Positions 1-64,000 of a stretch of DNA of 64,000 nt are shown here, piece by piece; within the stretch, counting starts at the first letter, position 1, and each line of letters starts with the position of its first letter. Origin of the DNA: Verrucomicrobiota bacterium (GTDB lineage: Bacteria > Verrucomicrobiota > Verrucomicrobiia > Opitutales > Opitutaceae). The notes beneath the pieces were generated by a model that saw only the letters and a program-made list of their open reading frames with translations, was not told the DNA's origin and did no database searches. The translations under genes were made by a program, and so were the position numbers. The stretch is taken from assembly GCA_030605125.1 (NCBI GenBank), contig JAUWBD010000001.1:62001-126000 (forward strand). The letters run 5' to 3'.

Positions 1-256
1 CCTTGGCCCGGCTTTGGTCGAGCACCGCGGTCTGGCGCGCGGAGATGCCGAGGCCGATCCGCGGCGGGGGAGCGCCGGGCGCGATCTCCGCGACCTCCAC
101 CCGCACGGTCAGCGTGGAGCCGTCGTGGTCCACCGCGTAGGCCACCCGCGGCGTCGCGCCGTCGGAGAGGATCGTGAACGCCGGATCGGCGAGGAGAGCG
201 GCGGAGCACGACAAGAGCCCGATCAGGGCGCGAAAAAACGGGGGCGAGCGAAACAT
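1..256 (-). CDS. Secreted protein, 5' part only (runs off left edge)
   Basis: Not in the supplied ORF track because it is open at the window edge; I read it from the minus strand. ATG lies at 254-256 and about 85 codons continue to base 1 without a stop. The N-terminus (MFRSPPFFRALIGLLSCSAA) is a short basic stretch followed by a hydrophobic core, so it is a Sec signal peptide, possibly with a weak lipobox (LLSC). What follows is beta-rich and has no motif I can assign. It lies 52 bp downstream of the GH13_18 gene on the same strand and is probably the third gene of that operon. Function unknown. The plus-strand ORF 14..292 is its shadow. Confidence 0.7.
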   Translation of the reverse strand, partial: MFRSPPFFRALIGLLSCSAALLADPAFTILSDGATPRVAYAVDHDGSTLTVRVEVAEIAPGAPPPRIGLGISARQTAVLDQSRAK

Positions 257-308
257 GGCGGCGAGGTCTCGGGGTTAACGGAAAGCGGGTAGCCGGGGCG
301 GGGTCGAT

Positions 309-2069
309 TCAAGGCGAGCGCACGAACCAGCACACCGCAAAGGGCGGCAGCGACACGTCGCCCAAGGCCGGACGCGAGTCGGCGATCGCGTCGCGCCACG
401 CGCCCTCGGGCAGGCGCACGGCGGCGGTGGCGGAGGCGACGTTGTGACAGGCGAGCACGGTCTGGCCGGTCGCGGCGTCGCGCCGCAGCACGGCGAACAC
501 GGACGGGCCGAGGTCGGGGATCTCCTGCGCGGCGTCCGGATGAAAGGCCGGCAAGGTCGCGCGCAGGTCCAGCAGGCGCTTGATCCGGGCGAGCACGCGG
601 GCGCGCAGGCCGCCAGGATCGGCCAGCTCGCGCTCGAGCGCGGCGACGTCGAAGGAGGAGCGGTTGATGCTCCGCGCCCGGCCGGTCGAGACGACGAGCG
701 CCTGGTCGTTGCGCGTGCCGAGCATCGCGGGCAGATAAAAGGCCGGCACGCCCATCAACGCCATCGGCACGGCCTGCGAGAGCACGAAGCGGTCGATCTG
801 CTCGTCGAGCGGACGCGCGGCGGCCGGGTCGTTGAGCGCGTCGAAGTAGGTCACGTTGAGCTCATAGAAGGAGACGGAGCCGTCGGCGTTTCGCTTGCCG
901 GTGATGTCGCCGCCGTGGCGCCTCGCGAGGTCGCAGAGTTCCTGGCGCTGCACCTCGGTCAGGATGCCCTCGGTCGGACGCATGCCGATGCCGTCGTGCG
1001 TCGCCGTGATGTTGAGATAGGTCGCGCGCGGGCCGATGTAGTCGAGCGTGGCGGCCCAGCGGGTGAGCACGCTCGCGTCGCCCGAGTGGAGCGCCCAGAG
1101 CAGCAGCGGAGGCAGCGAGAAGTTGTAGATGATCTGGGCCTCGTCGCCGCGCTCGCCGAAGTAGCTGACGTTCTCCTTGTGCGGGACATTGGTCTCGGTG
1201 AGCAGCAGCAGATGCGGCGCGGCGAGGTCGAGGAGATCGCGCCAGAGCTTGATGATCTCGTGCGTCTGCGGGAGGTGCGCGCAGGAGGTGCCCAGCTCCT
1301 TCCAAAGGTAGGGGATCGCGTCGAGCCGCAGCATCGACGCGCCGCGGACGGCGTAGAAGAGCAACACGTCCGTCACCTCGACGAGCACGGCGGGATTGCG
1401 GAAGTTGAGGTCAACCTGGTCGGCCGAAAACGTCGTCCAGAGCCACTCGACGCCGCGCACGGTCTCGAAGGGATGCAGCAGCGGAAGATTCCGCGTGCGC
1501 AGCACCGAGGAGGTGTCGGTGCCCTCGGGGATAGCGACCGCGAAATCCGCGCGCGCCGGATCGCCGGAGCAATGTCCCTTCACATAGTCGCTGTGCTGCG
1601 AGACGTGGTTGACCACCGCGTCGAAGACCAGGCGGTAGTCGGCGGCGAGCGCCTCGACATCGTCCCAGTCGCCGAGGTCTTCGCGGACCTTGCGGTAGTC
1701 GATCACGGAAAACCCGTCGTCGCTTGAAAACGGAAAGTGCGGCAGCAGGTGCACCAGGCTCACGGAAGAGCCCAGATGTTTGCGCAAAAACGCACCCAGC
1801 GCGCGGAGCGGCATTTGGCCGGCCTCACGAATCGTGTCGCCATAGGTGATGAGCATGGCGTCCCGCTCCGACCACCCCTCGGCGCGCGCGGGCGGCATCT
1901 CCGCGCGCCGGGTCAGCGCGAGCGCGATCAACGCGTCGGCCAGCGGGCCGCCGGTCTCGCGACCATAAACAAGCGCCACCCGCGCCCGGACGGAGGCCAC
2001 GATCTCGGCCTCGGAGCGAAGATGCGGCGACGGGGTCGCGATGGTTTCGGTTGATTGAAGAACGTTCAT
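309..2069 (-). CDS. GH13_18 sugar phosphorylase (sucrose / glucosylglycerate phosphorylase-like)
   Basis: A 586-aa alpha-amylase-superfamily enzyme without signal peptide, so cytoplasmic. It would cleave an alpha-glucoside with phosphate to give glucose-1-phosphate. Conserved blocks are visible: DAVVNH (about 150-155), the nucleophile Asp in MLRLDAI (about 250), the general acid/base Glu in TETNVPH (about 292) and THDGIG (about 358). The run around WKELGTSCAHLPQTH and TETNVPHKEN resembles the YcjM/glucosylglycerate phosphorylase branch more than classical sucrose phosphorylase, but the aglycone cannot be fixed from sequence. I use the ATG at 2069 (MNVLQSTE) rather than the ORF-track start at 2147, which would overlap the upstream gene. 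It follows the SGNH gene by 19 bp, so they are probably cotranscribed. Confidence 0.85.
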   Translation of the reverse strand: MNVLQSTETIATPSPHLRSEAEIVASVRARVALVYGRETGGPLADALIALALTRRAEMPPARAEGWSERDAMLITYGDTIREAGQMPLRALGAFLRKHLGSSVSLVHLLPHFPFSSDDGFSVIDYRKVREDLGDWDDVEALAADYRLVFDAVVNHVSQHSDYVKGHCSGDPARADFAVAIPEGTDTSSVLRTRNLPLLHPFETVRGVEWLWTTFSADQVDLNFRNPAVLVEVTDVLLFYAVRGASMLRLDAIPYLWKELGTSCAHLPQTHEIIKLWRDLLDLAAPHLLLLTETNVPHKENVSYFGERGDEAQIIYNFSLPPLLLWALHSGDASVLTRWAATLDYIGPRATYLNITATHDGIGMRPTEGILTEVQRQELCDLARRHGGDITGKRNADGSVSFYELNVTYFDALNDPAAARPLDEQIDRFVLSQAVPMALMGVPAFYLPAMLGTRNDQALVVSTGRARSINRSSFDVAALERELADPGGLRARVLARIKRLLDLRATLPAFHPDAAQEIPDLGPSVFAVLRRDAATGQTVLACHNVASATAAVRLPEGAWRDAIADSRPALGDVSLPPFAVCWFVRSP

Positions 2070-2088
2070 GAAAAAAATCGCTTCGTGC

Positions 2089-4065
2089 CTACTCGACGCG
2101 CACGCGCCACGGGAGCGGCCCCTCGGGATCACGGCGCACCACGCCAAACCAGCGGGTGTTCCAAGGGTGGCCGTTCTCGGCCCACATCAAACGGGTTACC
2201 CGGTCGTCCGCGTGGCGATGCGCCCAGACGATCGACGCGCCGAGATCGCCCCCGGCCGGCCACGCGTCCGCGCCCATCAGGGCGTAGGGCACGAACAGTT
2301 CTCCTTCGAACTCGCCCGGGCCGATCCGCCGCCAACGGCCCGTCAGACCCGGCACGCCGGACGGCGAGGAATCGCCCGCCCGCAGCGCGAGCAGGCCGTC
2401 GTCCCGCAGGCGTCCGTCGATCCAGAAATACGGCCCGACCGTGCCCAGTTCATCCGAGGGGCGCGGGTCGAAATAGAGCGTGAACGTATCCCGCTCGATC
2501 TCTCCGGTCGCGCGAAAGGCGACCCCCACCCCGTCGCGTCCGGCCCGGAAGGCCCAGTGAAGATAACACTCCCGCCGCTCCGCGCGGTGGTCGGCCGGTC
2601 CGCGCGTCCACCGCGCCTGCACGGGCTCGCCAACCGGCACCCAACGCGCCCCGACCCATTCCGCGAGATCGCCGTCGGCCTCGATATCGCCCGAGGCGGC
2701 GGCGGCAAAGCGCACGTAGGCCAGCTCGGCACCGAGTCCGAGCGAGCCCTCGCCGCTCGCGATGGTCTCGGATATTGGCACGCGGCCAAGCTCGGAATCC
2801 TCGGGCCACGCGACCGTGGTCTCGCGCACGCCTCCGCCGGTCTCGAAGCGCGCGACGGCGCGCGGCGCGGCGACTACCACCCGCTCGCGCAGCCAACGCG
2901 CGTCGGGCCGAAGCGGAGCCGCGAACGCGAAAGCCCGTGAGCCATCGCCGTGATAGTCCACCGCCTGCAGGTGGAGAAATAGACCAGGACGGGCCGTCTC
3001 CGGCCACACGAAGACCAGCTCGCCCGTTTCCCCTATGTCGAGGGCGTAGCCCAGCCGTTCATGTCTTTCGTCCTGGGTAAATGGATACAGCGCCAGGCTG
3101 CCCGCGCGGGCCCGGCCGGAGGCGTTTTTCAAACGAAGCCGCGAAACCAGCCGTCCGTCCGCGCCGCCCTCGGTCATGGCGGTGACTTGCAAAGCGGGCG
3201 CCGGCGCGCGACCGCCGATGGTATCGAAGACCGCCCGCGCGATGCGCGCGTGCCCGGCCGCGTTGGGATGGATCGTATCGCCTCGCCCGCCGGTCTCGAC
3301 CAGCGTCGTGAACGGCTTCGAATAATGCGCGGGGAAAAGCGGCCACATCGCGCGGGCCGCCGCCTGCAAGTCGGCGCCGCCCTCGCCCCAGATCGCGTCG
3401 AAGGTCGGCGCGACCGGCGCGTCGAGTTCGCGGCCCAGCTCACGCAGCGCGGCCGCGAAGACGACCGTGCGGAAGATCGACGCCTCCGGCGGCGGCGGAG
3501 CTTTGTCGGTCGGCAGGGGCGTGATGTTGATGTGCGGCGTGGGCTCGAGCAGGACGACGTCCGCGCCCTGCGCCCGCAGTCGCTCCACCAGCCAGCGCGT
3601 CTGTTCCAGGTAGGCGGCTAGCGGCGAACCCGCCGCCTGATCGTTGAGCCCAAACAGGATCAAGGCCAGATCGGCCCCGGCCGGCGCGATGTCCCGCTCC
3701 CAACGGCGCACGGCGGCGTCCACGCTTCGTCCGGCAAAGGCGGCGCGCTCGACGCGGATCGACGCGGTGACCGTCGCTCGTGTGAGCAGACCCGCGAGAA
3801 TCTCCGGATACGGCCCGGTCGCGGTCACCGAATCGCCAATGGCAAGCAGGGTGAAGGGCTCTCCTCGCAGCAACTTCTCCCCGCCTCGCGGGAGGGCGCG
3901 GCGAAGGGCGACGAGGTCGATGCTTGCCTCCTCCGCCGTGAGCGTGAGCCGGTCCTCGACCGCCTCCATCCGCCCCGGCTCGCTCCAATTGATCGCGCCG
4001 AGCACGGGCCGGAGAATAGTCGGCCCGGCCACGAACAAAAAAAACAGAAGCACGCTGCGCATCAT
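2089..4065 (-). CDS. Secreted SGNH/GDSL hydrolase with C-terminal beta-sandwich domain
   Basis: About 658 aa from the start MMRSVLLFFLFVAG, which gives a clean signal peptide; the ORF-track start at 4398 adds a basic, non-secretory leader. The SGNH hydrolase domain spans roughly 65-290: block I AIGDSV (Ser about 79), block III FGLND (about 138-142), and the catalytic Asp-His pair in GDTIHPN (about 263 and 266). The second half (about 300-658) is beta-rich; its end, with DGDLAEWVGARWVPVG and a closing FGVVRR, looks like a CBM9/DOMON-type carbohydrate-binding domain. A periplasmic or extracellular deacetylase/esterase acting on glycans is likely. It heads the minus-strand operon with GH13_18 and faces the repeat-protein gene at 4362. 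Confidence 0.8.
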   Translation of the reverse strand: MMRSVLLFFLFVAGPTILRPVLGAINWSEPGRMEAVEDRLTLTAEEASIDLVALRRALPRGGEKLLRGEPFTLLAIGDSVTATGPYPEILAGLLTRATVTASIRVERAAFAGRSVDAAVRRWERDIAPAGADLALILFGLNDQAAGSPLAAYLEQTRWLVERLRAQGADVVLLEPTPHINITPLPTDKAPPPPEASIFRTVVFAAALRELGRELDAPVAPTFDAIWGEGGADLQAAARAMWPLFPAHYSKPFTTLVETGGRGDTIHPNAAGHARIARAVFDTIGGRAPAPALQVTAMTEGGADGRLVSRLRLKNASGRARAGSLALYPFTQDERHERLGYALDIGETGELVFVWPETARPGLFLHLQAVDYHGDGSRAFAFAAPLRPDARWLRERVVVAAPRAVARFETGGGVRETTVAWPEDSELGRVPISETIASGEGSLGLGAELAYVRFAAAASGDIEADGDLAEWVGARWVPVGEPVQARWTRGPADHRAERRECYLHWAFRAGRDGVGVAFRATGEIERDTFTLYFDPRPSDELGTVGPYFWIDGRLRDDGLLALRAGDSSPSGVPGLTGRWRRIGPGEFEGELFVPYALMGADAWPAGGDLGASIVWAHRHADDRVTRLMWAENGHPWNTRWFGVVRRDPEGPLPWRVRVE

Positions 4066-4361
4066 AAGGGGAAATCCAAGCGGTGAACCGCCTCGGGGTG
4101 CCTGTAGAGTCCCCAGCGTGCTCGTCCGGACAAGACGAGGCTCCGTGTATGGATTGTGTCTGCGCGCGCCGCCCGCCGCGCCGGAACTACCATGCCGCTC
4201 CGCCGACTTCGTTGACCCGCCACCCCGTGACTCTGCGGACAGGGCAAGCAACGGGCACGCCCGCGCTGTATCTATTCTGTGCCGCTCCTCAAGGCGCGCC
4301 CGCTCCCGCATAGGGTGAATCCACCGAAGTTTCCGCCGCAGCTCCCCCCGCCTACCCCGAC
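4066..4361. promoter_or_regulatory. Divergent intergenic region
   Basis: 296 bp between the minus-strand SGNH operon and the plus-strand repeat-protein gene; promoters for both must lie here. I see a small hairpin (CTCGTC...GACGAG, 4121-4139) but no convincing -35/-10 pair, no operator shared with other sites in the window and no Shine-Dalgarno before either start. Confidence 0.4.
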
Positions 4362-5843
4362 ATGACTGCCCTTTCGTCCACCCGACCCCGCCCTTCACGA
4401 GTCTCCTCCGCCGCGCTCACCGCGGTCGTCGCGCTGCTCGCCGCAGGGTCCCTGACGAGCCACGCGCAGGCCGCGGAAGTGCGTATGTCCGCCTCCGCCA
4501 CCGGCGCCGCCACCTGGCGCGCGGCGGGCAACTGGAGCACGCGCACCGTGCCCACGATCCACGACGACCTCATCTTCGATTACTCCAACTCCACGACGGT
4601 CGTCTCCATGGCGCTTCATACCGCGCCAAACGATACCTTCGTCGCCCGCAGCCTCACCTTCGGCTCGGCCTCGGGCCCGGCGCTCGAGGCGTTTTCGCTG
4701 CTCAACGGCAACAGCGGCCAAACCCCGCGAACCCTCACGCTGGCCACCGGCGCGATCACCGTCGCCACTCAGGTCAAAGGCCCCCAATCGATCTTGTCGA
4801 ACCATGGCGTGATGACCTTGGTCGCCGCCGACGCCTCGTTTGAGATAAACAACCTCTCCGCTCAACCGCTCGGCATCCAGGCCAACCTGTCCGACGAAGC
4901 GGCCGGCACCTCCCTCACCCTCGGCGGCACCGGATTGATCAGCCTCGACCGCCCCAACACCTTCGCCGGCACCACCACGCTCCTCTCCGGCGCGCACGTT
5001 CGCCTCGGCCATCCCGCCGCGCTCGGCGCGAGCGCTTCCGTCGCCATCGCCCCGGGGGCCGCGCTCGATCTGGCCAACACCAGCGATACGGCCATCGCCG
5101 GCCTGAACGACCACAACGGCGGCGGCGGCGTCGTCACCCGCTCGGCCGCCAGCGCCGCCCGCACGCTCGTGCTCAACGGCCCCGGCACCTACTCCTTCGG
5201 CGGCGTCCTTCAAACCCACGGCACCGCCCACAACCGCAACTTTCAGCTGCGGATCGAGGGCGGCGGCACCCATCGTTTTTCCGGCGCCAGCACCCACGGC
5301 GGCACCACCACCGTGCTCGACGGCACCCTCGTCGTCGCCAACACCATCGGGTCCGCCACCGGCTCCGGTGCCGTGAATCTCGGGCCGAAGGGCAGGCTCG
5401 CCGGCAACGGCGTCATCACCGGCACCGTCAACACCGATCCGGGCGGCGGCACCGCCCGCGTCACCCCAGGCGAAAACGGCCCCGGCGTCCTCACCTTGGG
5501 CGGGCTGAATTTCGGCGACAGCGGCCAGGGGGCCCTCTTCACCTTCGCCCTCGGCACCGAGTCCAGCCGCATTCACGTGACCGGCAACATCCGCGGCACG
5601 CCGACCGACGGCTCGCTCGTGCTCGACTTCACCGAAGCCGGCGTCATCGCCCCCGGTCGGCCCTACACGCTCGTCACTTGGGAAGGGACCGCCCTCAACC
5701 TGAGCCCGGGCAAGTTCGTGCTCGGCGACGACAGCACCGCCGCCGGCTATGTATTGGATCGCAACTACGGCCGTGGCGGCTGGCGCCTCGACCAATCCGG
5801 CAAGGCGCTGAGCGTGCGCTTCTCCGCCACCCCCACCCGCTGA
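4362..5843 (+). CDS. Autotransporter-associated beta-strand repeat protein without PEP-CTERM
   Basis: 493 aa with a long signal peptide (about 1-37, hydrophobic core AALTAVVALLAAG, cut near SHAQAA). The segment WRAAGNWSTRTVPTIHDDLI is the typical N-terminal cap of this family. The middle holds Gly/Thr/Asn-rich beta-helix repeats such as NTFAGTTTLLSGA and GGTTTVLDGTLVVAN. Members are surface or extracellular proteins. Unlike the next gene it ends ...LSVRFSATPTR with no PEP-CTERM motif or terminal membrane helix, so anchoring is unclear. The gap to the next gene is 110 bp with no hairpin, so they probably share a transcript. Confidence 0.8.
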   Translation: MTALSSTRPRPSRVSSAALTAVVALLAAGSLTSHAQAAEVRMSASATGAATWRAAGNWSTRTVPTIHDDLIFDYSNSTTVVSMALHTAPNDTFVARSLTFGSASGPALEAFSLLNGNSGQTPRTLTLATGAITVATQVKGPQSILSNHGVMTLVAADASFEINNLSAQPLGIQANLSDEAAGTSLTLGGTGLISLDRPNTFAGTTTLLSGAHVRLGHPAALGASASVAIAPGAALDLANTSDTAIAGLNDHNGGGGVVTRSAASAARTLVLNGPGTYSFGGVLQTHGTAHNRNFQLRIEGGGTHRFSGASTHGGTTTVLDGTLVVANTIGSATGSGAVNLGPKGRLAGNGVITGTVNTDPGGGTARVTPGENGPGVLTLGGLNFGDSGQGALFTFALGTESSRIHVTGNIRGTPTDGSLVLDFTEAGVIAPGRPYTLVTWEGTALNLSPGKFVLGDDSTAAGYVLDRNYGRGGWRLDQSGKALSVRFSATPTR

Positions 5844-5953
5844 GCGCTCGCCCTCCCCCTTTTCCCGCTTTCTTCGCGAATCCTCGCCCCACTTCCCGGC
5901 CACCGGTCGGGCCCTCCCGGTCCAGCTCAACACCACCCAACACCCTACCCTCG

Positions 5954-7837
5954 ATGAAATCACGCAACCTCGGCGCCCTCGCATTGGTCGGCTGCACGCT
6001 CTCCTATGCGCAAACCACCTACGACATCAACGCCAACGGCACCTGGATAACGCCCGGCACCTGGAGCCCCGCCTCCGGTGCCGCCGGCCCGCTCGCCGCC
6101 GATCACATCAACATCACCGGCATCACCGCCAATCGCACGGTTTCCCTTCCCGGTGGCCAAACCAACGGCGATACCGCCGGCACCTACACGATCACCAGCC
6201 TAAGCTTTGACCATGACACCTACACCGCATCCTTCGTGGGCGAAAGCAACAGTGGGAACCCTACGCTGAATATCATCGGTGATCTGACGAAAGATGGCGC
6301 CGCCAGCCTCTTCTTCCAGAATCGCCCATCGGCCAATCTCGGCATTTCCGTCGGCGGAAACTTGCTGGTTTCCGAGGGGCTGTTGGACTTTGGCGTCACC
6401 GGCAACCATGGGTTGCGCGTCTTGACCGTCGCCGGCTCGACCACCGTCCGTTCCGGTGCGGAGATACGGCTTTCGGCTCTGGCCACGACCTCTTTCGGCA
6501 CCACTACGATAGACTCCGGCGGTGCGATTTCCGTTCGTGCCTCTGGCAATCGAACCTTTAATTTCAACGGTCTTTCCGGCGCGGGCGCTTTGAACGTGAC
6601 CAACAGCGACACGAGCAATGCGCGCACCCACACGGTGGACTTCACGCCCGCCGCCGGCTCCCACCAATTTTCCGGCGCTATCACCGGCTCGGCCGTCGGC
6701 ACCGGCGCGCTCACCCTCGCGATTTCCAAATCCGGCGCCGGACACCAGGCGCTCACCGGTGCGATCACCGGCCTGAACGGCCTCGTCACCGTCAACGCCG
6801 GCGTGCTCGAGTTCGGCGGCTCCAGCTCGCTCACCACCGGCAACACCCACCTCGCCGGCGGCATCCTCGGCCTCGGCAATAGCAACCTCAACCGCAACCT
6901 CGGCACCGGCGCCGGCCAGATCCGCCTCACCGCCGCCGGCTCCGGCTTCGCCGCCTACGGCGCAGACCGCACCGTCACGCTCGAGGGCAACGCCGCGCTC
7001 TCGTGGGGCCAGACGAACTTCACCCCGGGCTCCAACCTCGCCCTCGGCCACTCCACCGCCACCCACAAGGTCACCCTCACCAACGCCATCAACCTGAACA
7101 ACAACGCCCGCACCTTCACCGTCGGCGACGGCGCGGCCGCCGTGGACGCCGAGCTCTCCGGCGTCATCAGCGGCACCGGCGCCTCCGCCCTCGTCAAGGC
7201 CGGTGACGGCGCGCTCGCCCTCACCGCGGCCAACACCTACGTCAACGGCACCACCATCTCCGCCGGCACCCTGATCGCCGACAACGCCACGGGCTCCGCC
7301 ACCGGCACCGGCTCGGTCTCGCTCGCGGCCGGCGCCACCCTCGCCGGCGGCGGCACCGTCTCCGGCCTCGTCACCACCGGCGGCGCCACCAGCGTCATTC
7401 GCGCCGGCGGCATCACCGACTTCCTCACCCTCTCCGGCGGCCTCAACGCCTCCGCCGGCGCCACCTTCGACGCCTCTTTCGGCACCACCTCCACGCGGGT
7501 CGATGTCGGCGCCTTCACCGGCAGCGCCTCCTCCGGCGGGCTTATCCTCAACATCGTGCAGAGCGAGGGCGTGCAGACCGGCATCGCCTACACGCTGTTC
7601 ACCTTCAGCTCCGCGTCCGGGCTCGACTACTCCGACCTCGCGCTCTCCGCGCAGAGCATCGCCGCCGGCTTCACGCTCGACACGTCCTACGGCAACGGCG
7701 GCTGGATGATCGACGCCAACAGCGTCCGCGTGCAGTTCTCCTCCACCGTCATTCCCGAGCCGTCCTCCTTCGCCCTGCTCGCGGGCCTCGCCGGCGCCGG
7801 CATGGTGCTCACCCGCCGCTCCTCGCGCAGAAGCTAA
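5954..7837 (+). CDS. PEP-CTERM autotransporter-associated repeat protein
   Basis: 627 aa from ATG 5954 (MKSRNLGALALVGCTLSYAQ, a good signal peptide). The ORF-track start at 5678 reads back through the previous gene in another frame. The bulk is a Gly/Thr/Ala-rich parallel beta-helix with repeats such as LTAANTYVNGTTISAGTLIA. The last 30 residues are a textbook PEP-CTERM signal: VIPEPSSFALLAGL, a hydrophobic stretch, then a basic end (RRSSRRS). Such tails are recognised by exosortase during surface export; no exosortase is in this window. A strong terminator follows at 7881. Confidence 0.9.
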   Translation: MKSRNLGALALVGCTLSYAQTTYDINANGTWITPGTWSPASGAAGPLAADHINITGITANRTVSLPGGQTNGDTAGTYTITSLSFDHDTYTASFVGESNSGNPTLNIIGDLTKDGAASLFFQNRPSANLGISVGGNLLVSEGLLDFGVTGNHGLRVLTVAGSTTVRSGAEIRLSALATTSFGTTTIDSGGAISVRASGNRTFNFNGLSGAGALNVTNSDTSNARTHTVDFTPAAGSHQFSGAITGSAVGTGALTLAISKSGAGHQALTGAITGLNGLVTVNAGVLEFGGSSSLTTGNTHLAGGILGLGNSNLNRNLGTGAGQIRLTAAGSGFAAYGADRTVTLEGNAALSWGQTNFTPGSNLALGHSTATHKVTLTNAINLNNNARTFTVGDGAAAVDAELSGVISGTGASALVKAGDGALALTAANTYVNGTTISAGTLIADNATGSATGTGSVSLAAGATLAGGGTVSGLVTTGGATSVIRAGGITDFLTLSGGLNASAGATFDASFGTTSTRVDVGAFTGSASSGGLILNIVQSEGVQTGIAYTLFTFSSASGLDYSDLALSAQSIAAGFTLDTSYGNGGWMIDANSVRVQFSSTVIPEPSSFALLAGLAGAGMVLTRRSSRRS

Positions 7838-7880
7838 ACCGAAAAACCGTCGCGCGCCCCGCGCCCGTTCCACCTCCCTC

Positions 7881-7914
7881 GCTCCGCGACCTCGCGTCGC
7901 GGAGCCTTTCTTTT
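7881..7914 (+). terminator. Intrinsic terminator 5 bp before the next start codon
   Basis: Perfect 10-bp stem GCTCCGCGAC / GTCGCGGAGC around the loop CTCGC, followed by CTTTCTTTT. It closes the PEP-CTERM transcript. The next ATG is at 7920, so the U-tract and the leader of the next gene coincide. Confidence 0.8.
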
Positions 7915-7919
7915 CCTCC

Positions 7920-10900
7920 ATGTTCACCCTGCCCCGCCTGCTCGCTCTTGCCGCCCTGGCCGCCTCCGCCGCCCTGGCCAGCCCCTACGATGTCGCGCCG
8001 CTCGCCCCGGCGCCCACGCTCGACGGCCGCCCGGCGGAGTGGACCTCCCTGCCCGCCCTCGCGCTCTCCGGCGACAGAGGCCCCGCCTCCGTCCGTCTCG
8101 CCCACGACTCCACCCACTTCTACGCCTTCGTTGAAGTCGCCGACCCCAGCCCGCTGCGCAACTCCGCCGCCCAGCCCCAAGAGATGCTCAAGGGCGGCGA
8201 CGCCGTCGCCCTCTACTTCAACCACCCCGACACCGGCCCCCAGCGCGTCATCCTCGGCAAGCTCGAAGGCGAGACGCTCATCTACGTCCACCGCCCGCGT
8301 TCGGAAGTTAAACAGCCGCACGTCTTCAGCTCTCCCGTCGGCTCCGTCGCCTTCGACTACGTCGGCCCGCTCGCCGACGCCCGCGCCGCCTTCCACACCA
8401 CCCGCGAAGGCTACTCGGCCGAGATCGCGTTGCCCTGGAGTTCCCTCGGCTTCCGCTCTCCGCCCGCCGCGTTCGGCTTCGATCTTCAGGTCATCTACTC
8501 CGATCCGGCCGGCTCCCACAACGTCGGCTTCGCCTGGCTCCACGCCACCAACAGCCCCGGCCACACCGTCGAAGATCTCCCCTCCGAGGCCGCCCTCTAC
8601 CCCGACACCTGGGGTCGCGCCGTTCTCGCCGACGGTGTCGCCCGCGCCGGCAGCGCCCCGCTCCCGTCCGCTCCCCAAGCGCCCGCCCCGGCCGCGGGCG
8701 AGACCATCGTCCTCGATCTCCCCCGCGAGGGACGCCTCACCGTCAACATCCTCGACCGAGACGGCTGGATTCTTCGCGAACTCGTTCTCGCCGAGAAAAA
8801 GAAAGCCGGCCGCCACGAGATCCGCTGGGATGGCCGCGACCGCTACGGCGACCTGCTCCCGCCCGGCGACTACCGCTGGAAAGCCATCCTCTTCGACGGC
8901 ATGGGCACCCGTTTCGCCGGCTCCGTCGGCAACTCCGCCCGCCCGCCCTTTCGCACCGCGGACGGACGCGGCTCGCTCGGCGGGCAACACGGCCCGCAGG
9001 GCGTCGTCGCCGCCGACTCCGGCGGCGTGTATATCGGAGGCGGCCTGCAGGAGGGCGAACCGTCCTTCCGCAAGATCGACCCCAAGACCGGCGTCTCCCT
9101 CTGGAAACGCGGCCCCGGCGGCTTCCAAGGCGTGATCGCTGTCGCCGCCGACGAAGGCTTCACCGCCCTCATCAGCACCAAAGGTCGCAACCCTCACCGC
9201 ACCGCCGCGCTCGCCCTCGTCAACCCCGACAGCGGCTCCACGCTCCGCATCGGCTCGCGCACCGAGATCGACCTCGACGACATCCCTTCCGGCCGGCCCG
9301 AGGTGCCCGGCCTCGTCATCGCCGGCGGCCGCGCCATCTACAGCAACACCGCCGCGAAGAATCTCGGCGTCATCCGCCTCGCCGACGGCCAACGCCTCCC
9401 CTCCATCCCGCTCGACGCCTCCGGCCTGGCCCGGCTCGACGAGCACACCCTGCTCGCCTGCGTCGGCACGAGCATCGTCCGCCTCGACCTCCGCACCGGC
9501 GCCACCACGCCCGTCGTCACCGGCCTCGCCGCTCCGCGCGCCATCGCCGTCGAGCCCGGCACCGGCAACGTCTTCGTCAGCGACCTCGGCGACAGCCAGC
9601 AGATCAAGAAATTCACCCGCGACGGCAAACCGCTCGCCACCTTCGGCCCGGCCGGTGGCAAACCCCGCTCCATGCCGGTTTACGATCCCATGGCTTTCCG
9701 CGAGGTCACCGGCCTCGCCTTCGCCGCCGATGGCACCCTCTGGATGAAAGAGACCCACCACACGCCGAAGCGTTTCGTCCGCATCACCGCCGACGGCAAA
9801 TGGATCGAGGACTTCTGCGGCCCCGTCGCCTACAACGTCTTCGGCCCCGACCTCGACGACGTATCCACGATCTACTACAACCCGTCGCCAAAGACCTCCT
9901 CCGTCTTCATCGAGACCCGGGTGGACTACGCCGGCTACGCCGCCGACCCCGCCCGCCCCGGCAACTGGAAGATCACCGCCCTCCACGACCTCGCGCTCGG
10001 CGCCGACGGCGAGAGCGCCAACCCGCTTCTCGAGGAGGTGGCGAAAAACGGCTACGGCCACGTCATCGCCTTCAAGGCCGAGGGCGGCCGCCGCTTCCTC
10101 TTCCGCCTCTCCAAGTTCAACCGCGCCTCCGCCCCCGATGGCGCCGGCCTCTGGGTCTGGGAAAAGGACCGCTGGCTGCCCTTCGCCTTTCTCAGCGCCG
10201 ACGAGAAGCGCGGCGGCCTCTCCTGGCGCGACCTGAACGGCGACGGCCTCGTGCAGGAAAACGAGCGCTTCGCCCCCGCCGCCTACGATCGCTTTGCCTG
10301 GATCGACCGCGACCTCTCCCTCCACGGCACGCAGGGCCGCCACCGCCCCGCCAAGATCGATGCCGCCGGGCTCCCGGTCTTTGCCGACGGCACTTTCACG
10401 CCCTACGCCGCCCCGGGCGAACCCGCGCTCCAAGGCTCCAACGTCTTCGTCTCCCACCAGCGGGACGGCGCGGTTTACTACGCGATCAACCACGGCCCGC
10501 ACCGCCACAACAGCTTCTGGGACCGCGCCACGGAGAACCGCGTGGTCAAGATCGCCGACGGCAAGGTCCAGTGGATCACCGGCCGCAACGATCCGCGCGA
10601 CCACTTCACGAGCTTCAGCACGATGTCCGGCATCGCCGGCGTGGTGGACGACATCCTACTCGTGCATAACGTCGAGCCTTCCACCTTCATCGGCTACACC
10701 ACCGACGGCATGCTCCTCGGCAACGTCGCCGCCGACCCCGACGGCTCCAAGCCCGGCGTCGGCGGCACCGCCATCTACATCGAGCACTTCACCGGCCTCT
10801 TCCTGAAAGACGAACCGACCGGACGCCGCCTGCTCTTTTACGTCGTCAGCGGCGACGACCGCGTCGTCGAGGTCACCGGCCCAGGCCGCGTCGAGCGTTT

Positions 10901-11600
10901 CGAGGGCGCCCTCTCGCTGGCCGCCGCCAGCCGCCCGTCGGCGTCCCGCATCGCCATTCCCTACGCCAAGATCTTCGCCGGCAACGCCCGCGGCCTCGGT
11001 ATCGACGGAGAGGATACGGAGTGGAACCCCTCCATTCCGCGCCACACCCTGTCCGATGCGGGCGCGCCCGTCGCCGACCTGCGGCTGCGCCGCGACGGCG
11101 GCGCCCTCCACGTGATCGCCGACATCCTCTCTCCCGCTCCGCTCCAGGCGGGCGAAGGGCTGGACATCGCCTTCGCCCGCTCCGAGCAGGCGCCCCCGGT
11201 CGTGATCTCCCTCCGTGCCGACGGCAAGAAGCCCGGCCCCCGCTCCACCTGGTCCGGCACCGCCACCATCACGCGCGGCGGAAAAAGCGAGAAGGCCCCC
11301 GGGATCGAAATCGCCACGACCCGCCGCTGGCGCGATCTCGGCTACCGGATCGAGGCCTCCATCCCGCTCTCTCTTCTGCCCGAGTTCACCGAACCCGTCT
11401 CCCAAACCTTCCGCCGGGCCAACGCCACCGCGCCCCAGAGCCGCACTGGCACCACCGGCGACGTCACCGAGATACTGCCGGACCTGCGTGCCCCGCTCTT
11501 CGGCAACCTCCGCGTGATTCGCGTGATCGGCGGTGAACCTACGACCGCGCGCCTCGCCCCCACAGGCCTGGTGCCGACCGACCTGCAGGCCGCTCCCTAG
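7920..11600 (+). CDS. Giant secreted beta-propeller protein with FlgD-like and carbohydrate-binding-type domains
   Basis: 1226 aa. Signal peptide about 1-21 (MFTLPRLLALAALAASAALA). Residues about 22-235 form a CBM9/DOMON-like domain beginning APTLDGRPAEWTSLP. About 262-325 is a FlgD-like Ig domain (GRHEIRWDGRDRYGDLLPPG). About 350-980 is NHL/PQQ-type beta-propeller (NVFVSDLGDSQQIKKF) with a calcium-loop-like DLNGDGLVQENE. A second CBM9-like domain closes the protein. No catalytic residues can be named; binding or processing of polysaccharide outside the cytoplasm is inferred. A domain-shuffled relative is at 45315. The terminator just upstream means its promoter is not obvious; it might depend on read-through. 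Confidence 0.75.
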   Translation: MFTLPRLLALAALAASAALASPYDVAPLAPAPTLDGRPAEWTSLPALALSGDRGPASVRLAHDSTHFYAFVEVADPSPLRNSAAQPQEMLKGGDAVALYFNHPDTGPQRVILGKLEGETLIYVHRPRSEVKQPHVFSSPVGSVAFDYVGPLADARAAFHTTREGYSAEIALPWSSLGFRSPPAAFGFDLQVIYSDPAGSHNVGFAWLHATNSPGHTVEDLPSEAALYPDTWGRAVLADGVARAGSAPLPSAPQAPAPAAGETIVLDLPREGRLTVNILDRDGWILRELVLAEKKKAGRHEIRWDGRDRYGDLLPPGDYRWKAILFDGMGTRFAGSVGNSARPPFRTADGRGSLGGQHGPQGVVAADSGGVYIGGGLQEGEPSFRKIDPKTGVSLWKRGPGGFQGVIAVAADEGFTALISTKGRNPHRTAALALVNPDSGSTLRIGSRTEIDLDDIPSGRPEVPGLVIAGGRAIYSNTAAKNLGVIRLADGQRLPSIPLDASGLARLDEHTLLACVGTSIVRLDLRTGATTPVVTGLAAPRAIAVEPGTGNVFVSDLGDSQQIKKFTRDGKPLATFGPAGGKPRSMPVYDPMAFREVTGLAFAADGTLWMKETHHTPKRFVRITADGKWIEDFCGPVAYNVFGPDLDDVSTIYYNPSPKTSSVFIETRVDYAGYAADPARPGNWKITALHDLALGADGESANPLLEEVAKNGYGHVIAFKAEGGRRFLFRLSKFNRASAPDGAGLWVWEKDRWLPFAFLSADEKRGGLSWRDLNGDGLVQENERFAPAAYDRFAWIDRDLSLHGTQGRHRPAKIDAAGLPVFADGTFTPYAAPGEPALQGSNVFVSHQRDGAVYYAINHGPHRHNSFWDRATENRVVKIADGKVQWITGRNDPRDHFTSFSTMSGIAGVVDDILLVHNVEPSTFIGYTTDGMLLGNVAADPDGSKPGVGGTAIYIEHFTGLFLKDEPTGRRLLFYVVSGDDRVVEVTGPGRVERFEGALSLAAASRPSASRIAIPYAKIFAGNARGLGIDGEDTEWNPSIPRHTLSDAGAPVADLRLRRDGGALHVIADILSPAPLQAGEGLDIAFARSEQAPPVVISLRADGKKPGPRSTWSGTATITRGGKSEKAPGIEIATTRRWRDLGYRIEASIPLSLLPEFTEPVSQTFRRANATAPQSRTGTTGDVTEILPDLRAPLFGNLRVIRVIGGEPTTARLAPTGLVPTDLQAAP

Positions 11601-11745
11601 TGACCCGAGCTCCCATGGCCCGATCAAGCCGCGGCTCCTGATAGTGTTTCCATTGTGTCATGCTGGGCCGCCGCGCCGCAAATCCGCATCGTTTGCGTCA
11701 ACCCGGCCCCTCCCCCGCTTGATCCGGCGGCCTTCCTCTACCCCC

Positions 11746-14700
11746 ATGAATCGCCTCCCTCCTGCGCGCGGCTTCGCGCTGATCGTCACCATCGTGCTGG
11801 TCGCGATGCTGGTGTTGGTGCTGGTCGGTCTGGCCACCTTTACCCGGGTCGAGACGACCGTGGCCGCCAACTCGCAGACGCAGCAGCAGGCGCGGCAAAA
11901 CGCGCTGATGGCCATGAACGTCGCGATCGGCCAGCTTCAGAAACACGCCGGCCCGGACCAACGCGTCACCACCACCGCCGACCTGGTCGCCTCCACCGAC
12001 AAGTCCGGCAACGCCACGCCCGCCGCCCTCTATCCCGCGCAGGCGCCGCGCATCGCCGTGCAGCCCGGTGCCCGCCACTGGACCGCCGCCTGGGGCAACA
12101 ACGAGCAAAACATTGGCTACAACCTGCGCCCCGACCAAATCCCGCCCACCGCCGGCAACCGCCGTGGCGTCACCCCCGCCCTGCTCAACTGGCTCGTCAG
12201 CGGCAACGAATCCGCCGCCTTCTCCGCCAGCGGCACCCTCGGCGGCGTAACCGCCGGCTCCGGCCTGTCCTTCCGCCCCGACGATCCTGTCGATTTGTCC
12301 GATCCGTCCAACCCCACGATCAACGGCTCCGCCGCCGTCCTCCTCGTGGGGCCCAACTCCGTCGGCACTCATGCCGCCGCCGCCCAGGACTACGTCGTCG
12401 CTCCTCTGGTCGAAATCAGCGCCGAGGTCCCCGGCCTCGCCGCAGCGGCCCCCATCGGCCGCTACGCCTGGTGGGTCGGCGACGAGGGCGTGAAAGCCCG
12501 CGTGAATCTCCAAAACGGCTACCAGCAAAGCGGCCAGTCATCCGACCAGATCCACAGCTTCCTCACGGCGCAGCGCTCCGGCGTGGAGTTCACGGATTTC
12601 ACCGCTCCCGGTGCCACCCCGGCCACGCCGCTCGGCTCCGCCTACGACTTTACCTCGCCCGCCCTCGGAAAAATCCTGTCCGGCCCTCAGCTCCCCTTCC
12701 TCGCCGCCGACAACACCGCCCGCGACCGCCTCTCCGACGCCGTCAAACACCGCTTCCACGACCTCACCCTCCACTCCCGCGGCGTCCTCTCCGACACCTA
12801 CGCCGGTGGCCTCAAAAAGGACCTCACCGCCGACATCGCCGACACCTCCTCCAACTTCTCCTACCGCCCGGCCGACAACGCGCCGGTCTTCACGCCCCTT
12901 TCCGGCGCCGAGGCCTACCTCCCCACCTGGGGCCACTTCCGCACCTGGGCCCGCACCCATCCCGGTATGGGCGGCGAGATCGCCCCGACGCCCGCCTCCG
13001 ACACCGCGGCCGGCATCGGCCCGGTCCTCCAGTATTCGGCCCTCGGATACGACCTGCGGGTGCATTCGGACCGCTCGGTTCGCGTCGCCGTCTTCCCCGT
13101 CGTCGCGCTCTACAACCCCTACCCGGTCGCCATCGCGGCCGCCCGCTACGATTTCGGCTTCAAGCTCACCGCCAACGCCCGCATGACCATCCAGACCGCC
13201 GCCCGCGGCGACCCGATCAACTGGGTCCGTCGGGGCGAAATCGACTGGGGCGTCCCCGAAATCCGCCCCGACAACTCCACCGGCACGCAAAGCAACGACT
13301 TCGTCTTCACGGTGGACGGACAGACCATCCCTCCCGGCGAGTCCCACATCTATTACCTCGCCGACAGCGCGTCCGGAAATCCCTACAGCCCCGGCTTGGT
13401 CCTCACCCGCGCCCCCGCCGGCGAAACGGCCAACCCGCTGAACTACGTTTACCTCCCCGGCACCCTCGTCCTCGACGCGGAGGTGATCATCACCGACCCC
13501 GCTCCCAGCGCCGAGGATCCGAACCCGACGCCGACCTCCCACCTGCTCCGCGTCCTGACCACCCAGACCGGCGACAGCCCGGGCACCACCAGCAGCCAGT
13601 GGGGCCAAGGCAACGCCCCCTTCGCCACGGTCACCCTCGCCCGCGAAGGCGGAGTCAACAACTCCGCCGCGTGGTTCCAGCGCAGCCGCGTGTTCACCGG
13701 CATCTCGGGTGTCGCCCGCTCCCAGCTCCTGAAGTTCGACAACGATATTCAGCCCGCCAACTTCACCATGGCCACGGCCGACCCGCTGTTCCGCATCTCC
13801 AAAACGGAAAACTGGGCGGACGAGACGCAAGGCCCCCGCGGCGCGCTCCGTTTCTCCGTGCGCAACACCAGCAGCGGCGACTACAACGCCGCCGACCGCA
13901 CCGGCATGCCGCAGATCTCGACCATCTGGCTCCGCCACTCGAATTTCCGCGCCCCCTACGGCCAGCTGAGTTCCAGCGAGGCGAACGCCCCCCGCACCCT
14001 CAACCGCCGCGGCAACATGATCGCCGGCGCCACCTTGGCCAACGACAGCGTCTCGACGCGCAACGTCATCCTGTTCCCCCGCGCCCACGAGTTCGCCCTC
14101 GGCATGGCCGGCACGCTCGATGCCGGCAACCCCGCCCGCCTCGCCACCTTCTTCGACATCCTCGAGGGGCCCGAGTCGCTTCTCTCCCTCGGCCAGCTCC
14201 AGCACGTGCCCTGGGCCCGCTACTCCTTCCACACCAGCTACCCCTTCGCCAACTCGATGGCCGAGCTGCGCATCCCGCGCCCCACCCACTACCGGACCAA
14301 CAATGTCGCCCGCCCGGAAACCACCCCCGCGGTGACCGACCCCACCTACGATCTCTCCTGGCACCTCAACCGCGCGATCTGGGATCGCTACTTCCTCTCC
14401 ACCGCGCCCGCCTCGCTCACCCAGGCCGCCATCGATTCCGGCGCTCCCTTGCCCAACTCCCGGCTCCGCTACTTCGCCACCGGCGGCGCGACCTCGCCCC
14501 AGCTCGCCCACGTGCGGCACAGCTCCTCCGCCCCGGGCTCGGCCTACGACCGCGCCGCCGCCAACCTGCTCAACGCCGGCGCCTTCAACATCAACTCCAC
14601 CTCGGAACAGGCCTGGCGCGCCGTGCTCTCCGGCACCCGCGGAATTCCGCAGGACAACGCGTATTCATTTTCCGGCGACAACGTGGACGAGATCATCCCC

Positions 14701-15531
14701 TTCGCCCGCTTCTCGCGGTCCCTGCGTCGCGATGTTTCCCCCACCGGCCTCTACCCCGCCGTGGACACCACCATGGTCATCGACACCGCCAACTTCGCCC
14801 GCAGCTTCTATCACGGCAACCGGGGCCTCCGCCTTCCCGATATCCGCAACACCGCGTCCACGAATGACAGCGCGGAAAACCTCGTCCGCGAGCTCGCCCG
14901 CACCATGGTCGCCCAAGTCCGCACCCGCGGCCCCTTCCTCTCCCTCGCCGATTTCGTCAACCGCTCCATGTCCGACACGCCCCACGAGCTCGGCATCAAG
15001 GGCGCGCTCCAATCCGCGATCGACAACATGGCGTCCTCCCAGGCCAACCCCTTCGAGCAATGGCGCACCGCGTCGAATCTGGCCCTATCCCATAACTCCT
15101 ACTACCAAAACGACGTCAGCGCCTACGCCTATCCGGATTGGGACCCCGAGCACTTCATCGGCGGCACCATCGCCACCCTCCAAGACAACCCCGAACGCAG
15201 CGCCTTCCGCCTCCAATACGCCCACGCCCCGAAATACCTCACCCAGGCCGACGTGCTCTCGACCATCGGCCCCGCGCTCTCCGCCCGCTCCGACACCTTC
15301 ACCATCCGCAGCTACGGCGAGGTCCTCGATCCCGTGAACTCCACCGCGGACAACCCCGTCGTCATCGGCCGCGCCTGGTGCGAGGCCGTCGTGCAACGTG
15401 TGCCTGACTACGTCGGAGGCGAAGCACCCGAGACCTCGCTCGCCGATCTGCCCGCCGCCTCTCCCAGCCGCACCTTCGGCCGCCAGTTCCGCATCGTGTC
15501 ATTCCGTTGGCTATCCCCATCCGACCTATGA
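11746..15531 (+). CDS. Pseudopilin-anchored giant protein, Verru_Chthon cassette protein A-like
   Basis: 1261 aa from ATG 11746 (MNRLPPARGFALIVTIVLVA); the longer ORF start at 11533 overlaps the previous gene. After a short basic leader comes a prepilin/PilX-like hydrophobic helix (GFALIVTIVLVAMLVLVLVG, about 9-28), then the helical NSQTQQQARQNALMAMNVAIGQLQKHAGPDQR. This layout matches the long pseudopilin-like proteins annotated as Verru_Chthon cassette protein A in Verrucomicrobia, whose role is unknown but which sit with type II secretion/type IV pilus-like genes. The remaining roughly 1200 residues are mostly beta and low in recognisable motifs. The stop overlaps the next start (ATGA), so the two are translationally coupled. 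Confidence 0.7.
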   Translation: MNRLPPARGFALIVTIVLVAMLVLVLVGLATFTRVETTVAANSQTQQQARQNALMAMNVAIGQLQKHAGPDQRVTTTADLVASTDKSGNATPAALYPAQAPRIAVQPGARHWTAAWGNNEQNIGYNLRPDQIPPTAGNRRGVTPALLNWLVSGNESAAFSASGTLGGVTAGSGLSFRPDDPVDLSDPSNPTINGSAAVLLVGPNSVGTHAAAAQDYVVAPLVEISAEVPGLAAAAPIGRYAWWVGDEGVKARVNLQNGYQQSGQSSDQIHSFLTAQRSGVEFTDFTAPGATPATPLGSAYDFTSPALGKILSGPQLPFLAADNTARDRLSDAVKHRFHDLTLHSRGVLSDTYAGGLKKDLTADIADTSSNFSYRPADNAPVFTPLSGAEAYLPTWGHFRTWARTHPGMGGEIAPTPASDTAAGIGPVLQYSALGYDLRVHSDRSVRVAVFPVVALYNPYPVAIAAARYDFGFKLTANARMTIQTAARGDPINWVRRGEIDWGVPEIRPDNSTGTQSNDFVFTVDGQTIPPGESHIYYLADSASGNPYSPGLVLTRAPAGETANPLNYVYLPGTLVLDAEVIITDPAPSAEDPNPTPTSHLLRVLTTQTGDSPGTTSSQWGQGNAPFATVTLAREGGVNNSAAWFQRSRVFTGISGVARSQLLKFDNDIQPANFTMATADPLFRISKTENWADETQGPRGALRFSVRNTSSGDYNAADRTGMPQISTIWLRHSNFRAPYGQLSSSEANAPRTLNRRGNMIAGATLANDSVSTRNVILFPRAHEFALGMAGTLDAGNPARLATFFDILEGPESLLSLGQLQHVPWARYSFHTSYPFANSMAELRIPRPTHYRTNNVARPETTPAVTDPTYDLSWHLNRAIWDRYFLSTAPASLTQAAIDSGAPLPNSRLRYFATGGATSPQLAHVRHSSSAPGSAYDRAAANLLNAGAFNINSTSEQAWRAVLSGTRGIPQDNAYSFSGDNVDEIIPFARFSRSLRRDVSPTGLYPAVDTTMVIDTANFARSFYHGNRGLRLPDIRNTASTNDSAENLVRELARTMVAQVRTRGPFLSLADFVNRSMSDTPHELGIKGALQSAIDNMASSQANPFEQWRTASNLALSHNSYYQNDVSAYAYPDWDPEHFIGGTIATLQDNPERSAFRLQYAHAPKYLTQADVLSTIGPALSARSDTFTIRSYGEVLDPVNSTADNPVVIGRAWCEAVVQRVPDYVGGEAPETSLADLPAASPSRTFGRQFRIVSFRWLSPSDL

Positions 15532-16256
15532 AACCATTTCTCTGCGTCGCCCTTGCGCTGGCGTTCGCCTTTGTCGCCCGGCTCGACGCGCAAACCGCGA
15601 CCGCCCGCTCCTTCCGCGTCGTCACCACGGTCGGGGCGATCAGCGATCTCAAGTTCGACCGCGGCCCGCGCGATACCGTCTCGCTCCTCATCCGCAGCAC
15701 GCTCTCCGATCCCATCCTGCTCTCCGGCGCCCGCACCGTGGAGCTCTACCGCGAGATTCCGCCGCCTCCCGGCAGCCCGCCCGACGCCCAACCCACCCGC
15801 CAGACCGTGGTCACGCTCGTCTTCCCCGAATCGATGCGCCGCGCGATCGCCGTCGTCGCCCCCACCTCCCCGACCACCTACGGTGCGATGGTATTTGACG
15901 ACGACCACGACACGCACCCCGCCGGCACGCTCAAGGTCTTCAACCTCTCCGCGATGAACGCCGCCCTGAAGGTCGGGCGCGAGGTCCGCTCCATCCCGGC
16001 CGGCCAGACCGCGCTCGCCCCCTACCCTCCGGGAAAAACGCTCATCCAACTCGCCGTGCAACGCGGCGACAGCTGGCCCATCGCGATGGACAAAGGCCGC
16101 ATCTCCCGTCCCAACCTCCGCGCCTACCTTTTCGTCTTCAACTATCGCCACGATCCCTCGCTCCACGACGAAGGCCCCCCGCCGCCCGCTCTCGTCCGCT
16201 TCCACACCGAAAGCGTTCCGTCCCCCGAAGCCAAAGGGCTGGCCCTGCTGCGCTGA
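15528..16256 (+). CDS. Secreted protein of unknown function, coupled to the pseudopilin-like gene
   Basis: 242 aa. The ATG at 15528 overlaps the upstream TGA (ATGA) and gives a clear signal peptide (MKPFLCVALALAFAFVARLDA). The ORF-track start at 15507 would add seven residues before it. The mature part (RSFRVVTTVGAISDLKFD onward) looks all-beta with no known catalytic motif. Because of the ATGA overlap it is probably made in a fixed ratio with the 1261-aa protein and may act with it at the membrane or surface. I do not recognise the family. Confidence 0.7.
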   Translation: MKPFLCVALALAFAFVARLDAQTATARSFRVVTTVGAISDLKFDRGPRDTVSLLIRSTLSDPILLSGARTVELYREIPPPPGSPPDAQPTRQTVVTLVFPESMRRAIAVVAPTSPTTYGAMVFDDDHDTHPAGTLKVFNLSAMNAALKVGREVRSIPAGQTALAPYPPGKTLIQLAVQRGDSWPIAMDKGRISRPNLRAYLFVFNYRHDPSLHDEGPPPPALVRFHTESVPSPEAKGLALLR

Positions 16257-16273
16257 GTTCGGCCGCCTCTTCC

Positions 16274-17497
16274 ATGAACATCCTCCGCCTCCGCCGTCTG
16301 TTTTTTGTCGTGTCGTTTTCCCTCGCCGCCGCCGCGACGACGCTCGCCGCTCCGACCGTCACCGACTTCCACGCCCGCGCCGAGCAACGCGAACCGCTCT
16401 CCGTCGTCTTCTTCGGCGGCTCCATCACCTGGGGCGCCAACGCCTCCGACCCGCAGCGCACCAGCTATCGCGGCCGCATGATGACTTGGCTGCGCGAAAA
16501 ATACCCGCGCACGCCCATCACCTTTCACGACGCCGCCATCGGCGGCACCGGCTCCCAGCTCGGCATGCATCGCCTCGAGCGCGACGTCCTCGCCCACCGG
16601 CCCGACCTCGTCTTCCTCGACTTCACCGTCAACGACAACGCCGAGGGCACCGACCTCCCCCCGCTCGCCTCCTACGAACACATCGTCCGCCGCCTGCTCG
16701 CCGACGACATCGCCGTCATGCCCGTGCTCATGGCCTTCCGCGGACACGTCGATAAACCCGACCTCCCCCTCCCGCCCCGCCACCAAGCCCACCTCAAGAT
16801 CGCCGCCGCCTACGGCCTCCCCGCCGCCAACACCATCGAGCACGTTCGCGCCGCCATCGTCCGCGAAAGCCTCGATCCCCGCCGCGATCTCTGGAACATC
16901 GGGGGCGACGCCGCCCACCCCGGCGACGAAGGCTACCGGCTCCTCTTCGAGGCGGTGCGCGATCGCTACGAGGCCGCCCTCGCCGCCCCCATCCCGACGA
17001 CCATTCCCTCCGAGAGCGTCTTCGAAAACCTCTACAGCAAAACCACCCGCCTCATCCTCGCCGACAATCTCCCCGCCGGCTGGACCCGCCAAAAAACCTA
17101 CCGCACCGCCCTCTGGTTCGACGGCCTCTCCTCCCGCTGGATGGGCGACGTCGCCACCGCCTCCGCCAAACACAAATCCGGCGCGATCGAGCTGGAGTTC
17201 GAAGGCTCGCAAATCGGCTTCTTCGGCGAGCGCAACGGCCTCTCCCCCGCCGTCAAAATATGGATCGACGGCCAGCCCGTCCAGCGCCCCCGCGCCGAAC
17301 CCGGCGACACCCTCTGGCCCACCGACACCGCCCGCTTCGCCCCGCCCAAAAAAGGCACCGGCAACCTTTTCCTCTGGCAGCTCATCTCCAACACCCTTCC
17401 CGAAGGCAAACACACCCTCCGCATCGAACCCGTCTGGGAGGGCGCCGACAAAGACGCCGAGCTTCGCATCGAGAGCATCTGCTTCGCCGGCCGCTAA
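16274..17497 (+). CDS. Secreted SGNH/GDSL esterase
   Basis: 407 aa with a signal peptide (about 1-26, ending TTLAAP). The SGNH domain is complete: block I FFGGSITWGAN (Ser about 50), the glycine of block II in IGGTGSQLG, block III DFTVND (about 116-121) and block V DAAHPGDEG (Asp about 212, His about 215). The C-terminal 150 residues form a beta-rich domain with several Trp, as in carbohydrate esterases. Deacetylation of glycans is the likely role. It starts 17 bp after the previous gene and probably continues that transcript. Confidence 0.8.
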   Translation: MNILRLRRLFFVVSFSLAAAATTLAAPTVTDFHARAEQREPLSVVFFGGSITWGANASDPQRTSYRGRMMTWLREKYPRTPITFHDAAIGGTGSQLGMHRLERDVLAHRPDLVFLDFTVNDNAEGTDLPPLASYEHIVRRLLADDIAVMPVLMAFRGHVDKPDLPLPPRHQAHLKIAAAYGLPAANTIEHVRAAIVRESLDPRRDLWNIGGDAAHPGDEGYRLLFEAVRDRYEAALAAPIPTTIPSESVFENLYSKTTRLILADNLPAGWTRQKTYRTALWFDGLSSRWMGDVATASAKHKSGAIELEFEGSQIGFFGERNGLSPAVKIWIDGQPVQRPRAEPGDTLWPTDTARFAPPKKGTGNLFLWQLISNTLPEGKHTLRIEPVWEGADKDAELRIESICFAGR

Positions 17498-17503
17498 ATC
17501 CCT

Positions 17504-17530
17504 TTTCGTTTCTTTCGTGTGTTTCGTGGC
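17504..17530. repeat. Three tandem 9-mers with TTTCGT core
   Basis: Three consecutive 9-bp units, each starting TTTCGT and differing in the last three bases, fill the gap before the next gene. The same layout with other cores occurs at 48813 and 62224. See findings. Confidence 0.7.
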
Positions 17531-17548
17531 TAAACAAATTTCGCCTTC

Positions 17549-20500
17549 GTGACCCTGCCCGACCTCCACGCCGCCCTCGCCTCCGGCCACCTCGAGATCG
17601 CCCGCCGCATCGGCCGCGCCCTCGTCGCCGACCCCGCGACCCACAGCGCCGACACCGTCCTTGGCCTCCACGACGCCCTCGCCGCGCTCACCGACTTCCG
17701 CGAGGCCTCCGCCCTTCTCGACACCCACGCCTCGCTTCTCCGGGCCCGCCCCTTCGACGTCGTCCTCCGCCTCGCCGAGAACGCCCAAACCCTCGCCGCC
17801 GAGACCCACTACCGGATCTCCGACGAGGCCGCCGCCGGCCTCACCATCGACGAATACCTCGTCAAATACCGCGCCCTCGCCGACCACCGCTTCGCCGAGG
17901 CGATCCGCCTCGCCGACACCCCCGCTCTGGTCGCGCAACTCCAGGCCGCCGCCACCCGCTGCAAACGCAAGCTCCCCGCCCTCCCCGACCCGCCCCCGGC
18001 CTCCGCCGAAGTCTCGCCCACCCCGGCCTCCGTATCCGCCGGATCCCTACACGGCCGCCTCGTTCTCCCCGACGGCTCTCCCGCGGCCCAAGTCGTCGTC
18101 ACCCTCGGCCTCGCACCCGAGATCGTCCACGCCGACCCCGCCACCTACCAATCCGACGAGCCCCACTACCGCCCGAAAATCGGCGAACTGCGCGCCCTCA
18201 AAACGACCAGCTCCGCCGACGGCTCCTTCGCCTTCGCCGACGTCCCCGCCGGCACCCACGACTTCCTCGCCGTCACGCTCGACCCTGAGCGCCACGCCAT
18301 CCCCACGCGCTTCGTCGCGCGCGGCTTGGTCGTCTCCTCCGATCGCGCCACCGATACCGGCCCGCTCACCGTCAACGAATGGCGCAGCGCCCCCGCCGCG
18401 CCCTACGCGAGCCCGCATCCCGACATGCTCTCCGCCGACGGCCACACTTGGCGCAAGCTCTCGGATACTCGCCTCCACAACCCGTTCTACTACGAGTTCC
18501 GCCGCCAGGCCCTGCGCCTCCCGCTCCCCGCCGGCCTCGATCCCACGACGCACGCGCTTCGCGTCGAGATCACGCCCGGCCGCGCCGAGCCCTTCCAGAT
18601 CATCGAGCGCGAAGTCCTCCTCTTCACCGGCCTCCCGCAACGCACCAATCTGTCCGTCGCCCTCTTCGCCGCCGACGCCGCGCAACTCCCGGCCCCCTCG
18701 CCCGCCGCCGGCGTCACCCTCACCGAGGAATCTGCCGCCGTGTGGCTCCTCGATACCGGCCGCGCCCGCTTCCGCCTCGCCGGCCCCGCCGCCGCGCTCG
18801 ACGCCGCGCCCATCCTCGCCGTCCAGGGCCCCGACCAACGCTGGCGCGGACAAGGTCGCCTCATCCTCCCCGTCGGCCTCACCGTTTCCTCGCGCGACAC
18901 CTCCGTCCTCACCCGCGGCCCGCTCTTCGTCGAGCTGCGCACCACGCTCCGCCTCTCCAACGGCGCCGACTACGTATTCACATTTTCCGCACACGCCGGC
19001 GAGCCCTTCCTCGGCGTCCGAGAAACCTCGCCCGACGTCCCCGGCGCCGCCTTCGAGTTTTCGCTCGCCGAGTTCTCCGGCGGCCGCGGCTTCCTCCACT
19101 GGACGCCCGAAAAGCCCTTCGGCTCCCGCCACTGGTGGAGCTTGGAGAAAAAAGACGCGCTCATCGCCCGTCTGCCCGAGCAGGTCCCGTGGTGGATTCC
19201 GCCGCAGGGCTTCGCCTATGCGCTCAGCCCCGACAGCATCCGAGAACGGGACTTCATCGGCGTCATGAGCCTGCGCCGCGGCGAATGGATCGACCGTGAG
19301 TTCAACCGTCTCGCCCAGGGCCCGATGGACGCCGACGGCTCCGAAAACCGCGAACTCGACTGGCCCTTCCCCGAGATGGTCGGCTCATCCATCTCCATGA
19401 TCACCGGCCACACCACGGCAGGCGGCGACGTGTTCTTCCGCTTCGGCTGCTTCGACGGTGAGCGCCAATGGGGCCTCTACGTCGGCGAGGTCGGGGCCAA
19501 CACCGGCCTCGAAAAAGAAATCGGCCTCGTCCAGCACGCCTACTCCTCGCCGCGCCTCCAGGAGTTCAAGGATTGGCACTTTGACGTGCCCGACGCCCAC
19601 GCCCGCCCGCACGTCGTCGCCTCGCGCGACTCCCTGCCGCACCTTCGCGCCAAGACCCGCCACCCGCTCCTCGGCAAAGTCTGGGAAAAAATCCGCGCCG
19701 GCATCGTCCCCGGTCCCGCCGGCGGGCTCACCTTCGCCGTCGAGGCCGACCCCGTCGTCGCCTGGCGCCGCCGCCTCGAGCTCGTGCGCATCGCCGAGAT
19801 CCAGGCGCGCAAGGTCCTGCTCGGTCGCGACCGTGGCGACGCCTACTCGCCCGTCATGGGCCGCCCGATCACGCCTTGGGCCGAGGAATACGACCTGCTC
19901 GCCGCCTCCGGCGTGTTTGACGCCGAGGAGGAGCGCACCCTGCGCGCCTACTTCATCCTGATGGGCCACATGTTCATGGAGCCTGACTTCATGAACTTCC
20001 AGTTCAACGCGCGTAACGCCAACTTCGAGGCCGACCGCACCGACATCGTCGGCGCCGTCGGCCTGGTATTCGACGGCCATCCCGACGCCGATAAGTTCCT
20101 CAACCACGTCATCGCGCTGACCAAAAAATCGCTGCTCGTTTACTGCACGCCCGGCAGCGGCAAGTGGTATGAAAACCCCGCCTGCTACTACCTCCAGGCG
20201 TCGAAGTGCCGGATGAACCTCGTCTATCACCTGGTGCGCCACGGTCGCATCCGGCTCGACGAGATTCCGCGCCTCAAAGACTTCCTCCGCTGGGGCATCG
20301 TGCTGCTTCAGCCCCCCACGCCCGTCGCCTACGCCGTCATGCGCGACGGCGGCGGCGCGGAGGTCTTCGACCGCGTGGAGAAAATCCGCCGCGTCCCGCC
20401 CATCGGCGACCACGCCTCCATCGGCCGCTGGATTCCCGAGCACTACGCCACCATCGGCAAACTCTTCCAGGACCTCGACCCCGCCTTCGCCCGCGAACTC

Positions 20501-21799
20501 ACCGACGCCTACTACGCGGCCAACGCCGACGGCTTTCGCCTCGCCACCCGCTACGCCGTCCCCGTCGAACAGATCGGCGAAAACGTGTTTCACGCCGCCA
20601 GCGGCGGGGCCAACTTCGGCAACCTCCCGCTCTTCTTCTCCGTCATCGATCCCGAGGACCTGCCCTCGGCCGTCCCGCCTCTCCCGCTCGTCAGCCGCCG
20701 CCTCGAAGGTTTCGGCGCCGTCTTCCGCCATCAGGTCAACACCAGCCGCGAGGGCTACGTCCTCCTCAAGCAGGGTCCCGGCGGTTACCGCTACCACCGC
20801 ACCGAAGGCAGCTTCATCTTCTTCGCCGACGGCCACCCGCTCGTCTATGACGGCGGCGAGGCCGGCGAGACCTGGCGCCACAGCACGCTCTCGTTCCACG
20901 ATGTCCACATGCCGCTGATGAGCGGCCGCGTCGAACGCTGCTTCGCCACTCCCGCCTTCCACTTCTCGCAAGGCGTGCACCCCGGCGCCGTCGCGCCCGG
21001 CAAGCCCGTCTATCTGAGCGACACCTGCGAGCACGAGCTCGTAGAGGAATCCTACCGCCGCTTCCGCCAGGAGCCTCCCGGCGTCGTCCGCTCGCTCGCC
21101 TGGCTCGGCGGACGCACGCTCATCGTCCACGACGCCATCGACCTGCCCGCCGAGATTCCCTCGCACTGGCACCTCCAGGTAGTCGGAGACGCCCCTTCCG
21201 GCGACGCCGCCTCCGGCTATCTCTTCCCCGGCCGCTTCGGCACCGACCTCCAGGTCCTTTTCCCCGGCCAACAGATCGCCAAGTCTTCCGTCGAATACCT
21301 CCCAATCCTCGAATACCACAGCGAGCCGCATCAATGGTTCGGCCAGCAACACCTGCAGGTCTCCACGCCGGGCGCGCGCGATTACCTCGCCGTCCTCCAC
21401 CCGGTCGGCGATTCCGGCCCCGTATCCGCCGAGGCGATACACCACGCCGGCCGCGTAGTCGGCGCGATCGTGCGCGGCGCGCATGGCGTGGACCGCGTCT
21501 GGTTCGGCCGCAAAAACGCCGTCGCCTCGTCCGACGCCGATCACGACTTCTCCGGCTCCGCCGCTTCGCTGCTCCTGCGCGCGGACGGCGAGACCACGCT
21601 CTCCCTCATCGGCCCCGGCCGTCTCTCCCACCGTGACCTCGCGCTGGAAAGCACCGGCCCCTCCGCCCTGCTCACCCGCCTGGCCGACGGCTCGTTCCAG
21701 CTCCTCGCCGACGGCACGGGCGAGGTCCGCCTGTTCCGCTCCGGCCGCGAACAAGCCTTCACCGTCAACAGCCCCCTCCACCACCTCCTCTCCGCATGA
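17549..21799 (+). CDS. Giant polysaccharide-lyase-like protein (heparinase II/III-like architecture), no signal peptide
   Basis: 1416 aa from GTG 17549; an in-frame stop at 17531 leaves no room for a longer N-terminus. No signal peptide is visible (MTLPDLHAALASGHLEIARR). Order: a helical N-terminal part (about 1-155), a CarboxypepD_reg/SpaA-type Ig domain (about 165-265, HGRLVLPDGSPAAQVVV), a beta-sandwich (about 280-640), a helical toroid-like region (about 680-1000, with FMEPDFMNFQFNARNANFEAD) and a C-terminal beta region including YHRTEGSFIFFADGHPLVYD. The helical-toroid plus beta-sheet order is that of heparinase II/III-like and related exolyases. I cannot name the catalytic residues or substrate. 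Its stop overlaps the GH29 start (ATGA), so the two are coupled. Confidence 0.55.
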   Translation: MTLPDLHAALASGHLEIARRIGRALVADPATHSADTVLGLHDALAALTDFREASALLDTHASLLRARPFDVVLRLAENAQTLAAETHYRISDEAAAGLTIDEYLVKYRALADHRFAEAIRLADTPALVAQLQAAATRCKRKLPALPDPPPASAEVSPTPASVSAGSLHGRLVLPDGSPAAQVVVTLGLAPEIVHADPATYQSDEPHYRPKIGELRALKTTSSADGSFAFADVPAGTHDFLAVTLDPERHAIPTRFVARGLVVSSDRATDTGPLTVNEWRSAPAAPYASPHPDMLSADGHTWRKLSDTRLHNPFYYEFRRQALRLPLPAGLDPTTHALRVEITPGRAEPFQIIEREVLLFTGLPQRTNLSVALFAADAAQLPAPSPAAGVTLTEESAAVWLLDTGRARFRLAGPAAALDAAPILAVQGPDQRWRGQGRLILPVGLTVSSRDTSVLTRGPLFVELRTTLRLSNGADYVFTFSAHAGEPFLGVRETSPDVPGAAFEFSLAEFSGGRGFLHWTPEKPFGSRHWWSLEKKDALIARLPEQVPWWIPPQGFAYALSPDSIRERDFIGVMSLRRGEWIDREFNRLAQGPMDADGSENRELDWPFPEMVGSSISMITGHTTAGGDVFFRFGCFDGERQWGLYVGEVGANTGLEKEIGLVQHAYSSPRLQEFKDWHFDVPDAHARPHVVASRDSLPHLRAKTRHPLLGKVWEKIRAGIVPGPAGGLTFAVEADPVVAWRRRLELVRIAEIQARKVLLGRDRGDAYSPVMGRPITPWAEEYDLLAASGVFDAEEERTLRAYFILMGHMFMEPDFMNFQFNARNANFEADRTDIVGAVGLVFDGHPDADKFLNHVIALTKKSLLVYCTPGSGKWYENPACYYLQASKCRMNLVYHLVRHGRIRLDEIPRLKDFLRWGIVLLQPPTPVAYAVMRDGGGAEVFDRVEKIRRVPPIGDHASIGRWIPEHYATIGKLFQDLDPAFARELTDAYYAANADGFRLATRYAVPVEQIGENVFHAASGGANFGNLPLFFSVIDPEDLPSAVPPLPLVSRRLEGFGAVFRHQVNTSREGYVLLKQGPGGYRYHRTEGSFIFFADGHPLVYDGGEAGETWRHSTLSFHDVHMPLMSGRVERCFATPAFHFSQGVHPGAVAPGKPVYLSDTCEHELVEESYRRFRQEPPGVVRSLAWLGGRTLIVHDAIDLPAEIPSHWHLQVVGDAPSGDAASGYLFPGRFGTDLQVLFPGQQIAKSSVEYLPILEYHSEPHQWFGQQHLQVSTPGARDYLAVLHPVGDSGPVSAEAIHHAGRVVGAIVRGAHGVDRVWFGRKNAVASSDADHDFSGSAASLLLRADGETTLSLIGPGRLSHRDLALESTGPSALLTRLADGSFQLLADGTGEVRLFRSGREQAFTVNSPLHHLLSA

Positions 21800-22998
21800 A
21801 CTGGTTCAACCAAGCCCGCTACGGCATGTTCATCCACTGGGGCCCCTACTCCGCGGGTGGCCGCGGAGAGTGGACCGCCAACCGTGAATTGTATTCCAAA
21901 GACGAATACACTGTGGAGTTTGTCGAAAAGTTCACCGCCGAGAACTATGATCCCCGCCGCTGGGTGGCCCTCGCCAAGGAGGCGGGCATGGGCTACCTCG
22001 TGCTCACCACCCGCCATCACGACGGCTTCTGCCTCTGGGACACCCATACCACCGACTTCAAGGCCACCCGCATCGGCGCCAAGCGCGACCTTGTGCGCGA
22101 CTTCGCAGACGCCGTTCGCGAGGCCGGGCTCAAGGTCGGCTTCTACTTCTCGATGGCCGACTGGTTTCACCCCGACTACCCGGGCGCCCACCGCCGCGAC
22201 TGGCCCGACGCCTGGCCCGACGAAGCCGCGCGCCAACGTTTCGTCGCCTACTACCACGCCCAGCTCGAGGAGCTTATGACCCGCTACGGCCGGATCGACC
22301 TCCTCTGGTATGACGGCTGCATCCCCGCGCCCACCGACGGCACCGCCATCAACACCCGCGTCAAGCAGCTCCAGCCCGACATCCTCATCAACAACCGCAA
22401 CGGCGACCCGCACGATTTCCACAGCTGCGAGCAGGCGATCAAGCCCGCCCCTCCCGGCCACGACTGGGAAGCCTGCATGACGCTCAACGAGAACTGGGGC
22501 TTCCACGCCGGCGACCACCAATGGAAAAACGCCCGGGCCGTCGTCCGCATGCTGACCGAGACCGCCCACGGCGCCGGCAACCTCTTGCTCAACGTGGGCC
22601 CGCGCGCCGACGGCACCCTCCCTCAGCCCTCGGTGGACATCCTCCGCGAGGCCGGCGCGTGGCTGCGGCGCAACCCCGGTTGGCTGCACGGCTCCGACCG
22701 CTGCCCCTTCACTTGGAACAACTGGGGCCGCGTCACGGTGAAGGGCGACCGCATCTACCTGCACATCTTCAACGGCACCGGCCCTCGCCTGCGCCTGGCC
22801 GACATCGGCAACCGCGTGCGCTCCGCCCGCCTGCTCGACGGCGGCGCGCCCGTCGCTTTCCGTCAAACCGACGACCTCGTCATCCTCGACGGTCTGCCCT
22901 GGCCGCTCGCCGACCCGATCGCCACCACGGTCGTGCTCGAGGTCGAGGGCGCGCCGCGCAGCACCCGCGCGCAGACCTCGTTCTGGATCCCGGAGTGA
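21796..22998 (+). CDS. Alpha-L-fucosidase, GH29
   Basis: 400 aa, cytoplasmic (no signal peptide). Removes alpha-L-fucose from oligosaccharides. The GH29 landmarks are clear: WFNQARYGMFIHWGPYS at the start, AKEAGMGYLVLTTRHHDGF (about 61-78), and the nucleophile Asp in LLWYDG (about 173). A short C-terminal beta domain follows. The length is that of compact one-domain GH29 enzymes. The start codon overlaps the stop of the 1416-aa protein (ATGA), implying joint action on the same substrate. It is the last gene of this plus-strand run and ends convergent with the FAD oxidoreductase; no terminator hairpin is obvious in the 123-bp gap. Confidence 0.92.
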   Translation: MNWFNQARYGMFIHWGPYSAGGRGEWTANRELYSKDEYTVEFVEKFTAENYDPRRWVALAKEAGMGYLVLTTRHHDGFCLWDTHTTDFKATRIGAKRDLVRDFADAVREAGLKVGFYFSMADWFHPDYPGAHRRDWPDAWPDEAARQRFVAYYHAQLEELMTRYGRIDLLWYDGCIPAPTDGTAINTRVKQLQPDILINNRNGDPHDFHSCEQAIKPAPPGHDWEACMTLNENWGFHAGDHQWKNARAVVRMLTETAHGAGNLLLNVGPRADGTLPQPSVDILREAGAWLRRNPGWLHGSDRCPFTWNNWGRVTVKGDRIYLHIFNGTGPRLRLADIGNRVRSARLLDGGAPVAFRQTDDLVILDGLPWPLADPIATTVVLEVEGAPRSTRAQTSFWIPE

Positions 22999-23121
22999 CG
23001 CTCACCACACGGCGACTGGTGGGTCAATCGCTCCATCCATCCGGGCGTCTGGACGATGCAGAGGAACCCACGCGCACGGGCAACAACGCGATAGGTCGCC
23101 GCGACTAACGCCGGATCTAGT

Positions 23122-24693
23122 TCATGCTTCCCTGGCGTGCATCTCGGAGTCGCCGGACTTCCGCGTGGCGTCCCAGGCCAAGACCACGCCCGCCTCGCGC
23201 AGTCGCGACGCCAGCTCCGGATAGGCCACCGCCTGCACCGCCACGCCGTCGCGGATCGCGAGCGCGGCGGCGTTGGCCGCCGCCTCGCCGAGCGACATAA
23301 ACACCGGCTCCATGCGAATGGAGCCATAGGCGATGTGCGAGGCCGAGAGGCAGACCGGCACCAGCAGGTTGGCGCATTCCGCCTCCCGCGGCGTGATCGA
23401 GCGATAGCTGATCGGATACGGAGTGAAACCGGCCACCTGCACGTCGCCTTCGTTGCGCACATGGCCGTCGGCGTCCACGAAGCGGCGGCAGTTGTGCGAA
23501 TCCATCGAATACGCGGCCAGCCCCACCGGCTCGGGCGCGAGTCGCGCGCCGGTGCAGTCGTGCTCGGTCATCACGTAGTCGGAGACCATCCGGCGCGCCT
23601 CCCGCACGTAGAGCTGGTGGGGCCAGCCGCCGGTCTCGACAAACTCGTCGCGGCACAGCCCCCACTGCGCGTAGGCCTCGCGAATGTCGGGCGGCACGGC
23701 CGGGTCGTGTTGGTAAAACCAATACAGGCCCTGCTGGTAGGTCACGTGGGCTTGAAACAGCTTTTCGCGCTCGGCGTGGGTCGCCGCCGCCCAACCGTGG
23801 TTTGCGCCGATGAAGTCCGAGGAGACCGCGCCGTGGTTGTTCGTGTCGGTCTTGGTCCGGACGCGCAAACGGTCGAATTTCCTGAACATCTGGCGCCAGC
23901 CCGCCGCGAGATAACGGGCGAGCAATTCGTAGCGCGCGCGGTCGTAGCCGGCGGGCTTGGGAAACGGCAGACGATTGGCCGGATCGTCGGTCATGCAGAC
24001 GCGGAAGTTGTAGGCCTGCAACCGATGGTCGCCCGCGCCGGGCACCGGCAGCCCCGTCTCGATTCCGGCCAGGAGTCCGCTCGCGGGATCGCCGGGCGTC
24101 ACGTAGGGCGAGACGGGAAATTCGAACTGGTGTTTGTCGCGCACCTGCGCGCCGTTGAGCGTCTCGCCGTAGGTCGCGTTGGACTCCCGGCCGATGTGGT
24201 GGGCGACGCCCGCCGCGGCGAGCAGATCCCCCTCGTAGGTCGCGTCGATGAAGATCCGCGCCCGCGCGACGACGCCGCTCTCGGTCTCGAGCGAGACGAT
24301 GCGATTCCCCTCCTTCTTCACCGCCGCCAAAAACTGCCGGCGATGCACGGTCACGCCCGCCTCGCGCACGAGGTCGTCAAAGACCCGCGCGGCCGCCGAG
24401 GGCTCGAAGGTCCACGCCTCGTCCACCCCGTAATGCCGCCCGAGGCGACGGTAGAACTCGCGGGCGACGCCGCCGATCGCGGCCTTGTTACCGATATCGG
24501 TGAAGCCGAGACCGGAGGCCGTCATGCCGCCGATCTTCGCCGCCGGCTCGAGCACGAGCACGGTCAGGCCGAGTCGCGACGCCGCGACGGCCGCCGCGAT
24601 TCCCCCCGCGGTGCCGCCATAGACGCAGACGTCGTAGGCGGACGCAATCTCGGGACGGTTCTTGGCGAAGTCGGAGTGGTGATGACAGAGCAT
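23122..24693 (-). CDS. FAD-dependent oxidoreductase (FAD_oxidored type)
   Basis: 523 aa, cytoplasmic. The N-terminal dinucleotide fold is clear: DVCVYGGTAGGIAAAVAASR (about 20-39), then LVLEPAAKIGGM. The family's FAD-end motifs (SHIAYGSIRMEPVFMSLGEAA near the C-terminus) are present. Members of this FAD_oxidored group are common in glycan loci of Verrucomicrobia and Planctomycetes and probably oxidise sugars or sugar-derived acids; substrate not known. It is the last gene of the ABC importer operon (19-bp gap). A relative is at 43826. Confidence 0.8.
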   Translation of the reverse strand: MLCHHHSDFAKNRPEIASAYDVCVYGGTAGGIAAAVAASRLGLTVLVLEPAAKIGGMTASGLGFTDIGNKAAIGGVAREFYRRLGRHYGVDEAWTFEPSAAARVFDDLVREAGVTVHRRQFLAAVKKEGNRIVSLETESGVVARARIFIDATYEGDLLAAAGVAHHIGRESNATYGETLNGAQVRDKHQFEFPVSPYVTPGDPASGLLAGIETGLPVPGAGDHRLQAYNFRVCMTDDPANRLPFPKPAGYDRARYELLARYLAAGWRQMFRKFDRLRVRTKTDTNNHGAVSSDFIGANHGWAAATHAEREKLFQAHVTYQQGLYWFYQHDPAVPPDIREAYAQWGLCRDEFVETGGWPHQLYVREARRMVSDYVMTEHDCTGARLAPEPVGLAAYSMDSHNCRRFVDADGHVRNEGDVQVAGFTPYPISYRSITPREAECANLLVPVCLSASHIAYGSIRMEPVFMSLGEAAANAAALAIRDGVAVQAVAYPELASRLREAGVVLAWDATRKSGDSEMHAREA

Positions 24694-24712
24694 GAGCGGC
24701 AGCGGGCGGGGC

Positions 24713-25846
<1,134 letters not shown>

Positions 25847-25889
25847 GAGTGAACGAAGGGGATCGGGAGGAGGGAATCGGGAGGGAAGA

Positions 25890-28049
25890 TCACTTCATCG
25901 AGGGCACGATGATGCCGCGCATGATAATCTTTTGGCAGAAGAGGAAGACGATGAGCGTCGGGATGGAGGCCACGACAAAGCCCGCCGTGGTGATCCAGGC
26001 GGAGTTCGACCACCAGATGCTGGCCTGGTAGAGCCAGACGGAGATCGTCCACATCTCGGGGTCCTGACAGATGATCAACGCCCAGGCCCAGCCGTCGTAG
26101 GCGGCCATGAAAGCGCCGAGCGCGTTGATCGCCAGGATGGGCGTCACCATCGGCATGGTGACGAAAAGGAAGATCTGCCACTCGCGCGCACCGTCGATCG
26201 TCGCCGCCTCGTAGAGCTCCTGCGGGAGCGAATCGAAGAAGCCTTTGAGAATAAAGATGCCCATGCCGCTCGCCGCCCCCGGCAGCACCAGGGCGAAGAA
26301 GGTGTTCAACATGCCGAGGTCGCGCATCAGCAGGTAGCCCGGAATGGCGCTGACCATCGCCGGAAAGGCGGAGGTCGCGAGGCAGAAGAGGATGATCTTG
26401 TCCTTGGCGCGCAGGCGAAACCGCGAGAGCGCGTAGCCCGCGATCGGGTTGACCGTGAGCGAGGCGAAGATGCTCAGGATGATGAGCCAGAGGGTGACGG
26501 GGATCGAGTTGCCCTGGTCCACCAGGAAACGGCCGATCGTGCTGTAGTTGAACCACGCGGGCGCGATGGCGAAGGAGCCGCGATGTTCGCGGTAGGTGAC
26601 GGCGTAGGCCTTGTCCAAGGGCATGCGCGCCTCCTCCCAGTGGGCTAGGTTCCAGCCGTAGGCGGCGTTGAGCGTATCCAGGTTTCCGTGACGCTCGCGA
26701 AGGAACGCCTGGTAGGCCGCGTCCGCCGAGCCGATGACGCGATCCTCCGCGCCCAGCGTGCGGACAAAGGCCGCCCACACCTCACGCACGCCGACGGAGC
26801 CGTCGGCCCGGGCCGGCGGGAGGGATTCGGCGAGCGGAAAGTCCGCCCATTCGCGATGCGAGGTGCCCAGTATCTGGTTAAGCGACGGCACGCGCTCGTA
26901 GGTGCGCTCAAGGAAAGCCTCGTAGCGGGCGCGCAGCTCGGGCGTGACGACGAGTCGGACGTGGCGGAGCGGATACTGGGTCTCGACGAAGCTGCGCCAG
27001 AGCTCGCGCAGGCCGTCGAAGCCCTCGGCGGGCAGCGGGAAAGGCGTCTGCTCGAGGCTCGCGTAGCCGGTGCCGGCGAGCCGGTTGTAGCGCCCGATGT
27101 CGAAGCGCTCGCCGGCGCCGAGCGCGAGGCGCTCGCGCGTGCGGTCGCCCGTGAGATAGTCGATCCATGCCCGCCGCAGGGAATAGGGCTGGGTGGGCGC
27201 GAGCGGAGCATGCTCGCGGGCAAACCGGCGCCACAGTTCCCGCTCCTCCACCGAGGCGTCAAAGGGTAGCGGCGAGAGGCGGGAGGCCTCCGCGGACGAA
27301 AGGCCCTCGGCGCGAAGAAACGAACGCCAGGCGGATTGCACGCCGGGCGTCGCCGCTCCGTGCAGGAGATGGTGGCGCAGCACCGTGTAGTCCTCCCACT
27401 TGGCGTTGCCGCGGGGAAACCACGACTGCTGCCACATCGGCGAGCGGCGCTCGCTGTCGAAGCGGATGGCGATGTAGTTCTCGATCGGCACGCCCCAGCG
27501 CGCGGAGAGCCGCTCCAGCGCCGCACGCTCCAGCGCCTTGCCGCGCAGCCTCGCTTCGGGATCGGCGCGGCGCGCCTGCTCCTCGTAGTGCCGCAACATC
27601 GTCTCCGCCGCGAATTCGTTGGTGAAGATCGCGCGGGTGTCGTCGAGCGAGTAGCCGAGCGTGAAGTCCGAGTAGTCGGCGGCCTGCGTGCGCCAGCGCG
27701 AGAACTCGGCCTCGTCGGCGTCGAGGTAGCGGCGCCCGACCTCGTCCACTCGTTCGGTGTCGAGGCCGATCGCGCGCCAGGTCGTCCAGCCCGCCGGACG
27801 CTCGGGCAGGATGTCCGCCGCGACGGAAAACATCGGCAGGCCTTTCATGAAGCGGTCCGAGGACGACCAGAGCGAGCGCGGCACGATCGAGAAGCGCTCG
27901 TAGTCGAAGCTGTTCGTGACCGACCCCGTGAGGGTGATCATGAACGGGATCGCCATGCTCGCCCCGAAGAAGACGAGATTGGCGTAGATCAACCAGACGA
28001 AGCTTCGCTGGGACCAGGTGCGTTTGCCGACGACGGAGAGGAGGGGCAT
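25890..28049 (-). CDS. ABC sugar permease (MalG type) with about 440-aa periplasmic insertion
   Basis: 719 aa, against about 280 for ordinary MalG-type subunits. TM1 (about 16-40) is followed by a soluble insert from about 50 to 490; then the usual five helices and the EAA loop ([14 protein letters not shown]) follow in order, ending IIVPSMK. The insert lies in the first periplasmic loop. It contains units of about 75-85 residues that I can align by eye: a YxAFL start, an LNxxxGT or LNxxYG step, a W/FPL patch and an E(L/V)WxxFV helix. The LN...YG motif resembles the loop seen in GH42-type beta-galactosidases. Probably contacts the binding protein or glycan. Nine bp separate it from the fusion gene. 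Confidence 0.85.
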
Positions 28050-28058
28050 GGTAATCGA

Positions 28059-30749
28059 TCAGTCTTGGGCGCGGCGGAACTCGACCCGCTTGAGGATGCG
28101 CATCTGCACGAGGGTGAAGCCGATCAGGCAGGCGCCGACGATCCAGGCCATCGAGGTCGCCATGCTGAAGCGCAGGTTGTTGTAGGCCTCGATCCAGATC
28201 TTCATGCTCACGACCATCGTCGTCTCGCCCGGACCGCCGAAGGTGAGCAGGAAGATGTTCCCCATGTTCTGGAACGTCGCGATGAACGCGCCCAAAAAGT
28301 TGATGATGATGAGCGGCATCAACACCGGCAGGGTGATGTGGCGCAGCTTGGTGAAGATGCCGCCGCCATCGAGTTCGCAGGCCTCGTAGGTGTCCTCGGG
28401 CACGCTCTTGAGCGCCGCAAGGTAGATGAGGCAGCCCATGCCGGCGCTCGCCCAGGCTCCGGGCAGGATCACGCAGAGCATCGCGAGCGCGGGATCTTCC
28501 AGCCAGCCCTGCGGCGAGACGTTCACGCCCGGCAGGTAGTTGAGGATCGCGATCATCTGGTTGAACAGACCGTTGGGCCGCGGGTCGAACATCAGCTTCC
28601 AGAGGAGCGCGATCACGAGGCCGCTCGTCACCTGCGGCAGGAAAAACAGCGTGCGGAAGAAGATCTTCCCGCGCGGCACCTCGGAGAGCATGATCGCCAG
28701 GATGATCGGCGTGGTAAACGACAGGAGCATCGTCAGCGCCACGTAGTAAACCGTGCGGCCCATGCTCGCCCAAAAACCGCGGTCGAGCGCCAGCGCGATG
28801 AAGTTGTCGAGCCCCACAAACACGCTCTCGCCCGCCACGCGGTAGTTTTGAAACGCCATCACCAGTCCGCGGAAGAGCGGGTAGTAGCCCCACAGGCCGA
28901 TGAGCAGCAGCGCCGGCAGGAGCAGCAGCCAGGGCAGAAAACGGTTGTCCACCATGCCGCTCGCCGCGGGCATGCCACGACGCTGGAAGAGCGAGCGGAT
29001 GATCATCACGAGCATGCCGGCCATGGCCGCGCACACGACCGCGAAGATCACCCTCGCCAGCGGGCGGTGCTCGTCGAGCTCGGCGCGGGGCCGGGCGAAC
29101 ATCACGCCGGAGTTGGCCTTGCGGTTGATCATCGAGAGCGCCGCCCCGTAGTCGAAGGGCTCGCCGCTCTGCGCCAGCACGAGGCTGAGCATCTCGCGAT
29201 TCAAAGAGCCGTCCATCGTCGCCCAAAATCCCTCGTAGGGCTCGGTGAAGCTGACGATCTCGCCGGAATCGATCCGCCGATACACATCCCGCAGCGAGCC
29301 CGGGATGCTCTCGATGTAGTCCTGATGCCCGAGGCGCTCGAGCATGCGCGGGTGCACGAAGCGGGCGAGGCCATACACGACCATCCGCTCCGCCACCGCC
29401 TCGCGCGCCACGCTGTCCGTCACGCCGGTGAGCACCTTCCACACCTTGTCGCGCTCGGCCTTGGGACGCTCGCCGACATTGACCGCCATGGTCGCGAAGT
29501 GCCGCTGCACCTGCACCACCGGACGATGCTCCTCGCTCGCCGCGGGAAAAGGGAACCAGCTCAGGAGATCGGGGTTAACGCCGGAGGTGTTGCCGGTGTT
29601 GAGCAAGTCGGTGACGAACCAGGTAATCATCGCCACCTCGCCGCGCCCGAGCAGTTGCAACGGATCGGTCTCGCGAGAGCCGAGGTGCGCGCGCGCCACG
29701 CCCTGATTTACCTGCGCGGGCGAAAACGTGATCCGACGCCCGTCCACCACCACCGCGCCGGCCGCGAGGGCCTCGGCGTCGAGCGGGATAGGTTCACCGG
29801 TCTCCGGATCCAAGATCCAACGCCCCCAGCGCAAACGATGGAAAAACGCGGTCGCGGCCAAGCCGGCGGGGGAATCGAAATCAGCGCGAAACTCGACCGG
29901 CGCCTGGGAAAGATCGGTGCCGTCCTCCAGCTTCAGCACCCGCGCGTCGGGCGGAAACACATGCTGCAAGCCGGTGCGCGGATCGGTGCGCACCTGCACG
30001 ATCGGTTCGCCGCCCGCCGCCTTCACCCAGGGCAGCCAAGTGAAGCCGTGGGGGAGCAAGGTCAGCGCGCGCTGGCCGGGATTGTGCAAGCGCCCCGCCA
30101 CCGGCGCGCCGGGATTGGTGAGGATCATGCACCAACGATAAAACTCCTCCCACGTGCGGGGCGGATTGTCGGGATCAAGCCCCGCGTTCCGAATCAGGTC
30201 GGTGCGTATGATGACGCCGAGCATCGACTCGCCGGCCTGAGGCAGGCCGTAGATTTTGCCGTCCTTGGTCGCGACCTGGCGCCAAAGCGCGGGCACCTCC
30301 GCCCACCCTTCCCAACGCGCCTCCTCCGGGCTCACCTGCCCGTCGCCGTCCGTGTCCTCGCCGATCCACTCGTTTAGCGGATGAAGAAACCCCTGCCCCA
30401 CGTCGTTTCGGATGACGTGAAACCATGAGTCCATGATGTCGGGCGAGGTCTGGCCCGCGATCGACATGATGAGCGTGGACCGTCCGCCTCCGCCCGGCAG
30501 CGCCAGGCCGCTCCACATCTGGATGGAGAGATTCGGATCGTCCTTCATCATCTGCACCAGATGCGGAGTGGCCTCCGGCTGGTTGGGATCGTAGAAGCGC
30601 GACACCACCGAGACCTTCACCGGGCCGGGAGTCTCCTTCGCGGCCTGCGCCGGGGCACAGAGAAGCGCGACCAGTGCGAAAAGCGTCCACGCGGTGCGAA
30701 GAAAGGAAAAGCTGTGCGAACGGTGATCGGGTTCGGGCGGGGCGCTCAT
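28059..30749 (-). CDS. Sugar-binding protein fused to MalF-type permease
   Basis: 896 aa from ATG 30749. The signal sequence (SFLRTAWTLFALVALLCAPA) leads into a periplasmic extracellular solute-binding domain (about 40-560; family 1-like, with an EF-hand-like loop DTDGDGQVSPEE near 135). A transmembrane link (RVIFAVVCAAMAGMLVMII, about 585) joins it to a complete MalF-type permease (NRFLPWLLLLPALLLIGLWG onward) with the EAA loop EACELDGGGIFTKLRHITLP. In most importers these are two proteins. An upstream ATG at 30812 is possible, but its leader is not signal-like. First importer gene, followed by the second permease after 9 bp. Confidence 0.85.
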   Translation of the reverse strand: MSAPPEPDHRSHSFSFLRTAWTLFALVALLCAPAQAAKETPGPVKVSVVSRFYDPNQPEATPHLVQMMKDDPNLSIQMWSGLALPGGGGRSTLIMSIAGQTSPDIMDSWFHVIRNDVGQGFLHPLNEWIGEDTDGDGQVSPEEARWEGWAEVPALWRQVATKDGKIYGLPQAGESMLGVIIRTDLIRNAGLDPDNPPRTWEEFYRWCMILTNPGAPVAGRLHNPGQRALTLLPHGFTWLPWVKAAGGEPIVQVRTDPRTGLQHVFPPDARVLKLEDGTDLSQAPVEFRADFDSPAGLAATAFFHRLRWGRWILDPETGEPIPLDAEALAAGAVVVDGRRITFSPAQVNQGVARAHLGSRETDPLQLLGRGEVAMITWFVTDLLNTGNTSGVNPDLLSWFPFPAASEEHRPVVQVQRHFATMAVNVGERPKAERDKVWKVLTGVTDSVAREAVAERMVVYGLARFVHPRMLERLGHQDYIESIPGSLRDVYRRIDSGEIVSFTEPYEGFWATMDGSLNREMLSLVLAQSGEPFDYGAALSMINRKANSGVMFARPRAELDEHRPLARVIFAVVCAAMAGMLVMIIRSLFQRRGMPAASGMVDNRFLPWLLLLPALLLIGLWGYYPLFRGLVMAFQNYRVAGESVFVGLDNFIALALDRGFWASMGRTVYYVALTMLLSFTTPIILAIMLSEVPRGKIFFRTLFFLPQVTSGLVIALLWKLMFDPRPNGLFNQMIAILNYLPGVNVSPQGWLEDPALAMLCVILPGAWASAGMGCLIYLAALKSVPEDTYEACELDGGGIFTKLRHITLPVLMPLIIINFLGAFIATFQNMGNIFLLTFGGPGETTMVVSMKIWIEAYNNLRFSMATSMAWIVGACLIGFTLVQMRILKRVEFRRAQD

Positions 30750-31081
30750 CGGGGTCGCCGACCAGAGCATCGGGCCACTACCCGACGCGACCGGAACACA
30801 TAACATACTCATGAACTTTGGAGCGGGGCGGGAGTTCGCCACAGCGCAGTGTCCGAACGCTGATTCTTGGCCAAAAAAAGCTCCTCGGCGATAGGTGTGT
30901 CCGGGAAATAAACCCGTGGAGCGCCAGAGGAGAGACTCGCTCGGCCAAGGCGACCGAGGCGGAGGTGGACCAGCGGTCCATGCCGTCGAGGGCAACGCCG
31001 GCCCGGCATGACGGGTTTATTTACCAGACACACCCCAAGGGAGGAGCCCTCGGCAATACCAGGCCACGCCAAACCCGCGCG
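30750..31081. other. 332-bp intergenic region holding a structured repeat
   Basis: No gene is supportable here; the small ORFs on both strands are shadows. It holds the inverted-repeat element (30880-31047) and, on the minus strand about 50 bp before the importer start, an AT-rich TATGTTATG stretch (about 30798-30806) that could serve as -10. No convincing -35 box is visible. Confidence 0.5.
30880..31047. repeat. Inverted-repeat element with internal hairpins (MITE/REP-doublet-like or structured RNA)
   Basis: The 24-bp arms 30894-30917 and 31011-31034 match as inverted repeats except at two positions; the core of each arm is AAATAAACCCGT and its outer end GGTGTGTC. A further 7-bp pair (GCTCCTC/GAGGAGC) lies 6-7 bp outside. 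Inside the 93-bp centre are three small hairpins: CTCGG...CCGAG, TGGACC-AGC-GGTCCA and TGCCG...CGGCA. Whether it acts as DNA (mobile element) or RNA (terminator/leader) cannot be told from one copy. Confidence 0.7.
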
Positions 31082-32467
31082 TCAGGTGTAGTGCAACTGC
31101 GCCGTCGCCACGCAATCGGCCGACGCCACCACCCGCACCCAGTGCGCGCTGAACCCGTCGGAAAACACGTGCGGCGCGTAGCCTTTGGCCGGCACCTCGA
31201 CTCGTTGATACGCGCTCCATTCCCCGCAGCCGAGGAAGTCCACCTCGATGGTGAACGTCACCGGCTGTTCGGCCTCGTGCGTGAGATGAATGACCTTCTT
31301 GTCAAAACCGGTCATGAGATACGGATCGGAAGGCTCGCCGGCCTTGACCGCGTCTTTCCACCATGGGCCGCCCCACCCCTTCGGCTTGCCGAGGTTCCAG
31401 AGGTCGTCGGTGCGGCCGAACCACAGGCCCGAGCTCGGCTCGGCGGCCTGCAGGTTGCCGCCGCCTTCGTGCGAGGTGTTGTCGGCGCCGATGACGAGCA
31501 TGCCGTTCCAGTTGCAAAAATCGCCATGCACCCAGAGGTGCGTCGAAATCGGGCGGATGCCCCAGACGCGTCCGCCGAACGCCCACGGCGAGAGTTCGTA
31601 GAACATGCCGTGATGGTCCATCAGCAGGCGCTCGTGCTCGATCGAGCGGATGCGCGGCCACTCGGTCTGCCACTTGTGGTCCCAGCAATTCGACGCCTTG
31701 GGCAGGCGATAGGTCGTCCATTTTTTGTCGGCGTCGGTGTAAACCTTGAGGATCGCCGAGGCGCGGTCCCAGCCGTTGGCGAAGATCGTCTTACCGAAAT
31801 AGTTCAGTCCGTTCACGCCAACGAAGGGCTTGTTCTCGATCGAGGCCCACTTCGCGCCGTCATACTCGGCCAGGTTGCCCTCGGCGGTTTTGCCGAGGAA
31901 GTCGGACTCGGAGTAATCGTTGTTCACCACGACCAGACGCCCGTGCGCCTGGTAGCAATCCTTGAAGTGGCAGCTCCCCTCGCCCGGCGTGCCGAGCTCT
32001 TTTTGCAGGTCGAAGAGGTGCTTTGTCTCCAACGTGTGGACGTTGAGCTCGAACAGCTCGCCTTCCATGCCGAGCATATAGACGAGGTTTCGGGGATCGG
32101 TCAGGTGACGCGCCGTGCCGCACAGGCGGATGTCCACGAGCTCCGCGACGGTGCGCACGTTGTGCTTTGTATCCACCAAGTGGGGACCGATGATGAGCTG
32201 GCTCGACTCATCGTGCACAAAGCGGTTGGCATAGGTGCCGTCCACGCCCGCCGGATGGCGCGTCATGGAAAAATCCGGCTCGATCACGCGCAGGCCCGTG
32301 CCCGTGCCGGTGTGGCGGCGGTGCGAGTTGTAGTTGAGCACGTAGAGCTTGCCGAGCCAGGGCATCAGGCAGCCCACGCCGATCTCGCTGCGCGGCGGGC
32401 CGAAGTCGGCGACCTGGGCGAGCGACGGAACGACACCGGAGAAATTCAGGGGAAGGTTTGGATTCAT
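31082..32467 (-). CDS. Cytosolic beta-propeller-like protein of unknown function
   Basis: 461 aa without signal peptide (MNPNLPLNFSGVVPSLAQVA). The sequence is a succession of beta-strands with Trp, His and Gly pairs (VLNYNSHRRHTGTGTG, LMDHHGMFYELSPWAFGG, GLWFGRTDDLWNLGKP), which suggests a propeller. I recognise no catalytic family. It is the first gene of the minus-strand unit that continues, after the structured element, into the ABC importer. It lies divergent from a LacI regulator with an operator-like palindrome between them, so a role in the same sugar pathway (lyase, epimerase or sensor) is inferred only from position. Confidence 0.6.
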   Translation of the reverse strand: MNPNLPLNFSGVVPSLAQVADFGPPRSEIGVGCLMPWLGKLYVLNYNSHRRHTGTGTGLRVIEPDFSMTRHPAGVDGTYANRFVHDESSQLIIGPHLVDTKHNVRTVAELVDIRLCGTARHLTDPRNLVYMLGMEGELFELNVHTLETKHLFDLQKELGTPGEGSCHFKDCYQAHGRLVVVNNDYSESDFLGKTAEGNLAEYDGAKWASIENKPFVGVNGLNYFGKTIFANGWDRASAILKVYTDADKKWTTYRLPKASNCWDHKWQTEWPRIRSIEHERLLMDHHGMFYELSPWAFGGRVWGIRPISTHLWVHGDFCNWNGMLVIGADNTSHEGGGNLQAAEPSSGLWFGRTDDLWNLGKPKGWGGPWWKDAVKAGEPSDPYLMTGFDKKVIHLTHEAEQPVTFTIEVDFLGCGEWSAYQRVEVPAKGYAPHVFSDGFSAHWVRVVASADCVATAQLHYT

Positions 32468-32514
32468 CGCCGGAGATGCTGCGCGCAGGCGCGACCTTGC
32501 TGAAGCGGGACGAC

Positions 32515-32530
32515 ATGTTCACGTTAACAT
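32515..32530. promoter_or_regulatory. LacI-type operator-like palindrome
   Basis: ATGTTCACGTTAACAT is a 16-bp imperfect palindrome with a central CG, the usual shape of LacI/GalR operators. It ends 9 bp before the LacI start codon and lies 48 bp upstream of the divergent propeller gene, so it could control both. Confidence 0.6.
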
Positions 32531-32539
32531 TCTCGCCTC

Positions 32540-33514
32540 ATGAACCGCCCCACCCTGCACGACGTCGCCCGCGAGGCCGACGTGAGCCACATGACGGTCT
32601 CGCGCGTGCTGCACGGCGTGCGCGCCGTGCGCCCGGGCACGGCGGACCGTGTGCGCGCCGCCGTCGAAAAACTCGGCTACCGCCCCGACCCCGCGCTCTC
32701 CGCGCTCGCCGCCTACCGGACGAAGGGCGGCGGCCGGGGCACGGGCGGCACGGTTGCCTTCATCGACTGCGACGGCACCGAGCACAGCCGGAGCGTGTTC
32801 GCGGGGGCGCGCGCCGAGGCGTCGTTGCTCGGCTACGCCTGCGAAGCCATCCGTCTGCCATCGGGCAAACGCGCGCAAACGCGATTGTCCCGCGTGCTTT
32901 TTCATCGCGGGGTGCCGGGGCTGCTCTTCGGCCCGTCGGAAATGCGGCAGGAATTCACCGGCTGGGACTGGGCGCGCTTCGCCGCGGTCTCGCTCGGCGC
33001 GCTCTGCCACCGGCCGGCGATGCACGCGGTGTCGCCGGACTACTTTCACGGCGCGGCCAGCGCCTGCGAGCGGTTGTTTGAGACGGGACGAAAACGCATC
33101 GCGTTGATCGTCGATTCGCATCTGCAAACCCGCACCGGCGACCTCTGGCTGGGCGGATACGCCGCCGGCGTGCTCGCGCGTCACGCCCCCCTGGTGTGCC
33201 CTGATCCCATCATGCGCAAACACGCGGCGCTGCTCGCCTGGCTCCAAAAAAACAAAATCGACGGCGTCCTCACGATCCACGGTGAACTGGCGTCGTTGCT
33301 CGGCAAAATCGGCATGACCGCGGCCTACCTGAACCAGGAGGGCGAAGGCCTGCCGTTCGCGCACTACCATCTCCCGCGAGCCGACATCGGCCGCGAAGGC
33401 GTGCGCCTGCTGCATCACGCGCTGCTCCGCCGCGAATTCGGCCTGCCCGCCGAGCCCAAGCACGTGGCGCTGCGCGGCGTGTGGCAAACGGACGCGTCAT
33501 CCGTGTCTCCGTGA
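32540..33514 (+). CDS. LacI-family transcriptional regulator
   Basis: 324 aa. N-terminal LacI HTH and hinge (TLHDVAREADVSHMTVSRVL, about 5-24; then VRAAVEKLGYRPDPALSALA), followed by a periplasmic-binding-protein-like effector domain (about 65-320). Likely responds to a sugar released in this locus. Divergent from the propeller/ABC operon, with a palindromic operator candidate in between, so autoregulation and control of that operon are probable. Slightly short compared with the usual 330-350 residues. Confidence 0.9.
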   Translation: MNRPTLHDVAREADVSHMTVSRVLHGVRAVRPGTADRVRAAVEKLGYRPDPALSALAAYRTKGGGRGTGGTVAFIDCDGTEHSRSVFAGARAEASLLGYACEAIRLPSGKRAQTRLSRVLFHRGVPGLLFGPSEMRQEFTGWDWARFAAVSLGALCHRPAMHAVSPDYFHGAASACERLFETGRKRIALIVDSHLQTRTGDLWLGGYAAGVLARHAPLVCPDPIMRKHAALLAWLQKNKIDGVLTIHGELASLLGKIGMTAAYLNQEGEGLPFAHYHLPRADIGREGVRLLHHALLRREFGLPAEPKHVALRGVWQTDASSVSP

Positions 33515-33653
33515 ACACTTCGGCGGGTTTGGCCGCCGTTTTGCGCCTTGGCCGGCACGGCTTCACGCCATCCGTCGCCGCGCTTCGCCGCGCCGCCGGG
33601 CACCCTTGTCGTCGCCGCATCCTGCTGCTTTCATATGTGGCTTAATTTCACTA

Positions 33654-34406
33654 ATGGAAATGACTTTGCCCGTTACCGCCGTTCCCGCCCTGGCCCGCGG
33701 ACTTGCCGCCATGCGCCTGCTCTCCGCCGAGGGCCCGCTTGCGATGGAGGCGGTCGCTTCCCGTCTTTCACTACCCCGCAGTTCCGCCTTCCGGCTGCTC
33801 GAAACCCTCCGCACCCTCGGCTACGCCGAACGCGATCCCGCCCGCCGCTACCGGCTGATCTGGAGTTTCCAGCCCGGCGAAGGCGTCGCCGCCGCGTTCT
33901 CAGCCCGGCTGGATTCTTGCATGGAGCGCCTCGCCGACTCCCTCGGCGTCACCCTCGAATGGTATGAAGCCTCGGAGCGCGGCCTCGAGCTGCGCCGCCA
34001 GCGGCTGCCCGTGCGCGGCGAGGTGCGCGTCGCGGCCCGCCCCGGCTTCGTCCGCGAGTGGAACACCCAGCTCGACGCCGTCGCCCGCCTCGGCCACGCC
34101 TTTTCTCCCAAAGCCCCCGTGCTTCGATCCGGCCTCGTTGCCTACACCCGCGACGGCCGCCTCTCCAAAATTCCGCTGCGCGAGGCCCGCGCGCTCGTCG
34201 CCTCCGCGCGCAAATCCCGCTCCGCCACCGACGTGCCCTTCAACCAGAACGGCGTCCGGCGCTGCGGCTCCGTGGTGCTGCTCCCCGGCGACGTGTCCGC
34301 CGGTTTTCTCGTCGCCGCGGCCTCGATCACCTTCGACCCCGACGCCCCCGCGCCCGCCCGCCTCGCCGCCGCCCTCCGCGAGGCCTGCGGCGCCCTTTCA
34401 ACCTGA
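33654..34406 (+). CDS. IclR-family transcriptional regulator
   Basis: 250 aa from ATG 33654; the track's TTG start at 33606 adds an unlikely leader. The N-terminal winged helix is clear: ARGLAAMRLLSAEGPLAMEAVASRLSLPRSSAFRLLETL (about 10-48), then YAERDPARRYRL. The C-terminal effector half is short and diverged compared with typical IclR proteins. Its stop lies 9 bp before the sulfatase start, so regulator and sulfatase are probably cotranscribed. Confidence 0.75.
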   Translation: MEMTLPVTAVPALARGLAAMRLLSAEGPLAMEAVASRLSLPRSSAFRLLETLRTLGYAERDPARRYRLIWSFQPGEGVAAAFSARLDSCMERLADSLGVTLEWYEASERGLELRRQRLPVRGEVRVAARPGFVREWNTQLDAVARLGHAFSPKAPVLRSGLVAYTRDGRLSKIPLREARALVASARKSRSATDVPFNQNGVRRCGSVVLLPGDVSAGFLVAAASITFDPDAPAPARLAAALREACGALST

Positions 34407-34415
34407 CCCGCCGCC

Positions 34416-35957
34416 ATGCGCATCCTCTACCTCGATCTCGACTCCTGTCGCCCCGACCACCTCGGCTGCTACGGTTATCACCGCGACACCTCGCCCCACA
34501 TCGACGTCATCGCCCGCCAGGCGATGATCTTTCACAACTGCCACACGTCCGACGCGCCCTGCCTGCCCTCGCGCACCGCGCTCTACTCCGGTCGCTTCGG
34601 CATCCAGAGCGGCGTCGTCGGTCACGGCGGCACCGCCGCCAACCCCAAGATCGAGGGATCGTCGCGCGATTTCTCCGACTCCTTCGTCAACCAGGGCCTC
34701 GCCCGCCAGCTCCAGAAGCTCGGCTACCACACCGCGATGATCTCGCCCTTCGGCCAGCGCCACGGCGCGCACTGGTTCTACGCCGGCTTCAACGAGGTCC
34801 ACAACTCCGGCGGCGGCGGCATGGAATCCGCCGAAGAGGTCTGGCCCTCCATCGCCTCCTGGCTCGATCGGCGCGGAGCCGATGACCACTGGTTTCTCCA
34901 CGTCAACTTCTGGGGCATCCACGCCCCCTACCGCGTGCCCGCCGACTACGGCGAACCCTTCGCCGACGCTCCCCTGCCCCCCTGGCTCGAAACCGACGCC
35001 GAGGCCGTCCTCGCCCGCCACAACCGCCTCACCGGTCCGCACTCGTCGCTCGACTTCGACATGTATGACGACCGCCCGCACCCCGACTATCCGCGCTACC
35101 CCGACAGCGTCCGCACCCGCGCCGACCTGCGCCGCGTGTTCAACGGCTACGACACCGGCATCCGCTACGTGGACGACCACATCGGCCGCATCGTCGCCAG
35201 GCTCAAGGCCGCCGGCATCTATGACGACACCGCGATCATCATCTCCGCCGACCACGGCGAAAACCTCGGCGAACTCGGCATCTACAGCGAACACGGCACC
35301 GCCGACTCCGCCACCTGCCGGATTCCCCTCATTATCAAGTGGCCCGGAGGCGCCGCCGGCGTGAATTCAAAACTCCACTACAACGTGGACCTCGCCCCCA
35401 CGCTCATGGACCTCCTCGGCGGCGAAAAACAACCGCTCTGGGACGGCGCCAGCTACGCCCCCGCCGTGCTCACCGGCGCCGACGTCGGTCGCGACGAGGT
35501 CGTCGTCAGCCAGTGCGCCCACGTCTGCCAGCGCTCCGTCCGCTGGGAAAACTGGCTCTACCTGCGCACCTACCACGACGGCTTCCACCTCTTCCCGCAG
35601 GAGATGCTCTACGACCTCGAAGCCGATCCGCACGAGCAACACGACCTCGCCGCGCGACACCCCGAGCTTTGCCGCGAAGGCCAGTGGCGGCTCTCCCGCT
35701 GGCACGACGCGCAGATGCAACGCATGGCCCGCTCCGCCAGCGACGTCGTCGATCCGCTCTGGACCGTGGTGCGTGAGGGCGGCCCCTTCCACGCCCGCTC
35801 CACCCTCCCCGGCCAGCCCGGCGGACTCGAGGGCATCGCCCGCTACATCGCCCGCCTCGAAGCCACCGGCCGCGCCGACGGCGCCGCTCAACTCCGCGCC
35901 GCACACCTCGACCCCCTGAACCCCGTCCTCAAGGCAGCCACGCGTCCCGCGGCGTAA
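34416..35957 (+). CDS. Sulfatase (formylglycine type)
   Basis: 513 aa. Hydrolyses sulfate esters, probably on glycans. The signature CLPSR (Cys about 49, converted to formylglycine) sits in DAPCLPSRTALYSGR; N-terminal metal-binding acidic residues (DLDSCRPDHLG) and the later DHGENLGE motif are present. No signal peptide is visible, unusual for a polymer-active sulfatase and suggesting action on imported oligosaccharides, or a missed export route. Its last 29 bp overlap the end of the convergent sulfatase gene. No formylglycine-generating enzyme is in the window. Confidence 0.9.
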   Translation: MRILYLDLDSCRPDHLGCYGYHRDTSPHIDVIARQAMIFHNCHTSDAPCLPSRTALYSGRFGIQSGVVGHGGTAANPKIEGSSRDFSDSFVNQGLARQLQKLGYHTAMISPFGQRHGAHWFYAGFNEVHNSGGGGMESAEEVWPSIASWLDRRGADDHWFLHVNFWGIHAPYRVPADYGEPFADAPLPPWLETDAEAVLARHNRLTGPHSSLDFDMYDDRPHPDYPRYPDSVRTRADLRRVFNGYDTGIRYVDDHIGRIVARLKAAGIYDDTAIIISADHGENLGELGIYSEHGTADSATCRIPLIIKWPGGAAGVNSKLHYNVDLAPTLMDLLGGEKQPLWDGASYAPAVLTGADVGRDEVVVSQCAHVCQRSVRWENWLYLRTYHDGFHLFPQEMLYDLEADPHEQHDLAARHPELCREGQWRLSRWHDAQMQRMARSASDVVDPLWTVVREGGPFHARSTLPGQPGGLEGIARYIARLEATGRADGAAQLRAAHLDPLNPVLKAATRPAA

Positions 35958-37257
35958 TCACCGCTCCCGACGGCACTCGCACCTCGCCAGACAGCAGCGG
36001 ATCACGCGTGCGCACCATCCATAGATTCAGCCGGCCGCGCAGATCAGCCAACAACGCGGCGTGCTCCGGCGCCTCCGCCAGATTGACCGCTCCGAACGGA
36101 TCGCGCTCCAAATCATGCAGGCTCTCCGCCGGCAGAGGCTGCTCGCCGAGGCCCGCCTCGTGCAACTCGCGCCGGCTCGGCCCATCGTCGATGTTCGGCA
36201 GCACCGGGCGCAGCCAATCACCCATGAAGCGGCGGATATACCGATACCGATCGGTGCGCACCGAGCGCATCGGTTCGTAGGCCGCATGGAAGGTGACTTC
36301 CGCAAAAATCTCCTCGTGCACCGCCGCGGTTTCTTCGCGCAGCAAGGGCAGCAGCGAACGACCTTCCAGCCCCGGCTCTTCCGGCTGGCCCAGCGCCTCG
36401 TTGATCGTAGGCAGAATGTCCAGGTGCGTGACCATCGCGTCCACCACCCGGGGCGCGGTGATCTGCGGCAGGCGCATCATCAACATCACGCCCGTGCCCT
36501 CGTCGTTGAGGTTGCACTTCGCCCAGGGAAACGCCGGACCGTGGTCGGTCGTCACGACGATGATCGCGCGCCGGTCGAGGCCGGTCCGGCGCAACGCGTC
36601 AATCACGATGCCGAAACAAGCGTCGGCCGAACGCATCGCCGTCGCATAGGCGCTCATGTCGGCGCGCGTTCGCGGCGTGTCGGGCAGATAGGCCGGCGGC
36701 GCGATGTCGCCGGTCGTTTCGTCCACGCTGGTCTCGGGAAACGGGCGGTGCGGAAAAAAGAAACCGCATTCCAGATAAAAGGGCCGATCACCGCCCGCAT
36801 GTTGCTCAATAAACTTCGCCGCGCGCTTGGCGTAGAGCCGGTCACGGGCTGCGTGATCGAGCCCGCGCAAGTCGGCGGCCGGCGTCAGCCTGTGATCGTG
36901 AAATTGCTCCTCGGAGCCGACCGGGCGCTTCGACGCCACGTGCTGCTCGCCGCTCAAGGCCGTCTCATAACCGAGCCGCGACAGCCGCCGGGCCAAGTGC
37001 TCCGACGGATCGACGAGACCGAACCCGCGATGCGCCAGCCCAAGCATGCCTGCTTGGTGCGGATAACGCCCCGTCAACAAGCCGGCGCGACTCGGCGAAC
37101 AAGTCGGCGCGACCGTGTGCGCGTTGCGAAAAAACACCGACTCCTCCGCGAAGCGCTGCAGGTGCGGTGTCGGCACCGGGGCCCCGTGCGGCTGGATCCA
37201 GCGGCCTGCGTCGTGACAGTTCAGGTATATGACGGACGGCGACATCGAGTGCGCCAA
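35929..37257 (-). CDS. Sulfatase (formylglycine type, heparan-N-sulfatase-like)
   Basis: 442 aa. Signature CSPSR (Cys about 53) in APTCSPSRAGLLTGRYP; other sulfatase landmarks are FYLECGFFFPHRPFP and VTTDHGPAF. The pattern and length fit the N-sulfoglucosamine sulfohydrolase-like branch of family S1, but substrate is not certain. No signal peptide (MAHSMSPSVIYLNCHD). Convergent with the other sulfatase, overlapping by 29 bp. Upstream lie two GTATGCA repeats (37297-37315) that also occur near other genes of this block. Confidence 0.9.
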   Translation of the reverse strand: MAHSMSPSVIYLNCHDAGRWIQPHGAPVPTPHLQRFAEESVFFRNAHTVAPTCSPSRAGLLTGRYPHQAGMLGLAHRGFGLVDPSEHLARRLSRLGYETALSGEQHVASKRPVGSEEQFHDHRLTPAADLRGLDHAARDRLYAKRAAKFIEQHAGGDRPFYLECGFFFPHRPFPETSVDETTGDIAPPAYLPDTPRTRADMSAYATAMRSADACFGIVIDALRRTGLDRRAIIVVTTDHGPAFPWAKCNLNDEGTGVMLMMRLPQITAPRVVDAMVTHLDILPTINEALGQPEEPGLEGRSLLPLLREETAAVHEEIFAEVTFHAAYEPMRSVRTDRYRYIRRFMGDWLRPVLPNIDDGPSRRELHEAGLGEQPLPAESLHDLERDPFGAVNLAEAPEHAALLADLRGRLNLWMVRTRDPLLSGEVRVPSGAVITPRDAWLP

Positions 37258-37296
37258 CTACGCGGCCCTCCGCCACGCCTAGCAAGGGCCGCCGCG

Positions 37297-37315
37297 CCGT
37301 ATGCACGCTGTATGC
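37297..37315. promoter_or_regulatory. Direct repeat GTATGCA x2, candidate operator
   Basis: GTATGCAcgctGTATGCAT: two copies 11 bp apart, one helical turn, 40 bp upstream of the sulfatase start. Related to GTATGCATAC at 40385 and GTATTCATAC at 42612. Confidence 0.45.
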
Positions 37316-37355
37316 ATCGCCGGCGCGTGGTCGCGGCCTCGCGGCGCGATTCCGC

Positions 37356-38039
37356 TCAACTGCCTGTGGGCTTTGGCCAATAAAACACCCCGCTCGAGGC
37401 CTGGCCAAACTCCTCGAGTTCGGCGAATTTGAACCAGCGCGCGGAGCCATCCATGCGCACCGCGTTCATGCCCTCGGGATGGGGGCGCGCCACGTCGGGC
37501 TCGGAGTGCGAACTCGCCACGCCGTTTCGGTAGAAGGTGAAGCAGCCCCACATCGCCATGCGCGGGTTGTTGATCCGGGCGATGTTGTCCATGACGAGGC
37601 CTTTCGGCGCGAGCATCGAGGTCACGTTGAAGTAGCAATACGTCATGTAGCCCGCTTCGTCGGAGTAGTTGCCCTCCATGTCGGGATTTCGCGTGTCATA
37701 GATCTCCCCCGGGCAAAACATCGCGTTCCTGCGCTCGCCCAGGTAGGGCTTCAAGGTCACGTCGTAATACTCCTTCTGGTAGCGATGCGGAATGCCGCGA
37801 TTCCGGTATTCGGGCGTGTGGTTCGGGAAGAAGCCCCGGTTGTCGTTGGCAAACGCGATACAGGCCAGGGCGTTTTGCCTGATCTGCGCCACGCACCGGG
37901 ATTTTTTTGCGGTGCTGCGCGCCTTGCCGACCACGGGAATGATGATCGCCGCAAGGATCCCGACGATGGCGATGACGGTGAGCAGTTCGATGAGCGTGAA
38001 GCCCGAACGGTATCTACGACGCTGGGGAGTGGGGTGCAT
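37356..38039 (-). CDS. Prepilin-type N-terminal cleavage/methylation protein (orphan pseudopilin)
   Basis: 227 aa. The class III prepilin leader is canonical: basic MHPTPQRRRYRSG, cleavage after Gly13, then FTLIELLTVIAIVGILAAIII with Glu at +5. The rest is a globular domain; VRMDGSARWFKF near the end resembles the C-terminal DG motif of DUF1559/H-X9-DG prepilins abundant in Verrucomicrobia and Planctomycetes. No pilus or secretion machinery is adjacent, so it is an orphan. Its promoter region carries one of four copies of the 30-bp motif shared with the AraC locus, suggesting coregulation with glycan genes. Confidence 0.9.
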   Translation of the reverse strand: MHPTPQRRRYRSGFTLIELLTVIAIVGILAAIIIPVVGKARSTAKKSRCVAQIRQNALACIAFANDNRGFFPNHTPEYRNRGIPHRYQKEYYDVTLKPYLGERRNAMFCPGEIYDTRNPDMEGNYSDEAGYMTYCYFNVTSMLAPKGLVMDNIARINNPRMAMWGCFTFYRNGVASSHSEPDVARPHPEGMNAVRMDGSARWFKFAELEEFGQASSGVFYWPKPTGS

Positions 38040-38194
38040 GGTTACAACGGGGGGGAGGGGCGAGCGGGCGGCCGCAACAATCAGGTCAGACGAGGACCCG
38101 GAGCTTGGGCGGCACCGGCGCCGCGCAAAAGAGGGCTACTATGGGGATGTGTGCAGACGGTGGACGCAGCCGCGTCTCTGGCGAGCCGAATGGC

Positions 38195-38225
38195 TTACAC
38201 CGTTTACCCCATAAGTTATCGATTT
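38195..38225 (-). promoter_or_regulatory. Copy 4 of the shared AraC-locus motif
   Basis: On the minus strand: GATAACTTATGGGGTAA with conserved flanks, oriented toward the prepilin gene and 155 bp from its start. It is the most diverged of the four copies. Confidence 0.5.
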
Positions 38226-38295
38226 GCGTCGAGTCCGGGCGTGCAGACCACGACGCCGCCGCCAACTCGCCATGTGCAGGGGCATGCGGCGCGCC

Positions 38296-40341
38296 TCATG
38301 CCGCGGTGTAAACCCTGCCCGCGGCGAAGCGTTCGCCCGCCGGGTCGCCACTCTCCGCGTCTCTCCAACGCCCGGCCGACGCACCCGCCTCCGAAAACAC
38401 CCAGACCACGGAGGGTATTCCCGCCGCGTCGAGCCACACGACGTGCGTGCCCTTTTCCTGCAAGCGCGGACGGACCATGCGCGAAACGAGCCGGTTGTAG
38501 AGATGGTTCACCCGCGCGTAGTCCTCCGCCCGATCCCCGCCAGGCAGACGCGTCTTCGAGCCGCCCAGTTCCCACGGGTCCGCGCCGATGCCCGGAACCG
38601 AGCGATGCGCGACCATCCAGAAATACTTCTCCGGACTCAACCGATCCGGGCCGATCGGGCTCTTCCCGCCGCTGAAAAACGACGGGCTGTTGTCGATCAA
38701 CGCGAACGCCTGGTCGCCCTCGACAAAATCGCTCCACAGCCGGCGGCGAAACTTGTCGTTCTCAAACCCGAACGTTGCCACCTGGCTCACGCCGAAGATC
38801 GTCACCACCTCCACGCGTTGCTTGAAGCCCTTGCGCTGCAACTCGCCCTGCATGCGGAAAATCTCGTCCGCCTGCGGGGACTTGTCGGGCGCGCCCCAGT
38901 CGAGACAGGTCACCCCGAGGTTCTGATACGAATCCCAAAAAATGCCGCCGATTCCCGTGTCCGTTTGCACGTCGAGAATCTGCCGCTTGAACCAGTCGCC
39001 AAAGCCGCTGCGCACGCGGCCGCTCCACAAGGAACCGTAGTTGCCGTCCCACGGGTCGCCGTTGGCTTCCTTCATCACCCAGTCCGGATGCTGCCTCCAC
39101 ACCGGGGCGTGCTTCGAGAGGTGAAACGAGAACCACTGCATCAACCGCACGCCCTGGCGCGCCGCCTCGTCGTTGAGCCGTTTCATGCGCTCGGCGCCGT
39201 TGAACGCTTCCGCGAACGTGAAGGTGTAGGGACAGCAGATGTTGCCCGCCGCCGGCGGATTCGGATCCGAGGTGATGCTGTCCCACACGCCGTGGATAAA
39301 CGCCTGCTTGTATCCGAGTTTCGCATACTCCTTGAGGTCGCGCTCCAGGGGGTCGAGCCACTTGTCCATGCGCGCCTTGATTTCCTTGTCCCAGAGGTGC
39401 GCGCCGCTGCACGGCTCGGGAACCTCCAGCCTGAAATCGTAGTTCGCGTGGATGCGCGCGCGCACCTCGAAGAAACAGTCGAGCCACAGGTTGCGGCGCT
39501 CGTGGCGCTTGAGCGGCGACGGGGCCTTGTGCACGAGCAGTTTTCGCTCCGGAGCCCGCACCTTCGCGCCGAGCGGGAAGTAGGCGCGGTCCAGGTGATG
39601 GATGACGTTTTCATCGGCGTATTTTTCGAGCCGGGCCCGGGTCAGTCCGGGCTTCTCCGCGAACAGGCACAGCGCGCGGTCGCCCTTCGCCTGGAAGTCG
39701 CAGATGCCCGCGCCCGCCGCGCGCGGCAGCATGTCCATCGGATAGGAACCGCCCCAGCCTTCGGTGAAAAACTTCTCGATCGTGGAAAACGCCGAATCCG
39801 CCGCCACCTCCTGCTCGAGCTGGATCGTGGACACGTCCTGCTGGATGAGCGTCGCGCCCGCCGCCTCGCCGCCGATCTCCCATGTCGCCGCCTCCATGAT
39901 CCAGTGGATCGGCGCCCCCTCGCATTCGTAGCCGATTCGCATCGCGAGGCCGCTCCATTCGTTTTCGAAAATCCTTTCGATGATCGCGCGGAAACTCCAG
40001 GTGAACGTCGCCTCGGGGCTGTCGAGGCGGCGCGCCTTGATTCGCGCCTCGCCCATCGCGTCGGCCTGTTGCACGCGCGGCATCCACGCGCCCCGCGCCG
40101 TGAACGTCACCACCGCCGAACCGTCCGCCCCTCGCTCGACGCCCCTGAGCGTAAACGACTCGAAGCGCGCGCCAAAGTTCTCCCCTTCGCTCTCGGTGTA
40201 GATCGTCCACGGCAGACGCCCCGACCGCAGCGGCACGCCTTCGTGCCACACCTGGCCGACGCCGGCGAAACCGCCTTCCGCGCCGACCAACAGCTCCAGC
40301 GACAGACCGTTGGCGAACTCCAACCGTTGGGAATGATGCAT
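38296..40341 (-). CDS. GH36-like glycoside hydrolase (clan GH-D-type barrel)
   Basis: 681 aa from ATG 40341 (MHHSQRLEFANG); the track's start at 40392 lies inside the palindromic operator candidate. An N-terminal beta-sandwich (about 1-260) precedes a TIM barrel (about 290-600) with GYKQAFIHGVWDS, MQWFSFHLSKHAPVWRQHPDW and IGGIFWDSYQNLG. The FWDS Asp sits where GH36/GH27 enzymes have their nucleophile. No signal peptide. Probably an alpha-galactosidase-like or related exo-glycosidase of a poorly described subgroup. It follows the HTH-less sensor gene by 93 bp and is probably in its operon. Confidence 0.6.
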   Translation of the reverse strand: MHHSQRLEFANGLSLELLVGAEGGFAGVGQVWHEGVPLRSGRLPWTIYTESEGENFGARFESFTLRGVERGADGSAVVTFTARGAWMPRVQQADAMGEARIKARRLDSPEATFTWSFRAIIERIFENEWSGLAMRIGYECEGAPIHWIMEAATWEIGGEAAGATLIQQDVSTIQLEQEVAADSAFSTIEKFFTEGWGGSYPMDMLPRAAGAGICDFQAKGDRALCLFAEKPGLTRARLEKYADENVIHHLDRAYFPLGAKVRAPERKLLVHKAPSPLKRHERRNLWLDCFFEVRARIHANYDFRLEVPEPCSGAHLWDKEIKARMDKWLDPLERDLKEYAKLGYKQAFIHGVWDSITSDPNPPAAGNICCPYTFTFAEAFNGAERMKRLNDEAARQGVRLMQWFSFHLSKHAPVWRQHPDWVMKEANGDPWDGNYGSLWSGRVRSGFGDWFKRQILDVQTDTGIGGIFWDSYQNLGVTCLDWGAPDKSPQADEIFRMQGELQRKGFKQRVEVVTIFGVSQVATFGFENDKFRRRLWSDFVEGDQAFALIDNSPSFFSGGKSPIGPDRLSPEKYFWMVAHRSVPGIGADPWELGGSKTRLPGGDRAEDYARVNHLYNRLVSRMVRPRLQEKGTHVVWLDAAGIPSVVWVFSEAGASAGRWRDAESGDPAGERFAAGRVYTAA

Positions 40342-40384
40342 CGGCCGAGGCTCGCACGCCGACCGGCGGGATTTAAGCCATACG

Positions 40385-40394
40385 GTATGCATAC
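40385..40394. promoter_or_regulatory. Perfect palindrome GTATGCATAC, candidate operator
   Basis: A 10-bp perfect palindrome 43 bp upstream of the GH36-like start. One-base variant at 42612, half sites at 37297, 41355 and 41380. Confidence 0.5.
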
Positions 40395-40434
40395 ATCCGG
40401 ACCCGAGCCGGACATACGGAGCGGCTCCGCGACC

Positions 40435-41310
40435 TCACTCCGCGATCAAACGCATTTTCAGCAAGCGCGGGCCGGTCGCCCGTCCCGCGATCACCTCGCG
40501 CAGATTATCCAACAGCAGCCGGGCCAGCTCCGCCACGTTCACCTCCGCCCAATCGCACGGCACCGGCGAGACGTAGGGAGACTCGGCGTTGCGGTGCAGG
40601 ACCAGCCGTAGCTCCTCCGGCACGCGGACGCGCTTCTCCATGATCGCCGACAACACCCCGCGCGCCGCCCGGTCGGGGAACACGATCAACCCGTCCGGCC
40701 GGGGAGTCCGCTCCCACAGCGCGCACAACTGCGAATAGCCGTTTGGCTCCTGCGAAACGCGGGTCGCGAAAATCCACTCGTAGTTCACCTCCAGGCCCGT
40801 CTTGGCGCAGACGTTTTCGACATGCTCCAACATCGCCGCGTCCGCCATGTCGGAGGGGATCATCAGCCCCGCGCTCCTGCACCCGCGCGCGGCCAGCCGC
40901 TCCAGCGCCTCTCGGATCATCGCCCGATGATCCATGTCCACGAACCCGATCCCCTTGCCTTGGCAAAACACGGTCCACGACAAACCCGCCTCGCGCATCC
41001 ACGTCGTCATCGCCGGATAAACCATGAACCCGATCACGCCGTCCACCGGCCCTTCCCGGCGGATGCGCGCGACCTCCGGCGGCTCGATCACCGCCATCGA
41101 GGCCGGACGCGTCTCGATCAGCGGCACCATCTCGATCCCCTGCTCCTGCCCCTGCTTCATCAGCGACCAGAACAGGCTGAGATAAAACATCGACGAGTCA
41201 CGCTTCGGATCCGAGCCCACGTAAACGATCACCCGCCGCAAGCACCCGGGCTCCGACTCTGCCCCTGACGTCGAACGGGATGTATCGGGGGCGTTAGGCT
41301 TTTTTTCCAT
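40435..41310 (-). CDS. LacI-type effector-binding domain protein lacking an HTH
   Basis: 291 aa. Residues about 24-290 resemble the periplasmic-binding-like sensor of LacI regulators (VIVYVGSDPKRDSSMFYLSL, VDGVIGFMVYPAM, GLIVFPDRAARGVLSAIMEKRVRVPEELRLV). The N-terminus (MEKKPNAPDTSRSTSGAESEPG) is a polar tail with no HTH, and only 113 bp separate it from the divergent regulator, too little for a lost LacI DNA-binding domain. It may be a sugar sensor that works through a partner, most simply the regulator at 41424. Cotranscribed with the GH36-like gene. Confidence 0.7.
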   Translation of the reverse strand: MEKKPNAPDTSRSTSGAESEPGCLRRVIVYVGSDPKRDSSMFYLSLFWSLMKQGQEQGIEMVPLIETRPASMAVIEPPEVARIRREGPVDGVIGFMVYPAMTTWMREAGLSWTVFCQGKGIGFVDMDHRAMIREALERLAARGCRSAGLMIPSDMADAAMLEHVENVCAKTGLEVNYEWIFATRVSQEPNGYSQLCALWERTPRPDGLIVFPDRAARGVLSAIMEKRVRVPEELRLVLHRNAESPYVSPVPCDWAEVNVAELARLLLDNLREVIAGRATGPRLLKMRLIAE

Positions 41311-41354
41311 GCGCGCTTTGTAGAACCGCCCCCTCCGCCTCGCGACTCAATACA

Positions 41355-41387
41355 GTTAACATACGCCTGCCTCCAAAGCGTATTCAC
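41355..41387. promoter_or_regulatory. Candidate operator half sites in divergent promoter
   Basis: GTTAACATAC (41355-41364) and GTATTCAC (41380-41387) lie between the HTH-less sensor and the GntR/LacI-like regulator. Both resemble halves of GTATKCATAC. Confidence 0.4.
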
Positions 41388-41423
41388 CTTGCCCGGCCTT
41401 GACGCTTCATCGAGTCCAGACGC

Positions 41424-42569
41424 ATGGCCCGCATGCGGATGACCACCGACCTACCCCCGCTCCCGGAGGCGTTCCCGTCGTTTCGCGGCTTCGCGCCCGG
41501 AGAGAGCCGCCAGCAAACCATCACCCAGCTGATTCGCGAGTGCGCACGCTCCCTGCAACGTCGCGAGGCCCGCCCGTTCTACCCCATGCGTCAGATCGCC
41601 GCCTTCTTTGACGCCCCGCTGCGCACCGTCGCGATCAGCTACGAGACGCTCGACTCGGAAGGACTGCTCGCGCGCATCCGCGGCTCCAAGACCGTGCTAG
41701 CGGGAAAAAGGATCACCGCCCGCAAGCCGGTCAACGCGGTCGTTGGCCTGCCCATCTCCCTTCAGGCCATGATCGCCTCGCCCTTCGAGTGCCGTCTCCA
41801 GATGGAGCTGGAGGAGCGCCTGCGCGCCCGCGGCCACGTCGCCGACTCGATTTTCTTCCGTCCCAACGAGGACTACGAACCGGCCTTCGCCGAGCGCCTC
41901 GTGCGCCACGACCTCGACTTCGTCGTCTGGCACTCCCCCCACCCGCTCGCCGCCCACGTGTTGCTCTCCCTGCGCGAACGCGGCGTGCGCCTCGTCCTCC
42001 TCCAACCGGCCGAGTCCCCCCTGCGCGTCTCCGCCCGCTCCCACGTCCTCTCCTGGCAAAACGCCTACCGCGAGATGGCCGCCGCCTGGGCCGCCGACGG
42101 CGTGCGCCGCGCCGTCTTCGCCGAGCCCGAACACCTGCTCGCCCGCCGCGCGCTCCGCCAACTCGCCCCCCTGCTCGCCGAACACGCGATCAAGACCCAC
42201 ACCGTCGAGGCCGATCCCTCCGCGCTCTCTCCCCTCCTCACCCCCGCCTCCGGTCCGAAAGACGGAAAATCCGTCCTCGGCTTCATGGACTTCGCCTCCG
42301 CCGACGCGCTCTGCAACGGATACCCCGACTTCATCGACGAGATCTCCCGCCACGCGCGCGTCGCCTTCTGCCGCGGAGCCGTTCGCGTTCCCCGGCTCGT
42401 CACCCGCCGCACCCGCGTCGATGTCGTCGATCTCGACGCCGCCGCCCTCGCCGAGGGCGTGGTCGAGGACCTCCGCGACGAGCAAAACCAGCAAGAGGGC
42501 GTGCGCGCCACCTTTCACGCCGAGTTCCTGCCCCAGGTCGTGATGGGCGCCGGACCGAGCTTCCCCTGA
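41424..42569 (+). CDS. Transcriptional regulator: GntR-type winged helix plus LacI-like sensor
   Basis: 381 aa. The N-terminal 90 residues carry a GntR-like winged helix (IAAFFDAPLRTVAISYETLD, then SEGLLARIRGSKTVLAGK). The remainder (about 95-340) resembles a diverged LacI-type periplasmic-binding fold (SLQAMIASPFECRLQMELEE, LDFVVWHSP, RRAVFAEPEHLLARRAL), the architecture of AraR-like sugar regulators. Divergent from the HTH-less sensor, with half operators in between. GTATKCATAC sites near this gene, the GH36-like gene, GH130 and a sulfatase suggest its regulon. Confidence 0.75.
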   Translation: MARMRMTTDLPPLPEAFPSFRGFAPGESRQQTITQLIRECARSLQRREARPFYPMRQIAAFFDAPLRTVAISYETLDSEGLLARIRGSKTVLAGKRITARKPVNAVVGLPISLQAMIASPFECRLQMELEERLRARGHVADSIFFRPNEDYEPAFAERLVRHDLDFVVWHSPHPLAAHVLLSLRERGVRLVLLQPAESPLRVSARSHVLSWQNAYREMAAAWAADGVRRAVFAEPEHLLARRALRQLAPLLAEHAIKTHTVEADPSALSPLLTPASGPKDGKSVLGFMDFASADALCNGYPDFIDEISRHARVAFCRGAVRVPRLVTRRTRVDVVDLDAAALAEGVVEDLRDEQNQQEGVRATFHAEFLPQVVMGAGPSFP

Positions 42570-42611
42570 CCCGCCCCGCCGAGCCGCCCGCGTCGCGGAG
42601 GCCTCGCCCGT

Positions 42612-42621
42612 GTATTCATAC
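42612..42621. promoter_or_regulatory. GTATTCATAC, candidate operator
   Basis: One mismatch from the perfect palindrome at 40385; 55 bp upstream of the GH130 start. Confidence 0.45.
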
Positions 42622-42675
42622 TGTTCGCATATCGTCTCCGCGCGGAGCCGGGCACCGTCGTCGCTTCTTCCCGCC

Positions 42676-43728
42676 ATGAGCGACCTCGCCCTGCGTTTCC
42701 CCGCCAATCCCATCATCCGCCCCTCCGACGTGATCCCCAGTCGTCCCGACATGGAGGTCACCTGCGTGCTCAACCCCGGAGCCTTCCGGTTCCAGGGCCG
42801 CACCGGTCTTCTGCTTCGCATCGCCGAACGTCCCGTGCAGGAAGCCGGCTGGGTCTCCACCCCCGTCCTCAACCCCGCCCAGCCCGGCGGCATCGAAATC
42901 GTCCGCTATCGCGTCGCCGATTGCGACGACGCTTCCGACCCGCGCGTTTTCACCCACCGAGGCAAAGCCTACCTCACCACGCTCTCCCACCTCCGCCTCG
43001 CCTGGTCCGACGACGGCGTGCGCTTCTCCACCGACCCCGCGCCCTCCCTCATGGGCGAAGGACCGCTCGAATCCTTCGGCATCGAAGACTGCCGAGTCAC
43101 CCGGATCGGCGACACCTACCACCTCCACTTCACCGCCGTCTCCGACGCCGGCTTCGGCGTCGGCTACATCACGACGAGCGACTGGAAAACCTACCAACGC
43201 CACGGCGTCATTCTTCCGCCCCCTAACAAAGACTTCGCGCTCTTTCCCGAAAAAATCGACGGCTACTACTACGCCCTTCACCGCCCCACCCACGATTCTC
43301 TCGGCGGTCCTTATATCTGGATCTCGCGTTCGCCCGACCTGCTCCACTGGGGTGATCACCACTGCGTCGCCCGCCCTCGCCCCGGCGCCTGGGACTCCCA
43401 AAAAATCGGCGGCGGCGCCGAGCCCATCAAAACCGAAAAGGGCTGGCTCGAAATCTACCACGGCGTCGCCCGCGACTCCCAATACTGCCTCGGACTGCTG
43501 CTCTTCGACCTCCACGACCCGCGCAAGCTCCTCGCCCGCTCCGAGCTCCCGATCATGAAGCCCACCGCGCCCTACGAGCTCACCGGCTTTCTCGGCAACG
43601 TCGTCTTCACCAACGGCCACACCGTCCACGGCGACGAGATCACGCTCTACTACGGAGCCTCCGACGAGGTCGTATGCGGCGCCACCCTCTCCCTCAAGCA
43701 ACTCCTCTCCACCCTCGAAACTCCATAA
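42676..43728 (+). CDS. GH130 beta-mannoside phosphorylase-like enzyme (copy 1)
   Basis: 350 aa from ATG 42676 (MSDLALRFPANPIIRPSD); the GTG at 42610 in the track lies inside the candidate operator. Five-bladed propeller of GH130: NPIIRPSDV at the start, a catalytic-type Asp in FGIEDCRVT and the run LGGPYIWISRSPDLLHWGDH. Family members phosphorolyse or hydrolyse beta-1,2- or beta-1,4-mannosides; the precise linkage is open. Cytoplasmic. A second copy at 56217 is nearly collinear. Followed by the FAD oxidoreductase after 97 bp. Confidence 0.85.
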   Translation: MSDLALRFPANPIIRPSDVIPSRPDMEVTCVLNPGAFRFQGRTGLLLRIAERPVQEAGWVSTPVLNPAQPGGIEIVRYRVADCDDASDPRVFTHRGKAYLTTLSHLRLAWSDDGVRFSTDPAPSLMGEGPLESFGIEDCRVTRIGDTYHLHFTAVSDAGFGVGYITTSDWKTYQRHGVILPPPNKDFALFPEKIDGYYYALHRPTHDSLGGPYIWISRSPDLLHWGDHHCVARPRPGAWDSQKIGGGAEPIKTEKGWLEIYHGVARDSQYCLGLLLFDLHDPRKLLARSELPIMKPTAPYELTGFLGNVVFTNGHTVHGDEITLYYGASDEVVCGATLSLKQLLSTLETP

Positions 43729-43740
43729 ACACGTCAAACT

Positions 43741-43772
43741 CGATAAATAACTTTTCGCATAAATCGGACAAC
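43741..43772 (+). promoter_or_regulatory. Copy 3 of the shared AraC-locus motif
   Basis: ATAACTTTTCGCATAAATC, oriented toward the FAD oxidoreductase, whose ATG is 54 bp downstream. It starts 12 bp after the GH130 stop codon. Confidence 0.6.
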
Positions 43773-43825
43773 CGATCCCCGTCGCTCGGCACCCTGGATC
43801 GAACGCATGCTGACCGCCACTCGTC

Positions 43826-45199
43826 ATGCCCACCGTCACCCTCTCCGTCCACGAATCCGATCCGGTTGATGTCATCGTCGTCGGCGGCGGCCCCACCGGT
43901 TGCACCGCCGCCGCGGCCGCCGCGCGCGAAGGCGCCCGCGTGCTCCTCGTCGAGTCCACCGCCATGCTCGGCGGCAGCGGCACCGGCGCGCTCGTGCCGG
44001 CCTGGTGCCCCTTCACCGACAAAAAACAAGTCATCTACCGCGGCCTCGCCGAGCGCATCCTGCGCACCTGCAAGGAGCGCCAACCGCTCGTCCCCGCCAA
44101 CCAGTTCGACTGGGTGCCGATCGACCCCGAACTGCTCAAGCGCGTCTATGACGACCTCGTCGCCGAGTTCGGCGTCACCGTGCTCTTCCAGACCACGCTC
44201 GCCGCCGTCGAGAAAAAGCGCGACTCCGTCTCTTCGATCATCGTCGCCAACAAACGCGGGCTCACCCGCCTGCGCGCGCGCGTCTTCATCGACTGCACCG
44301 GCGACGCCGATCTCTGCGCCTGGGCCGGCGCCGAGTTCCAGAAAGGCGACGCCCACGGCGACCTCATGCCCGCCACCCACTGCTTCATCCTCAGCAACGT
44401 GGACACCGAGGCCTTCAAGACCGATTGCGACAACGGCCGCCGCCTCATGGGCAACCACCCCAAGACGCGCTTCTACGAGATCATCGAGAGCGGCCGCTTC
44501 CCCCTGATCCGCGACGCCCACGCCTGCGCCAACCTCATCGGCCCCGGCACCGTCGGCTTCAACGCCGGCCACATCTGGCAGGTGGACAACACCGACCCCG
44601 ATTCCGTCTCCCGCGCCCTCGCCCAGGGCCGGCAAATCGCCGCCCAGTTTCGCGACGCCTTCGCCGAGTATTACCCCGCCGCCTTCGCCAACGCCTTCCT
44701 TGTCACCACCGGCAGCGTGCTCGGCGTGCGCGAGACCCGCCGCATCACCGGCGACTACGTCCTCACGCTCGACGACTACATCGACCGTCGCTCCTTCCCC
44801 GACGAGATCTGCCGCAACGCCTACTTCATCGACATCCACCACTCGCTCAAGGAGGCCGGCGAACACACGAAGAAGCGCGCCGACGGCCTCTCCATGCCGT
44901 CGCTCCATTACCAGCCCGGCGAATCCCACGGCATCCCCTACCGCTGCCTCACGCCGCGCGGCCTGCGCAACGTCCTCGTCGCCGGTCGCTCCATCTCCTG
45001 CGACCGCCCCGTGCAGGGCAGCGTGCGCGTGATGCCCGTCTGCCTCGCGATGGGCGACGCCGCCGGCCTCGCCGCCGCGCTCGCCGACGACTCCGCCGAC
45101 GCCGACGTGCACGCCGTGGACGTCGCCCGCCTCCGCGCCCGCCTCGTCGAGGAAGGCGCTTGGCTTCCCGAGCCCGCTCGGGTCGCGGCGACCGCCTGA
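43826..45199 (+). CDS. FAD-dependent oxidoreductase (FAD_oxidored type)
   Basis: 457 aa. The N-terminal FAD fold is clear: VDVIVVGGGPTGCTAAAAAA, then VLLVESTAMLGGSGTGALVP. C-terminal VMPVCLAMGDAAGLAAAL is the second FAD contact. Same group as the gene at 23122 but clearly diverged. Cytoplasmic; substrate likely a sugar or polyol. It has its own motif-bearing promoter region and sits between GH130 and the giant propeller gene. Confidence 0.85.
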   Translation: MPTVTLSVHESDPVDVIVVGGGPTGCTAAAAAAREGARVLLVESTAMLGGSGTGALVPAWCPFTDKKQVIYRGLAERILRTCKERQPLVPANQFDWVPIDPELLKRVYDDLVAEFGVTVLFQTTLAAVEKKRDSVSSIIVANKRGLTRLRARVFIDCTGDADLCAWAGAEFQKGDAHGDLMPATHCFILSNVDTEAFKTDCDNGRRLMGNHPKTRFYEIIESGRFPLIRDAHACANLIGPGTVGFNAGHIWQVDNTDPDSVSRALAQGRQIAAQFRDAFAEYYPAAFANAFLVTTGSVLGVRETRRITGDYVLTLDDYIDRRSFPDEICRNAYFIDIHHSLKEAGEHTKKRADGLSMPSLHYQPGESHGIPYRCLTPRGLRNVLVAGRSISCDRPVQGSVRVMPVCLAMGDAAGLAAALADDSADADVHAVDVARLRARLVEEGAWLPEPARVAATA

Positions 45200-45210
45200 T
45201 CCCTATCCGT

Positions 45211-45233
45211 GTAGGGGCGTCGCTTGCGACCCC
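45211..45233. repeat. REP-like GTAG hairpin 1
   Basis: GTAG followed by an imperfect palindrome with core GGGGCGTCGCTTGCGACC, 12 bp after the FAD gene stop. Resembles REP units recognised by RAYT transposases (5' GTAG). It could also help terminate the transcript. Confidence 0.55.
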
Positions 45234-45314
45234 GCCGAATACGGGCGGCCACCGCTCCCCGTAAGGTATTCGTTCGCTTTCACCCTGCGCCACTCAACCG
45301 CGCACCCCCGCTCC

Positions 45315-48300
45315 ATGCCCCCCCGCCCCCTACCCATTGCCCTGGCCGCCGCCTTGCTCACCTCCGCCGCGCTCACCGCCGCGGAGCCCGCCATCCCGAT
45401 CACCTTCGAGCTGAAGGAACCGGGCCACGTCACCCTCGTCATCGAGGGCGCCGACGGAAAACGTGTCCGCAACCTCGTCAGCGAAACGCCCTTCCCCGCC
45501 GGCAGGCACACCGTCGCCTGGGACGGACTCGACGACCTCGGGCGCGACCCCCAAGCCGCCAAACACTCCATTTTCCACATCCCCGGCAAGATGGTTTCTC
45601 CCGGCGACTACACCGTGCGCGGCCTCGCCCACCCGGGCATCGACATCGTGTATCAGCTCACTCCCTACACGGAGGGCCGCCCGCCGTGGAACAACGGCGA
45701 TCCCGCCTCCCAGTGGCTCACCAACCACAGCGCCCCCAGCGGCGTGGCGTTCGTTCCCGCCGGAGGGGCGCCGACGCGTGAAGGCAAACCATCGTCCGCC
45801 GGCCCGCAGGTGCTCATCGCCAGCCGCGTCGCCGAGGGCGGCAGCGGCCTCGCCTGGCTCGACATGGACGGGCGCAAGGTCTGGGGCCAGCACTGGCTCG
45901 GCGGCGTCTGGACCGCCGCCTCGCACCTCTCCGTCGATCACGGCTCCCGCACCGTCGAGGGCGTTTACGCCTATGCCGCCGCCTCGTGGCCGGGCGACAA
46001 ATACAACAACTACCGCTCCGAACTTCGTCTCCACAAACTCATGGCCGCCGGCCACGGCGTGAAGGCCCCCAGGGACAAACGCTTCGGCACCGGCGAAGAC
46101 CGCCCGGTCCTCGAACCCACCTACTCCATCCCCCTTTCGCAACCGCTCCCCGACGACTTCGCCAAGCGCCCCGAGCGCGAGCAAAGGAGCCTCGTCCGCT
46201 CCCGCTCCGCCGACCTCACCGGGCTCGCGGTTCACAACGGCATCGTCTGGGCCGCCTTCGCCGACCGCGATTTCGCCGTCGTCATCGACGCCCACGCCGG
46301 CAAGGAGCTCGGCACCGTCTCCATCCCCGCCGTGCGCGGCCTCGCCTTCGACCGCGCGGGCAATCTCCACGCCCTCTCCCAAGGCCGCCTGCTCCGCTTC
46401 GCCATCGACTTCGCCACGCCCGCCAACCTCCCCGCGCCCGTCGTCCTCGTCTCCAACCTGGAGGACCCCCAGTCCGTCACGATCGACGACAATGGCGTGC
46501 TCTACGTCAGCGACTGGGGCGACAGCCACCAAGTCAAACGCTTCACCGCCGACGGCCGCCCGCTCGCGCCGATCGGCGAACCAGGCGCGCCCGCCATCGG
46601 TCCCTACAACCCGCGCAAGCTCAGCAAACCCGCCGGCATGGCCGTGGACGACCGCGGTCGCCTCTGGGTTGCCGAAAACACCCACACGCCCAAGCGCGTC
46701 AGCCTGTGGAACACCGGGGACGCCTCCCTCATCGACGCCTTCTACGGCCCCATGCGCTACGGCGGCTCGGGCGCCGTCGATCCCAAGGACCCGACCCGCT
46801 TCTTCTACGACGACGACCACGGCGGGGGCATCGAGTTCAAGCTCGACTACGCCATCGGCCGCTCGACGCCCGTATCCATTTACTACCTACCCGACCACGA
46901 CCAGACCGGCATCACCGGTCGCTACGTCGGTGGCGCGCCCAGCTATCCCCTCCATAACGGCGTCCGCACCTACCTGACCAACGCCTACAGCCTCCACACC
47001 ACCGGCCGCCGCAGCGCCACGCTCTGGCGGCGCGACGACGACGGCGTCGCCCGCATCGTCGCCGCCGCCGGCTCCACGCTCGACTCGAACGGCGCGCTCC
47101 TGCCCGTCTTCGCCCGCGACGACATCCGCGCCAAGATGCCCCCCGGCCACGACCCCGCCTCGCCCAAGGCGTTCTTCTTCGTTTGGTCCGACCTCGACGG
47201 CGACCAACTCGTCTCGCCCGACGAGATCCAGATCGCCGACGCCGGCGACTTTTCCGGGAACAAGACACCGCGCCCCAACATCATCGGCGTGGCCATCGAC
47301 GACGCCCTCGTCTGGACCGTGGCCAACCTCGGCGGCGCCCTCGTGCAACTCCGCCCCGTGTCCGTCAACGCCGCCGGCGCTCCGGTTTACGATCTCGCCA
47401 AGACCGACGTCCTCTCCCGCGCCGTGCAAGCGCCCGCCAGCAGCGGCCACGCCCAGGCGCTCTCCGCCCGCGATGGCTGGACGATCACGACCACTCCGCT
47501 CGCCCCGCACCCGCGCGAGGCTGTCGGCGCCGCGCGCAACGGCGAAGCCATCTGGTCCTACCCCAGCCTCTGGCCCGGTCTCCACGCCTCGCACATCGCC
47601 CCCATGCCGGAAAATTCCGGCCAGTTGGTCGGCACCACCCGCGTCATCGGCAACGTCATCGACGCCCCGCCCGGCTCCGACGCCGGCCAGCTCTTCGCCA
47701 TCAATTCCAACAAAGGCGTGATCTACGTCTTCACCGTGGACGGTCTCTTCGTCACCCGTCTCTTCCAAGATTGCCGCACCACCTCCTGGCGAGCCCCCGA
47801 AGCCATCCGCGGCATGTCCGTCGCCCACCTCTCGCTCCAAGAGGAATGCTTCGGCCCGATGTGGACCCGCGCCTACGACGGCCGTGTGTTCCTCCAGGGC
47901 GGCTTCCCCGGCAACATCATGACCGTCGAGCACCTCGACAAAGTCCGCCGTCTCCCCGACAAGCGCATCACCGTCACTCGCGAGCAACTCGCCGCCGCGC
48001 AGGCCGAAAACCTTCGCGCCGAGGCCGAACGTCAAGCCGCCCGTGAAATCAAACCGCTCGCCATTCCCGCCTCTTCGCCCGCCCCCGTCGTGGACGGCAG
48101 ACTCGACGACTGGGCCGGCGCGCAATGGCTCCCCATCGACAAACGCACCGCCAAGGTCGGCAACTGGGGCAAACGTCCCGTCGAGTCCGCCGCCTCCGCG
48201 CGCATCTCCGGCGACCGCCTCTACCTCGCCTGGAGAACCTACGATCCCGAGCTCCTGCGCAGCAGCGGCGAATCGATGAACAACCTCTTCAAGACCGGCG

Positions 48301-48797
48301 GCGCCCTCGATCTCATGATAGGCGCCGACGCCTCCGCCGACCCCGCGCGCCGCGCCGCCGTCGCCGGCGACCGCCGCCTCCTGGTCACCCAGGTCAAAGG
48401 CAAGACCGTCGCCGTTCTTTACTCCCCCGTATCGCCCGGCGCCACGACTGAGCCGGTCGTCTTCGGCTCGCCGCTGCGCACCCTGCGCTTCGACCGCGTC
48501 GATGTCGTCAGCGACAAAGTCGCGCTCGCCTACGAGATCAAACCCGACCTCGAAAAAGACAAAAACGGCTCGATCAAAGCCGCGACCTTCGAGGTCTCCG
48601 TTCCGCTCTCGGTCCTCGGCTTCGTCCCGAAGCCGGGTTCGTCCCACCGTTTCGACATCGGACTCCTCCGCGGCGACGGCGCGCAGACGCTCCAGCGCGT
48701 TTACTGGAGCAACAAAGCCTCCGGCCTCGTGAGCGACATCCCCAGCGAAGCCGAGCTCATCCCCGCCCTTTGGGGCACGCTCCAGATTATCGATTAA
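45315..48797 (+). CDS. Giant secreted beta-propeller protein with FlgD-like and CBM9-like domains
   Basis: 1160 aa. Signal peptide about 1-22 (LPIALAAALLTSAALTAA). Order: FlgD-like Ig domain (about 28-105, GRHTVAWDGLDDLGRD), NHL-type propeller (about 120-870, VLYVSDWGDSHQVKRF, with a calcium-loop-like SDLDGDQLVSPDE), an Ala/Glu-rich helix (REQLAAAQAENLRAEAERQA) and a C-terminal CBM9/DOMON-like domain starting APVVDGRLDDWAGAQW. It shares most modules with the protein at 7920 but lacks the N-terminal CBM9-like domain. Probably binds or processes polysaccharide outside the cytoplasm; no catalytic residues recognised. Confidence 0.75.
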   Translation: MPPRPLPIALAAALLTSAALTAAEPAIPITFELKEPGHVTLVIEGADGKRVRNLVSETPFPAGRHTVAWDGLDDLGRDPQAAKHSIFHIPGKMVSPGDYTVRGLAHPGIDIVYQLTPYTEGRPPWNNGDPASQWLTNHSAPSGVAFVPAGGAPTREGKPSSAGPQVLIASRVAEGGSGLAWLDMDGRKVWGQHWLGGVWTAASHLSVDHGSRTVEGVYAYAAASWPGDKYNNYRSELRLHKLMAAGHGVKAPRDKRFGTGEDRPVLEPTYSIPLSQPLPDDFAKRPEREQRSLVRSRSADLTGLAVHNGIVWAAFADRDFAVVIDAHAGKELGTVSIPAVRGLAFDRAGNLHALSQGRLLRFAIDFATPANLPAPVVLVSNLEDPQSVTIDDNGVLYVSDWGDSHQVKRFTADGRPLAPIGEPGAPAIGPYNPRKLSKPAGMAVDDRGRLWVAENTHTPKRVSLWNTGDASLIDAFYGPMRYGGSGAVDPKDPTRFFYDDDHGGGIEFKLDYAIGRSTPVSIYYLPDHDQTGITGRYVGGAPSYPLHNGVRTYLTNAYSLHTTGRRSATLWRRDDDGVARIVAAAGSTLDSNGALLPVFARDDIRAKMPPGHDPASPKAFFFVWSDLDGDQLVSPDEIQIADAGDFSGNKTPRPNIIGVAIDDALVWTVANLGGALVQLRPVSVNAAGAPVYDLAKTDVLSRAVQAPASSGHAQALSARDGWTITTTPLAPHPREAVGAARNGEAIWSYPSLWPGLHASHIAPMPENSGQLVGTTRVIGNVIDAPPGSDAGQLFAINSNKGVIYVFTVDGLFVTRLFQDCRTTSWRAPEAIRGMSVAHLSLQEECFGPMWTRAYDGRVFLQGGFPGNIMTVEHLDKVRRLPDKRITVTREQLAAAQAENLRAEAERQAAREIKPLAIPASSPAPVVDGRLDDWAGAQWLPIDKRTAKVGNWGKRPVESAASARISGDRLYLAWRTYDPELLRSSGESMNNLFKTGGALDLMIGADASADPARRAAVAGDRRLLVTQVKGKTVAVLYSPVSPGATTEPVVFGSPLRTLRFDRVDVVSDKVALAYEIKPDLEKDKNGSIKAATFEVSVPLSVLGFVPKPGSSHRFDIGLLRGDGAQTLQRVYWSNKASGLVSDIPSEAELIPALWGTLQIID

Positions 48798-48812
48798 TAT
48801 CCCTCTGGTTTT

Positions 48813-48840
48813 ATCTGCGCCCATCTGCGAAATCTGCGGT
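48813..48840. repeat. Three tandem 9-10-mers with ATCTGCG core
   Basis: Three consecutive units starting ATCTGCG, differing only in the last two or three bases, sit in the 61-bp gap before the oxidoreductase gene. Same layout as at 17504 and 62224. Confidence 0.7.
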
Positions 48841-48858
48841 CCAAATTCGTCCCTCTCC

Positions 48859-49818
48859 ATGATCCGCGTCGGACTCCACGGGCTCAACGGCCACCAAATT
48901 CACCCGGCACTCGTCGCCCACCCGAACGCCAAGCTCGTCGCCATCGCCGATATCTCACGCGAAAAGCTCGCGCCGTCTCAGGCCGCCGACGTCTCACTCC
49001 GCGTCCACGCGAGCTTCGACGCGCTCATAGCCGATCCCGATATCGATTTCATCTCGCTCTGCTCCCCTCGCCGCGCCGATCAGGCCGCCCTCGCCATCCG
49101 CGCCCTGCGCGCCGGCAAGCACGTGCTCGCCGAAAAACCCTGCGCGCTCACCGAGGCCGACCTCGACGCCATCATCGCCGCCGCCCGCGAGACCGGCCGT
49201 GTTTTCCACGAGATGGCCGGCACCGGCTTCAGCCAGCCCTACTTCGCCCTGCGCGAAGTCGTTCGCTCCGGCGTGCTCGGTGAAATCGTGCAAGTGATCT
49301 CCGAGAAGTCCTACCCCTACGCCGACTGGCGTCCACAAGACGAAGCGCTCGACGGCGGCCTCATCCTCCAAAACGCCGTCCACGCCCTGCGTTTCGTCGA
49401 ACACGTCGCCGGCACGCAAATCGCGTCCGTGCTCGCCGCCGAAACCACGCTTGGCAACCCCGTCGCCGGCGGCGGGCTCCGCATGGCATCGGCCCTCCTC
49501 CTCACGCTGCGCAACGGCGGACTCGCCTCGATCACCGCCAACTACCTCAACCAATCCGGCACCGGCGTGTGGGGCAACGAGTCGCTGAAAATCCTCGGCT
49601 CCCGCGGCTTCGTCGAATCCGCCGCCGGCGGCAAACACACCCGCCTCGTCGTCGGCGACCGCGACTTTGGTCCGCTCGACACGTCCTCACCCGGTATCAA
49701 TTGGTTGGATACAATCTTTTCCGATATCGAAGGCCGCGGGAAACTCCCGCTCACGCTCGAAGAGGAACTCTCCCCCACCCGCTGGGCCCTGCGCGCCAAG
49801 GCGGGCCTCGCTCGCTGA
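48859..49818 (+). CDS. Gfo/Idh/MocA-family NAD(P) oxidoreductase
   Basis: 319 aa. N-terminal Rossmann fold (IRVGLHGLNGHQIHP, VAIADISREKL) and the family's EKP motif (HVLAEKPCALT, about 92-94), then the mixed alpha/beta substrate domain. Likely oxidises a sugar or sugar derivative produced from the same glycan. Its 3' end overlaps, on the other strand, 132 bp of the tail of the AraC ORF. Sixty-one bp after the propeller gene, with a triple repeat in the gap. Confidence 0.85.
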   Translation: MIRVGLHGLNGHQIHPALVAHPNAKLVAIADISREKLAPSQAADVSLRVHASFDALIADPDIDFISLCSPRRADQAALAIRALRAGKHVLAEKPCALTEADLDAIIAAARETGRVFHEMAGTGFSQPYFALREVVRSGVLGEIVQVISEKSYPYADWRPQDEALDGGLILQNAVHALRFVEHVAGTQIASVLAAETTLGNPVAGGGLRMASALLLTLRNGGLASITANYLNQSGTGVWGNESLKILGSRGFVESAAGGKHTRLVVGDRDFGPLDTSSPGINWLDTIFSDIEGRGKLPLTLEEELSPTRWALRAKAGLAR

Positions 49819-50859
49819 CGCGGCCCGGCGCTCGCTCCGTCCTTTGCCGACTCGGTCCGCTTCGTGAAGCAGTAGGATCGCGGCCGCGATCCGGCGTGTC
49901 AGGCCCCGGCGCGACCGAAGGTCTTTTTCCCTTCCTCTTCTCAAACGCCCGGGGCGCTCGCGCGCCTCCTGCGTTTGAAAAGCGCGGGGAGACGCGCCCT
50001 CATGCCGCTTAAACCAAGCCGAGAAATGAGAGAGCTGGCGAAAGCCCAGTTCGTAGGCGACCTGCTTGACCGACTGCTTGCCCGCCTTGAGCGCCCGACG
50101 CGCGCGCTCCATCCGTCCGCGCTCCCAATACTGATGAAGCGTGAAACCGTAGATTTGGGCGCAGACACGATTCAGTCGTCCCGTGCTCAAGCCGCTCGCT
50201 CGCGTCACCGCCTCCTCCGGATATCCGCCTCCGGGCGTCTGGGAATCGATCACCTGCAGGGCGCGCGCCACCCGGGGGTCTGTCGATTCCGGGATTCTCA
50301 TTTTCAGGCCCGCTTCCATCAAGGCCTCGACCAGCGCACCCTGCCAGGCCTGCCAATGCCGCTGATACTCCAGAAAACGCGGATAGCTCATCTGGTTTCG
50401 CCAATGAAAAACGGTGCGCATGTCGCGCTCGTAGTCGTCGTTCCATCTCAGCTTTTCCGTCAGCGCCAGAAGTCGGCGCGCATGGCGCTCGAGGCTCGGA
50501 TGCTCCCGCGCATCGATCACCACGAGCGCCTTTCCCTCAAACAAGGGCGATCCATCCGGCCAACTCTGCGACACGCGTAGCGCCAACAGGCGCGTGTCCG
50601 GCGCGAAGCGCTGCGTCACCCGCGAGCCGAAGCACACCAGCCACTGCCCCTTCCCCGCGCGCGCCGTCTCCCCGTCCGAGGCGATCTGCGCCCGGCCCTC
50701 GCGCACCAGCCACGCGCTGAACTCGCGCTCCCGCTCGCCGCTGCGATCCGCCTTCCCCGCCGGGATCACGCTGTCGTGAATGAAGAGCAGCTCGGTGCGC
50801 ACGCTCTCCCAGTCGTGCAGGCTGCTCGTATCCCCGGAAGCGAAGTCGGTCTCACGCAT
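49687..50859 (-). CDS. AraC-family transcriptional regulator with antisense-overlapping C-terminal tail
   Basis: 390 aa from ATG 50859 (MRETDFASGDTS). An N-terminal cupin-like sensor (about 1-175) precedes the double HTH (about 190-290: VTRASGLSTGRLNRVCAQIYG, then VKQVAYELGFRQLSHFSAWFKR). AraC proteins normally end just after this point; here the frame stays open for about 95 more residues of Arg/Ala-rich sequence, through a REP-like palindrome and into the antisense strand of the oxidoreductase gene. The tail is probably non-functional read-through. Divergent from the beta-helix gene; the shared motif begins 9 bp upstream of its own start. Confidence 0.8.
   Translation of the reverse strand: MRETDFASGDTSSLHDWESVRTELLFIHDSVIPAGKADRSGEREREFSAWLVREGRAQIASDGETARAGKGQWLVCFGSRVTQRFAPDTRLLALRVSQSWPDGSPLFEGKALVVIDAREHPSLERHARRLLALTEKLRWNDDYERDMRTVFHWRNQMSYPRFLEYQRHWQAWQGALVEALMEAGLKMRIPESTDPRVARALQVIDSQTPGGGYPEEAVTRASGLSTGRLNRVCAQIYGFTLHQYWERGRMERARRALKAGKQSVKQVAYELGFRQLSHFSAWFKRHEGASPRAFQTQEARERPGRLRRGREKDLRSRRGLTRRIAAAILLLHEADRVGKGRSERRAASASEARLGAQGPAGGGEFLFEREREFPAAFDIGKDCIQPIDTG
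49873..49893. repeat. REP-like GTAG palindrome 2
   Basis: GTAG directly followed by the perfect 18-bp palindrome GGATCGCGGCCGCGATCC. Lies between the oxidoreductase 3' end and the AraC HTH, inside the open tail of the AraC ORF. Confidence 0.6.
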
Positions 50860-50867
50860 CGGCTGCA

Positions 50868-50897
50868 AATAGATAACTTTTGGCGTAAGCCGACAAC
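50868..50897 (+). promoter_or_regulatory. Copy 1 of the shared AraC-locus motif
   Basis: GATAACTTTTGGCGTAAGCC with flanks AATA and GACAAC, in the AraC/beta-helix divergent promoter. The GATAAC/GACAAC ends form a direct repeat 20 bp apart, typical of AraC binding sites. Confidence 0.65.
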
Positions 50898-51024
50898 TCC
50901 ATTCGATTGCCCGTCCCGCGCGCGGGTTCGAATCTCGCGCCAATCCCCGCCCCCCGTCCGACCGCCTCGTCATCCATGGCGAACCACGCGGAACGACGAC
51001 TTCCACCCCAAACCACCGTCATTC

Positions 51025-53718
51025 ATGCCCCTCCGTGCCCCCTCGCTCCCGCGCGCCCTCGTCGTTGTCCTCGGCCTGCTCTCCTCCATCACCGCTGCAG
51101 CCTTCGGCCAACCCCCCTTGGTCTTCACCCACACCAAATCCGCCCTGCCCGGAGACATGATCGTCATCCACGGCGCGCGATTCATCCAGGGGACCGACAT
51201 GCCCGAGGTCTGGTTTGACACGATGACTGGCGATACCTCGCCGCCATCGCCCACCACGCAATCCACGGAGGTGGTCTCGCAGACCGCCACCCTGCTCCAC
51301 GTCCGCGTGCCCGAATCCCTTTCCCCCGGCCTCTATGCCGTCTTCGTGAAACGCGGCGCTTTCACCAGCGCGCCCCTCTGGATCAACCGCGCCGACGCCT
51401 GGCAGGTTCTCGACCTCGCCGGCACCGAAATCGACCCCGGCCGACCGTTTCGACTCTATGGCTGGAACCTCGAGCTCTCCGGAGCGGCCTCCCAGGTCTG
51501 GTTCGAAAACATCGATACCCTCGCCCGCACCGCCGCCACCGTCACCGCGCTCGATCGCGCCAACCTGCTGCAAGCCACCGCGCCCGCCACCTTGGTCCCC
51601 GGCCAGTCCTATCGCCTCATCGTGAGCAACGGTCACGGCGGAGCCTACGGAGAGACCGCCGGCCCCGTGCTCTCCTGCCTAGCCACCCCGGTTGATGCCC
51701 TCGGCCTCGGCGTGCCCTGGGCCGACGAATACGCCTTCGCCGCCGCCACCGTGATCAACGTCAAAGCCCCCCCGTTCAACGCCGTGGGCGACGGCATCGC
51801 CGACGACTCCGCCGCCATCCAGGCCGCCTGCGACGCCGCCACCGCCGCCGGAGGAGCACAGGTCTATTTCCCCGCCGGCACCTACAACCTGGGAAGCACC
51901 ATCGTCCGCCTCGGCGCCAGGATCGTCCTCCGCGGCGACGGCCCCGCCCACTCCACCATCCACGGCGAGATCAACCCCAAGAACTCAAACACCTCCTCCC
52001 ATCTCGGCATCGCCGATCTCCGGCTCACCGGCGGCCGCCTCCGCATGAACAGCAAACCCGGTCCCGTCTTCGCCGTCCGCTCCGAGTTCGACGTGCCCGG
52101 CGGCTCCGCCCTCGACGTCCAATCCTGCACCAGCAAGGCGCTCGTGCGCGATTGCAGCATCATCGCCCGCTCCATCTCGCAGAAAAACGTCTTCAACTGC
52201 AGCAACACCCGCAACCTCCTCTTCAAGGACAACTACATGCAGTGGTCCGACGGACGCATCTACGCCGTCGGCGGTCGGGATCTCCAGATCGATGGCTCCG
52301 TCTTCATGCGCACCTCCGTCACCACTCCGTCCAATGGTGTCGAATATGGCGGGTGGGCCCTCGACCGCGCCAGCAACGTCGCCGTGATCGACAACTCCTT
52401 CGGGAAAATCGGCTCCGGCCCGATCATCCAGTCCAACGACGGCGAGACCATCCTCAACCAATCCGTCCCCCGCCTCGGCTTCGGCGCCGTCGGCTCCGCC
52501 ACCGCCAACACCCTCACCGACGGCGCGCAGGCCTGGACCACCGACCAGCTCGTGAACGAGGACGCGCACGTCCTCATCGTCTCCGGCCCCGGCGAAGGCC
52601 AGTGGCGCCACATCGTCTCCCACACCTCCGACACGCTCACCCTCGACACCCCCTGGGATATCGTCCCCACCACCGCGTCCGGCTACGTCGTCACGCGCAA
52701 GGACGTCAACTGGCTCGTCGCCGGAAACCTCTTCGAAGACTGCCCCCGCCCCATCTGGCTCTATAGCTGCACCATGGCCGACGTCGCCATCGTGGACAAC
52801 CACTTCGTCAACTCCGGCGACATCTACCTGCGCTCCGACCAGCGCCAAAGCGACGGTCGCCACACCGTCTTCCACAACGTGCTGATCCAGGACAACGAGA
52901 TCGTGAACACCAACCACGTCTATCCCTCGCAGCTCGTTTTTCAGGCCACCGTGCCCGGCACCGGCTCCGAGGTCCGCCTCGGCAACGGCTTCTGGGACGT
53001 CGTCGTGCGCCACAACACCATCGACTCCCTCCGCCCCTCCCTCGGCGCCGGCAGCGGTTACGGCGTCGTCGGCGAAGGCTATTTCGCCGTCACCAACGGC
53101 AACGGATCCGGGCTCGACGGCCGCGAGGGCATCAAAGGACTCCTCTTCGACCGCAACGCCGCCTGGAACCTCGACCACGCCTACCACACCTCGACCGGCG
53201 TCTCGCGCACGACCATCCATCGCCCCGCCTTCGCCAACATCGGCTCGCCGCTCCACGACTTCGTCCGTCCCGGAGCCACCCAGGGCGCGCTCGACACCGT
53301 CGTCGTCGCCGGCTCCCATATCCTCGACAACACCGACCACTCCGGCCTCGCCGTCACCGGCCTCTGGACCGCATCGACCAGCAGTCCCGGCTACGTCGGC
53401 CCCGACTACCAGCACGACCGCAATGCCGACAAAGGCGCCAAAACCTTCCGCTACACCCCTGAACTTCCCCAAGCCGGCTCCTACGCCGTTTACGCCCGCT
53501 GGGCCGCACACCCCAACCGCGCATCCAACGCCCCCTACACCATCGTTCACGCCTCAGGCTCCGACACCGTCAGCGTAAACCAACGAATCAACGGCGGAGT
53601 CTGGCAGCTCCTTGGCGTTTATTCATTCGCGGCCGGCTCCGCCGGGCATGTCACCCTCGGCACCGCCTCCACCGACGGCTTCGTCATCGCCGACGCAGTC
53701 CGGTTCGTGGGCCAATAA
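51025..53718 (+). CDS. Secreted parallel beta-helix (pectate-lyase-superfamily) protein with golvesin-like C-terminal domain
   Basis: 897 aa from ATG 51025 (signal peptide RALVVVLGLLSSITAAAFGQ); the track's 50776 start runs through the promoter. About 30-210 contains IPT/TIG-like beta domains. About 235-760 is a right-handed beta-helix opening with NAVGDGIADDSAAIQAACDA and VYFPAGTYNLGSTIVRLG, the Pectate_lyase_3/rhamnogalacturonase-like start. About 790-897 is a golvesin/Xly-type domain (AGSYAVYARWAAHPNRA, ending FVIADAVRFVGQ). Substrate is probably an acidic polysaccharide; catalytic residues are not certain. Divergent from the AraC gene. Confidence 0.8.
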   Translation: MPLRAPSLPRALVVVLGLLSSITAAAFGQPPLVFTHTKSALPGDMIVIHGARFIQGTDMPEVWFDTMTGDTSPPSPTTQSTEVVSQTATLLHVRVPESLSPGLYAVFVKRGAFTSAPLWINRADAWQVLDLAGTEIDPGRPFRLYGWNLELSGAASQVWFENIDTLARTAATVTALDRANLLQATAPATLVPGQSYRLIVSNGHGGAYGETAGPVLSCLATPVDALGLGVPWADEYAFAAATVINVKAPPFNAVGDGIADDSAAIQAACDAATAAGGAQVYFPAGTYNLGSTIVRLGARIVLRGDGPAHSTIHGEINPKNSNTSSHLGIADLRLTGGRLRMNSKPGPVFAVRSEFDVPGGSALDVQSCTSKALVRDCSIIARSISQKNVFNCSNTRNLLFKDNYMQWSDGRIYAVGGRDLQIDGSVFMRTSVTTPSNGVEYGGWALDRASNVAVIDNSFGKIGSGPIIQSNDGETILNQSVPRLGFGAVGSATANTLTDGAQAWTTDQLVNEDAHVLIVSGPGEGQWRHIVSHTSDTLTLDTPWDIVPTTASGYVVTRKDVNWLVAGNLFEDCPRPIWLYSCTMADVAIVDNHFVNSGDIYLRSDQRQSDGRHTVFHNVLIQDNEIVNTNHVYPSQLVFQATVPGTGSEVRLGNGFWDVVVRHNTIDSLRPSLGAGSGYGVVGEGYFAVTNGNGSGLDGREGIKGLLFDRNAAWNLDHAYHTSTGVSRTTIHRPAFANIGSPLHDFVRPGATQGALDTVVVAGSHILDNTDHSGLAVTGLWTASTSSPGYVGPDYQHDRNADKGAKTFRYTPELPQAGSYAVYARWAAHPNRASNAPYTIVHASGSDTVSVNQRINGGVWQLLGVYSFAAGSAGHVTLGTASTDGFVIADAVRFVGQ

Positions 53719-53742
53719 GCGCCGCCTATCAGCACCAGCCCC

Positions 53743-53769
53743 GTGGCGGGCGTCGCTCGCGGCGCCCGC
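53743..53769. repeat. REP-like GTGG hairpin 3
   Basis: GTGG followed by a hairpin GCGGGCG...CGCCCGC whose centre (GGGCGTCGCT) matches copy 1 at 45211. Located 24 bp after the beta-helix gene. Confidence 0.5.
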
Positions 53770-53789
53770 ACGATGCCTTGTTCGACGCC

Positions 53790-53819
53790 AATAGATAAGT
53801 TTTAGCGTAAATCAGAAAG
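53790..53819 (+). promoter_or_regulatory. Copy 2 of the shared AraC-locus motif
   Basis: ATAGATAAGTTTTAGCGTAA, 46 bp upstream of the small secreted protein gene and oriented toward it. Confidence 0.6.
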
Positions 53820-53865
53820 TTCTAAACATCGCCCCGCCGTCCTCGGCCGCGTCACTTTTGCCCCG

Positions 53866-54594
53866 ATGTCGCCCCGTTTCGCTATTACCCCTTTCCTCGC
53901 GCTCGCCTGCTTCGGCGTCCTGTTCGCGGCCGCTGCCTCCCTCCGCGCCGCGCCGGTGTATTCGCACACGTTCAACGGCGCGCCCGACGCCGGCCTTCAC
54001 GGCCTGCCGCTTGAGATCGGCGCCGGCGCCTGGATCGCCTCCGAAACCGCCAGGGCCGACGGCACCGACACCGCCCAATCGACCGCATGGATTCCCTACG
54101 CGTTCGACTCCGGCGTTTACACCGTCACCCTCACCCTCGATCTCTCGGCCCTGCCCGCCAACAACAACGGACTCATCGGCATCGGCTTCACCAACGCCTC
54201 CTCCCCGCGCACCGGCGACTTCGTCCACTCGACCAGCTCGGTTCACAGCGCGTTTGGCCTGCGTGGCACGAGCGACTGGGCGTTCTGGGGCGGCCGCGGC
54301 AAACTGCAACCGGTGGACGGAGGGGGGCCCACCTTCCCGCGTCAGAACACCCTGAAACTGGTTCTCGATACCACGAGACCCAACTGGATGGTCACCGCTT
54401 CGCTGCTCGACGAAAACGGCGCCGAGATACGGGTCGATCTCTCTCCCGACGATCCCACCTCCAACGCCTACACCTACGAGACGAATCCCGCGCCCTTCAC
54501 CGGCGTCGGCGTCCTCCTGCGCTCCAGCGCCGGCCGAGCCGTCCACTTCGCCTTCTCGGCCGAGCCCCGCCCGACCTCCGCGCCTCTCCGTTAA
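53866..54594 (+). CDS. Secreted protein of unknown function, lectin-like
   Basis: 242 aa with a clear signal peptide (FLALACFGVLFAAAASLRAA). The mature protein starts PVYSHTFNGAPDAGLHGLPL and is all-beta, with GVYTVTLTLDLSALPANNNG and LKLVLDTTRPNWMVTASLLD, which recall concanavalin-like glycan-binding folds often preceding PEP-CTERM tails. No PEP-CTERM motif is present at the end (PRPTSAPLR). It is directly upstream of a PEP-CTERM repeat protein (39 bp) and has the shared motif in its promoter. Role unknown; glycan binding is a guess from fold and place. Confidence 0.65.
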   Translation: MSPRFAITPFLALACFGVLFAAAASLRAAPVYSHTFNGAPDAGLHGLPLEIGAGAWIASETARADGTDTAQSTAWIPYAFDSGVYTVTLTLDLSALPANNNGLIGIGFTNASSPRTGDFVHSTSSVHSAFGLRGTSDWAFWGGRGKLQPVDGGGPTFPRQNTLKLVLDTTRPNWMVTASLLDENGAEIRVDLSPDDPTSNAYTYETNPAPFTGVGVLLRSSAGRAVHFAFSAEPRPTSAPLR

Positions 54595-54633
54595 TCATTC
54601 CTCCCGACCCGACACCCCACACCACCCGCCTCG

Positions 54634-56136
54634 ATGAAATCCACCGCCCTCCACACGCTTCGCCTCGCCGCCCTGCTCGGCTCCATCCCCGCCCTCCACG
54701 CCGCCAGCGGCACCTGGAACACCACCGCCTCCGGCAACTGGAGCGACTCCACCAAATGGATCGACAACATCGTCGCCGACGGCTCCGGCTTCATCGCGAC
54801 GTTCCAGGCCCCCACGCCCAACACCAGCTCCCCCGTCGTCACCATCACCCTCGACAGCGACCGCACCATCGGCGGCCTCTTCTTCAACGGCCCCAACGCC
54901 GGCGGCGTCGGCACCCACAACTTCACGCTCTCCGGCCCCGGCGTGCTCACCCTCGCCGGCTCCACCACGCCCACCGTGACCGGCGGCCTCACCTCACGCA
55001 CCGCCACGGTTTCGGTATCCCTGGCCGGCACCCAAGGCGTAACTTTCGAGAACTCGGGCACCGTCTCCAACACGACCCTCATCATCGCCGGCAACAACAC
55101 CTACACCGGTGAAACCACCATCGCGGGCAACAACCGCATCGTGACCATCGCCCACAACAACGCGCTGGGCTCCACCAACGGTGGCACCACCGTGTCATCG
55201 AACTCCGCGCTGCTCCTTGCCAACGGCATCACCGTCACCGGTGAAACGCTCAACCTGAGCAGCTCCGGGGCGAGCAGCGAAGGCGCGCTCCGGGTCGCCA
55301 CCGGCGGCTCCGCCGAGTGGGCCGGCGCGATCAACATCACCGGCAACTCGCGTATCACCGCGGGCTCCACCGGCAGCACGATCGGCACCGGCGGCAACCT
55401 CAAGGTCAGCGGCGTCATCGCCGGCTCGGGCAACCTTCAGGTTTCCGGTCTGGGCACGCTGACCTTGAGCGGAGCCAACACCTACACCGGCACCACTCAG
55501 GTCTTCCGCGGCACCCTCAAACTCGACGCGGGCAACAACCGCCTGCCCACCGCCACCGCCCTCACCATCGGCGGCAGCTCCGAGAGCGCCACGCTCGATC
55601 TCAACGGTTACCACCAGCAGGTCGCCCGGCTCGTCAGCGGCTCCGGCTCCGGCGCCCGTATCCTCACCAACACCGGCTCCGCCGCCTCGACCTTCACCGT
55701 CAACCAGACCTCCGGCACCGACACCTTCGACGGCGTCATCGCCGGCAACATTAACTTCGTCAAATCCGGCGCAGGCACCCTCAACCTCACCGGCACCGCC
55801 AACACCTTCACCGGAAACATCACGATCAACGCCGGCACCCTCGGCATCGCCTCCGCCTTCATCAACAACACCGCCGATGTTTCCATCGCCAATGGCGCGG
55901 TCTTTGCCCTCAACTTCGTCGGCACCGACACCATCTCCGGCCTCTGGCTCGCCGGTGTCGCCCAGCAACTCGGCACCTACGGCGCCATCGGCAGCGGCGC
56001 CCAGTTCCAAAGCGCCTTCTTCTCCGGCACCGGCCTCCTCGAGGTCACCTCCGTCATCCCCGAGCCCTCCTCCGCCGCCGCGGCGGCCGGCCTCGCCGCC
56101 CTCGGGCTCGTCGGCCTTCGCCGCCGTCGTCGCTAA
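54634..56136 (+). CDS. PEP-CTERM autotransporter-associated beta-strand repeat protein
   Basis: 500 aa. Signal peptide about 1-24 (LAALLGSIPALHAA), then the family cap SGTWNTTASGNWSDSTKW. Beta-helix repeats: LSGANTYTGTTQVFRGTLKL and LTGTANTFTGNITINAGTLG are typical autotransporter-associated repeats. The end is a PEP-CTERM sorting signal: VIPEPSSAAAAAGLAALGLV then GLRRRRR. A surface or matrix protein handled by an exosortase encoded elsewhere. Ends with a strong terminator at 56173. Confidence 0.9.
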   Translation: MKSTALHTLRLAALLGSIPALHAASGTWNTTASGNWSDSTKWIDNIVADGSGFIATFQAPTPNTSSPVVTITLDSDRTIGGLFFNGPNAGGVGTHNFTLSGPGVLTLAGSTTPTVTGGLTSRTATVSVSLAGTQGVTFENSGTVSNTTLIIAGNNTYTGETTIAGNNRIVTIAHNNALGSTNGGTTVSSNSALLLANGITVTGETLNLSSSGASSEGALRVATGGSAEWAGAINITGNSRITAGSTGSTIGTGGNLKVSGVIAGSGNLQVSGLGTLTLSGANTYTGTTQVFRGTLKLDAGNNRLPTATALTIGGSSESATLDLNGYHQQVARLVSGSGSGARILTNTGSAASTFTVNQTSGTDTFDGVIAGNINFVKSGAGTLNLTGTANTFTGNITINAGTLGIASAFINNTADVSIANGAVFALNFVGTDTISGLWLAGVAQQLGTYGAIGSGAQFQSAFFSGTGLLEVTSVIPEPSSAAAAAGLAALGLVGLRRRRR

Positions 56137-56172
56137 ACCGACAAACCGCTCCGTATCCTTTGTGTCCCCGTG

Positions 56173-56202
56173 GCCGCCGGCATTCGCCGGCGGCTATTTT
56201 TT
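56173..56202 (+). terminator. Intrinsic terminator after PEP-CTERM gene
   Basis: Perfect 9-bp stem GCCGCCGGC / GCCGGCGGC with loop ATTC, followed by TATTTTTTG. The GH130 start codon lies 14 bp further on, as at the other PEP-CTERM gene. Confidence 0.85.
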
Positions 56203-56216
56203 GCCCACACCCTGCC

Positions 56217-57266
56217 ATGCCCGACCTCGCCGTTCGCTTCGCTCAAAACCCCATCATTCGCCCCGCCGACGTGGTCCCCAGCCGCGATGGCATGGAGGTC
56301 GCCTGCGTGCTCAATCCCGGCGCCTTCCGCTTTCAGGGCCGCACCGGCCTCCTCCTTCGTATCGCCGAGCGCCCCGTGCAGGAGGCAGGCTGGATCTCCA
56401 CGCCCGTCCTCGATCCCGCCAAACCCGGCGGCATCGACATCGTCCGCTTCCCCGAGTCCGAGTGCAAATGGATCGAGGACGCCCGCATCTTTTCCCACCA
56501 GGGCCGCGGCTACCTCACCACGCTCTCGCACCTCCGGCTCGCCTGGTCCGACGACGGCGTGAAGTTCGGCATCGAAACCAAACCCACGATCATGGGTGAA
56601 GGTCCGCTCGAAGCCTTCGGCATTGAAGACTGCCGCGTCACCCAGATCGGCGACACCTATCATCTCCACTTCACCGTCGTCTCCGACGCCGGTTTTGGTG
56701 TCGGCTACATCTCGACCACCGATTGGAAAACCTACCAACGTCACGGCGTCGTCATCCCGCCTCCGAACAAAGATTTCGCGCTCTTCCCGGAAAAAATCGG
56801 CGGCTACTACTACGCCCTCCACCGCCCCACCCACCACGCGCTCGGCGGTCCCTACATCTGGATCTCCCGCTCGCCCGACCTCCTCCACTGGGGCGATCAT
56901 CACTGCGTCGCCCGCCCACGCCCCGGCGCCTGGGACGCCCAAAAACTCGGCGGCGGCGCCGAGCCCATCAAAACCGAAAAAGGCTGGCTCGAAATCTACC
57001 ACGGCGTCGCCAAGGACTCCCAATACTGCCTCGGCCTTCTCCTCTTCGACCTCCACGATCCCCGCAAGCTGCTCGCACGCTCCGAGCTCCCGATCATGAA
57101 ACCGATCGAGCCCTACGAACTCACCGGCTTCTTCGGCAACGTCGTCTTCACCAACGGCCACGTCGTCGATGGCGACACCATCACGCTCTACTATGGCGCC
57201 TCCGACGAGGTCATCTGCGGCGCCACCCTCTCCATCAAGCAACTCCTCGCCTCGCTCGAAGCCTGA
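56217..57266 (+). CDS. GH130 beta-mannoside phosphorylase-like enzyme (copy 2)
   Basis: 349 aa from ATG 56217. Nearly collinear with the copy at 42676 (shared runs such as FRFQGRTGLLLRIAERPVQE and PPNKDFALFPEKI), differing mostly around residues 80-115. Same propeller, FGIEDCRVT catalytic region and LGGPYIWISRSPDLLHWGDH. Cytoplasmic; linkage preference open. It heads an operon with an oxidoreductase and GH52 xylosidase. A terminator lies just upstream, so its own promoter is not evident. Confidence 0.85.
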   Translation: MPDLAVRFAQNPIIRPADVVPSRDGMEVACVLNPGAFRFQGRTGLLLRIAERPVQEAGWISTPVLDPAKPGGIDIVRFPESECKWIEDARIFSHQGRGYLTTLSHLRLAWSDDGVKFGIETKPTIMGEGPLEAFGIEDCRVTQIGDTYHLHFTVVSDAGFGVGYISTTDWKTYQRHGVVIPPPNKDFALFPEKIGGYYYALHRPTHHALGGPYIWISRSPDLLHWGDHHCVARPRPGAWDAQKLGGGAEPIKTEKGWLEIYHGVAKDSQYCLGLLLFDLHDPRKLLARSELPIMKPIEPYELTGFFGNVVFTNGHVVDGDTITLYYGASDEVICGATLSIKQLLASLEA

Positions 57267-57338
57267 ATCGCAGATTCGCCGCGTCTCGAAGCCACTCGCG
57301 CGCGGCGGACCTGAATCGAACGCTCCCGCCCCGCTCTC

Positions 57339-58361
57339 ATGCACGCCCCCGCCTCGCTGCCCATCGGCGTTGTCGGCCTCAACTTCGGCCGGCACATCCT
57401 CGATCAACTCCTCCGCGACACCGTCCGGCCGCACCTCCGCCTCGCCGCCGTGTGCGACATCGACGCCCCCAAGGCCGCCGACTACGCCGCCCGCTTTGGC
57501 GTCAAGTCCTTCACGTCCCTCGACGATCTCATCGCCGATCCCGCCATCCCCATCATCGGCCTTTTCACCGGCCCGGTCGGCCGCGCCGCGCTCGTCCGCA
57601 AGATCATCCGCGCCGGCAAACATGTCGTCACCACCAAGCCCTTCGAAACCGATCCCGACGCCGCCCTTGAAGTCCTTCGCGAGGCTCGCGCCCTCGGCCG
57701 CGTCGTCCACCTCAACTCTCCCGGCCCCGTGCCCCCGGACGACATCGCGAAAATTCTGTCATGGATTTCCGAATACAAACTCGGCGCCCCCGTCGGCGCC
57801 CGGGCCGACGTCTGGGCGAGCTACCGCGAGCAAGCCGACGGCACCTGGTATGACGACCCGCAAAAGTGCCCCGTCGCCCCCGTCTTCCGCCTCGGCATCT
57901 ACCTGATCAACGACCTCATCCGGATCTTCGGCCCCGTGCGCGAGACCCACGTCTTCCAATCGCGCCTCCTCACCGGCCGCCCCACCGCCGACAACGGCCA
58001 GCTCTCCCTCCTCTTTGAAAACGGCGCCCTCGGCAACGTCTTCGCCTCCTTCTGCGTCAACGACGGCGACCACTACCGCAACAGCCTCGTCCTCAATTTC
58101 GAGCGCGGCACCATCTACCGCAACGCCGGCCCCGACCGTGTCGGCAACCACAGCGAACTCTCCCTCGTCATGACCCGCGCCGAGCGGCGCGAAGTCGTCG
58201 CCCGCGAGATCGTCGAGGGCACCAGCGGCGCCTACAACTGGAGCGCCTTCACCCGCGCCGTGCGCGGCGAGCCTCTCCCCGACGAAACCACGCCCGAGCA
58301 AATCGTGGCCGGCCTGCGCGTCATCCAGGCCATGGCCCGCACCGCCAACCGCCTCGATTGA
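57339..58361 (+). CDS. Gfo/Idh/MocA-family NAD(P) oxidoreductase
   Basis: 340 aa. Rossmann start PIGVVGLNFGRHILDQLL; the usual EKP motif reads TKP (HVVTTKPFETD, about 99-101), so the Lys-Pro pair is kept but the Glu is replaced. The C-terminal substrate domain contains QADGTWYDDPQKCPVAPVFR. Likely a sugar or sugar-acid dehydrogenase for the xylose- or mannose-containing product of neighbouring enzymes. The gap to GH52 is 8 bp. Confidence 0.8.
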   Translation: MHAPASLPIGVVGLNFGRHILDQLLRDTVRPHLRLAAVCDIDAPKAADYAARFGVKSFTSLDDLIADPAIPIIGLFTGPVGRAALVRKIIRAGKHVVTTKPFETDPDAALEVLREARALGRVVHLNSPGPVPPDDIAKILSWISEYKLGAPVGARADVWASYREQADGTWYDDPQKCPVAPVFRLGIYLINDLIRIFGPVRETHVFQSRLLTGRPTADNGQLSLLFENGALGNVFASFCVNDGDHYRNSLVLNFERGTIYRNAGPDRVGNHSELSLVMTRAERREVVAREIVEGTSGAYNWSAFTRAVRGEPLPDETTPEQIVAGLRVIQAMARTANRLD

Positions 58362-58369
58362 GGCCGCCG

Positions 58370-60472
58370 ATGCACTACCACGCCCAGCACGCCCCCTTCG
58401 GCGCCTTCGCCAGCTTCACCCTCGGCCTTCCCGGCGCGCGCGGCGGCTTCGGCCAATCCCTCCCCGGCCCCGCCGATCAAGACGTTTACATCGGTTTCCG
58501 CCGCGTCGCCGCCGACGGCGCCCCCGCCACGCCTTGGCAGCTCCTGCCTTACTACCAACGCCCGCAAGTCGCCGCCGTCGCCGCCTTCACCGGCGAAAAC
58601 ACCCGGTCCGCCTCGCACGAGCCGCAGCCCATCGGCCTCGAAAAAATCGAGCGCCGCCTCGGCTGGGCCAGCGACACCTGGCGCCACGAGGGTTTTTCGT
58701 TCTGCCTCTTCAGCCCCTTCGGCCCCACCGCGGAGCCCGACACGATGGCCGACGACGTCGCCCGCCGCGCCTTCGCCCCCGTCGTCTGCGCCGAGATCGG
58801 TTTCGACAACACCCACGGGGCCGAAGACATCGAGTTGCTCTTCGGCATCGGCCACGCCGAGCACCCGCTTCGCCCGCTCGAGGACTCCGCCGCCGACCTC
58901 GCCGGCTTCGCCCTCGGCCACGCCCACGGCTTCGCCGCGCGCCCCGCCGACGTCCACTCGCGTATCCAAGGATTGGATATGTTCAACCCTCCCGCCCGCG
59001 ACCACCGCGGCCTCCACCTGCTCGGCCAGGAGGCCGCGCTCGTTTTCCGGGTGCGCGCCGGCGAGGCTCGCCGTTTACCGCTCGCGCTCGGATTTTACCA
59101 GGCCGGCGACGTCACCACCAGCCTGCGCTCACGCTACTACTACACCAAATTCTTCGACGACCTCGAAGCCGTCCTCCGCCACGGCCTCGCCGAACACGCC
59201 TTCTACTCCGAGACCTCCGAGGCCCGCGACGCCGAGCTCGCCACCTCCGGGCTCGACGTTGACCAGCGCTGGCTCATCGCCCAGGCCACCCACAGCTACC
59301 TCGGCAGCAGCCAGCTCATGCTCCACCGGGGCCGCGCCCTCTGGATCGTCAACGAAGGCGAATACCGCATGATCAACACCTTCGACCTCACGGTGGATCA
59401 TCTGTTCCTCGAGCTCGCCTGGCACCCGTGGGCCGTCGCCAACACCCTCGACCTCTTCGCGCGACGTTACCGCTACACCGACACGATCCAGCGCCCCGGC
59501 GACCACGCCGTCCTCCGCGGCGGCGTGTCCTTCACCCACGACATGGGCGTGATGAACCAGTTCACCCCGCCCGGCCGCTCCAGCTACGAATGCGAACGCC
59601 TCCACGGCTGCTTCTCGCACATGACGATGGAGCAGCTCCTCAACTGGATCTGCTGCGCCGCCACCTACGTTGAGAAAACCGGCGACCACGAATGGCTGCG
59701 CGGCCATCGCCGCCTGCTCCTCGCCTGCGCCGAGAGCCTGCGCCGCCGCGACGATCCGCGCGCCGCCCGCCGCACCGGTATTCTCAAATGGGACAGCCAC
59801 CGCTGCGGCGCCGACGGCGGCGAGATCACCACCTACGACTCGCTCGACGTCTCCCTCGGCCAGGCCCGCAACAACCTCTACATCGCGGTCAAGGCCTACG
59901 CCGCCTGGGCGCTCCTCGAACGCGCCTTCGCCGCTCTCGAAGAGCCCGCGGAATCCACCTCCGCCCGCGCCGCCGCCGACCTCGCCGCCCGTGCCATCGC
60001 GGCGAAGTTTGAGGCCGACACCGGCCTCTTCCCCGCCGTCTTCGAAGCCGGCAACCGCTCCCGCATCCTGCCGGCCGTCGAAGGCCTCGTGTTCCCGCTC
60101 TACCTCGGTTTCGCCGACGAGCTTCGTGCGCGCCACCCCGATCTCTTCGCCAAGCTCTCGACCCACATCACCAAGGCCCTCCAGCCCGGCGTCTGCCTCG
60201 ACGCCGACAGCGGCGCGTGGAAAATCTCCAGCACCAGCCGCAACACCTGGTTCAGCAAGATCGCCCTCGCCCAGCACGTCGTGCGAAAGCTCTTCCCCGA
60301 AGCGCTCAACGAAAAGGCGCGAGCCGCCGACGCCGTGCACGCGAAGATGCAGCAAAGCGAACCTCTCGGCCGCTACGCGATGGTGGACCAGGTGGACAGC
60401 TCCACCGGCGTCTCACTCGGCAGCCGCTATTACCCGCGCATCGTTACCGCCTGCCTCTGGTTGGATCGCTGA
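58370..60472 (+). CDS. Beta-xylosidase, GH52
   Basis: 700 aa, about the length of GH52 enzymes. The fold-wide signature is strong: HHAPFGAF-like opening (YHAQHAPFGAFASFTLGLPG), NEGEYRMINTFDLTVD (about 328-343; the GH52 nucleophile Glu is in this block), GGVSFTHDMGVMNQF, GCFSHMTMEQLLNWICCAA, ITTYDSLDVSLGQARNN (acid/base Asp) and WKISSTSRNTWFSKIAL. Releases xylose from non-reducing ends of xylo-oligosaccharides. No signal peptide, so intracellular. I use ATG 58370; the track's TTG 58358 overlaps the previous stop. Last gene of the GH130-oxidoreductase operon. Confidence 0.92.
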   Translation: MHYHAQHAPFGAFASFTLGLPGARGGFGQSLPGPADQDVYIGFRRVAADGAPATPWQLLPYYQRPQVAAVAAFTGENTRSASHEPQPIGLEKIERRLGWASDTWRHEGFSFCLFSPFGPTAEPDTMADDVARRAFAPVVCAEIGFDNTHGAEDIELLFGIGHAEHPLRPLEDSAADLAGFALGHAHGFAARPADVHSRIQGLDMFNPPARDHRGLHLLGQEAALVFRVRAGEARRLPLALGFYQAGDVTTSLRSRYYYTKFFDDLEAVLRHGLAEHAFYSETSEARDAELATSGLDVDQRWLIAQATHSYLGSSQLMLHRGRALWIVNEGEYRMINTFDLTVDHLFLELAWHPWAVANTLDLFARRYRYTDTIQRPGDHAVLRGGVSFTHDMGVMNQFTPPGRSSYECERLHGCFSHMTMEQLLNWICCAATYVEKTGDHEWLRGHRRLLLACAESLRRRDDPRAARRTGILKWDSHRCGADGGEITTYDSLDVSLGQARNNLYIAVKAYAAWALLERAFAALEEPAESTSARAAADLAARAIAAKFEADTGLFPAVFEAGNRSRILPAVEGLVFPLYLGFADELRARHPDLFAKLSTHITKALQPGVCLDADSGAWKISSTSRNTWFSKIALAQHVVRKLFPEALNEKARAADAVHAKMQQSEPLGRYAMVDQVDSSTGVSLGSRYYPRIVTACLWLDR

Positions 60473-60695
60473 CAAGCCTGTCAGGGACGGGACTGATATC
60501 ATCAAACGATCCGCGCTATGTATCGGGCCGCGCCAAGGAATCTTTTACCGCGCCCAAGATTTGCCACGGATTTGTCAGGGCACAGGAAACCAGCGTGCAC
60601 TGATTGCTCCTTACGACATCCTCTTTCGTATCATAAACCACCACATAACAACTTAAGGCCAAATAAACGAAGGCTTTCCGGGTTGCGGCGAAACT

Positions 60696-60721
60696 TGGCT
60701 CGAGTCCCCGCCATCCCGCCA
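60696..60721 (+). other. tRNA/tmRNA 3'-end remnant, candidate att site
   Basis: T-loop-like CTCGAGT, then CCCCG and an acceptor-like CCATCCC-G-CCA, as at the 3' end of a tRNA or tmRNA. The 5' half of the T-stem (CTTGG) does not pair and no matching GGGATGG acceptor strand exists upstream, so only the 3' end is present. It is followed at once by a strong terminator. This is the usual form of an attR left by an integrated island. Confidence 0.5.
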
Positions 60722-60729
60722 ATTTTGGC

Positions 60730-60764
60730 CCCCGATCACCGCAAGGTTATCGGGGCTTTTTCTT
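60730..60764 (+). terminator. Intrinsic terminator with GNRA-loop hairpin
   Basis: Stem CCCCGAT...ATCGGGG, one mismatch, then ACC-GCAA-GGT, followed by CTTTTTCTT. It belongs to the RNA gene remnant just upstream rather than to the xylosidase gene, which ends 257 bp away. Confidence 0.85.
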
Positions 60765-60924
60765 GCCCGCGAGCCGAAGGTGGAATCAAGCGAGCTCGGC
60801 CGTGCCCCCGTTGTCTGCCGCTGGCTGCGTCCATCGCCACGTCTCCTCCCTTGTCGCCACCTCGACTGAAACAAATTGCTCGAAATCTCTCAGATTCTAT
60901 CAAACAACCTCACTCACACCTTCC

Positions 60925-62220
60925 ATGCCCCTCTCGTCCCCACGCAAAAAGAACTCCTCCGCGTCTCCCTCCAAGGCTTTCGCCGCCGCGCGTGATGCCT
61001 ACGCCGCGCTCGGCGTCGATGTCGAGGCCGCCCTCGCCACCCTCGCCGCCACCCCCATCTCTCTCCACTGCTGGCAAGGCGACGACGTCGGCGGCTTCGA
61101 GAAGGCCGACGCCACCCTCTCCGGCGGCGGCATCCAGGCCACGGGCAACTATCCCGGAAAGGCCCGCACGCTCGACCAGCTCCGCCAGGACCTCGACCTC
61201 GTCTTAAAACTCCTTCCCGGCCGCCACCGCCTCAACCTCCACGCCATCTACGCCGACTTCGCCGGCCGCCCCGTGGACCGCGACGCGATCGAGCCAAGGC
61301 ACTTCGCCTCCTGGCTCCAGTGGGCGCAGGACCGCAAGCTCCACGGCCTCGACTTCAACCCCTCCTGCTTCTCCCACCCCAAATCCGCCGAGGGCACCCT
61401 CTCCCACCCCGACAAGGCCGTCCGCGAGTTCTGGATCGCCCACTGCGCCGCCTCCCGCCGTATCGGCGCGCATTTCGGCAAGAAACTCGGCACCCGCAGC
61501 GTCACCAATATCTGGATACCGGACGGCTCCAAGGACACGCCCTTCGACCGCGCCGCGCCCCGCGCCCGCCTCGCCGATTCGCTCGACAAGGTCCTCGCCG
61601 AGAAACTCAACCCCAAGCACCACCTCGACGCCGTCGAATCCAAGCTCTTTGGCATCGGCGCCGAGTCCTACACCGTCGGCTCCCACGAGTTCTACCTCGG
61701 CTACGCGCTCAAGCGCGGCGACCTCGCCTACTGCCTCGACGCCGGCCACTTTCACCCCACCGAGTCGCTCGCCGACAAGATCTCCTCCGTCCTCCAGTTC
61801 GCCCCCGCGCTCCTCCTCCACGTGAGCCGTGGCGTGCGCTGGGACAGCGACCACGTCGTCACCTGCGACGACCCCACCCGCGCCATCTTCGAGGAGCTCG
61901 TGCGCGGCGGCTTCCTCGGCCGCACCGCCATCGGCCTCGACTATTTCGACGCCTCCATCAACCGCATCGCCGCCTGGGTCATCGGCACCCGCGCCGCGCA
62001 GAAGGCGCTGCTCGCCGCCCTCCTCGAACCCGCCGCGCAGCTCCGCGCCGCCGAAAAATCCGGCGACCACGCCCTCCGCCTCGCCCTCTTCGAGGAGAGC
62101 CGCGCCCTCCCCCTCGGCCCGATCTGGGACGAATTTTGCCGCCGCCACGACACCCCCGCCGGCCTCGGCTTCATGACCGAAATCGCCGCCTACGAGAAGA
62201 CCGTCCTATCCAAGCGCTGA
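60925..62220 (+). CDS. rhaA: L-rhamnose isomerase
   Basis: 431 aa from ATG 60925 ([12 protein letters not shown]); the track's start at 60763 reads through the terminator. Converts L-rhamnose to L-rhamnulose in the cytoplasm. The protein follows the E. coli RhaA pattern along its length: [85 protein letters not shown] and [14 protein letters not shown]. The metal-binding Asp and His residues of the barrel are in the last three blocks. First gene of a rhamnose pathway with the aldolase/dehydrogenase gene next; no kinase is in the window. Confidence 0.95.
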
Positions 62221-62223
62221 TTA

Positions 62224-62251
62224 GCCACAAAAAGCACAAAAGGCGCAAAAA
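62224..62251. repeat. Three tandem 9-10-mers with CACAAAA-like core
   Basis: Three consecutive units of the form GCxCAAAA(A/G) directly after the rhaA stop. Same triple layout as at 17504 and 48813, with another core. Confidence 0.65.
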
Positions 62252-62259
62252 TCCCCTAC

Positions 62260-62289
62260 GCCGCCCTCCTCACCGAGGGCGGCTCTTTC
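62260..62289 (+). terminator. Hairpin terminator or attenuator between rhaA and the aldolase gene
   Basis: Perfect 9-bp stem GCCGCCCTC / GAGGGCGGC with a 6-base loop, followed by TCTTTCA. The U-tract is weak, so partial read-through into the downstream gene of the same pathway is plausible. Confidence 0.6.
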
Positions 62290-62378
62290 AGCCCTTCCTC
62301 CATTAGCCCGATTTACCCGATCTAGCAGAAACCTAGCTCCAAACTCCGCACCTTTTGTCCCGCCACCGCGTCCTTCGC

Positions 62379-62406
62379 ATTGGTCCTTGGACATTGGTCA
62401 TCGGTC
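62379..62406. repeat. Four tandem heptamers, consensus ATTGGTC
   Basis: Four consecutive 7-bp units close to ATTGGTC, ending 11 bp before the aldolase start codon. Short heptanucleotide repeats of this kind are known from cyanobacteria and other genomes. Confidence 0.65.
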
Positions 62407-62417
62407 ATTTTCTCCAC

Positions 62418-64000
62418 ATGCCCTCGTATCAATACGTCAACTACACCTGGGACGACGCCAAGGCCGCGTCCCTCGATCCCGTCGGTCGCCTCGTCTATCG
62501 CTCCAACATCCTCGGCAGCGACCAGCGCATCACCAACACCGGTGGTGGCAACACATCCTCCAAGTTGACCGAAAAGGATCCCATCACCGGCCAGCCCGTC
62601 GAGGTCCTCTGGGTGAAAGGCTCCGGCGGCGACCTCCGCACCGCCGGCCGCGAGTTCTTCTCCTCCCTCTACCAGGAAAAGCTCCTCGCCCTTCAAGGCG
62701 TTTACAACGCCCGCCCCGACAAGGGCCTCAAGACCCAGGCCGAGGACGACATGGTCGGCATGCAGGCGCACGCCACCTTCAACCTCAACCCCCGCGCCTC
62801 CTCGATCGACACCCCCCTCCACAGCTTCCTCCCCGGCAAGCACGTGGACCACATGCACCCCAACGCCATCATCGCCATCGCCGCGTCCTCCCGCTGCGAG
62901 CAGCTGACGAAGGAAATCTTCGGCGGCGAGATGGCCTACGTGCCCTGGATGCGCCCCGGCTTCGAGCTCGGCCTCGCGATGCAAAAGATCTCCCGCGAGC
63001 AGCCCAAGGTCCGCGCCATCATGATGGGCCAGCACGGCTTCATCTCCTGGGCCGACGACGACAAGCAGTGCTACACCGACACCCTCAACTTCATCGAAAA
63101 GGCCTCCGCCTTCATCGAGAAGAAATACGCCGAGAAGGGCGGCGACGCCAAGGCCTTCGGCGGCCAGAAATACCAGACCCTCCCCGAGGCCCAGCGCCGC
63201 GCCACCCTCGCCTCCATCCTCCCCTGGCTCCGCGGCCAGGTGTCCCAACAGAAGCGCTTCATCGGCACCGTGCAGGACGACGAGAAGATCCTGCGCTTCG
63301 TCAACTCGGCCGACGCCCCGCGCCTCGCCGCCCTCGGCACCTCCTGCCCCGACCACTTCCTGCGCACCAAGATCAAGCCGCTCTACGTGGACTGGAACCC
63401 GCAGACCGAGGACACCGCCGCGCTCAAGCTGAAGCTCGCCGCTGCCCTCGACCAATACCGAGTCGATTACACCGGTTACTACAACGTCTGCCGTCGCCCC
63501 AACTCGCCCGCGATGCGCGACCCGAACCCGACGGTCGTCCTCATCCCCGGCCTCGGCATGATCGCCTGGGGCAAGGACAAGTCCGAGAGCCGCGTCACCG
63601 CCGAGTTCTACAACTGCGCCGTCGAGGTCATGCGCGGCGCCGAGGCCATCGACAAATACATCGCCCTCCCGCAGCAGGAGGCCTTCGACATCGAGTATTG
63701 GCTGCTCGAGGAGGCGAAGCTCAAGCGCATGCCCGCCGAAAAGGAGCTCGCCCGCCAGGTCATCCTCGTCATCGGCGCCGGCTCCGGCATCGGCAAGGAG
63801 ACCGCCCACCGCCTCGCGAAGGAAGGCGCCCACATCGTGTGCGTTGACCTGAACCCACAAGCCGCCGAGGCCACCGCCAAGGAGCTCACCGACAAGCTCG
63901 GCCTCGGCATCGGCGTCGCCGGCACCGGCATCTCCAACTGCGGCCCCGCCATCGGCCTCGCCGCCAACATCACCGACCGCGCCTCCATCCGCGCCATGCT
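62418..64000 (+). CDS. rhaEW: Bifunctional rhamnulose-1-phosphate aldolase / lactaldehyde dehydrogenase, 3' end cut
   Basis: Open at the window edge and therefore absent from the ORF track; I translated it from ATG 62418 (MPSYQYVNYTWDDAKAAS) for 527 codons without a stop. The N-terminal class II aldolase domain (about 20-420) has NTGGGNTSSKLTEKDP and the metal ligands in HSFLPGKHVDHMHPN. The C-terminal short-chain dehydrogenase begins near 455 with VILVIGAGSGIGKETAHRLA. This fusion, about 690 aa in relatives such as B. subtilis YuxG/RhaEW, cleaves rhamnulose-1-P to lactaldehyde and DHAP and oxidises the lactaldehyde. About a quarter of the gene is missing. Confidence 0.92.
   Translation, partial: MPSYQYVNYTWDDAKAASLDPVGRLVYRSNILGSDQRITNTGGGNTSSKLTEKDPITGQPVEVLWVKGSGGDLRTAGREFFSSLYQEKLLALQGVYNARPDKGLKTQAEDDMVGMQAHATFNLNPRASSIDTPLHSFLPGKHVDHMHPNAIIAIAASSRCEQLTKEIFGGEMAYVPWMRPGFELGLAMQKISREQPKVRAIMMGQHGFISWADDDKQCYTDTLNFIEKASAFIEKKYAEKGGDAKAFGGQKYQTLPEAQRRATLASILPWLRGQVSQQKRFIGTVQDDEKILRFVNSADAPRLAALGTSCPDHFLRTKIKPLYVDWNPQTEDTAALKLKLAAALDQYRVDYTGYYNVCRRPNSPAMRDPNPTVVLIPGLGMIAWGKDKSESRVTAEFYNCAVEVMRGAEAIDKYIALPQQEAFDIEYWLLEEAKLKRMPAEKELARQVILVIGAGSGIGKETAHRLAKEGAHIVCVDLNPQAAEATAKELTDKLGLGIGVAGTGISNCGPAIGLAANITDRASIRAM

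Follow-up and report, generated by a model that had tools for sequence, protein, structure and literature searches.

A tRNA-Asp 3' remnant next to rhaA probably marks the far end of a large glycan-catabolism island in an Opitutaceae bacterium

In a 64,000-nt stretch of a draft genome from the Opitutaceae (the window), a cluster of glycan-catabolism genes is separated from the L-rhamnose isomerase gene rhaA by what looks like the 3' end of a tRNA with an adjoining terminator. Is this the trace of an integrating element, and did the glycan genes arrive with it? We consider it very probable that window positions 60560-60764 (Table 1) are the attR, or far end, of a large island that inserted into the 3' end of tRNA-Asp(GTC), with the subsequent history that is described below.

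A displaced tRNA-Asp 3' end and its terminator

The 25 nt of the remnant (GGCTCGAGTCCCCGCCATCCCGCCA) correspond to the last 25 nt of tRNA-Asp(GTC). Neither ARAGORN nor Rfam called a tRNA, a tmRNA, or any Rfam family in the window, so this is a remnant without a 5' half, as the initial annotation of this DNA had described it. That annotation had also allowed for a tmRNA, but the intact tmRNA (on contig C117) has a different 3' end. Small-RNA families gave only sub-threshold chance matches.

Across the whole genome (271 contigs), the sole other match to a 23-mer from the remnant, at up to 3 mismatches, was the 3' end of the genome's only intact tRNA-Asp, which is tRNA-Asp(GTC) at C147:36346-36422 on the minus strand. 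The second copy that the initial annotation had sought does exist, although it is not identical to the remnant (22/25). We find it scarcely credible that the remnant is an ordinary intergenic terminator that happens to follow a C-rich stretch. The lack of a tRNA or Rfam call in the window alone would suit such a chance resemblance, but only about 0.06 equally good matches are expected by chance per genome. Also, the remnant comes with an attachment arm, a terminator of the tRNA-Asp type, and a partner site (see below), and the matches to the arm already refute the role of chance.

Three substitutions distinguish the remnant from the intact gene, and one of them is the C in the T-loop. This C had been seen as weakening the case for a tRNA remnant; it is indeed present, but decay of the displaced core explains it. 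Among displaced tRNA-Asp remnants in related genomes, nine have 0 or 1 differences in the core and a tenth has 2, as compared to 3/25 in the window. This fits a displaced tRNA-Asp fragment that decayed because it was not under selection, and the C in the T-loop accords with that.

The terminator had been described as perfect, but its predicted stem has one internal mismatch. It matches the terminators that directly follow tRNA-Asp in four congeners (G107, G111, G114, and G115), while no such terminator follows the intact tRNA-Asp on C147. This pattern agrees with an insertion between the tRNA and its terminator. The sequence just upstream of the remnant core (60473-60696) is AT-richer, as had been noted.

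Between the terminator and rhaA, at 60860-60910, there is a block like AAATTGCTCGAAATCTCTCAGATTCTATCAAACAA that is kept in several congeners, whatever stands further upstream. This block may be the operator of a regulator.

Table 1. Features of the window around the probable attR. Positions are those of the 64,000-nt window; the element and its boundaries are as proposed in the text.
Feature	Position	Strand	Evidence
Island cargo within the window (proposed): glycan-catabolism genes	1..60559	.	Pfam; none beside rhaA in congeners
Last island gene (proposed): glycoside hydrolase family 52	58358..60472	+	Pfam PF03512, 489 bits
Probable element-borne attachment arm (P-arm side of attR)	60560..60696	+	Same arm in IMCC26134, G115, G012, G211, G123
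Probable attR core: displaced 3' end of tRNA-Asp(GTC), T-loop to CCA	60697..60721	+	22/25 vs. intact gene
Probable displaced original tRNA-Asp terminator	60727..60764	+	Terminator-like hairpin in fold; homologous to congener tRNA-Asp terminators
Chromosomal flank, outside the proposed element: L-rhamnose isomerase rhaA	60925..62220	+	Pfam RhaA; 13/14 congeners

The attachment arm and the integrase family

We compared the remnant to 252 genomes from the family. Most of the matches were the 3' ends of intact tRNA-Asp genes, but some were displaced remnants, and for several of these, the similarity extended upstream of the tRNA part and into non-tRNA sequence. This defines an arm of 137 nt directly 5' of the core, with arm-type sites (TTTGCCACGGATTTGTCAGG) at 60560-60579 and a conserved block (TAAACGAAGGCTTTC) near the core. 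The same arm precedes tRNA-Asp cores in G123 and G012, tRNA-Ser cores in G115 and IMCC26134, and tRNA-Glu cores in G211. In global alignments of the window's arm to those of the relatives, the z-scores were 6.3-10.0 (1000 shuffles). Given that similar arms adjoin cores from three different tRNAs, the arm appears, from these alignments, to travel with the elements and to be independent of the tRNA.

Two of these relatives have both ends of an element in assembled sequence. On the assembled chromosome of G211, a tRNA-Glu is followed by an integrase-side arm and an integrase (near C2:1602564), and 39.4 kb away, at 1563147 and in the same orientation, is the far end, with the arm, a perfect 25-nt core, and a terminator. 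(The end repeats match at 25/25 in this element, versus 22/25 in the window's island.) Similarly, the complete genome of IMCC26134 (CP011265.1), which is from the same genus, has a tRNA-Ser(CGA) at 2805967 with an arm and an integrase, and the arm and core of the far end lie 37.2 kb away, at 2768725. The first 20 bases of its arm are identical to window positions 60560-60579.

If the remnant is an attR, then the intact tRNA-Asp should adjoin the integrase. An integrase near the second copy had been proposed as a check, and on C147, the tRNA-Asp is followed directly by GATTTGCCAGTTGACGTGGCAAATC and then, 62 bp after the gene, by the start of a 92-residue open reading frame. It corresponds to the N-terminus of a family of lambda-type integrases that are about 400 amino acids at full length. 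The arm beside this integrase fragment and the arm in the window share the same type of arm site (GATTTGYCA).

Members of this integrase family are present in 116 of the 252 genomes. At the loci that we fetched, a GATTTGCCAGTTGACGTGGCAAATC-type inverted repeat, with small variations, precedes the start codon of the integrase. The distance from a tRNA gene (tRNA-Ser, -Asp, -Glu, or -His) to this codon is 62-73 bp; otherwise, the codon follows a 3' remnant. More broadly, the upstream sequence was long enough in 75 relatives from named genomes: an intact tRNA or tmRNA lies 59-77 bp before the integrase in 51 of these, and another 12 have a remnant-like 3' end. Two relatives (L227 and L276) directly follow tmRNA genes, which implies that target switches between tRNA and tmRNA have occurred in the family.

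The full-length relatives have the catalytic R, K, H-x-x-x-R-H, and Y of tyrosine recombinases. R251, K282, R333, H334, and Y365 are invariant in two alignments; H329 is invariant in one of them and nearly so in the other. An AlphaFold2 model of the integrase (mean pLDDT 79) matches the folds of XerA, lambda integrase (PDB 1z1b), and the Tn1549 integrase (PDB 6en2), with E about 1e-7 for lambda Int and XerA. Besides the predicted fold, the family shares R-K-H-R-H-Y and arm-type sites on both sides of the core with lambda Int and Tn1549 Int. By sequence, in contrast, it has no match in PDB, with just 13-18% identity to the solved structures. In lambda Int, the three-stranded N-terminal domain binds the arms, and the fragment on C147 spans this domain.

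The integrase scores 19.9 bits against PF00589 from Pfam, which is below the curated cutoff of 27.1, and the family also scores below the cutoffs of the NCBIfam profiles. For this reason, the divergent tRNA-adjacent family escaped a PF00589 search of the genome, which picked up three integrases. A PF00589 integrase on C49 is beside tRNA-Val. Two more members of the divergent family lie right after tRNA genes (C53:5336-5714 and C4:5700-6093), so this genome holds at least three such elements or their remnants.

A split prophage probably links the two ends

The intact tRNA-Asp and the window are on different contigs, C147 and C191. Most of a Mu/B3-like transposable prophage, with transposition, terminase, portal, protease, and major head protein genes, occupies C147:1-33514, and the contig end interrupts its tape-measure gene. 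The terminase is 54% identical to that of Pseudomonas phage B3. C191 begins with the end of an open reading frame, followed by a gene whose homolog in G214 comes after the same tape-measure gene in the same orientation, so that the arrangement is co-linear. The tape-measure pieces on the two contigs sum to about 906 amino acids, as compared to 898 in G214, although the similarity of the short C-terminal piece on C191 is not itself significant. A 17-nt inverted repeat that starts with TG has one copy at C147:33514 and the other at C191:4927, right behind the final phage gene; these would be the outer ends of the prophage, with C191:1-4927 as its second part (L072, L074, and L076). The two parts total 38,441 bp, which is within 2 bp of phage B3 (38,439). 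We found no overlap between the contigs and no convincing target-site duplication at the prophage ends. Searches of collections of genomes and of viral contigs with the prophage tail gene brought up no relatives.

Given the co-linearity, the combined tape-measure length, the inverted repeat, and the total length, the order is most likely C147 reversed and then C191. We consider this adjacency across the contig gap to be strongly supported. It would place the glycan cluster between the tRNA-Asp and the remnant, which would be in the same orientation and, most likely, about 159 kb apart. The initial annotation's suggestion that the entire cluster could be an island is thus upheld, given this adjacency, as is its view that the site separates the cluster from the rhamnose genes, with rhaA outside the element. 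The reconstructed order starts at the tRNA-Asp and runs through the integrase fragment, a CBM9-like gene, the prophage, the glycan genes, and the remnant to rhaA.

The island would comprise the 38.4-kb prophage and about 118-120 kb of mainly glycan-catabolism genes. In the window, Pfam hits in the cargo include a GH29-type alpha-L-fucosidase, two GH130 proteins, a GH52, a sulfatase, Gfo/Idh/MocA oxidoreductases, a pectate-lyase-like protein, a sugar ABC transporter ATPase, and a LacI regulator. The cargo that we sampled, from the neighbor of the integrase fragment through GH52, is mostly CAZymes and sugar transport genes: its glycoside hydrolases are from families GH2, GH4, GH29-type, GH42, GH52, and GH130, and it also encodes esterases, sugar transporters, a sulfatase, oxidoreductases, and regulators. 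We saw no housekeeping genes in this sample. The GC content does not differ between the island and its surroundings.

In congeners, the gene order breaks at both junctions, and the cargo is absent at either one in relatives. Of 14 congeners, 13 have rhaA, and the next gene is kept too where the contigs allow, but the sequence before rhaA varies and never matches the window's cluster. GH52 is found in 3 of the 14 and is never beside rhaA. Similarly, five congeners keep the same gene upstream of tRNA-Asp, and the sequence after tRNA-Asp varies. The proposed comparison with relatives is therefore borne out at each junction, but none of the 14 congeners has a clean empty site with both exact flanks (upstream gene, tRNA-Asp, terminator, and rhaA). 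In G107 and G115, tRNA-Asp is instead followed by a groEL-like gene (its product has a Gly/Met-rich C-terminus), which leaves rhaA unproven as the original neighbor; the region near rhaA was possibly rearranged later.

Some congeners have other arrangements around tRNA-Asp. On G114:C70 (L081 and L082), two additional tRNA-Asp 3' ends, which have terminators but lack the window's type of arm, stand about 0.2 and 23 kb beyond the intact tRNA-Asp; a GH52 gene lies further along this contig. On G079:C153 (L089), two tandem tRNA-Asp 3' remnants are about 240 nt apart, which suggests stacked insertions. On G112:C200 (L153), rhaA is preceded, at a distance of 1.4 kb, by an intact tRNA-Asp that points the same way. 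An AraC-type gene and repeats (AAAAACCG) separate the two; this is possibly another type of element.

Could recombination have placed the tRNA 3' end before rhaA, as a copy or by transfer, with no integrating element and with the glycan cluster as ordinary chromosome? The missing empty site and the uniform GC content would be compatible with this, and the arrangement in G112 implies that there are other routes by which tRNA-Asp can reach this neighborhood. But the 137-nt arm is unrelated to the flanks of tRNA-Asp and is common to element ends in assembled genomes, and an integrase fragment and an arm adjoin the intact tRNA-Asp. We consider this scenario very improbable.

A less remote alternative is that the remnant, although truly an attR, belongs to a different element than the one that left today's integrase fragment, so that the 159 kb would be composite or rearranged. 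tRNA-Asp would then be a hotspot with successive insertions: the regions differ among congeners, G114 has two extra remnants at one locus, and G079 has two in tandem. The mismatches in its core also give the window's copy an old look. However, C147 and C191 together (215 kb) contain just two copies of the core and one integrase-side arm, and the shared arm-site type links the two ends. We view two separate elements as unlikely and a single island as the best account.

Proposed history and significance

The assignment of attR draws on features that can be read directly from the sequences: the tRNA-Asp core, the element-type arm, the displaced terminator, the matching integrase-side arm with its integrase fragment, and the control elements in relatives. 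We propose that a lambda-type tyrosine integrase recombined the attP of the element with the tRNA-Asp gene. The tRNA beside the integrase would have been rebuilt with the copy of the 3' end that the element brought, to give attL (on C147), while the last 25 nt of the original gene would have been displaced, together with the terminator, to the far end, to give attR (in the window). The island would have carried about 120 kb, mainly of glycan-catabolism genes, and received a 38-kb Mu/B3-like prophage. Later, the integrase gene would have been cut down to its arm-binding N-terminus, and the displaced core would have drifted. We infer both the order of these events and the arrival of all of the cargo as one element. 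Judging from the truncated gene and the three differences in the 25-nt core, the island is predicted to be unable to excise alone, and it looks old and immobile by itself.

Islands that integrate into tRNA or tmRNA genes and that are mapped by the displaced fragment are a well-known kind (Islander type; PMC6917214). As in those islands, there is a tyrosine integrase beside the intact tRNA, a displaced 3' fragment at the far end, and cargo between them. This island differs in that its integrase is truncated and belongs to a family that is below the Pfam and NCBIfam cutoffs, its fragment has decayed (22/25), it is very large, and a transposable prophage is nested within it. The prophage resembles B3 and other Mu-like phages in its terminase, its transposition genes, and its length, but here it would be a mere passenger in the island and not the maker of the tRNA remnant. 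In our search of the literature, we did not find a description of such an island or integrase family in Opitutaceae or Verrucomicrobiota. The integrase family is divergent and is common in this bacterial family. Of interest are this integrase family, the constancy of its arms, and how large the catabolic cargo is.

The signatures of the two ends (GATTTGYCAGTTGACGTGGCAAATC before the integrase and TTTGYCA...GAAGGCTTTC before the displaced core) could be used to find such islands in draft genomes, even if the integrase scores below the cutoffs or has been lost. Changes of tRNA target could also be studied in the integrase family, which provides a natural series for this purpose. A broader idea, which we put forward tentatively and would not yet favor, is that Opitutaceae-type Verrucomicrobiota share a family of elements in which the integrase and arms are nearly constant and the cores are swapped (Ser, Glu, Asp, His, Leu, and tmRNA), and that these elements are a lineage-wide vehicle for glycan islands of up to ~120 kb. 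For the window itself, a 25-nt scrap now maps where a large catabolic island ends, in a group known as polysaccharide degraders, and the island may illustrate one route by which these bacteria gain glycan clusters.
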